From a virus: a DNA stretch of 36,366 nucleotides. Location of the stretch: the IMG/VR virus record IMGVR_UViG_3300023109_000058, positions 1 through 36,366 of that record; one strand, 5' to 3'. The position numbers and the translations under genes are program-made. Below the pieces are notes generated by a model. The model made no database searches. It was not told where the DNA came from and saw nothing but the letters and a program-made list of their open reading frames with translations. Positions 1 through 36,366 of this stretch are shown piece after piece; positions within the stretch are counted from its first letter, which is position 1; each line of letters starts with the position of its first letter.

Positions 1-1
1 T

Positions 2-922
2 TACACTTCCATTGTACCAAGAGCGCCTCAGCACGAACCTTGGCCACATCATGAGAATATGAATCCTTTAGGGTTTAAGCGTGATCAGACAGATAGAGAA
101 GCCCCAGGAATGTTAGCATCAGCTGATAGATTTATATCTCCAGATACCTTCTTAAGAAATTCATCAGTAGCTGAAGCAAGTGTACGAGTAACAGGCTCTG
201 GCGGAGATTTAACTGCACATAGCATTCCTAATGAAGAAGGACATACTGGCCCAGTATGGGTAAATGGCGAAGGTGATGGCATTAGAGTCGGTGATAACGG
301 AGTTATGGACGAAGCTATGGCAAAGGCTCGAGGGTATAAGCCTTATGTTCCTCCAAAAATAGAAGGCTTTGAAACAACTAACAATGTAATTTATGTTTCT
401 GAGATTAAGGGAAAAATTAGAAACGACCCTTGTGAACCAAAACTTATCCAATTGCTAGATAAAACTGCAATAGCTTGTAAAGTAAAGGTCATAATTTATA
501 GTGCCGGACAAATGCCCTATGCAGAATGGCAAAGATCACCAGGTGCAAGAGCTGCTGGCAATGTAAGACTGATCGGAAGTGAAAAAGTTGCTACTGGATC
601 TCTCCGACACGACTATGGAAGTGCAGCTGATATACATTTAGTGCATATCGACGATGCACCTGAAGCTAACAATTATATATCCATACATAGTCCGATATTT
701 TTAAAATTTATTGAAGAATTTTTTGCAAATGGCGGCAGAGGAATAGGTGCTAGTCGAAATTATATGGGGAATTCATCTGCTCACGTTGACATTGTTGGTT
801 CTGATCGCGGCGCCGGAAATATATGGGAGTCAACATCAGCAGTTAGATCGGCATATCTTAGAGGGGTAAAAAGACGTACCTCGCCGATCCGTAGTGCGTA
901 TTATCACATATACAGCAAATAG
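2..922 (+). CDS. Baseplate hub-type protein, 3' part, with M15-peptidase-like domain (5' end outside window)
   Basis: The reading frame is open to the left edge. The 19 codons before the first in-window ATG (59) read into PRAPQHEPWPHHENMNP, a motif I associate with hub or tail-lysozyme proteins of T4-like marine phages, so position 59 is probably internal. Counting from the ATG at 59, residues 1-95 are glycine- and polar-rich linker. Residues about 108-265 resemble zinc D-Ala-D-Ala peptidases of the M15 type: RHDYGSAAD (H184, D191) matches the HxxGxAxD signature and AHVD (H242) fits the third zinc ligand. It lies directly before gp25, as expected of a hub gene. Inference: a virion-associated enzyme cutting peptidoglycan stem peptides during entry, in the place where T4 gp5 carries a lysozyme domain. 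The peptidase call is moderately secure. The hub assignment rests on synteny and the N-terminal motif. Confidence 0.8.
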   Translation, partial: YTSIVPRAPQHEPWPHHENMNPLGFKRDQTDREAPGMLASADRFISPDTFLRNSSVAEASVRVTGSGGDLTAHSIPNEEGHTGPVWVNGEGDGIRVGDNGVMDEAMAKARGYKPYVPPKIEGFETTNNVIYVSEIKGKIRNDPCEPKLIQLLDKTAIACKVKVIIYSAGQMPYAEWQRSPGARAAGNVRLIGSEKVATGSLRHDYGSAADIHLVHIDDAPEANNYISIHSPIFLKFIEEFFANGGRGIGASRNYMGNSSAHVDIVGSDRGAGNIWESTSAVRSAYLRGVKRRTSPIRSAYYHIYSK

Positions 923-934
923 GTAAATATTATT

Positions 935-1375
935 ATGAGTACATTAGAAAAAAATCTTTACAAAAGAGTAAAAGTCTCTACTAATAGAGGATCGCAAGCT
1001 ATAACTAGGGGCAGCGCATATAGAGGATTTTCTAGTATTAATGAAAATGTTGAAGGTTATGCATTATACGATTTTGATCTTATTAAACAAGATATTATAA
1101 ATCATTTTCATATTCGAAAAGGTGAAAAATTAAGCGATCCAAATTTTGGAACAATTATTTGGGATATGCTTTACGAACCATTTACAACCGAAAACAAAGA
1201 GGCTATAATTGCTGATGTAGCTGAAATTATAAACTATGATGATAGGGTAACCGCAGATCAGGTATTTGTTGATACAACTGACGATGGTATAGAAGTAAGT
1301 GCATTATTAACGTTTTTGCCTTATAATATATCAGAACAAATGTTATTTAAATTTGATAAACAAATGCTTGAATAA
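935..1375 (+). CDS. 25: Baseplate wedge subunit gp25 (GPW/gp25 family)
   Basis: A 146-residue protein, close to T4 gp25 (132 aa). After about 40 variable residues it shows the family pattern: YDFDLIKQDI (45-54), the IRKGEKLSDPNFGT segment (60-73), an acidic-hydrophobic WDMLYEPFT stretch (76-84), then a helix and strands ending in YNISEQMLFKF. In T4 gp25 sits in the core bundle of each wedge, binds gp6 and contacts the tube-sheath initiation region. The T4 protein carries an EPR motif in its core; here the comparable site reads EPF (81-83). That could be a lineage difference, since my alignment is by eye. It starts 12 bases after the hub gene with only a weak AGG (921-923) upstream, so translation probably depends on read-through from the hub gene. 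It is followed by gp6, the usual order in marine T4-like phages. Confidence 0.9.
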   Translation: MSTLEKNLYKRVKVSTNRGSQAITRGSAYRGFSSINENVEGYALYDFDLIKQDIINHFHIRKGEKLSDPNFGTIIWDMLYEPFTTENKEAIIADVAEIINYDDRVTADQVFVDTTDDGIEVSALLTFLPYNISEQMLFKFDKQMLE

Positions 1376-1390
1376 TTAAATGCAACTATA

Positions 1391-1429
1391 ATTATTCCTG
1401 ATAAATATCATATAACATGAAGGAATAAT
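1391..1429 (+). promoter_or_regulatory. 9-bp inverted repeat enclosing the gp6 late promoter and covering its Shine-Dalgarno
   Basis: ATTATTCCT (1391-1399) is exactly complementary to AGGAATAAT (1421-1429). The 21-base loop holds the late-promoter motif GATAAATA. The downstream arm contains the gp6 Shine-Dalgarno AGGA (1421-1424), seven bases before the ATG. RNA read through from upstream could fold and mask the site, while RNA started at the late promoter (expected near 1413) would lack the left arm. The pairing is seen directly; the regulatory role is inferred from known T4 cases such as gene e. Confidence 0.5.
1400..1407 (+). promoter_or_regulatory. Late promoter motif GATAAATA upstream of gp6
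   Basis: It matches the NATAAATA form of the T4-type late promoter (T4 consensus TATAAATA, read by the phage sigma factor gp55). It lies in the 56-base gap between gp25 and gp6, with its last base 24 bases before the gp6 start codon. Two other gaps in the window carry the same motif at similar distances (20 and 28 bases), which supports a real signal. Confidence 0.65.
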
Positions 1430-1431
1430 CT

Positions 1432-4400
1432 ATGTCATCAACCGATAGACAATCTCGAGTAATTGCTACTGAAGATTGGAAGAAAATTTATCAATCTTTT
1501 AGTAACGCTGATTTCCAAAGCTACGACTTTGACAATCTACGCAGAACAATGATTAACTATTTGCGTCAAAATTATCCAGAGGATTTTAATGACTATATTG
1601 AAAGTTCAGAATATCTTGCGCTAATTGATTTGATTGCATTTTTAGGACAAAACTTATCCTTCAGAATTGACCTAAATGCTAGAGAAAATTTCTTAGAGAC
1701 AGCAGAGCGCAGAGAAAGCGTATTAAGACTTGCAAAACTTATTTCGTATAATCCTAAAAGGAATAAAGCTGCATCAGGCTTACTAAAATTTGAAACAGTG
1801 TCTACAACAGAAAATCTTATCGATAGCACAGGTAAAAATTTACGTGGATCTACTGTTTTATGGAACGATAGAGCAAACCCAAATTACTTTGAGCAATTTG
1901 TTAAGATTATCAATGCTGCGCTACCTAACGCAGAAGGAGTAGGATCTCCTACAATAACAGCAAATATCGAAGGCGTTGTAACAGAGCAGTATAGATTTAA
2001 TGCTCTAAATACTGACATTCCGGTATTTGGATTTAGTAAGCCAGTAGAAGGAGTTAATACACGCTTTGAAATAGTTAGTACAGGGATTGAAAACGAAACT
2101 ATTGTAGAAGAAGCACCACTACCTGGTAATAATCCTGCATTTGTTTATAGAGACGATAGTCAAGGCGCCGGAAGTTCTAACACAGGGTTCTTTATGCACT
2201 TTAAACAAGGACAACTTGAAAATGCATCCTTTAGCACTGGCAATCCAGTACCTAACCAAATTGTAGGAATAGATGACACTAATATTAACAATTCAGATAT
2301 ATGGCTATATTCAGTTGACTCAAATAATTTTGAATCTGCGTTATGGAAAAAATTAGAATCAGTTGAAGGAAACAATATTATCTATAATAGTTTGTTTAAA
2401 GATACCAAGGATGTTTATGCAGTTTCAACAAGATCAGACGATAGAATTAATCTAGTGTTTAGCGATGGTGTATTTGGTAATTTACCAACTGGTAATTTTA
2501 GAACATATTATAGAACTAGTGATAACAGAAATATGGTTATTAATCCTAGTAGTCTGCAATCTATTACAATACAAATTCCGTACATTAGCAAAAATAATGC
2601 ACAAGAAACATTAACAATCGGTCTTAGTTTAAAAAATACGGTATCAAACGGCCGTCCTAGCGAAACTAGTGAAGATATAAAACAAAATGCTCCAGCAAGT
2701 TATTACACACAAAACAGATTAGTAACAGCTGAAGATTATAATATTGGACCTTTGGGAATTGATCAAGATATTATAAAAACAAAAACAGTGAATAGAATTT
2801 CAAGTGGAATAAGTAGATACTTTGACTTAACAGATCCAACTGGAAAATATTCAACTACAAGTTTGTTTGCATCTGATGGAGTTTTGTATAGACAAGAATA
2901 TTTAGAAAACTTTAACTTTTCATTTACAACACAGTCGGATATTGAAGGTATCATTTACAGTCAAGTTGAACGCAGAATTGCAAGTACTAGTGTGCAAAAT
3001 TACTACAATGAAAACTTTGACAAAGTAAACACTACTGATCTTAATGCAGTATGGAGACAAACTACTTCTAAGACTAACAGATCAACAGGATATTTTGAAC
3101 AAATTCTAGACTTAGCAGAAATCTTTACAAGTGCTAACGGAAATCAAGCAGCATCTAGTGTTTATAGTGTAGGTACATACACGACTAATGCACTAAAAAA
3201 TATTAAAACTGGAGCAATGTGTAAATTTACAGCTCCAGAAGGATATCATTTTATGAAAAATGGTAAACTAATGTTAGGCACAGCAGATCACGAAGGAAGC
3301 AGTGATTATGTGTGGACTACTGTAAAATCAATTGATGCAGATGGCACAGTTGTTGATGATGACGGCTTTGGACCTATTGTGTTTAATGATGTAATTCCAA
3401 ATGGCGCAATTCTAAATCAAATTTTACCAAAATATTCAACTGCTATTGTAGACGATGTAAAAAAACAAATTATTGACAGAGCGTTTGCTTATAAAGATTT
3501 TGCATTAAGGTTTGATCAGACCTCAAGTGAGTGGAAACTTATTACTAGTGATAATCTAAATACATATGCACCGTTTAGTTTACAACGTCAAGGAGACATT
3601 TCTAGATCTAATCAAGATAATAGTTGGGTATTTTATTTCCAAACTGACGGACAAACATTTAATGTAAGTTATAGAAATTTAAGATACGTATTTGAAAGCG
3701 ATTCAGAGGTAAGATTTTTCTTTGATAGTGCTGATAAAGTATATGACACAAAAACAGGTAAAATTGCACAAGACAAAATTACTATTTTAAACATCAACAC
3801 AAAACCAAATAGTCTTGGTGCTTTTAATAAAGATTTTGACTGGAGTATTTCTGATGCATACAAAGACTCAGAAGGATACAACGATACTCGTCGTGTACAG
3901 TTAGCTTTTTATGACAGCGACGATGACGGAATTTCAGATAATCCTGAACTGTTTAAAGAAATCGTTGACGAAACCGGATTTATATTCCAAAAGAAGTATA
4001 GCTCAGTAGACGGTGTACAAGATTATAAGTATTTTGATAATTCGGATGGTATTGTTAAAGTAAGACAAAACGATGCACTTGATCCAATTAACGTAAATGC
4101 CGAAGTTGACGGACAAGTATTTTATATAGTAGACTTTGATTTATTTAAAGTCCTTAATAAAGCACAAAATAATATGACAATTACAGACGAGTATAGAGCA
4201 TTTATTGGCAGAGCTGGATTAAAATTTCATTATGTGCATGTTGCAGATTCTAATTATAGAATTGATCCAGCAAGTAGTAATATTTTAGATACATATGTTC
4301 TTACAAAAGATTATGACACACAGGTTAGAAAATATGTAAACGGCGGAATTACATCTTTGCCTTTACCACCTAGTTCTGATGAATTATTTAGAAACTATGG

Positions 4401-5043
4401 TGCTAGTATAAACCAAATAAAAAGTATAAGCGACGAAGTAGTATTTCACCCAGTAACATATAAAATGTTATTTGGTGAAAAGGCTGATTCAAGATTACAA
4501 GTAACATTTAAAGTTGTTAAAAACAAAGGCGTTGCAGTTAATAATAATCAATTAAAGTCTACAATCGTACAACTAATAAATCAATTCTTTGCAATTGAAA
4601 ATTGGGACTTTGGTGATACATTTTACTTCCAAGAATTAAGTTCTTATATTATGAATAATTTATCACCTGATTTATCTAGTATAGTTGTTGTACCTAAACA
4701 AGCTAATCAAGTATTTGGTAGTTTGTTTGAAATAAAATCAGAATCAAATGAAATATTTTTAAATGCAGCAACAGTAAATGATATTGAAATAATTGATGAG
4801 CATACAGCAACTAATTTACAAGCATCAGGACTAGTTGTTACAAGTATATCAAGTACAATGCAAGGTGTACAAACTAGAAGTACAAATGCACCAACTACTT
4901 TACCAAGTAGTAGCGCAACAACTACAGTTGTACAAAACACTGGTGCAGCAATAGTCACAGGTGCAAATGATGCAACTTCAGTAACATATAATCCAATAGG
5001 AAATAATGTTGCAAATAATAATGACGAAGGAAGTAACTACTAA
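1432..5043 (+). CDS. 6: Baseplate wedge subunit gp6 (enlarged)
   Basis: A 1,203-residue protein, nearly twice T4 gp6 (660 aa). The N-terminal domain (about 11-150) is typical of gp6: EDWKKIYQSFSNADFQSYDF, then an RRTMINYL helix, YLALIDLIAFLGQNLSFRID and an ENFLETAERRESVLRLAKLI helix. A central NRLVTAEDYN motif (about 426-435) matches the baseplate-J-like core. The C-terminal gp6-like domain runs from about 1003 to 1120 (VVFHPVTYKMLFGE onward). The last 65 residues or so are Thr/Ser/Asn-rich and low in complexity. In T4, gp6 forms the wedge backbone with gp7 and gp53 and joins wedges into the baseplate ring. The extra length lies between the J-like core and the C-terminal domain (about 450-1000). 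It has its own late promoter and an AGGA ribosome site. Its TAA overlaps the next ATG (TAATG, 5041-5045), so gp6 and the giant protein are translationally coupled. Confidence 0.9.
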   Translation: MSSTDRQSRVIATEDWKKIYQSFSNADFQSYDFDNLRRTMINYLRQNYPEDFNDYIESSEYLALIDLIAFLGQNLSFRIDLNARENFLETAERRESVLRLAKLISYNPKRNKAASGLLKFETVSTTENLIDSTGKNLRGSTVLWNDRANPNYFEQFVKIINAALPNAEGVGSPTITANIEGVVTEQYRFNALNTDIPVFGFSKPVEGVNTRFEIVSTGIENETIVEEAPLPGNNPAFVYRDDSQGAGSSNTGFFMHFKQGQLENASFSTGNPVPNQIVGIDDTNINNSDIWLYSVDSNNFESALWKKLESVEGNNIIYNSLFKDTKDVYAVSTRSDDRINLVFSDGVFGNLPTGNFRTYYRTSDNRNMVINPSSLQSITIQIPYISKNNAQETLTIGLSLKNTVSNGRPSETSEDIKQNAPASYYTQNRLVTAEDYNIGPLGIDQDIIKTKTVNRISSGISRYFDLTDPTGKYSTTSLFASDGVLYRQEYLENFNFSFTTQSDIEGIIYSQVERRIASTSVQNYYNENFDKVNTTDLNAVWRQTTSKTNRSTGYFEQILDLAEIFTSANGNQAASSVYSVGTYTTNALKNIKTGAMCKFTAPEGYHFMKNGKLMLGTADHEGSSDYVWTTVKSIDADGTVVDDDGFGPIVFNDVIPNGAILNQILPKYSTAIVDDVKKQIIDRAFAYKDFALRFDQTSSEWKLITSDNLNTYAPFSLQRQGDISRSNQDNSWVFYFQTDGQTFNVSYRNLRYVFESDSEVRFFFDSADKVYDTKTGKIAQDKITILNINTKPNSLGAFNKDFDWSISDAYKDSEGYNDTRRVQLAFYDSDDDGISDNPELFKEIVDETGFIFQKKYSSVDGVQDYKYFDNSDGIVKVRQNDALDPINVNAEVDGQVFYIVDFDLFKVLNKAQNNMTITDEYRAFIGRAGLKFHYVHVADSNYRIDPASSNILDTYVLTKDYDTQVRKYVNGGITSLPLPPSSDELFRNYGASINQIKSISDEVVFHPVTYKMLFGEKADSRLQVTFKVVKNKGVAVNNNQLKSTIVQLINQFFAIENWDFGDTFYFQELSSYIMNNLSPDLSSIVVVPKQANQVFGSLFEIKSESNEIFLNAATVNDIEIIDEHTATNLQASGLVVTSISSTMQGVQTRSTNAPTTLPSSSATTTVVQNTGAAIVTGANDATSVTYNPIGNNVANNNDEGSNY

Positions 5044-8000
5044 TGGCAAATACACAGGGCGAATTCGGGTTACCAACTCCTGATGACGATAAAAGACAGA
5101 GTGCAAGATTCCTTCCTAGATTTTTTAGATCAGAAGCAAATTTAAAGTTTTTACAAGCAACAATTGACCAACTAATACAGCCAGGTGTAGCAGAAAAATT
5201 AAGCGGATATGTAGGCAGAAAAACAGCCAAAGGTTTTAGAAGCACAGATACATATATTCCAGAAATAAGTATACAGCGCCAGTCTTATCAATTAGAACCA
5301 GGTGTTGTTATTAAAGATAATGTCGACAATGTTAAGTTCTTTAAAGACTACAATGATTTTATCAACCAACTTAAATTTTTTAATGTAGACACAAGTGACC
5401 ATAGTGTAATTAATGAACAAGAATCATATCCTTGGAACCCAAATATTGATTGGGATAAATTCGTTAATTTTAGAGAGTACTATTGGCTACCGAACGGTCC
5501 GTTGAGTGTTCCTGTTGAAGGACAAAGTGAAGAAGTAACTAGTACATATACAATCACAGCCGAAGACCAAGGCGGAAATTATGCATATGTATTCAGTAAT
5601 AGACTAGCACGTAATCCAAGTGTAAAATTATTTAGAGGACAAAAGTATAGATTTGAAATAGATTGTCCACATCACCCAATTGCTATTGCAATTACAAGAT
5701 CGTTTACTCCGGGTAATGCAGTAATTGTTGCAACACAAGAAGGCATACGTAATGATGGCCTATTTGATGCTGAACTTTTTGGCGCAGAATTTGATGCAGG
5801 CGATTTTATTATACTTCCTGAAGAAGGCGGCGTAACATTTGAAGATTCAGATAACGTAAGCACACTTTATCCTGATGGAATAAAGAAGCTAGGTGATGCA
5901 GGCGAGGAAATAGCCAACATCTATATGACAAAAGGCGCAATTGAATTTACTGTTCCGTATAATGCACCAAATAAATTATATTACATAAATTCTAATGACA
6001 TCGACATGAGCGGAGAATTTAGAATTTATGATATTGAAGAAAATACATATCTAAATGTACGTGATGAAATTGTAGGTGCAAAAACTTATTCAAGTGCTAA
6101 CGGTGTTAAGTTTACTAACGGATTAAAAGTATTTTTTAGAGGACAAACTACTCCTGAATATTTTGCTGAAGGCAATTATTATGTTGATGGTGTCGGCACA
6201 AGTATACAACTAATCGCAGAAGACGATTTAATACTACCACAGGCATATACTGCAACAGAAGTAATTGAATACGATACTGATAAATTTGACAGATTACCAT
6301 ATTCGACTGCAACAGGTTATCCGGCATTAAAAGACTACGTAACAATTAATCGAGCAAGTGCTGACGGTAATGCTTGGGCACGTTCTAATAGATGGTTCCA
6401 TAAATCAGTAATTGAACAAAGTGCAATTTTTAATAATTTTACTAATGACGTAGATGAAACTACAAAAGCTTCTAGACCAATTATTGAATTTGAGCCTGGC
6501 TTACATTTATATCATTATGGTACAGAGTTTAAGAAAGACATTGATTTAATTGATACATTTACAACAGATGTATTTTCAACTATTGAAGGCAGCAAAGGCT
6601 ATAATATCGACGGAGTAGATCTAGTCGAAGGCATGCGTGTTTTATTTACTGCTGATACTGATATTAGAGTAACAGGAAAAATTTACGAAGTTAAGTTTGT
6701 GAGAATAGTTAATGATAATTTAATTAGTTTAATAGAAACAAACGACACTTTGCCATTAGAAAATGAAAATGTTCTTGTTAAGCAAGGTACAAAAAATAAG
6801 GGCAAGGTATACTTTTATAGAGACGGTTGGAAAGAAGCACAAGAAAAAACAAAAATAAATCAACCACCGATGTTTGCTTTATATTCACCTTCGGGTGATG
6901 CATTTAGTGATATGGAAATTTATAACAGTTCTACTTTTACTGGAACAAAATTATTTTCTTATAAACAGGGTACTGGAACTGTTGATAGTGAACTAGGATT
7001 TCCGTTATCTTATAGAAACATTGACAATACTGGCGATATACTTTTTGACTTTAATTTAGAATCTGATTCATTTACTTACCAGTTAGACGAAACAACAAAC
7101 AGTATATTTACAAAAACAGGATTTCTTAAAAAATACATATCTAGAGAAAAATTTAAATATGCAAACGGTTGGAGTAGTATACCATATGTATCTAAGCAAC
7201 CAGTAGTTAGAGAATATCAAGCATCAATTAATCAACAAACTAGTTTTGAAATTGACGTTTATGATAATGCTACAAATATTACTGACTTAAATGTCAAAGT
7301 GTTTGTTAATAATATTATACAGAATAAAAATTTATATACACTTATAAAAAATAATAATAGACTGATAGTTGAATTTTCTAATAATGTAGAAGTGGGCGAT
7401 TTAGTTGTTATAAAAACACAATCGTCAACTGCTAAAAACGAAAATGGATATTACGAGTTTCCGATTAATTTAGAAAAAAATCCGTTAAATGCTGACGTAT
7501 CTACATTTACTTTAGGCGAAGTTAATGACCACGTAAAAACTATGATAGACGATCTTAATGATTTTGACGGCGTTTATCCGGGTTATAGTAACTTAAAAGA
7601 TTTAGGCGATTTAGATCGCTTTGGCAAACGTTTTGTAAAACATTCAGGTCCGCTTAATTTACCAATGTATCTTACATTAGATAAAAAATACAATATTATT
7701 AAATCTATAGAATATTCTATGAGAGAATATAATAAGTTTAAACGAAACTTTTTACAAACTTCAGAAACATTAGGATTTGATGGTGAAGTAAAACAGCATG
7801 TTGATGTAATTATCAAAGAGCTGAACAAAGATAAAACTAAAACACAGCCTTTCTATTTCTCCGATATGATCGGATACAAAGGACATATAAGAAATGAATA
7901 TGTCATATTTGATGACGCAAATACTTATTATCCGTTAAGCACAAACTTTAATTTAAAAACGCTTAATACTAGTTCGGTATTAGTTTATTTTAACGGCGAA

Positions 8001-11000
8001 CAATTAATTCATAATAAGGATTATATCTTTACAGATGAAAGTTTTTTACAACTTTTAATTGCACAACAAATTAATGATGTAGTAGAAGTTTACGAATATA
8101 ATAATACAGATGGTTCGTATGTACCACCTACACCAACAAAACTAGGCTTATACCCTAGTTATGAACCACAGATGGTTCGTGATGATGAATGGTTATCAAA
8201 TCAAAATCAAATAAACACAGCAGATGCTTATCAGCTTTATGGTCAAAACACTTCCAGTAAAAAAGTAGGATGGTTCCATCCTTTATATGTTGATCGTTCT
8301 GCGGCAAAACTTGCTGACAGTAATGGCGAAGTAACACAAGTTGAAATAAACGGTAGTAGCCGCATTTATTTTGCACCAAAATCTTCTTATGTATGTTCTA
8401 AAAGTGCAAGTTTGTCTATACCGGTATATCCAGTTGGTAAGGCAATAATTATTGGACACGACGGCAGCAGAATTTCAGCATATGAAGATTACAGAGACAA
8501 TCTACTTTTAGAATTAGAAAAAAGAATTTTTAATAATATTAAATCAAATTATAATGCAAATATTTTTAATAAAGATGATTTTGTAAGCGGTAAATTTAGA
8601 AAAGGAATTACTAAGTCTAAATTAGATCGAATTTTACTCAAAGACTTTATCACATGGAATACTAATATTGGCGTAGATTATACTTCTAATAAATTTTATT
8701 TTAGCCAAGACCAATTTACATTTAATTACAGTAAGTCAACTAGTTCTATCGATGGTGCATTTTTGCCAGGATATTGGAGAGGCGTATTTTTAGAATTATA
8801 TGATACTGATCGTCCTCATACACATCCTTGGGAAATGCTTGGATTAACAATTAAGCCAAAGTGGTGGGAAGACACATATGGTAAAGCTCCATATACAAGT
8901 AATAATAATATACTTTGGAAAGATTTAGAAGAAGGCAGAATCAAAGATCCTAATTTATTAATACAAGTTAATGAAAAATATGCACGTCCAGGATTAACAA
9001 GTATTATTCCTGTAGATTCTCAAGGACACTTATTATCTCCTATTAGTTGTGGATATGCAAAAAACACAGTTCTTAGAGATACTAACAGCGCATTTAAATT
9101 TGGCGATAATGCACCAGTAGAAGCAGCATGGAGAAATAGTAGTGAATATCCGTTTAGTTTAGTAAAAGCTATGCTACTAAATCAACCTGCTAAATTCTTA
9201 GCATTAGGATTTGATGTATCGAGAACAACAAAAAATCTTGCAAATCAAATAGTTTATTCTAACACGGGCAGACATGTTGAACTAGAAAATTTAATATTTC
9301 CTAATACATACGAAGACACGACTAAAGTATTAACTAGCGGAGTTGTAAACTTTATACATGCTCTAATAGGAAGTAATGTATTAAAAACTTATGACGAATT
9401 CCAAACTGATATACGATCAATAGAAAATAAAGTTGCATTTAGATTAGCAGGATATACAGACAAGACAAAATTAAACATTGTGTTAGATAGTAAAAATCCA
9501 GCTGCGCAAAATACTGCTAATATTTTTGTACCAGATGAAAATATTACTGTGTATACAAATACAAGTTCGCCTGTTGACAGTATTGTATACAGCGGAGTAA
9601 AAATTGAAAAGTCAGCAACTGGTTATATAGTAAGTGGTTACAATGATGACGAGCCATCCTTTAAATATTATGCACCTGTAACAACAAATAGAGATGCAAA
9701 TATCGTTATTGGTGGTACACTCGAACCTTCAGTAGATTGGTCACCTGCACAATTTTATGTAAAAGGACAAATCATTGTAAATGATTCTAACTTATATCGT
9801 GCTACAAGTGATTTTACTAGTGGAAATACATTTACAAACGATAATATTACAAAGATTCCTGAAATTCCAACAGTAGGCGGAACTAGGGGAATAATTAAAA
9901 AAGAATTTAACTATAATATTGTTTTAGAAGTAAACTATGGTACTGTTTTGAAAACGTTACAAGACGTTGTAGATCTATTAATAGGATATGGACGATATTT
10001 AGAAGTTAACGGATTCGAATTTAACTATGTTGACGAACAAAGCGAAACAATTACTAACTGGACAAATGCAGCAAAGGAATTTTTAGCTTGGTCTGCGCAA
10101 GGATGGGCAAACGGTACATCAATTGCATTAAGCCCAGCGGCATTTCAAGTTGAATTTAAAAGAGACTTTACAGTTGTTGATGATATATATGATAACTTTT
10201 ATAGATATAGTTTACTTGACGAAAATGCACAGCCATTAAACAGAAAGTTTAGTAGTATTCTACGTGACAATAACAGTTTTAGTTTAACAGTTAAAAATTC
10301 TGATAATGGAATTTATAATGTAAAATTACCACTTGTACAAAAAGAACATGTTGTGATTATTGATAACGAAACAGTGTTTAACGATTTAATTTATCAGCCT
10401 AGTACTGGTTATAGACAAGAACGTTTAAAGTTGATTGGATATAGAAGTGACAACTGGAATGGTAGTTTAAATATTCCAGGATTTGTTTATGATGATGCAG
10501 AACTAACTGAATGGGAACCATGGCAGGATTACCAAATTGGTAGTCTTGTAAAGAACAAAGAATTCTATTATGTTGCCAAATATAATGCTCCTGGTACAAA
10601 GGATTTTGATTATTCTTACTGGACACGACTAAACGATAAACCAGAGTCTAAATTAATTACAAACTTTGATTATAGAATTAATCAATTTGCAGATTATTAC
10701 GATATTGACAGCGACGGTTTTGACGAACAACAAAATAAATTAGCACAGCATTTGATTGGATATCAAAAGCGCGACTATCTTGCTAATATTATTAACGATG
10801 ATGTATCTCAGTATAAATTTTATCAAGGTATGTTACAAGATAAAGGTACGATGAATTCTATTGATAATTTCTTTAATAGTTTAAGAGGAGAATCTAATAG
10901 CGTTGAAGTATTTGAAGAATGGGCAGTGCAAGTTGGCAAGTATGGCGCATATCAGAATGTTGAACAAATAGAAATACCATTAGATGAATCTAAATTTAGA

Positions 11001-14000
11001 GAATCACCACAGGCGATTGAAATTTTAGATTATATGCCTAACGATGTATTTGACACAGTATACAGAGTCCGCACACACGAACTATTAGATAAACCGATTG
11101 ATACTACTGAAGAATTATTTCCAACAAAGGTATTAGAAGAATTTACTGAAAGCCGTGGATATGTACACGAAGATGATGTAGAATACAAAACACAATCAAT
11201 TAGCGATCTTAAAGTAATTGATAATAACCAACTTACAGCAGGCGAGTATATTTGGATTACGGATAAAACACCTAACGATTGGACAGTATTTCAAATTGTA
11301 GATAGTCAATTTGTTGTAAGAGAAATGTTTGTTAATACTGAGTTAGACGAATTCGACAGAACAACAGCAACACTTACAGTTAGACAAAATTCGCTATATT
11401 CAATTGTAGCTGGAGATTTAGTTGCAATTACTGGTGCACAACTTTATTCTGTATACGGTTACTTTGAAGTAATAACAATTGACTATGAAACTATTGTTAT
11501 TGCTATACCAGAAACAAATGAATTTTTAGATTTTACAGATGAAGAATATAGTTTAAGTGTACTAAGAACTGTAAGAGTAGAAGACTTTGATCAGTATAAT
11601 AACATTGCACAAAATAGTATTTTTGACAATCAAAGAGTTTGGATCGATAACTATGAAAATAACTCATGGGCAGTATTAGACAATAAGCCAGTTTATAATT
11701 CAGTTACACAAGAATACAATCCAAATGACTTACAAGATTCTTCTAACTTAGCAGACATTGATCAAGAATTTACAAAGTCAATATCAGTTACTGCTGATAA
11801 CAAAGAAGTATATGTGTCATCGCCTAGCAGCGGCGGCGGCGAAGTATTCTACTACAGACGTAATCAAGATAATGATGATTTAGGACTAGCACAAACACTA
11901 GGTAATTCTAATGATTTTTATGACGGCACTGAATCAAATTATGGCGAAAGTATTTCTGCATCACACGACGGAAAGTATCTAGCAGTTGGCGTACCAAATG
12001 CAAGCGCAGTAAAAACTTTTTATAAAGGTGAATTTGCAGAAACAAAAAATTACACCAAGTGGGATATTGTAAAACATAAAGAAACATTATGGCAAGCAAA
12101 CACAAGTATTAATAGTAAAAAAGATACAACTACATTTAGTACATTTGATAATTACACACAGATAATTAATCGAACTACAGATACAAATATAAGCTTGCTA
12201 AGTACTGGTAATCCAGGATTAGAAAATACCGATGTAGATCACTTTATACTAAGAGCACCTACAGACATGTTCCAAGGTAGTTCAGTTGGTGACGTAATAA
12301 GTCTTAAATGGAATGAAAAGACACAACTTAACAACAATATAGTATATTCTCCGTGGAACAATTCTGTAAGCGGACTTGACAAGGCAGTAATTGAAAATAA
12401 TCATACAATTGCATCTAAAATAGAAGCAATTATTACTATTACTAATATTGCTAAAACGCCATTAGTTGGCGATTTTGTAAGATTATTTACAACTAATCTT
12501 GGAGCAAGTACAGCAACAGTTGATTATGTAGCAATTGATGCAAGTAATGCAGTTGTGTATCTAAAAGATATCAAAGGTGTACTTAATGCATCTGGTTCTG
12601 CTTATGTAGAAAATCAAACAACAAATGAAATAGTGTTATTAGGTGATTATACTAAAGTAGAATATGGATTTGAAGAAGAATTTAACGGATTCTGGAAAAT
12701 AGATGTAGCACAATATAATAATGGCGAAACTTTCTTTGAAGAGGGTAAAGGTTTAGTATATGCTGATTTATTCAAGCAAGAAAATTATAGCGAAGAAACA
12801 AAAAACAGGAATACATATTATAATATAAGCAATACTGAATTATTAATTGGTGACTTTTTACAAGAAAATCGTAGAGCAAGTATGATTGAACAAATTAGTT
12901 CTCCTGATAATTTAAGTAATAAATTTTTAGTAAGAGTCGGACAAGAATTTACTACAGAAATCGGCGATAGTTTTAATTTCTATATGAATAAAAATGATGA
13001 TTCGTCAGACGAAATTTCTACAGTTGGATTTACATTTGAAGATTTAAATAAAGAACAAACAATTGTTGATATATGGGACGGATATATTGACTTTGAAAAT
13101 GATGTAAACGTTGCTCAAATCGGTGAGCAGGAGTTTGAAGTTGGTGATATTATTATTGATCAACAATTTGCTCTTGATACAAACTTATTAGTAAGTGAAA
13201 CTCCGTTAGCACCATTTAATAAAGCTGAAGTAGTGCATGTAAAAACTTTTGGTAGCACACAGGGCAATCGCAGACGAGTCTACATAAAGATTACACAGGG
13301 CGATTGGCAACTTAAACAAAACGTACAGTTAGTAAGATTAATCAGAGAGCGTGGCAATGCAGATATTGGTAGAATCCGTACAGTAAATAATCAAATTGAT
13401 TATTCAAATAGTGTTATAGTTCCAACAGGCAATAATATCGGAAAGTTTTTAGTACTTGAAGCTGAGAATGCATTTGCATTTAGCCAATCAGCAACACTTA
13501 TTGATAAAGAATATTATTTTTATACAGAACTATTTGGCATTGCTGGTGCACCAACTCAAGCAGACACGCCTAGTTCTTTAAATAGAAATTGGAAACAAGT
13601 TTACAACATTAGCACACCAGATGGTGATGCAGTAAAATCAAGTGCAACACTTGACAATGGTGTAGAAGATCAAGGATTGGTAATAATATATTATAAATCT
13701 GCTCCAGATCAGTATGTAAGAGTTGCTCAGATTGTTAGTGAGCAATCCTTTGGTATGCCTAATGCACAATTTGGTAAAACAGTAAAAATTATTTCCACAG
13801 ATACTGGTTACAAACTATATGCAGCAAGTAATTATAGCATCGAATATTTTGAAAACAGTCCGTTAAGCGAAAATAGATTTAGAGGAAACTGGAATAGAAC
13901 ATTGTCGTATTCCGTAGGAGACATTGTATTCCATTACGGAAAGTACTATGAAATACAACAAACACTAACACCTGCAGATCAAACAGACGGATCAATTAAC

Positions 14001-17000
14001 AACTTAAATGCCTTCAAGCCTACAAGTTGGAGAAGAATAATTGACACTAATTATAAAGGAAGTTGGCAAACTGTACACGACTATAGAATTGGTGATATTG
14101 TAGAACATAATGATTTGTATTATGTGGCACAATCTAACTTTGCACCAAACGGCCAAGCACCATCAGCTACAAATGCATTATGGGTTGTTACATCTGACGT
14201 TGTATATCAAAATTATTTAAAACCTGTTGCAAATACAGGATACGATGTCCGTATTGATAATTTTGTGTTAAACAATACTGCAACTGCTCTTGCTGTAAAA
14301 GTATCTAATATTGCTCCAGATAGTACAGTGACAAACGAAATTCGTATATATGGTAGTACAACTTCAGGAAAGTATATCAAGTCTCAAACAATTAGACCTC
14401 CTGCTAGCGGAACTGAGTTTGGAATGTCATATGACTTTAGTACAGACGGTAGTTTTCTAGCAATTTCTGAACCGCATAATAGCGACAACGGAACAAATGT
14501 AGGAAAAGTCTACCTATACACTAATACAAACGGAACGTATGAACTAACACAAACATTAGAGCCGCCAAAAAATTCAGTATCATTAAACTTTGGCTACTCG
14601 CTGTCATTTAGCGATAACGTATTATCTATTGCAAGTTTTGCAGGTATAGTTCTTACAACAACTATCTTTGATGCAGACGAAACGTTATTTGATCTAGACC
14701 AAACTGAATTCCAAAAGGTTAATTATGATCCTGGTGTAATTTATGTTTACGAACAAGTAAAAAATAAATTTATATTTGCTGAAAGCATTCCGTATGATAA
14801 TGTTACTAAAGAACTTAGGGAGCAAGTTCTTATTAATGCAAATCATATATATGTAGGCGTTCCGGCAAAAGAAAACAATGTATATGTTGGTGGCTTATAT
14901 GACTACAGAAAGAAAGTTAATTCTAGTGGGTGGAATGTAAGCAGAGAATTAATACAACCAGTTGACCTTGATAAAATACAAGGTGCATTTTTATATAATA
15001 AAAGAACAAATTCTATTATTACTTACTTAGATTATATTGATCCTATTCAAGGAAAAATTGCAGGACCTGCAGATAAGAATATTAATTTCAAAGTACCATT
15101 TGATCCAGCATATTATAATGTTGGCGATACTGCTGATACATTTTATTGGGAAGAAAATCATGTAGGTATGGTATGGTGGAATACCGGTACGTCTACATTT
15201 ACATATCCATACCAAGGCGATATCAATTATCAACGAGACAACTGGAATGAATTGCAGCCAGGTGCTACTGTTGATGTATGCGAATGGGTAGAAACTGATT
15301 ACCTTCCAAGTGAATGGGATGAACTATCAGAAACAACTGATGGAATAGCACAAGGTATTACAGGACAAACACTATATGGCGATTCTCAGTATAGTAAGAA
15401 GTTTGTGTTTAACGAACAAAGCCAAACGTTCTCTGAAAAGTATTACTATTGGGTAAAGAATGCAAAAATTATTCCTGCAAAAACAAATAGAACTCTTACA
15501 ACACTAGACATTGCTAGATTAATCGCTGTACCAAGGCAGCAAGGCTACAGATATCTAAGTATGTTATCAAGTAATAGAATTGTTTTAAATAACTGCAACG
15601 GGCTTGTATATGATACTGACGTTGTACTAGCAATAAGATATAGTAATACTAATATTGATAAACAAAATAGTCATAGTGCATATAAATTAATTACAGACGG
15701 ATTAGATACTAGCGGACCATCTGCTGATATTGAATTAAAATGGTTTGATAGTTTAATTGGGTTTGACATAAACAATAGAGCTATTCCTGATGTTAATTTA
15801 ACAGAGAAACAAAAATACGGTGTACAGTCTACACCTAGACAAGGTATGTTTAAAAACAGACGAGAAGCTCTTAAAGAATTTATTGAAAGAGTTAATGTAG
15901 TTTTAAGCAACGAATTAGTTATCGAAAAGTTTAATATAAGCGCAATAGATCAAAAAGATCCGTTACCAACATTTGAATCAGGAGTATATGATGTTAAAAT
16001 TGATTCGTTAGATCAACTATCGCTAGTAGGAACAAAAGTAAAACAAGCAAAACTAGAACCTATTATTATAAACGGAAAAATTACTAAAGTTAAAATTATA
16101 GATCCGGGTAGAGGATATAAAACTGCACCTTCTTATAAAATAAATGGCTTTGGTGAAGATGCTAGATTTGATATTGGATTAAATAATCTAGGACAAATTA
16201 CAACAGTTCAAGTAATTTACGGCGGCAAGAATTATGCCAATACAACACAAATTGATGTTAGAAGACACAGTGTGCTTGTAGAATCTGACTCAGAAGTTGA
16301 TAATAAATGGAGCATTTATGCTTACGACAATGAACAATTAAAATGGAATAGAATCAAAGTACAAAGTTATGATATAACAAAATACTGGTCTTATATTGAC
16401 TGGTACGATACAGAATACAGTGTATTAACTAATCCTGATTATACAATTAATAGTACATACGAATTATCATTTATTGACGATCAACTAGGGGATATTATAA
16501 AAGTTAACTCAGTCGGCACAGGTGGTTGGTCATTGCTTGAAAAAGTAAACACTAATACTGAAAACGATTATAAAACTGTTGGTAGAGAAAACGGCACAAT
16601 ACAATTTAAAGATAATCTGTATAGAAACGAAACTTCAAACTCTGGATTTGATAATAAGAGTTTTGATTCGTTCTTGTTTGATATCGATCCTAGATTTGAA
16701 TTAAGAGTAATATTAGAAACTATCCGCGATGCATTACTAATTAAAGATTTGCGTATTGAATATAATCAACTATTCATTGCAACATTAAGGTATATTCTTA
16801 CTGAGCAAAATCCAGATTGGTTCTTCAAAACTAGCTTTATTAAGGTCAAGCATCTAGCAGGAAATTTAGATCAAGATCTAACCTACAATATCGATAATTT
16901 AGAAAACTATAAAAGATACATCGAGGAAGTAAAACCTTACAAAACTAATATAAGAGAGTTTGTGAGTAATTTCCAAAAAATTGAAACCGCTAGTACGTCA

Positions 17001-19121
17001 GTATCAGACTTTGATTTACCAGTATATTACAATGTAGATACTGGTAAAGTTACACCAATAAGTGTACAACTAAAAAATGGAGTAGCAGTTGTTGATAACG
17101 ATTTAGTAAACGAATATCCTAGAAAAAATTGGCTAGATAATATCGGAGCAAGTATTACTGAAATTACTATTAGTAATCCAGGGACTGAATATACTATTGC
17201 GCCAAAAGTTGAAATTATCGGTAACGGCACAGGCGCAACAGCACAAGCATATGTAGGCTACGGAACAATAACTAATATTGTAATCACAAATAAAGGCAAA
17301 GGATATACCCAAACACCAACAGTGAAAATTACTCCACCACCTAATAGTGCAGGTACGCCTGCAACAGCTATTGCTGTCCTAGGAGATATGTTGGCAAGAA
17401 CTGCAAATACTACAATTAAGTTTGACAGAAATAGTGTTACACCATTGTTAAGTGCAGAAGATATGAGAAAAATTGAAACATTTACAGGCACAGGAAGTAA
17501 AACTACTTTTGACTTAATTTTTCCAGCTAACTTAGATCAAAATACAATTAGTATTTTAGTTAACAATCAAGAAGTACTAGCAAGTCAGTTTAATGTATAT
17601 AATATTAAAGATACAACACGAAGTTATACTAGATATGTAGGGCAAATTGTGTTTGATGTAGCACCAGCAAATAATGCGTTAATTGAAATTAACTATACTA
17701 AAAATATTAATATGTTAAATGCAGTTGATAGAATAAAAGTTGCATATACACCAGATGCAAATGCATTTGGTAATGATATTGCACAACTTATGGACGGTGT
17801 TGATTACGGCGGTGTTGAAGTTAAGAGCTTTGAATTTGATACAAACTTTGGTTGGGATACCAAGGGATGGTTTAACGATATTTGGGACGAAATTGAAAAT
17901 ACACAAGAAGATGAAATTGTCTATATGGATGATTCTAGTGCAATTGTTTTAAATAAACCATTAGAAGATAATGTTGCTTATAATGTTTACAGAGTAGGTT
18001 ATGACGTAAACGGTAATGTTGTAACAAATAGAAGACTAGATGATCCAAACTTCGACACGCCACAGCAAACTAATCTTGATGCAACATGTCTTACGTTAGT
18101 TGGTGACGGAAGCACTCAAATTTTACACTTAGAAGATCTACAAGCAACGACGGTATTAGGTGCTAATGAATCAAGAGTAGCATTTATAGTAAGAAAAACT
18201 ACAAGTGACGGTAGTATACTTTATGATGCAAGAACTTATGATCTAGATCTCGACGGCGGCAATATGAATTATTCTAATGCTAAAGGTATTACTGCTGAAG
18301 AAATTATTGTAGATGGTGATAGCTTTGTTACTCCTACTACAAGCAAAAGTGTTGAAGAACTAGTTCCAGGACAAGTGCAAGATACATTAGATATCCAAGT
18401 TAGTACATTAGGCGATGACTCGTCGTTAGTACGTTACAGAATATTTAAAGATATTCTTAACAGAACAATCTATAGCCGTATTGACACACCACCGACTAAA
18501 CTTGCAAAATCAATTACACAGTTAAGCCTAAGTATTGAAGTCGAAGATGGAACAAATTTAATTGAACCAAACAGAACAAAAAATATTCCAGGTGTGCTTA
18601 TGATTAATAAAGAGCGTATTGAATATCTTGTAAAAGATGGAAATGTGTTAAAACAACTACGTCGCGGCACGTTGGGCACAGGTGTTGCAAATATACATCC
18701 AAAAGGAGAGCAAGTATTTTTAGCTGATATTAGTAAGTACGTACCTTACGTAGACACTACACAAAGTCAAACAGCTACTAATGTAAGTATAGTAAACTTA
18801 AACTTCTTACCTTTGTCAACAGACGAATTTGAAGTATTTGTAAACGGTCTTAGACTAAATGGAAAACCATTTGCTAAGTTTGATGCAACAGTTGGACTTG
18901 ATTCACCTGAAGCAGACTCAATTGTTCCTGCAGATTACGTAATAGAATATTATAACAATCAACAGAATGCAAGAATAGTAATACAAAGCCCAGCAATATT
19001 AAATATTGAACAAAAGAATATAGTGATTGTAAGGAAAAAAGGTAATATTTGGCAACGTTTAGGCGAGTCAATAACCGAAACTGAAACAAGTATCGGATTT
19101 TTCCTTAGAGCAGGAAACTAA
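5043..19121 (+). CDS. Giant multi-module virion structural protein in the gp7 position (4,692 aa)
   Basis: One uninterrupted frame predicting a protein of roughly 0.5 MDa. Residues 1-165 carry the signature I associate with the large structural protein of marine T4-like phages (RFLPRFFRSEANLKFLQATI; IDWDKFVNFREYYWLPNGP). Residues about 168-333 resemble a cupredoxin-like sandwich with CPHHP at 208-212. A conserved block near 480-700 includes VEGMRVLFTADTD and LGFPLSYRNI. Five W..Y..GD.V..ndlYY.A hairpins like CBM5/12 lie near 1564, 1820, 2328, 2948 and 3006. FG-GAP or propeller-like blades lie around 2243-2326 and 2920-3293. Paired NPGxGY modules lie at about 3678-3739 and 4033-4101. Beta-sandwich repeats with FTGTGSKTTFDLIFP and VFVNGLRL end the protein. 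Position after 25-6 and coupling to gp6 suggest it replaces gp7 and perhaps further wedge or fibre parts. That equivalence is inference; the virion-protein call is firm. Confidence 0.85.
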   Translation: MANTQGEFGLPTPDDDKRQSARFLPRFFRSEANLKFLQATIDQLIQPGVAEKLSGYVGRKTAKGFRSTDTYIPEISIQRQSYQLEPGVVIKDNVDNVKFFKDYNDFINQLKFFNVDTSDHSVINEQESYPWNPNIDWDKFVNFREYYWLPNGPLSVPVEGQSEEVTSTYTITAEDQGGNYAYVFSNRLARNPSVKLFRGQKYRFEIDCPHHPIAIAITRSFTPGNAVIVATQEGIRNDGLFDAELFGAEFDAGDFIILPEEGGVTFEDSDNVSTLYPDGIKKLGDAGEEIANIYMTKGAIEFTVPYNAPNKLYYINSNDIDMSGEFRIYDIEENTYLNVRDEIVGAKTYSSANGVKFTNGLKVFFRGQTTPEYFAEGNYYVDGVGTSIQLIAEDDLILPQAYTATEVIEYDTDKFDRLPYSTATGYPALKDYVTINRASADGNAWARSNRWFHKSVIEQSAIFNNFTNDVDETTKASRPIIEFEPGLHLYHYGTEFKKDIDLIDTFTTDVFSTIEGSKGYNIDGVDLVEGMRVLFTADTDIRVTGKIYEVKFVRIVNDNLISLIETNDTLPLENENVLVKQGTKNKGKVYFYRDGWKEAQEKTKINQPPMFALYSPSGDAFSDMEIYNSSTFTGTKLFSYKQGTGTVDSELGFPLSYRNIDNTGDILFDFNLESDSFTYQLDETTNSIFTKTGFLKKYISREKFKYANGWSSIPYVSKQPVVREYQASINQQTSFEIDVYDNATNITDLNVKVFVNNIIQNKNLYTLIKNNNRLIVEFSNNVEVGDLVVIKTQSSTAKNENGYYEFPINLEKNPLNADVSTFTLGEVNDHVKTMIDDLNDFDGVYPGYSNLKDLGDLDRFGKRFVKHSGPLNLPMYLTLDKKYNIIKSIEYSMREYNKFKRNFLQTSETLGFDGEVKQHVDVIIKELNKDKTKTQPFYFSDMIGYKGHIRNEYVIFDDANTYYPLSTNFNLKTLNTSSVLVYFNGEQLIHNKDYIFTDESFLQLLIAQQINDVVEVYEYNNTDGSYVPPTPTKLGLYPSYEPQMVRDDEWLSNQNQINTADAYQLYGQNTSSKKVGWFHPLYVDRSAAKLADSNGEVTQVEINGSSRIYFAPKSSYVCSKSASLSIPVYPVGKAIIIGHDGSRISAYEDYRDNLLLELEKRIFNNIKSNYNANIFNKDDFVSGKFRKGITKSKLDRILLKDFITWNTNIGVDYTSNKFYFSQDQFTFNYSKSTSSIDGAFLPGYWRGVFLELYDTDRPHTHPWEMLGLTIKPKWWEDTYGKAPYTSNNNILWKDLEEGRIKDPNLLIQVNEKYARPGLTSIIPVDSQGHLLSPISCGYAKNTVLRDTNSAFKFGDNAPVEAAWRNSSEYPFSLVKAMLLNQPAKFLALGFDVSRTTKNLANQIVYSNTGRHVELENLIFPNTYEDTTKVLTSGVVNFIHALIGSNVLKTYDEFQTDIRSIENKVAFRLAGYTDKTKLNIVLDSKNPAAQNTANIFVPDENITVYTNTSSPVDSIVYSGVKIEKSATGYIVSGYNDDEPSFKYYAPVTTNRDANIVIGGTLEPSVDWSPAQFYVKGQIIVNDSNLYRATSDFTSGNTFTNDNITKIPEIPTVGGTRGIIKKEFNYNIVLEVNYGTVLKTLQDVVDLLIGYGRYLEVNGFEFNYVDEQSETITNWTNAAKEFLAWSAQGWANGTSIALSPAAFQVEFKRDFTVVDDIYDNFYRYSLLDENAQPLNRKFSSILRDNNSFSLTVKNSDNGIYNVKLPLVQKEHVVIIDNETVFNDLIYQPSTGYRQERLKLIGYRSDNWNGSLNIPGFVYDDAELTEWEPWQDYQIGSLVKNKEFYYVAKYNAPGTKDFDYSYWTRLNDKPESKLITNFDYRINQFADYYDIDSDGFDEQQNKLAQHLIGYQKRDYLANIINDDVSQYKFYQGMLQDKGTMNSIDNFFNSLRGESNSVEVFEEWAVQVGKYGAYQNVEQIEIPLDESKFRESPQAIEILDYMPNDVFDTVYRVRTHELLDKPIDTTEELFPTKVLEEFTESRGYVHEDDVEYKTQSISDLKVIDNNQLTAGEYIWITDKTPNDWTVFQIVDSQFVVREMFVNTELDEFDRTTATLTVRQNSLYSIVAGDLVAITGAQLYSVYGYFEVITIDYETIVIAIPETNEFLDFTDEEYSLSVLRTVRVEDFDQYNNIAQNSIFDNQRVWIDNYENNSWAVLDNKPVYNSVTQEYNPNDLQDSSNLADIDQEFTKSISVTADNKEVYVSSPSSGGGEVFYYRRNQDNDDLGLAQTLGNSNDFYDGTESNYGESISASHDGKYLAVGVPNASAVKTFYKGEFAETKNYTKWDIVKHKETLWQANTSINSKKDTTTFSTFDNYTQIINRTTDTNISLLSTGNPGLENTDVDHFILRAPTDMFQGSSVGDVISLKWNEKTQLNNNIVYSPWNNSVSGLDKAVIENNHTIASKIEAIITITNIAKTPLVGDFVRLFTTNLGASTATVDYVAIDASNAVVYLKDIKGVLNASGSAYVENQTTNEIVLLGDYTKVEYGFEEEFNGFWKIDVAQYNNGETFFEEGKGLVYADLFKQENYSEETKNRNTYYNISNTELLIGDFLQENRRASMIEQISSPDNLSNKFLVRVGQEFTTEIGDSFNFYMNKNDDSSDEISTVGFTFEDLNKEQTIVDIWDGYIDFENDVNVAQIGEQEFEVGDIIIDQQFALDTNLLVSETPLAPFNKAEVVHVKTFGSTQGNRRRVYIKITQGDWQLKQNVQLVRLIRERGNADIGRIRTVNNQIDYSNSVIVPTGNNIGKFLVLEAENAFAFSQSATLIDKEYYFYTELFGIAGAPTQADTPSSLNRNWKQVYNISTPDGDAVKSSATLDNGVEDQGLVIIYYKSAPDQYVRVAQIVSEQSFGMPNAQFGKTVKIISTDTGYKLYAASNYSIEYFENSPLSENRFRGNWNRTLSYSVGDIVFHYGKYYEIQQTLTPADQTDGSINNLNAFKPTSWRRIIDTNYKGSWQTVHDYRIGDIVEHNDLYYVAQSNFAPNGQAPSATNALWVVTSDVVYQNYLKPVANTGYDVRIDNFVLNNTATALAVKVSNIAPDSTVTNEIRIYGSTTSGKYIKSQTIRPPASGTEFGMSYDFSTDGSFLAISEPHNSDNGTNVGKVYLYTNTNGTYELTQTLEPPKNSVSLNFGYSLSFSDNVLSIASFAGIVLTTTIFDADETLFDLDQTEFQKVNYDPGVIYVYEQVKNKFIFAESIPYDNVTKELREQVLINANHIYVGVPAKENNVYVGGLYDYRKKVNSSGWNVSRELIQPVDLDKIQGAFLYNKRTNSIITYLDYIDPIQGKIAGPADKNINFKVPFDPAYYNVGDTADTFYWEENHVGMVWWNTGTSTFTYPYQGDINYQRDNWNELQPGATVDVCEWVETDYLPSEWDELSETTDGIAQGITGQTLYGDSQYSKKFVFNEQSQTFSEKYYYWVKNAKIIPAKTNRTLTTLDIARLIAVPRQQGYRYLSMLSSNRIVLNNCNGLVYDTDVVLAIRYSNTNIDKQNSHSAYKLITDGLDTSGPSADIELKWFDSLIGFDINNRAIPDVNLTEKQKYGVQSTPRQGMFKNRREALKEFIERVNVVLSNELVIEKFNISAIDQKDPLPTFESGVYDVKIDSLDQLSLVGTKVKQAKLEPIIINGKITKVKIIDPGRGYKTAPSYKINGFGEDARFDIGLNNLGQITTVQVIYGGKNYANTTQIDVRRHSVLVESDSEVDNKWSIYAYDNEQLKWNRIKVQSYDITKYWSYIDWYDTEYSVLTNPDYTINSTYELSFIDDQLGDIIKVNSVGTGGWSLLEKVNTNTENDYKTVGRENGTIQFKDNLYRNETSNSGFDNKSFDSFLFDIDPRFELRVILETIRDALLIKDLRIEYNQLFIATLRYILTEQNPDWFFKTSFIKVKHLAGNLDQDLTYNIDNLENYKRYIEEVKPYKTNIREFVSNFQKIETASTSVSDFDLPVYYNVDTGKVTPISVQLKNGVAVVDNDLVNEYPRKNWLDNIGASITEITISNPGTEYTIAPKVEIIGNGTGATAQAYVGYGTITNIVITNKGKGYTQTPTVKITPPPNSAGTPATAIAVLGDMLARTANTTIKFDRNSVTPLLSAEDMRKIETFTGTGSKTTFDLIFPANLDQNTISILVNNQEVLASQFNVYNIKDTTRSYTRYVGQIVFDVAPANNALIEINYTKNINMLNAVDRIKVAYTPDANAFGNDIAQLMDGVDYGGVEVKSFEFDTNFGWDTKGWFNDIWDEIENTQEDEIVYMDDSSAIVLNKPLEDNVAYNVYRVGYDVNGNVVTNRRLDDPNFDTPQQTNLDATCLTLVGDGSTQILHLEDLQATTVLGANESRVAFIVRKTTSDGSILYDARTYDLDLDGGNMNYSNAKGITAEEIIVDGDSFVTPTTSKSVEELVPGQVQDTLDIQVSTLGDDSSLVRYRIFKDILNRTIYSRIDTPPTKLAKSITQLSLSIEVEDGTNLIEPNRTKNIPGVLMINKERIEYLVKDGNVLKQLRRGTLGTGVANIHPKGEQVFLADISKYVPYVDTTQSQTATNVSIVNLNFLPLSTDEFEVFVNGLRLNGKPFAKFDATVGLDSPEADSIVPADYVIEYYNNQQNARIVIQSPAILNIEQKNIVIVRKKGNIWQRLGESITETETSIGFFLRAGN
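5544..6041 (+). other. Cupredoxin-like domain within the giant protein
   Basis: Residues about 168-333 of the giant protein run YTITAEDQGGNYAYVFSN, then LFRGQKYRFEIDCPHHPIAI and later AIEFTVPYNAPNKLYYI. This strand order, with RGxxYxFxIxxxxHP and a late PxxAPxxLYY, is like cupredoxin-fold domains of secreted and marine-phage proteins. C208, H210 and H211 are candidate metal ligands, but a full copper site is not shown. Confidence 0.4.
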
Positions 19122-19127
19122 TAAATA
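19120..19127 (+). promoter_or_regulatory. Late promoter motif AATAAATA before the 204-aa gene
   Basis: It matches NATAAATA and overlaps the stop codon of the giant gene (TAA 19119-19121). It ends 20 bases before the next start codon, with an AGGA ribosome site at 19134-19137 between them. It should start a late transcript for the fibre genes that follow. Confidence 0.6.
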
Positions 19128-19147
19128 CAGTATAGGAAACAAAAATA

Positions 19148-19762
19148 ATGGATAGTATAAACGAATTAAACGGAGTTTCGGTGCAAGGTCATATCAAGAT
19201 ATATGACCCTTCGAATGGCGAGATCTTTGTACAAAAAAGAAATGCTATACACTACGAAAACATGAGTTTAGCGTTGGCAGAAAGTATTGCAAATATGAGC
19301 CAAGGTTTTATATACGAAATGAGCTTCGGTAATGGTGGTACAAGCGTTGACCCAACAGGTATTATTGCTTATTTAACACCAAATTCAACAGGTGCTAATG
19401 CAAGTTTATATAATCAAACTTATTCAAAGGTAGTTGTAGATGACGGACTTTTAAATAAAAACCCAAACAACAATTATCTTGAAACAAGACACGTAAGCGG
19501 CACAAACTATACTGATGTGCTAGTAAGTTGTTTATTGGATTATAGTGAACCAAACGGTCAAGATGCATTTGATAATGCCACTGACATGGATGGCAATTTT
19601 GTGTTTGACGAACTTGGATTGAGAAGTAAATCAGCAGAGGCAGATGCACTAGGTAGATTAATTACACACGTAATTTTTCATCCTATTCAAAAGTCACTTA
19701 ATAGACTAATCCAAATTGATTATACGGTAAGAATTCAGAGTCTTTCAGGAGGTAATGCATAA
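19148..19762 (+). CDS. Conserved virion structural protein (204 aa), T4-like marine phage type
   Basis: A 204-residue protein whose opening, GVSVQGHIKIYDPSNGEIFV, and following IHYENMSLALAESIANM and GNGGTSVDPTG segments I associate with structural proteins next to the large baseplate gene of marine T4-like phages. The composition is beta-rich, with no signal peptide or membrane segment. FVFDELGLRS (152-161) and the closing strands suggest a compact sandwich. It has its own late promoter and ends in TAATG overlapping the first fibre gene, whose strong AGGAGGT ribosome site (19747-19753) lies inside this gene. A baseplate or fibre-connector role is inferred from position. It could be the counterpart of T4 gp8, but I see no convincing gp8 motif and it is shorter than T4 gp8 (334 aa). 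Confidence 0.8.
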   Translation: MDSINELNGVSVQGHIKIYDPSNGEIFVQKRNAIHYENMSLALAESIANMSQGFIYEMSFGNGGTSVDPTGIIAYLTPNSTGANASLYNQTYSKVVVDDGLLNKNPNNNYLETRHVSGTNYTDVLVSCLLDYSEPNGQDAFDNATDMDGNFVFDELGLRSKSAEADALGRLITHVIFHPIQKSLNRLIQIDYTVRIQSLSGGNA

Positions 19763-22128
19763 TGCCATATGAAGTACGATATAGTGATGAAGCTAATAAA
19801 GGTGTTATACTAGTTGAAGATAACTTAATTAACACTGAAACTAGTATGCAACTTCCAGGCAAACGAGCTACTGGATACGGTAAAGCAGTTGCAGAGAATT
19901 TTTTGCATTTGCTTGAAAACTTTGCATCACCTAACGAACCAACTACTCCGGTTGAAGGACAACTATGGTACGATACAGGCGGATCAGAAAGCCAGTTAAA
20001 AATTTATGATAGCACACAGTGGAAAACAGCAAGTGGATTTACTAAATCATCTGCAAGACCAACTGCGTCACAGTCGACAGCAGGCGACTTATGGGTTGAT
20101 ACAACTAACCAACAGTTGTTTGTTTATACAGGTGCAGCATGGGTACTAATTGGACCAGAAACATCACTAGGACTACTAACTGGCGGAAGAAAAGAAGAAA
20201 TAATTTCTACTACAGAAGAAACTATAGAAATATTTACTCTATTTGTCGAAGGCGTTCCTTATGCTATCCTTAGCTCAGAGAATTTTACACCAAAGGCTAA
20301 AATTGACGGGTTTAGTGCAATATCAAAAGGTCTTAACATAAGAGACGAAACCCCGTTCGAAGAAAACAATCCGATTAAATTTCAAGGCGTAGCTGAAAAA
20401 GCAAAATCTTTAGTAGTTACAACTGCAACTGGCTCACAAAATGTCCCAGCTGAAAACTTTATTAGAACTGATGCTGCTGGAACTATGGAACAGCAGCTAA
20501 GAGTAAAAACAAATGATGGTGTTAAGATTGGATCTGAAGATCATTTAAACATTAAAGTATTGGCAGGCGAGACAGACAGTATACAGTTTATTGCTAGTAA
20601 AAATGCATCTAACATTAATTTTTCTTTAAGAGACGGCGACAAATTTAATGATGTATTAACAGTGGCAAGTAACGGAACATTCGGAGTAAACAATACTTCT
20701 CCAGACGAAGCATTACATGTCGTTGGTAATGTTAAAGTCACACCGATTCCAGATGATCCAACAAGTGGCGTAATAGTTATTGAAAATACATCATCTAGTA
20801 CAGATATTAATTCAGGTTCTATTGTTACAGCAGGCGGAGTAGGCATTGCTGAAAACTTAAATGTAGGTAATGACGTTTCTATTACAGGAGTTACAACAGT
20901 AGCTAGTAATGTTTTACCATCTACGTCCGAGTCGCTTAATATTGGTTCAGACACACAAATGTTTGATACGGTACATGCTCTAAAATTTAAAGGATCACTA
21001 GAAGGTGATATCACAGGCACAGTGAACGGCACAGCTGACAAAGCAAATAAACTTGCTAATGCTACTACGTTTAGTGTATCTGGAGATGTAGAAGCACCGA
21101 GCTTTGACTTTGACGGAAGTACTGGTGAAGAAAAAACTTTTAACATATCTATTAAAAACACATTTATTTCAAGTAGAGATGCAATTGCAAACGTTGCCGG
21201 AACAGATGAATTATTAGTAAACGTAACGTCAGGTAATACTGGTGTACGTAGAGTTACAAAAAATGACTTTATAAAAACAGTACCTATTACACCTGTAGGA
21301 TCAATACTACCGTTTGGCGGCAATACTGCTCCTGAAGGATGGTTAATCTGTAACGGAGAGATTGTCAATAAATCAGCATATGCTAGTTTATGGGCTGTAA
21401 TTGGTCATAACTTTTTAGATCCGACCTTACTAGGTGACGGCGGCGCAGCAACATTTGCACTACCAGACATGCGTGGACGTATGCCTTTGGGTGTAGATAA
21501 TATGGGCGGAACACCTGCTAACAGAGTTACAAGTTCTGTACAAAGCTTTACTAACTTACAAGGCATTAATACACAAGGTACTGGTACTAATGCAGTTTTC
21601 TCAGTCCAGACAAATAACGGAATATATACAGTACAAGTTACAAATCCAGGCGATGGATATGAAATAGATGATAGAATATCAATTTCTGGTATTATCTTTG
21701 GCGGAGCATCACCTGCGCACGACTTAGTAATTACTGTAGAAAGTGTTTTAGCTAACGGTGTAAATACATTTAGTATTCAAGGTACTGCATTTACTGGTAT
21801 TGGCGCAGATAAAGTTGGAGCAAGCTTAGGTAATCAAGCTGCTGAAATTGGGGTTAAAAACTTACCTGATCACGATCATAAGTTAACTAATTCTGCTAAT
21901 CAATACTATGCTATTTCACAACGAGGTGAAGATCCTGACAATCCGGGAGAATTAACTAATAATCCTAATACTGTAGAGTTACCGATTGAATCAGGCACTT
22001 CGGGGTTTCAAGGTATTTTAAACTCCGGTGGTGTAAACACATCTGCAGGACTTAGCGTTCCACTTAATGTAATGAACCCATACCTATCATTGAACTATAT
22101 TATATACTACGGAGAAGTTTCAGAATGA
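19762..22128 (+). CDS. Tail fibre / short-fibre-like protein with tail-collar domain (788 aa)
   Basis: The N-terminal region (about 1-230) is shared with the next two genes: GYGKAVAENFLHLLENFASP, then GQLWYDT and a second GDLWVDTTNQQLFVYTG half-repeat, then a segment ending ENFTPKAKI. The middle (about 310-400) has ALHVVGNVKV and GGVGIAENLNVGNDVSI, typical of phage fibre shafts. Residues 510-585 form a tail-collar domain: PVGSILPFGG, APEGWLICNGE, ATFALPDMRGRMPLGVD. A VTNPGDGYEIDD module (about 628-663) resembles the NPGxGY modules of the giant protein. The C-terminus has NLPDHDHKL (about 703) and NPYLSLNYIIYYGE, the usual end of gp12-like receptor-binding tips. Probable role: trimeric fibre contacting the host surface, docked to the baseplate by its N-terminus. 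The exact T4 equivalent is uncertain. Confidence 0.88.
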   Translation: MPYEVRYSDEANKGVILVEDNLINTETSMQLPGKRATGYGKAVAENFLHLLENFASPNEPTTPVEGQLWYDTGGSESQLKIYDSTQWKTASGFTKSSARPTASQSTAGDLWVDTTNQQLFVYTGAAWVLIGPETSLGLLTGGRKEEIISTTEETIEIFTLFVEGVPYAILSSENFTPKAKIDGFSAISKGLNIRDETPFEENNPIKFQGVAEKAKSLVVTTATGSQNVPAENFIRTDAAGTMEQQLRVKTNDGVKIGSEDHLNIKVLAGETDSIQFIASKNASNINFSLRDGDKFNDVLTVASNGTFGVNNTSPDEALHVVGNVKVTPIPDDPTSGVIVIENTSSSTDINSGSIVTAGGVGIAENLNVGNDVSITGVTTVASNVLPSTSESLNIGSDTQMFDTVHALKFKGSLEGDITGTVNGTADKANKLANATTFSVSGDVEAPSFDFDGSTGEEKTFNISIKNTFISSRDAIANVAGTDELLVNVTSGNTGVRRVTKNDFIKTVPITPVGSILPFGGNTAPEGWLICNGEIVNKSAYASLWAVIGHNFLDPTLLGDGGAATFALPDMRGRMPLGVDNMGGTPANRVTSSVQSFTNLQGINTQGTGTNAVFSVQTNNGIYTVQVTNPGDGYEIDDRISISGIIFGGASPAHDLVITVESVLANGVNTFSIQGTAFTGIGADKVGASLGNQAAEIGVKNLPDHDHKLTNSANQYYAISQRGEDPDNPGELTNNPNTVELPIESGTSGFQGILNSGGVNTSAGLSVPLNVMNPYLSLNYIIYYGEVSE

Positions 22129-24011
22129 GCTATCAACTAAACAAAACAGACGGCACAATATTAGTAGATCTAATAGACGGCAAAATTGATAGTAACAGCA
22201 CTAACTTAACCTTAGTTGGGAGAGGATACAGAGGCTACGGTGAAGTTTTTAATGAAAACTTTATTAAATTGCTTGAAAACTTTTCTAACACTGCTGCTCC
22301 TAGTAATCCGTTGACAGGACAGTTATGGTGGGATACATCTAACGAAAAATTAAAATTATATACAGGCACACAGTGGAAATCAACAGGTGAGCCGTTTGTA
22401 CAAGCAACGCAGCCTGAAGATTTAACAGAGGGTGATTTTTGGTTTGACAATAGAAACGACCAGCTATACTTTTTTGATGGTACCGGTGATCCTTTATTAA
22501 TTGGCCCCGGATATACAACTAGTCAAGGTAAGAGCGGATTATTTGTAGAAAACATTAGAAGTACAACAGGGTCAAATGTTGCTGTGATAAAATTATTTAT
22601 TGCAAACAGTGAAGTAGGTCTGTTTAGTAATTCAGAATTTATTCCAACACTACAAGATCAAGTTGCACAGCTAGTAACCGATAACAATCCTAATGGTATT
22701 ATATTCCAAGGATTTAATGTCTATGAAAAAGAAAACTTTCAGTTTATTGGTGTTGCCGAAAGTACAAGTAAAATTAAAACGTCAGATGGGAGCTTTCTTA
22801 CAGCTGATCAGTTTTTAAGATCTGATCAAGATAGCTTAACACTTGGTAGCATAGATATAAGAAACACACAAGGCTTACAATTTTCTACTCCAGATAACGC
22901 CTTTGTAAATATGCGTCCACAGGGCAATGACTTTTTTATTGAAAATAGTCTTACAGCAAGTGATTTAAGATTGCGTGTGCGCTCAGGCGCTAACCAAGGA
23001 CAAATTGTTGATGCTATTAGAGTTGATGCTAGTGAAGGTAGAATAGGTATATTTAATGTTGGTAGATTGCCGCAATATACACTAGACTTAGAAGGCGATA
23101 TGCGTATCACAGGCAACCTAACAGTTGAAGGTGAACAGTTAAGCGTTGAAGTTACGTCATTACAAGTTTTGGACAAATCAATTAAACTTGCTGTTACAGC
23201 TGAAGGCTTAGCTGGCGATGACACTATTGCTGACGGCGGTGGTATTGAACTAAGATCAAATCAAGGCGATAAGACTATGGTCTGGCGCCAAGCTACTAAC
23301 AGCTGGACATTTAATAAAAATATTGATATTTTAGAGGAAGATGGCGAATTAACAATTGCTGGGGTTACTAAAATCGCAGGCGAAAGTTTGCAAAATATTA
23401 CATTTGCTGATGATCTTGTTAGAGTAGGAACTCTAGTTAGTCTCAACGTTGATAATTTAAACATGGACGGTAATACATTTACGTCAACAACTGTCTTAAA
23501 TATTAACTCTCAGAGTGAGATTAACATTAGTGCCGGCGGCGATATTAATTTAGTACAACAAAGAAAAATTAGAAACTTATTACCACCTGAGCTAAACACA
23601 GATGCAGCAAACAAGATATATGTTGATAGTTCATTTCTAACAGCGCCTCTTACACTTACATTTGACGTTACTGGCTTGGATACCGATGCGCAATATTTAA
23701 CTACACTAGCAGGTTATATTCAAGATTTATTTCCTGCAGAAACACGTAATATCGGCAAAGTAGCAAACATTCATACATATAGTTATTCTAGTGTTTTTAT
23801 TAATATTGAAGGCGCTAAAAATGTTACAACCGTTGCTGTTGACGCTGGCGGCACACAAAACCAGCCAGTTGTGCGAGATATTGCGTTTAGTAATATTCAG
23901 TTTGCTTCACCGAATAGACAATTGTTAGAGTATGAAATTGAAGATTATTTTGATGTAAACACAGGTTTAACAAACCCAACGTGGATTCACCAACAGACAA
24001 CACAGTATTAA
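22125..24011 (+). CDS. Tail-fibre-like structural protein, paralogue 2 (628 aa)
   Basis: It shares its N-terminal region with the genes on either side: GYGEVFNENFIKLLENFSN, GQLWWDTSNEKLKLYTGTQW, then GDFWFDNRNDQLYFFDG and LLIGPGYTT. A shaft-like region (about 240-350) contains LRVRSGANQGQ and LDLEGDMRITGNLTVEG. From about 480 it has INISAGGDINLVQQRKIRNL and LNTDAANKIYVDSSFLTAP, followed by a C-terminal domain rich in strands that lacks the tail-collar motif of its neighbour. It starts by ATGA overlap with the previous gene, with a GGAGAAG ribosome site (22111-22117). Inference: a second fibre or fibre segment sharing the same baseplate socket but with a different tip. Receptor specificity cannot be read from the sequence. 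Confidence 0.85.
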   Translation: MSYQLNKTDGTILVDLIDGKIDSNSTNLTLVGRGYRGYGEVFNENFIKLLENFSNTAAPSNPLTGQLWWDTSNEKLKLYTGTQWKSTGEPFVQATQPEDLTEGDFWFDNRNDQLYFFDGTGDPLLIGPGYTTSQGKSGLFVENIRSTTGSNVAVIKLFIANSEVGLFSNSEFIPTLQDQVAQLVTDNNPNGIIFQGFNVYEKENFQFIGVAESTSKIKTSDGSFLTADQFLRSDQDSLTLGSIDIRNTQGLQFSTPDNAFVNMRPQGNDFFIENSLTASDLRLRVRSGANQGQIVDAIRVDASEGRIGIFNVGRLPQYTLDLEGDMRITGNLTVEGEQLSVEVTSLQVLDKSIKLAVTAEGLAGDDTIADGGGIELRSNQGDKTMVWRQATNSWTFNKNIDILEEDGELTIAGVTKIAGESLQNITFADDLVRVGTLVSLNVDNLNMDGNTFTSTTVLNINSQSEINISAGGDINLVQQRKIRNLLPPELNTDAANKIYVDSSFLTAPLTLTFDVTGLDTDAQYLTTLAGYIQDLFPAETRNIGKVANIHTYSYSSVFINIEGAKNVTTVAVDAGGTQNQPVVRDIAFSNIQFASPNRQLLEYEIEDYFDVNTGLTNPTWIHQQTTQY

Positions 24012-24013
24012 TA

Positions 24014-24021
24014 GATAAATA
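24014..24021 (+). promoter_or_regulatory. Late promoter motif GATAAATA before the third fibre gene
   Basis: It matches NATAAATA within the 38-base gap after the 628-aa gene and ends 28 bases before the next ATG. A strong AGAGGA ribosome site follows at 24035-24040. It is the third gap in the window with this motif. Confidence 0.6.
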
Positions 24022-24049
24022 TATATAATAAACCAGAGGAACAACCAGT

Positions 24050-25573
24050 ATGGCATACCAGATAGATAGATTTGATAACTCACAACTAACGATTGTAGAT
24101 GACGGCACGTTAGATCAAACAACTAACCTTAAACTCATAGGTAAAAACTATGCAGGCTACGGCGAAATTCAAAACGAAAATTTACTTTTCTTGCTTGAAA
24201 ACTTTGCAGGCGGCAATGCACCTACAAGAGCTATTAGAGGACAGATTTGGTTCGACACAGCGCAAAACAAAATTAAATATTTTGTTGCAGCAGATAATGC
24301 ATCTCCAGGAGTAGGGTACTGGAAAGCTACAGGTGGTTCAGAAGTTAATGCAGTTACACCAAACGGTTTATCAGAGGGCGACTTTTGGTGGAACAACAGT
24401 ACACAACAGCTATATGTGCTAAACGCTGCTGGTGACTTTGTACTTGTAGGACCACAGGTTGCTGGTTCGGGTGTTACAAATATGGTTAGTGCCGAAGTGC
24501 AAGATACTACTGGTACATCAAGAAGTATTATTCAAGCAATTATCGATGATACTGTTGTATACATTATTAGCTCTAATGAATTTTCGTTAAATGCAGTTAA
24601 TCCAATAGAAGGATTTGATAGAATCCGCAAAGGCTTAACAATGAAATGGACTATGAACGCTGATAACGGTGTTACTAACAGTGCTGAAGTTGCAGAAAGA
24701 GTATTTCAATATCACGGAACAGCATCTAATGCTGCAAAATTAGGCGGAATTGACGCTGCTAATTATGTAACTACAGCAGCACCTAGTTTTTCAAACACAG
24801 TGACATTTAGTGACACAGGGCTAACAGTCGGTAATGAATTAGATTTAAAACTTTCAATCGAAAACGGCGATAAAGCAGTAATTGAAAATCAAACTGGTAA
24901 CAGTAGTGAAATTAGATTTAAAGCAACTAATGAAAGCGGCGCAGGAACAACATCAATTGTTGTAAAACATAATGAACTAGCTCCATTTACAAACAACAAC
25001 ATTACACTAGGTAATGCAAGTTATAAATTTAGCGAAGTACATGCTACTGCATTCAAAGGCGAAGCAGATCAATCTGCATTATTAGCAGTAGACGATAATG
25101 CTACAGTGCCTTATCAGTCAGCTTCGATTGCTGCTACAGCAAACAAGATTGTATCAAGAGATAGTGCAGGTAATATGGCAGCAAATGTTATTACTGGTAC
25201 AGCAACACAAGCTCGTTATGCTGACCTTGCAGAAAAATATACAACAGAAACAGAACTACCAGCAGGAACAGCAGTTGCAGTTTCAATTAAAGATGAGTAT
25301 GAAGTAATGCCAGCAAGAGCAAGTAATCTTTGCATTGGTGTAGTATCAACAGACCCTGCATTAATGATGAATTGCGAAGCTGAAGGACAGTACATTGGAC
25401 TTAAAGGACGTTTGCCTGTAAGAGTAAATGGTCCAGTCAAAAAAGGCCAAGCAGTGTATGCATGGAACGAAGGTGTATGTCGCACTATCGAAACTACTGC
25501 ACTAGTTGGCGTAGCACTAGAAACAAACTTAGATGAAAATGAAAAACTAGTAGAGTGCGTTCTTAAAGTATAA
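24050..25573 (+). CDS. Tail-fibre-like protein, paralogue 3, with C-terminal chaperone-like domain (507 aa)
   Basis: The shared N-terminal region reads YAGYGEIQNENLLFLLENFAGG, GQIWFDTAQNKIKYF, GDFWWNNSTQQLYVL and LVGPQVAG. The middle has ITLGNASYKFSEVHATAFKG, which matches shaft segments that precede cleavable tips. From about 390 the protein reads YADLAEKYTTETELPAGTAV and continues with CIGVVSTDPALMMN and LPVRVNGPVKKGQAVYAW. I recognise this end as the kind found at phage appendage C-termini related to intramolecular-chaperone, self-cleaving (peptidase G2-like) domains. If that holds, the last 118 residues or so might assist trimer folding and may be removed; the catalytic residues are not certain by eye. 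Own late promoter and ribosome site suggest separate expression control. Confidence 0.85.
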   Translation: MAYQIDRFDNSQLTIVDDGTLDQTTNLKLIGKNYAGYGEIQNENLLFLLENFAGGNAPTRAIRGQIWFDTAQNKIKYFVAADNASPGVGYWKATGGSEVNAVTPNGLSEGDFWWNNSTQQLYVLNAAGDFVLVGPQVAGSGVTNMVSAEVQDTTGTSRSIIQAIIDDTVVYIISSNEFSLNAVNPIEGFDRIRKGLTMKWTMNADNGVTNSAEVAERVFQYHGTASNAAKLGGIDAANYVTTAAPSFSNTVTFSDTGLTVGNELDLKLSIENGDKAVIENQTGNSSEIRFKATNESGAGTTSIVVKHNELAPFTNNNITLGNASYKFSEVHATAFKGEADQSALLAVDDNATVPYQSASIAATANKIVSRDSAGNMAANVITGTATQARYADLAEKYTTETELPAGTAVAVSIKDEYEVMPARASNLCIGVVSTDPALMMNCEAEGQYIGLKGRLPVRVNGPVKKGQAVYAWNEGVCRTIETTALVGVALETNLDENEKLVECVLKV

Positions 25574-25583
25574 GGAAAAATAA

Positions 25584-26636
25584 ATGGCTGCTGATATAAT
25601 TACAGCATCAAGGTTTAACCTTTTACAAAAACGATTATCATCTATACTGGGCAGCGGTAATGCCCAGTCGGGGTACGGCCAAGGCATATCAGGATATGGC
25701 GGGCGTGTATCAAGTAGTGAAGTTTCGATATTAAACGAAAGTAACAGAAATATTGCTACTGCTGAAAATATTAATGAGCTTTATACTGATATACTACGAG
25801 CACGTATACATCAAATTGGATACGAAAATGAAGAAATTACAAACACAGTTCGTAATGCTAGACTAAAACCTAATCTAAATCTTATAGCGGATGAAACTAG
25901 TAATTTCTTTTCAGACCTAGCTGTTGAATCTGACGATCCAGACGGCGAATTATTAGGTATGCGTGACTTTGAACGTATGATGAGTCTTGTTGAACGAGAT
26001 AAATTTCTCGTTCACGATTCAATGGCAGTAGAAGAAACAGGCGAAAGCTTCTTTAGAGTAAGACCTTGGGATTTTAAATTAACACACGAAGTACGAGTGC
26101 GTTTTAGAAATGCAAATCACCGCAGACACTTTTTCAATAGTGGCGGCCAATTACAAATAAGTGCATTATTAAATAATCCCGCTGGTAATAAATCTTTAGA
26201 TTGGGCACAAACATTATCATTAGCCGGAACAATTAAGTTTGGCTACAATTATTGTGAATCTACAAGCACTGACACTATATCTCCTCCAGCAATACTATCG
26301 GGAATTGGAAATTATCAACTTTCAAATCAATACGATGTGTACACTGGAACAAATCTTATTGGGCCGTTGTTTGTAAAACAAAGCCGTGGCGAATACGATG
26401 AAGGCAGATATATAGGTAATAATTTTACAATAAGTGCAAAAGAAATTAATGCATCAGAAATACAATTTAGAATGGTGTATGACGATGTATCTGCTGATTC
26501 TTTCCAGTATGTGCAAGGAACAATGCGTAGTTTTGTAAATCACTACCGTTCTAAAGGTACTTTTGCTTCCGAAAATGATATATACTTAAACGTGGAGGTT
26601 CCTGCTCCATATTATGAAAATATAACAACTTTTTAG
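25584..26636 (+). CDS. Virion structural protein, triplet family member 1 (350 aa)
   Basis: First of three adjacent paralogues. Shared landmarks are an N-terminal ITASRFNLLQKRLSSILG (6-23), NINELYTDILRARIHQIG (62-79), RDKFLVHDS (138-146), NHRRHFFNSGGQL (178-190) and the closing VEVPAPYYENITTF. Residues 24-45 are glycine-rich (SGYGQGISGYGG), likely a flexible loop. No signal peptide, membrane segment or catalytic motif is visible. I recall similar proteins in marine T4-like phage tail regions annotated only as structural. Position directly after the fibre genes suggests a tail or fibre component. The AAGGA ribosome site (25572-25576) overlaps the previous stop, so it is probably co-transcribed with the third fibre gene. 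Specific function not known. Confidence 0.82.
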   Translation: MAADIITASRFNLLQKRLSSILGSGNAQSGYGQGISGYGGRVSSSEVSILNESNRNIATAENINELYTDILRARIHQIGYENEEITNTVRNARLKPNLNLIADETSNFFSDLAVESDDPDGELLGMRDFERMMSLVERDKFLVHDSMAVEETGESFFRVRPWDFKLTHEVRVRFRNANHRRHFFNSGGQLQISALLNNPAGNKSLDWAQTLSLAGTIKFGYNYCESTSTDTISPPAILSGIGNYQLSNQYDVYTGTNLIGPLFVKQSRGEYDEGRYIGNNFTISAKEINASEIQFRMVYDDVSADSFQYVQGTMRSFVNHYRSKGTFASENDIYLNVEVPAPYYENITTF

Positions 26637-26644
26637 GATAGTAA

Positions 26645-27712
26645 ATGGCCATAGGTGATACAGTTACAGCAGACCGGTTTAATAACCTTCAGACACGTAT
26701 CACAAGAATTTTAGGTTTTGGTGGCGGAGACTTTGGTTATAAACAAGGTTATAGCGAATCAACGGGAAATTATGGACCAGCTGAAACTAGTACACCAGTT
26801 TCAACAGACCCACTAAGTAATAGGAACATTGCAACGGCAGCTGATATAAATGAGCTATATATTGATTTGTTAAGAGCTCGAATCCATCAAATTGGTTTAG
26901 ATAATAATGAAATAACTGACATTATTAAAAACACACGGATAGTAAAAGATAGTAATGTTATTGCAGATGGTGAAAGTTTCTTTGTAGATAATGATGGTAT
27001 TGAAACAGTTGACCCAGAAGGATTTGCTAAAGGATTTGCTGATTTTGAATTATTAATGGATAATATAGAATTAGATAAATTTATTTGCCATTCTACACAA
27101 GGTGTAGCAGAAACTGGTGAATTAATTAATACAGGCCAACCTTCGATATCTGAACGAACTGACGGATGGAATACTACAATTAACTTTGTTGTAAAAGCAG
27201 TATTTGACGATTTTGATCATCGACGTGCATTTTTTAACAGTGGCGGCGAAATACGAATGGAGGCAGATCTAAATCTGCCTGAAGGAGCAAAAGCTGCTGA
27301 TTGGACTGATTTATTAAATGCAGCTGGTGTAATCAAATTTGGATATGACGAAACGATAGGAACTGCACAAGGAATAGTTTATCCGATAGGTAATAACGAC
27401 TTAGATCTACTAGATTATCAACTATTATTTTCTAAATCAAGCTCAGGAATTACACTTGGAGGAATTTATGCAGCAAACACTTTTACAATAAGTGCAAAAC
27501 TACTTAGTGATAGAATTATAGAATTTAAATATGAGTTCGATGATGCAGATAGTTCAGGCGAAGATGATGATTTAGTTGTAGGTGATATGTCCGCAACAAT
27601 TGGACATTTTAGAGCCAAGGGTGTTTTTGATGATCCTGCAGATAATATTTTTAATGTAGAAGTACCGCCACCAGTATACGAAATAGTTACTGAACTATAT
27701 GAGGGAGTGTAA
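26645..27712 (+). CDS. Virion structural protein, triplet family member 2 (355 aa)
   Basis: The paralogue with the closest match to member 1: VTADRFNNLQTRITRILG (7-24), NRNIATAADINELYIDLLRA (59-78), LDKFICHST (143-151), DHRRAFFNSGGEIRM (191-205), GVIKFGYDE near 240 and a VEVPPPVYEIVTE end. It has an acidic loop, DDADSSGEDDDL, shortly before the last strands that the other two copies lack. It follows member 1 by 8 bases, with an AGGA site (26635-26638) overlapping the TAG stop. Three different copies side by side suggest either a hetero-oligomeric tail part or alternating surface variants. Neither can be decided from the sequence, and no enzymatic motif is visible. Confidence 0.82.
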   Translation: MAIGDTVTADRFNNLQTRITRILGFGGGDFGYKQGYSESTGNYGPAETSTPVSTDPLSNRNIATAADINELYIDLLRARIHQIGLDNNEITDIIKNTRIVKDSNVIADGESFFVDNDGIETVDPEGFAKGFADFELLMDNIELDKFICHSTQGVAETGELINTGQPSISERTDGWNTTINFVVKAVFDDFDHRRAFFNSGGEIRMEADLNLPEGAKAADWTDLLNAAGVIKFGYDETIGTAQGIVYPIGNNDLDLLDYQLLFSKSSSGITLGGIYAANTFTISAKLLSDRIIEFKYEFDDADSSGEDDDLVVGDMSATIGHFRAKGVFDDPADNIFNVEVPPPVYEIVTELYEGV

Positions 27713-28696
27713 ATGCCCACAACAATAAAAATTACTGCGGCTAATTATAATAGTTTGCAAGATCAAATATCTGCTATATTAACAACTAGCCTTGCTGGAT
27801 CACCACAAACAGGATGGGGACAAAGTAGTAATAGTGACACACACGAACCAACTGCTCCACAAACTACATTGATTACAGCACAACAGTACGAAGATTTGTA
27901 TATAGATGTTGTACGCTCACGAGTACACCAAATAGGCGCAGCAAATTTTACAATTGATGACTTTGTTACAGGTGACTATGCAACAAACACTACTGATACA
28001 GATTTAGTAGAGCATCTTTATTATACTAATTTACAATCTCTTATTACTACTATAGAAACGGATAAATTTGTTGTTCATACTTCTCAAGTAGAGGAAGTTG
28101 CTTATAATGCTAATCAACGCACTACAGGATGGAAAGTAAAAGTAGTGCATGAATTTAGTCTAACTTGGACAAATGCCGAACACAGGCGACATTATTTTAA
28201 TGCCGGCGGGTTAATCCGTTTATACACTGATCTAGCAGGTAATTCAACAGCAAAAGGCACAGACTGGGCAAATGCACTTGATTATGGAACATTAAATTTT
28301 AGTCACGATGAAACTTATACACTCGACGGCGCAAATAAAACAGTATCAAGTTCGTTAGGAAATTATAACGGTTTAACAGGCTCATACCAAATAATTTTAT
28401 CTCGTAGTCCTGTAGCTTATACACCAAACATTTACACAGTTGAGGTAAAAGAAGTAAGCGATTCTCGTTTAGATTTTAGAATTACATATGACGATGTAAA
28501 TAACTCTGCACTAACGCCGGCTGATGCAAATGATGGATTTCCAGACGTTGATGAACTAGTTACAGGTACACTAACAAGCCAAATCGAAGCTGTAAAACCC
28601 TGGGGTACAGTTACTATAGATGGCACAGTATATGATACAGTAAAAGTAAACGAACCTACTTATGCTGTAATAACAAATTTATCATCAGGCACTTGA
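27713..28696 (+). CDS. Virion structural protein, triplet family member 3 (327 aa)
   Basis: The most divergent copy: ITAANYNSLQDQISAILT (7-24), QQYEDLYIDVVRSRVHQIG (57-75), TDKFVVHTSQ (116-125), EHRRHYFNAGGLIRL (156-170), LNFSHDETY, and a VKVNEPTYAVITNLSSGT end matching the other two. The glycine loop after the first helix is shorter (SPQTGWGQSS). The start directly abuts the previous stop, with a GAGGGAG site (27701-27707). Its own TGA stop (28694-28696) lies inside the -35 box of the sigma70-type promoter that begins the next unit, so this gene is the last of the apparent late structural block. Function beyond virion structure is not recognised. Confidence 0.8.
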   Translation: MPTTIKITAANYNSLQDQISAILTTSLAGSPQTGWGQSSNSDTHEPTAPQTTLITAQQYEDLYIDVVRSRVHQIGAANFTIDDFVTGDYATNTTDTDLVEHLYYTNLQSLITTIETDKFVVHTSQVEEVAYNANQRTTGWKVKVVHEFSLTWTNAEHRRHYFNAGGLIRLYTDLAGNSTAKGTDWANALDYGTLNFSHDETYTLDGANKTVSSSLGNYNGLTGSYQIILSRSPVAYTPNIYTVEVKEVSDSRLDFRITYDDVNNSALTPADANDGFPDVDELVTGTLTSQIEAVKPWGTVTIDGTVYDTVKVNEPTYAVITNLSSGT

Positions 28697-28721
28697 CACA
28701 CTCTTAATTTTATGTTATACT
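28693..28721 (+). promoter_or_regulatory. Near-consensus sigma70 promoter with extended -10
   Basis: A perfect -35 TTGACA (28693-28698), a 17-base spacer, and TATACT (28716-28721) as -10, preceded by TG one base upstream (28713-28714), which makes an extended -10. Transcription should start near 28728. An AGGAG ribosome site (28732-28736) follows six bases before the next ATG. It overlaps the end of the upstream gene. No NATAAATA motif is present here, unlike the structural genes. Confidence 0.75.
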
Positions 28722-28742
28722 AAGTTAAACTAGGAGTATTCT

Positions 28743-29096
28743 ATGGACGAGCGATTATCACAAGCACTTGAGTTTTCGAACTATATCACAACAATTAACA
28801 ACCAAAAAAGAATGATTAAAGAAAAATACTTTCAGTCATTAATTTATTTTTGTCAAGGCGGCCAATTTACTATCACAAAGGAACTTATTACATTTGTAAC
28901 GTTACTTGTTGAAAAAGGTAATGTTGAAAATATTGTATTAGTTGATGACAACGATACTCCGATCCAAATTAACGATCTTGAAATGTTTTTAGATGAGATA
29001 CTTTCAAAATATTTTGAAACAGCAAATACATACCATCAAAAATATACCGAACTGGCAAAAAATAGAGATATTGGATCTTTAGTAAACAATGACTAA
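28743..29096 (+). CDS. Small conserved-looking phage protein of unknown function (117 aa)
   Basis: First gene after the sigma70-type promoter, with the best ribosome site of the cluster (AGGAG, 28732-28736). It is mostly helical: an N-terminal helix rich in charged residues (ALEFSNYITTINNQKRMIKE), GGQFTITKELITFVTLL, a VLVDDNDTPIQINDLEMFLDEI segment and a final helix (YHQKYTELAK). There is no signal peptide, zinc motif or membrane segment. I recall similar short proteins in T4-like cyanophages carried as conserved hypotheticals near tail genes. A small cytoplasmic or virion-assembly protein is possible; no function is assigned. It overlaps the glycosyltransferase gene by 8 bases (ATGACTAA), so the two are translationally coupled. 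Confidence 0.78.
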   Translation: MDERLSQALEFSNYITTINNQKRMIKEKYFQSLIYFCQGGQFTITKELITFVTLLVEKGNVENIVLVDDNDTPIQINDLEMFLDEILSKYFETANTYHQKYTELAKNRDIGSLVNND

Positions 29097-29928
29097 AGGA
29101 GTAGTATTAATTGCAAATAATAACGGTGCTGTTGATTATGTCAAACAAGCAATATATTGCGCAAAACGCATAGGAAAATATCTAAAACTACCAGTGACAC
29201 TGATAACAGATAGTCATAATTATGCAGTAGAAACATCAAATAATGTATTTGATAAAATAATTTCTACTGATTATAAAGTATCTAATAACAATAAAATATA
29301 TTATGATGGCGCAATGGCGCATAAGATATTAATGTTTAAAAATCATAGCCGGACAGTTGCATACTACAATACTCCATACGATCAAACTATATTAATGGAT
29401 ACTGACTACCTAGTTTCTAGTGATATTCTTAATAACTGTTTTGACATGACATCTGACTTAATGATGTATAAAGATAGCTACGATATTTCTAATGTAAGGG
29501 ATGTTAGTGAGTTTAAGTATATAAGTGATAAAAGTGTTGACTTTTATTGGGCCACCGTAGTGTACTTTGAAAAGTCTAAAAAGAACGACATCTACTTTAA
29601 TCTTATTGATCATATAGAAGAAAATTGGAAATACTATCAAAACATGTATGACATAAATTCAACCCTATTTAGAAATGATTTTGCATTTAGTATTGCATTA
29701 CATATTATGAACGGGTTTACTAGTAATAATCAAGTGTCTATACAGCTTCCAGGTAAACATTATTATACAATTGATAAAGACGTATTGTGGAGTGTTAAAG
29801 ATAATAATATGACATTCTTGGTACATAAGAAAAAGTATGAAGGACAGTATACTTTATTGAGTACTACCGGATTAGATGTACATGTAATGAATAAATTTAG
29901 TTTAGAGAGAATTATTAATAATGAGTAA
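29089..29928 (+). CDS. GT-A-like glycosyltransferase (279 aa)
   Basis: It opens with a Rossmann-like strand KGVVLIANNN (3-12), then a helix DYVKQAIYCAKRIGKYLKLP and a second strand VTLITD (36-41). A DxD-type motif, ILMDTDYLVS (101-110; D104, D106), is where GT-A enzymes bind the metal and nucleotide sugar. FRNDFAFSIALHIMNG (194-209) resembles the acceptor-side helix of similar enzymes, and the end carries LDVHVMNKFSLERI. There is no signal peptide or membrane anchor, so it should act in the cytoplasm of the infected cell. The fold resembles GT8-like enzymes; donor and acceptor are unknown. The next gene encodes a paralogue with the same core. It overlaps both neighbours by 8 bases. Confidence 0.78.
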   Translation: MTKGVVLIANNNGAVDYVKQAIYCAKRIGKYLKLPVTLITDSHNYAVETSNNVFDKIISTDYKVSNNNKIYYDGAMAHKILMFKNHSRTVAYYNTPYDQTILMDTDYLVSSDILNNCFDMTSDLMMYKDSYDISNVRDVSEFKYISDKSVDFYWATVVYFEKSKKNDIYFNLIDHIEENWKYYQNMYDINSTLFRNDFAFSIALHIMNGFTSNNQVSIQLPGKHYYTIDKDVLWSVKDNNMTFLVHKKKYEGQYTLLSTTGLDVHVMNKFSLERIINNE

Positions 29929-31333
29929 AGGATATGTTATTGTAGCACAAAATAATTTAGATTATGACTACAGAATTGCACCTAATCACGATCTTGTACC
30001 TCAATATGAAGGCATTTACGTTGACGTGTGGTATAAAGAGATGGACTATATAAAAGGTCAGCATATTTATAATAATGGATCTGTATATAAGGTTAATAAA
30101 ACAAGTAAGACATTTACAAATTTTGAAGAATTAGATTTAAAGTTAATTGTAAAAAATGTTAGACTAATTGATGACGAAAATACTCGATTAGATTTTCATC
30201 GTGCTCACACTAATGACTTAGTATTATCAAATAATAATCTTTACACAGTCAAACAACAAGATAATAAAATTCCGTATGAATTAACTTCGATTTATAAAGG
30301 TATACATGTTGACGTTTACTATGATAATCTAGAGTATGTTACAGATCAACATGTGCTAAAAGATAATATCGTTTATAAAATGACATGTAATAGTAAAGAT
30401 ATAAACAAATCAACAGCTGAAATAATTGTGACAGACATAAAATTATATGAAGATGCAAATAAATCATTATGGTTTGAAGATGCAAAAGCAGGCGATAAAG
30501 TTTTATATTACAATCATTTATTTCAACTAGAACCTGTAGTATTTGATGATTATATAAAGCAAGCATGTTACTTAGCAGCAAGTCTACATAAATTTAATGC
30601 TAATGCAAAAATATCTGTAATAACTAACGACATAATACCAGAGGAATATACAAAGTTATTTGATCATATTATTCCTATACCATACGGCGATGCTGCTGCT
30701 AATTCTATATGGAAGGTAGAAAATCGTTGGAAAGTATATCATAGTACTCCTTACGATGAAACCGTAGTATTTGATGCAGATATGTTTATATTACAAGACA
30801 TAACATCTTGGTGGGACTATTTTAGCAATTATGAATTATATTTTACTACCCAGGTAAAAACATATAGAGATAAATTGGTTACTAGCGATGCGTACCGTAA
30901 AACATTTGTGGCTAATAATTTACCTAATATATATACAGGTATGTACTATTTTAAAAAATGCAAACTAGCAGATGATTTCTTTGATATGCTAGAGCTAATA
31001 TGTAAGGATTGGGAAATATTTTATGAGAAATTTCTACCAAAAGACACTCCGTTTAATCTAAGCATTGATGTAGCATCAGCACTAGCAATCATGATATTGG
31101 GTATAGAAGATAAAGTTACAAATAAACAAAATACTGAAATTACTTTTATTCATATGAAACCTAAGATACAAGAATGGAGACGTTATTATGACTCGTGGCA
31201 AGCGTCATTAGGTGTATACTTTGACCAAAATATAGAATTGAAATTAGGTAATCACCGCCAGTTAGGAATTTTACACTACACTGAAACTAGTTTTCTAAAT
31301 AATATTAATATAGAAAGTATTTTAAATGTCTGA
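29921..31333 (+). CDS. GT-A-like glycosyltransferase with an inserted double repeat module (470 aa)
   Basis: A paralogue of the preceding gene. The first strand KGYVIVAQNN (3-12) is followed not by the expected helix but by about 190 extra residues. The core then resumes at FDDYIKQACYLAASLHKF (208-225), ISVITND, and a DxD motif VVFDADMFI (282-290; D285, D287). The insert (about 13-206) is two copies of a module of about 80 residues: copy 1 at 30-111 (EGIYVDVWYKEMDYIKGQHI) and copy 2 at 126-204 (KGIHVDVYYDNLEYVTDQHV). Each contains two GxxVxxNNxLYxV hairpins. The next gene has a third copy. Probable action: nucleotide-sugar transfer to an unknown acceptor, with the insert binding or positioning it. 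The core assignment is fairly secure; the role of the insert is inference. Confidence 0.75.
   Translation: MSKGYVIVAQNNLDYDYRIAPNHDLVPQYEGIYVDVWYKEMDYIKGQHIYNNGSVYKVNKTSKTFTNFEELDLKLIVKNVRLIDDENTRLDFHRAHTNDLVLSNNNLYTVKQQDNKIPYELTSIYKGIHVDVYYDNLEYVTDQHVLKDNIVYKMTCNSKDINKSTAEIIVTDIKLYEDANKSLWFEDAKAGDKVLYYNHLFQLEPVVFDDYIKQACYLAASLHKFNANAKISVITNDIIPEEYTKLFDHIIPIPYGDAAANSIWKVENRWKVYHSTPYDETVVFDADMFILQDITSWWDYFSNYELYFTTQVKTYRDKLVTSDAYRKTFVANNLPNIYTGMYYFKKCKLADDFFDMLELICKDWEIFYEKFLPKDTPFNLSIDVASALAIMILGIEDKVTNKQNTEITFIHMKPKIQEWRRYYDSWQASLGVYFDQNIELKLGNHRQLGILHYTETSFLNNINIESILNV
29957..30538 (+). repeat. Inserted tandem module (two copies, about 80 aa each) inside the glycosyltransferase
   Basis: Residues 13-206 interrupt the glycosyltransferase core between its first strand and first helix, judged against the 279-aa paralogue, where these are contiguous. 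Copies 1 and 2 share GI(Y/H)VDV(W/Y)Y and a (K/T)(G/D)QH(I/V) hairpin. Each has a second hairpin further on (DLVLSNNNLYTV at 99-110; DKVLYYNHLFQL at 192-203). Confidence 0.65.
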
Positions 31334-32231
31334 TCTTATAAACGTTCTTAAACGTATAAACAAAAAAATAGAATCGTCGTCTGACAGTTATGTATACTAT
31401 GACGAGTTAACTGGTATGATTAAAAAAATTTCCAATATTAGTGAAATTAATGATTACGGTATATTAAGAGTTAATCATGAACAAGTTAAAGATATTATTA
31501 AAGGTCGATACAAATATAGTGATTTTCTAGTTACATACGATAACTCTCAAAGAATTAATGTACTGAAACGTAGAGATCTTAAAAACAACTCTCGTGAAAT
31601 AAGAGATAGAATATATAAAATTAAACAAGTATATAATGATTACTACCATAAAGAAATATATAAAGGCATACATGTTGATGTATGGTATAAAGATCTTGAA
31701 CATCTTAAAGGTCAACATGTCTGGCATGATAATGTTGTGTATAAGGCGAAAGATGTAATACCATCAAACACAAAATTTAATGCTAACCATTATGAAAAAA
31801 TTTTAAGCGATGTAATTCTTTATAAAGATGTAAATATAAACTTACCATTTAAGCCATTAACAGCTATTGGACAGTCATTTTTAAATAATAATTATCTTTA
31901 TCAGTATTCTCAAGGAATTGACATTGAGGACTTAACAATTAAAAGAGATTTAACTACGAACTGTTGGAGTTTCATAACTTCACTTGCAGTACAAGACGAC
32001 ATAAGTTTTAGAAATTTAGAAAGTATCAGAAATACAAGTTTGTCTATTTTTGTTACAGCCTTAAATGATCCTAATATCTTATACAGACATTTTCTAATTC
32101 CAGTAAATGATTTACTCAGAGATAGTAGCATACATATATCTTTCAAATACGATTGGGAAAGCACCGATAAGCAAGTAAGTATATATACAAATAAGTTCTT
32201 TGACACTTATGTCTATAGGGTAATTAAATGA
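31326..32231 (+). CDS. Unknown protein carrying the same repeat module (301 aa), probably structural or substrate-binding
   Basis: There are three parts. Residues 1-107 are basic and helical with YVYYDELTGMIKKISN (22-37), a pattern I associate with virion proteins of marine T4-like phages. Residues 111-196 are a single copy of the module found in the preceding glycosyltransferase: YKGIHVDVWYKDLEHLKGQH (112-131), VVYKAKDV, then IGQSFLNNNYLYQY (181-194). Residues about 205-301 form a strand-rich end (SLSIFVTALNDPNI, HISFKYDWES, VSIYTNKFFDTYVYRVI). No enzyme motif is visible. Sharing the module suggests that it and the glycosyltransferase bind the same partner, or that one recognises the other. 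It may be a virion protein that is the target of the transferase. It overlaps the upstream gene by 8 bases and the downstream one by 4. Confidence 0.7.
   Translation: MSDLINVLKRINKKIESSSDSYVYYDELTGMIKKISNISEINDYGILRVNHEQVKDIIKGRYKYSDFLVTYDNSQRINVLKRRDLKNNSREIRDRIYKIKQVYNDYYHKEIYKGIHVDVWYKDLEHLKGQHVWHDNVVYKAKDVIPSNTKFNANHYEKILSDVILYKDVNINLPFKPLTAIGQSFLNNNYLYQYSQGIDIEDLTIKRDLTTNCWSFITSLAVQDDISFRNLESIRNTSLSIFVTALNDPNILYRHFLIPVNDLLRDSSIHISFKYDWESTDKQVSIYTNKFFDTYVYRVIK
31656..31913 (+). repeat. Third copy of the module shared with the upstream glycosyltransferase
   Basis: Residues 111-196 of the 301-aa protein match the inserted glycosyltransferase modules: YKGIHVDVWYKDLEHLKGQH aligns with both copies, and IGQSFLNNNYLYQY with their second hairpins. 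The match is clear in protein sequence. The DNA has diverged enough that a recent duplication is unlikely. Confidence 0.65.
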
Positions 32232-33157
32232 ACAAAAAGTTTAGAGTAACAGATTATGATATTATATATTTGTCATATGATGAACCAAATGCTGAAAAAA
32301 ACTATGCAGATTTGTGTAATAAAGTGCCATGGGCTAAACGTGTACATGGAGTTGAAGGATCAGATGCGGCACACAAGGCATGTGCAGAACTAAGCGAAAC
32401 TGATCGGTTTATTACAATCGATGGTGATAATATTATAGATGAACGATTTCTTAATCAAGAAATAGATTTTGAAGAACATGCTAACTTGTCCACTAGTGTA
32501 ATTAGTTGGACTGCTAAAAATACAATTAATGGATTAACATACGGCAACGGTGGAATTAAATGCTGGCCAAAAAACTATGTTCTTAACATGCGTACACATG
32601 AAAATGCAGATCCAAATAACGCCCATGCACAGGTTGATTTTTGTTGGGATATTAAATATATACAAATGAACGGAACCTACAGCGAAATAATGAATAACGC
32701 TACTCCGCATCAAGCATGGCGTGCTGGATTTAGAGAAGGTGTAAAGATGACATTAGATCAAGGCATTGGGGTAACAAAAGAACAGTTACTTAAAAGTCAC
32801 TGGAAAAATTTGCATCGATTATATATTTGGTTAATGGTAGGTGCAGATGTAGAAAACGGAAAATGGGCTATTTACGGTGCTAGAGAAGGACTGTACAAAA
32901 CTATGTGTACAGACTGGAATTTTATCAATGTACGTGACTTTGAATATCTTAATAATCTTTGGAAAGAAATTGAACCTAAAGTATCAATGGACGGACTAGA
33001 AGACTCTATTGAAGAATATGGTATTAAGCTTATTAAAGAACTTGAAATACCGATTGCAGAAAGTCCGTTAAACGCACAACAAAGTAAGTTCTTTAAGACA
33101 GTGTACCAGAATCCTGCTCGTACTGCTAATCAACAATTTATTAACCAGGAATGTTAA
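32228..33157 (+). CDS. Glycosyltransferase-like protein with DGDN motif (309 aa)
   Basis: A GT-A-like opening: strand DIIYLSYDEPNAEKNY (11-26), VPWAKRVHGVEGSDAAHKAC (33-52), then FITIDGDNIID (61-71), where DGDN (65-68) sits where family 2 enzymes carry their metal-binding DxD. GLTYGNGGIKCWPK (102-115) is a conserved-looking loop that could hold the acceptor. HQAWRAGFREGVKMTLDQG follows at about 170-188. I recall this architecture as a recurrent, poorly studied family in marine phage and bacterial surface-sugar clusters. No membrane segment is present. Donor and acceptor are unknown. It starts by ATGA overlap (32228-32231), and its TAA shares a TAATG junction with the radical SAM gene, so expression is coupled along the cluster. 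Confidence 0.72.
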   Translation: MNKKFRVTDYDIIYLSYDEPNAEKNYADLCNKVPWAKRVHGVEGSDAAHKACAELSETDRFITIDGDNIIDERFLNQEIDFEEHANLSTSVISWTAKNTINGLTYGNGGIKCWPKNYVLNMRTHENADPNNAHAQVDFCWDIKYIQMNGTYSEIMNNATPHQAWRAGFREGVKMTLDQGIGVTKEQLLKSHWKNLHRLYIWLMVGADVENGKWAIYGAREGLYKTMCTDWNFINVRDFEYLNNLWKEIEPKVSMDGLEDSIEEYGIKLIKELEIPIAESPLNAQQSKFFKTVYQNPARTANQQFINQEC

Positions 33158-34554
33158 TGACAGATATACATACTTTTAAAAAAGAAAAATTAGATAAAGT
33201 AAGTTGTTCATTTTGTATAGCAAAATGGAAGCAAGTAACAATACATCTTCATAATGGACATACACATAGTTGTCACCATCCAGCGCCACACAAGATACCT
33301 ATTGAAGAATTAAAAGATAACCCTAGCGCATTACATAATACTAATTTTAAAAAACAACAGCGTAAAAAGATGCTAGAAGGCGACCGCCCCAACGAATGTG
33401 ATTATTGCTGGCGTGTGGAAGATTCCGGTAGCGATAGTTTAAGCGACAGAACATATAAATCAGCTGAGCCTTGGTCTCAGTCATACCTAGAAGATATTGT
33501 ATCCAAGCCGTGGGACGATAATGTTAACCCGAGCTATCTTGAAGTCAGCTTTAGTAGTGTTTGTAATTTTAAATGCTCATATTGTTCTCCACAGGTTAGT
33601 AGTAAGTGGATGGAAGAAATACAACAACATGGCCCATATCCAACTTCAACTAAATTTAATAATTTAGATTATTTGCGTGAAACAAATTCGATGCCTATTC
33701 CAAATAGAGAACATAATCCTTATGTCGAAGCATTTTGGAAATGGTGGCCTGATGTTTCAAAGGACTTACATCACTTTAGAATTACCGGCGGCGAGCCATT
33801 ACTTGCTAAAGATACTTTTAAAGTTTTAGATGATCTAATAGCAAATCCTAAGCCTAATCTAGAAGTGTCAATTAACAGTAATATGTGTATACCAGATGCA
33901 GTATTTAATAATTTTATTGAAAAAATTAAAATTATCTGTAACGAAGGTAAAGTAAAGAAGTTTAAAATATTTACAAGTGCCGAAGCACATGGAGCTCAGG
34001 CTGAATATATACGTCATGGTTTAAATTATAATCAATGGTTAGACAATATTCATCGGGTGTTAAGAGAAGTACCAAATTGTTCTTTTACATGTATGAGTAC
34101 CTATAACTTTTTAAGTTTGTTTAGTTTTAAAGAGTTTAGCAAAGATATTCTTGATATAAAGCAAGAATACGGCGGACACGATGTAAGACTTCATCCTATG
34201 ATTCTCGATGTTCCATTTTTGAGACATCCTCCACACCAAGCTATTTTCATTATGCCAGAAAAATTTAAAAAGTATGTATACGACCAAGTAACGTATGTAC
34301 ATGAAAATGTTGAAAATCCAACATGGTATGGTACCGCAAATAATAGATTTTATCAGTGGGAAGCAGATAAATTTAAAAGACTATATGAGATCATTACATA
34401 TATAGATGAAACACATGAAACTAAACCACATGTTATAGAAAATCGATTAAACTTTATTAAGTTTGTTAATGAGCATGACAGAAGGCGCGGAACTAATTTT
34501 CTTAAAACGTTCCCTGAAATGGAAGAAGAATATTATAAGTGGTCTAAACTATGA
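33157..34554 (+). CDS. Radical SAM protein with extra N-terminal cysteine pairs (twitch-type)
   Basis: CNFKCSYC (136-143, counted from the ATG at 33157) is the CxxxCxxC site binding the 4Fe-4S cluster that cleaves S-adenosylmethionine. FRITGGEPLL (207-216) is the GGEP motif that positions it. Upstream are C17, C20, C39 and a CDYC pair (81, 84), which could hold an auxiliary cluster; the order resembles proteins annotated as twitch-domain radical SAM. Start choice: ATG codons lie at 33151 and 33157. The AGGA at 33147-33150 abuts the first (no spacing) but sits six bases from the second, which also forms the TAATG junction used elsewhere in this genome, so 33157 is preferred. The substrate is unknown. 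Within a glycosyltransferase cluster it may act on a sugar or on a peptide carried by one of the neighbouring products. Family call strong, role inferred. Confidence 0.85.
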   Translation: MTDIHTFKKEKLDKVSCSFCIAKWKQVTIHLHNGHTHSCHHPAPHKIPIEELKDNPSALHNTNFKKQQRKKMLEGDRPNECDYCWRVEDSGSDSLSDRTYKSAEPWSQSYLEDIVSKPWDDNVNPSYLEVSFSSVCNFKCSYCSPQVSSKWMEEIQQHGPYPTSTKFNNLDYLRETNSMPIPNREHNPYVEAFWKWWPDVSKDLHHFRITGGEPLLAKDTFKVLDDLIANPKPNLEVSINSNMCIPDAVFNNFIEKIKIICNEGKVKKFKIFTSAEAHGAQAEYIRHGLNYNQWLDNIHRVLREVPNCSFTCMSTYNFLSLFSFKEFSKDILDIKQEYGGHDVRLHPMILDVPFLRHPPHQAIFIMPEKFKKYVYDQVTYVHENVENPTWYGTANNRFYQWEADKFKRLYEIITYIDETHETKPHVIENRLNFIKFVNEHDRRRGTNFLKTFPEMEEEYYKWSKL

Positions 34555-35423
34555 GTGATAAACTAAATAAAAAAAATATAAAAGTTGCATTTTGTTTTAG
34601 TGGACAACTTCGTACATGGAACAGATGCATAATGAATTGGAAAAAGTTATTTAAAAATCTAGAAAAAACATATGGTATAACTGAAATTGACGTATTTTGT
34701 CATATTTGGGATCACAATACCTTGCAGCAAAGTATTGCTACTGAGAAATATGGTAATAATATTATCGATAACGCATCTGTATTATCTAACGCCGAAATAG
34801 GTAATTATATTAAACAACTTAATCCGGTAGATTACAAAATTAGTAATATAACAGCATCTAAGAACTCAACGCAGCAGACACTTGATCAGCAAGCACTTGA
34901 CACAAAGTGTCTTTACGGTGAATGCAGTAATGCGTGGATGTCACCACAATTTTATTCAGTCATGTATTCTGCACATTTAAAAAGAATGCATGAAATAAAA
35001 CATAATTTTAATTACGATGTGTGTGTTCGTATGAGAAATGATCTCTATTTCAAAAAAAGTTTATCAGCTCTGTCTATAGAAAATCTGTTAAACCCTAAAT
35101 TTAATACAGTTTATTCTTGTCATACTGGAATAGATGATGTAATGTGGTTTAAAAGGAGACTAGGTGATATATTTTGGTATGCTGATAGTCCAACATTTGA
35201 TAAGATGTCAAATTTCTATCAGTGGTTGCCGACATTAGGATCTAGAGCTATATCTCAGACATCAGATGCAGCTCCAGAACATCTATTATATTTTTATGCA
35301 AAAATGTTTAACATATCAATAGATACAATATCTGATGATCCTAAAATAGTTCGAGACTCAGAATATGTTAAATTAAAACAAGATTTTGGTTTCGGACCGC
35401 TCGGAGGTTATGAAATATCATGA
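34551..35423 (+). CDS. FSGQ-type glycosyltransferase-like protein, copy 1 (290 aa)
   Basis: First of two tandem paralogues. Shared landmarks: a first strand and loop VAFCFSGQLRTW (12-23), VFCHIWD (48-54), VCVRMRNDLYF (157-167), where R-x-D could serve as the metal or sugar-phosphate site, and DDVMWF (195-200). The pattern FSGQ-R ... H-WD ... RxRxD ... DD-M-F recurs in a family found in surface-polysaccharide and marine phage clusters that I believe are glycosyltransferase-like, though substrates are not established. There is no signal peptide or membrane span, so it is probably cytoplasmic. It is larger than copy 2 because of an insert near 56-125 (LQQSIATEKYGNN and SKNSTQQTLDQQAL). It overlaps both neighbours by ATGA-type junctions of 4 bases. 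Confidence 0.7.
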   Translation: MSDKLNKKNIKVAFCFSGQLRTWNRCIMNWKKLFKNLEKTYGITEIDVFCHIWDHNTLQQSIATEKYGNNIIDNASVLSNAEIGNYIKQLNPVDYKISNITASKNSTQQTLDQQALDTKCLYGECSNAWMSPQFYSVMYSAHLKRMHEIKHNFNYDVCVRMRNDLYFKKSLSALSIENLLNPKFNTVYSCHTGIDDVMWFKRRLGDIFWYADSPTFDKMSNFYQWLPTLGSRAISQTSDAAPEHLLYFYAKMFNISIDTISDDPKIVRDSEYVKLKQDFGFGPLGGYEIS

Positions 35424-36226
35424 AAGAGAAAATAAGAGTTGCAGTTTGTTTTAGTGGACAAATACGAGATTGGAAACTTGCTTCAAAAAATATTTTAACT
35501 TACTTTTCACCGGCAAAAGATTCCGGCATATCAGTAGATTATTTTATACATACTTGGGATACTAACACATGGAGATTTCCAAAAACAGATATACACACCT
35601 ACATAGACAAGAAGCATAACGATATAAGCGAATTAGTAGACACATATAAGCCAGTTTCGTATCATATGTCAGAATATCATTGTAACGAGTGGAAATCATC
35701 TTGGGACCCTTTATTTTATAGTTTTGAATATAGCATAATGCTAAAGAGACAGTACGAATTGGAAAACAATTTTGTATATGATATTGTAATAAAGGCCCGT
35801 CCTGACACTGTATATAATCCTACTAAACGTTTTCCGTTCTATCATCATGTTGATGATGGCTCATGCTATACTGCGACTGAAATAGCTAGATTTTCAGCTG
35901 AATTTAATACGCAGTGTTTCGACGATGTTATGTTTTTTGGTAACAGCAAAACAATGGATGTTCTGTCAGGGTTATATAAGTATTATGCCTTAAAACATAG
36001 AGACAACAAAAACCCAGAAATAACAGTCAAACAACTTAATATTAATACAGAACTACATTTAGGCCCAGGCACGCTTCTTTATCGATATGCAATATCACAC
36101 AATATTCATCCCGATAGTTATAAAATTGATTACGCAATAGTCCGAAGTACTATGCAAGGTAAGGGACTAGACTCTGTCGAAGACTACGATAAAATAAAAA
36201 AACTTTGGCAGGAGTGGTACATATAA
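35420..36226 (+). CDS. FSGQ-type glycosyltransferase-like protein, copy 2 (268 aa)
   Basis: Landmarks match copy 1: VAVCFSGQIRDW (7-18), YFIHTWDTNTW (41-51), DIVIKARPDTVYN (121-133) and DDVMFFG (168-174). It keeps both parts of the R-x-D motif as ARPD. It reaches the shared motifs sooner than copy 1 because it lacks copy 1's central insert. A GGAGGT ribosome site (35403-35408) lies 11 bases before its ATG, and its stop shares a TAATG junction with the hydrolase gene. Two adjacent, diverged copies suggest successive transfers in one glycan pathway rather than redundancy (inference). Substrate unknown. Confidence 0.7.
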   Translation: MKEKIRVAVCFSGQIRDWKLASKNILTYFSPAKDSGISVDYFIHTWDTNTWRFPKTDIHTYIDKKHNDISELVDTYKPVSYHMSEYHCNEWKSSWDPLFYSFEYSIMLKRQYELENNFVYDIVIKARPDTVYNPTKRFPFYHHVDDGSCYTATEIARFSAEFNTQCFDDVMFFGNSKTMDVLSGLYKYYALKHRDNKNPEITVKQLNINTELHLGPGTLLYRYAISHNIHPDSYKIDYAIVRSTMQGKGLDSVEDYDKIKKLWQEWYI

Positions 36227-36366
36227 TGAAATTAATCTTTGACGGAGATAGTTGGACGTTCGGATGTGAAATTGCAGACCCTGTTTTAGCAGCACAGCAC
36301 CCTCAAGGCACCCATCCAGGAGTATACGATTTTAAGGAAGCAAACGATTATTACAGAATTCCTAAA
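36226..36366 (+). CDS. SGNH/GDSL-type hydrolase, 5' end only (3' end outside window)
   Basis: The first 47 codons are present. MKLIFDGDSWTFGCEI carries block I of the SGNH/GDSL family (GDS at 7-9, with S9 the expected nucleophile), followed by a loop region ending at the window edge. The Asn, Gly and His blocks lie outside the window, so activity cannot be judged. In sugar clusters such enzymes often add to or remove acyl groups from glycans; here that role is inference from the neighbours. The start shares a TAATG junction with the previous gene, with AGGAG (36210-36214) 11 bases upstream. Confidence 0.75.
   Translation, partial: MKLIFDGDSWTFGCEIADPVLAAQHPQGTHPGVYDFKEANDYYRIPK

Follow-up and report, generated by a model that had tools for sequence, protein, structure and literature searches.

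GTb, a glycosyltransferase of large aquatic phages, carries two tandem modules inside its catalytic fold, after the predicted first strand and before the first helix, and their presence there as a real domain insertion into a GT-A core is well supported by natural insert-free orthologues, which document it, and by a structure model. The window analyzed is the whole stretch of 36,366 nucleotides of IMG/VR record IMGVR_UViG_3300023109_000058. GTb is a 470-aa protein encoded at positions 29921..31333, on the plus strand like every feature of the window located below, and was recognized from its open reading frame, its GT8 matches (glycogenin and LgtC) and the same architecture on 21 other contigs.

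By sequence and predicted fold, GTb is a GT8-like, GT-A fold glycosyltransferase, and these profile and fold matches to GT8 enzymes agree with the GT-A core that an earlier note on this DNA had claimed for the 470-aa protein. A profile of insert-free GTb matched glycogenin at an E value of 1.5e-4 in profile searches. The Pfam search returned no GT family match, GT8 included, and GTb is therefore classed only as GT8-like. The core also resembles phrog_1903, an unannotated family, in a partial match restricted to residues 209-360 (E value, 1e-6). The DxD motif (D285-A-D287, 30773..30781) and H452 in GILHYTE (31274..31276) are invariant in the close orthologues, and the same residues are found in the insert-free set. 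H452 is a candidate for the C-terminal metal/phosphate histidine of GT-A enzymes, a role that we assume from GT-A folds generally.

Insertion site and insert-free orthologues

Insert-free GTb orthologues of 279-286 aa occur in synteny on dozens of IMG/VR contigs and represent the majority state. They occupy the GTb gene position, open with MSKGIxVLAQN(N) and continue directly into xxDYVxQAC. At the junction, MSKGILVLAQNN-STVDYVEQAC of the insert-free form is matched in the window by MSKGYVIVAQNN, the insert and then FDDYIKQAC. The insertion after GTb residue 12 is real because insert-free orthologues in the same gene position run straight across this junction; the same orthologues rule out a misreading of two unrelated proteins as an insertion. 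The segment MSKGYVIVAQNN (residues 1-12, 29921..29956) lies N-terminal to the insert and holds the first core strand and the start of the nucleotide loop. Its pattern opens the insert-free orthologues, and its dN is 0-0.07. About 196 residues separate it from the first core helix, DYIKQACYLAASL. The insert itself (residues 13 to about 208, 29957..30544) is absent from the insert-free orthologues.

Insert-bearing GTb was found on 22 IMG/VR contigs including the window (one copy is cut by a contig end), comprising a close group and the types L022/L023, L029, L136 and L141. The eight full-length close orthologues (79-97% identical) have an identical layout with zero indels. Lineages as low as 44-46% identical over the whole protein still carry the insert, and both modules are present in every complete insert-bearing copy.

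An insertion at 29957-30538, between the first strand and the helix, had been proposed in the earlier note. The insert-free orthologues and the AlphaFold2 layout agree with that site and with its start, and the end shifts to 30544. The boundary had been read from the adjacent 279-aa paralogue, here GTa (29089..29928; hhalign, 98.6%; 8-nt overlap with GTb). GTa is a divergent paralogue with only 25% identity to the GTb core and so cannot fix the boundary alone; the insert-free GTb orthologues are the closer module-free relatives. The description of the module as foreign-looking does not extend to its composition: the GC content of the insert (27%) and its codon usage are ordinary for the window, and a foreign origin was rejected on these grounds.

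Predicted structure of GTb

GTb was modeled with AlphaFold2 from a 55-row alignment of full insert-bearing rows, core-only rows, GTa cores and module rows, with the row sets screened by requiring MAFFT to align module rows with module 1 and core rows with the core. A model built from nine near-identical close orthologues had a pLDDT of 39 and was discarded. The retained model has a mean pLDDT of 93 and a pTM of 0.83. It shows a strand at residues 3-8 (assigned by DSSP, in a block of mean pLDDT 93), beta modules at about 24-112 and 121-203, a short strand at 206-209, the first helix at 211-225, a strand at 231-234, and then the GT8 core. The remaining GT-A core, from the first helix on, covers residues 209-470 (30545..31330). 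The prediction of the insert as separate beta domains followed by a GT8 core is the outcome that had been anticipated for the 470-aa protein.

In Foldseek searches, the top match of the model was glycogenin (E value, 2.5e-7), followed by LgtC, UGGT, LARGE1 and GlyE. The whole-chain TM-scores are low, for which the insert in the query is at least partly responsible. An insert-free phage protein of 280 aa was also matched, with a target TM of 0.83. From model confidence, fold and homology, we infer that strand 3-8 pairs within the core. The modules would be an ordinary N-terminal fusion if residues 1-12 lay outside the core and strand 206-209 replaced the first strand, which is the arrangement suggested by the position of that short strand immediately ahead of the first helix and left open by Foldseek output that is silent on whether any alignment bridges the insert. 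However, strand 206-209 stops one residue short of the helix, whereas the corresponding loop of insert-free orthologues is several residues long, and the KGxxxxAQN pattern of insert-free enzymes is kept in residues 1-12 of all insert lineages with almost no amino acid change. The placement of beta1 was also not imposed on the prediction, since the core-only rows of the alignment begin at the first helix. We consider such a fusion very improbable.

Copies and candidate identity of the module

Module 1 (GTb residues 28-110, 30002..30250) and module 2 (residues 124-205, 30290..30535) were delimited from the alignment of copies and the AlphaFold2 model. The two align with each other, as expected if the 470-aa protein holds two copies, which had been noticed before. 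A third copy, absent from the earlier description, lies in the next ORF, w301 (module 3, 31653..31904); it was detected by BLAST against GTb (w470; E values, 8e-14 and 6e-11) and by the alignment of copies, and DNA repeats also reveal the module copies of w470 and w301. Positions that are invariant or nearly so across the copies include G, D, W/Y, GQH, V..Y and D.N..L.

No Pfam family matched the module above the cut-off, with PF02839 sub-threshold at E values of 0.069-0.24. A search of the module profile against the PDB gave nothing significant; the second-best match was the ChiA1 chitin-binding domain (E value, 0.16), a weak sequence match to the first half of the module. Several BFVD fold matches of GTb, spanning about 180 columns, with low TM-scores and very long targets, are phage proteins named chitin oligosaccharide deacetylase, ChiC_BD or CBM5/12. 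A span of this length fits the module pair, and over it the modules may resemble, at the level of the fold, the CBM5/12 (ChiC_BD) domains found in chitinases and phage proteins. A CBM5/12 domain, in contrast, has about 45 residues against about 85-95 for the module, and its sequence scores are sub-threshold. Taken together, the fold matches and the weak sequence matches make the module a candidate chitin-binding domain of the CBM5/12 type, a kind of domain that recurs as repeats within phage tail proteins.

The module in a second glycosyltransferase cassette

The module also occurs in a second, unrelated cassette on contigs L167, L250 and L252-L256. There it is N-terminal to a complete, remotely related glycosyltransferase (hhalign, 94%), and it also ends the protein encoded directly upstream. 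A module N-terminal to a complete core, which had been named as an observation that would speak against an internal insertion, was found only in this different glycosyltransferase family (L167/L250/L253) and never among GTb homologues. Phage C48C1 (Kyanoviridae) encodes adjacent module-free forms of this glycosyltransferase and its neighbor, and a third shared gene comes next. The three-gene cassette is common to marine phages and phage C48C1, in versions that have or lack the module. It spans positions 4001-6727 of L253 and 5538-7418 of L330 (OQ984149) and encodes an unknown protein, the glycosyltransferase and, in third place, a protein with a likeness by eye to 2OG-Fe(II) oxygenases.

On L254 and L256 (4392-6077), the neighbor and the glycosyltransferase form one 561-aa ORF sharing a single chimeric module. 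L255 (4392-5288), which has a separate neighbor ORF and then the start of the glycosyltransferase ORF at the contig end, is identical to L254/L256 for the first 609 nt and for another 73 nt within the module. The fused ORF may reflect real recombination between module copies or an assembly collapse; since the assembly could have collapsed at a short word common to both copies, recombination is not claimed.

Evolutionary history and selection

In the tree of GTb cores (insert left out), 10 of the 11 insert-bearing rows form one clade (support, 100/98). The core of L029 groups inside the insert-free clade, and placing all insert-bearing cores in one clade gives an AU p value of 0.047. The module tree groups every module-1 copy, that of L029 too, in one clade (98/93), while the module-2 copies are not resolved (AU p value, 0.12). 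The module-1 clade fits one homologous double-module insert, and two independent insertions are disfavored. Under a single insertion, the position of the L029 core among insert-free enzymes requires exchange or loss. The simplest account of the two trees is a single double-module insert that was probably transferred or lost later through recombination. The dN/dS ratio is well below 1 in all comparisons with unsaturated dS, in the modules as in the core; by this measure, purifying selection acts on the GTb insert as it does on the core.

The glycosyltransferase cassette

GTa, GTb and the P protein (w301; 301 aa, 31326..32231, 8-nt overlap with GTb), which carries module 3, form a conserved cassette of overlapping genes, whose GTb is module-free in most genomes. 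The module is present in every complete copy found among the P protein orthologues. Insert-free genomes encode a P protein with one or two modules, and all insert-bearing genomes with a complete P ORF encode a short, one-module P protein. The exception is L029, which combines the insert with a long P protein (cut by the contig end). Upstream of the cassette lie baseplate wedge, giant virion protein and tail-fibre genes related to those of the jumbo myoviruses PA5oct and Atu_ph07. Among phage isolates, no match was found to the 470-aa protein, insert-free GTb, the P protein or the module.

Proposed function of the inserted modules

The best explanation as a whole, which we regard as about evenly balanced between right and wrong, is that the inserted modules of GTb are docking or acceptor-binding modules within a tail-linked virion-glycosylation cassette. 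Two tandem beta modules of about 85-95 residues each interrupt, as an insertion, the loop that joins the first strand to the first helix in an enzyme that most relatives have without any module, and the putative CBM5/12-like module would lie at the nucleotide/active-site edge of the fold. A role of the insert near catalysis is supported by its position after the AQNN segment, which we take to be the nucleotide-contacting loop of GT8 enzymes (LgtC and glycogenin). The earlier note had suggested that the module may present or gate the acceptor. The modules may dock GTb on an acceptor, either a tail or fibre protein or the glycan growing on it, or on the partner of the P protein. In insert-free phages, docking would be supplied in trans by the P protein, whereas in the lineage of the window, GTb would carry its own docking modules. 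The one-module P proteins of insert-bearing genomes are consistent with docking having moved into the enzyme, with shared ancestry as a confounder and L029 as an exception. Given that the cassette lies directly downstream of the baseplate and tail-fibre genes, it probably serves to glycosylate a tail component of the virion. In GTb, the modules could also serve in oligomerization or virion incorporation rather than acceptor binding. More tentatively, the module may be a transferable docking tag, acquired by phage glycosyltransferases of different lineages and by proteins of adjacent genes so that an enzyme meets its partner or acceptor; inside the fold beside the active site, as in the GTb lineage, such a tag could present the acceptor directly.

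It is possible, if doubtful, that the modules are homotypic assembly domains that join GTb to the P protein, or both of them to a common scaffold, without glycan binding. Both neighbors carry the module in two unrelated cassettes, a neighbor and a glycosyltransferase share one chimeric module in the L254/L256 contig type, and the short P protein accompanies the insert wherever the P ORF is complete. However, the fused ORF of L254/L256 could be an assembly collapse, shared descent confounds the split between short and long P proteins, L029 pairs the insert with a long P protein, and several of the matched phage proteins are annotated as polysaccharide binding or polysaccharide active, not as assembly factors. 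The long phage proteins that contain CBM5/12-like domains, together with the location of the cassette genes within the tail block, would also suit a GTb packaged in the virion, with modules binding host surface polysaccharide and a glycosyltransferase domain that either acts there or survives as a vestige within a tail protein. We consider this unlikely: the invariant catalytic residues and the purifying selection on the core indicate that the core is not vestigial, and most GTb orthologues are module-free yet occupy the same gene position.

If the insertion were neutral or hitchhiking, in a loop that tolerates it and without site-specific function, this would match an insertion found in a minority of lineages against a majority of insert-free enzymes. 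The retention of the insert across such divergent lineages, the purifying selection on the modules and the preservation of both modules in every complete copy make this quite unlikely. Little is known about target choice by phage virion glycosyltransferases. GTb amounts to a natural before-and-after experiment, with insert-free and insert-bearing forms in one gene slot and the module also present in a neighbor, and the effect of the module on target choice is accessible through its swap or removal in recombinant enzyme.

Comparison with known glycosyltransferases

The GT8 enzymes glycogenin, LgtC and GlyE share with GTb the GT-A fold, the DxD motif and the C-terminal histidine; to our knowledge, no such insert is known in them. 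The lectin domains of GalNAc-transferases and MGAT4A are appended to the catalytic domain, whereas the modules of GTb interrupt the catalytic core. Two reports describe these enzymes as a catalytic glycosyltransferase domain with a sugar-binding-type (lectin) domain that steers the enzyme (PMC4432651, PMC9296478), and to that extent they resemble GTb, in which the joined sugar-binding-type domain is putative. The GT-A fold has three hypervariable regions, HV1 (beta3-alphaC), HV2 (beta6-beta7) and HV3 (C-terminal tail), and their elaborations, like the GTb insert, are additions to the core and are thought to set acceptor specificity (PMC7185993). The insert differs in consisting of whole domains and in its site, which follows beta1, precedes the first helix and is not among the three published regions (PMC7185993), which is in line with the insertion site having been called unusual. 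Our literature search found no description of such an architecture for phage glycosyltransferases. GTb indicates that a GT-A core can accommodate two complete domains at this site.

Other genes in the window and related contigs

The 4692-aa virion protein (5043-19121) has about 28% identity to its PA5oct and Atu_ph07 counterparts. Directly ahead of the cassette (25584-28696) are three tandem, paralogue-like ORFs of 350, 355 and 327 aa. More modification-type genes follow at 32228-34554, among them a radical SAM protein (Pfam E value, 4e-7) and a 309-aa protein with a glycosyltransferase-like IDGDN motif recognized by eye and no family match. An adjacent protein pair at 34551-36226 belongs to phrog_13607, a family of unknown function. 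Two contigs of one Neomarinimicrobiota MAG (L328 and L329) each carry an insert-free cassette and are probably phage contigs binned into the MAG.
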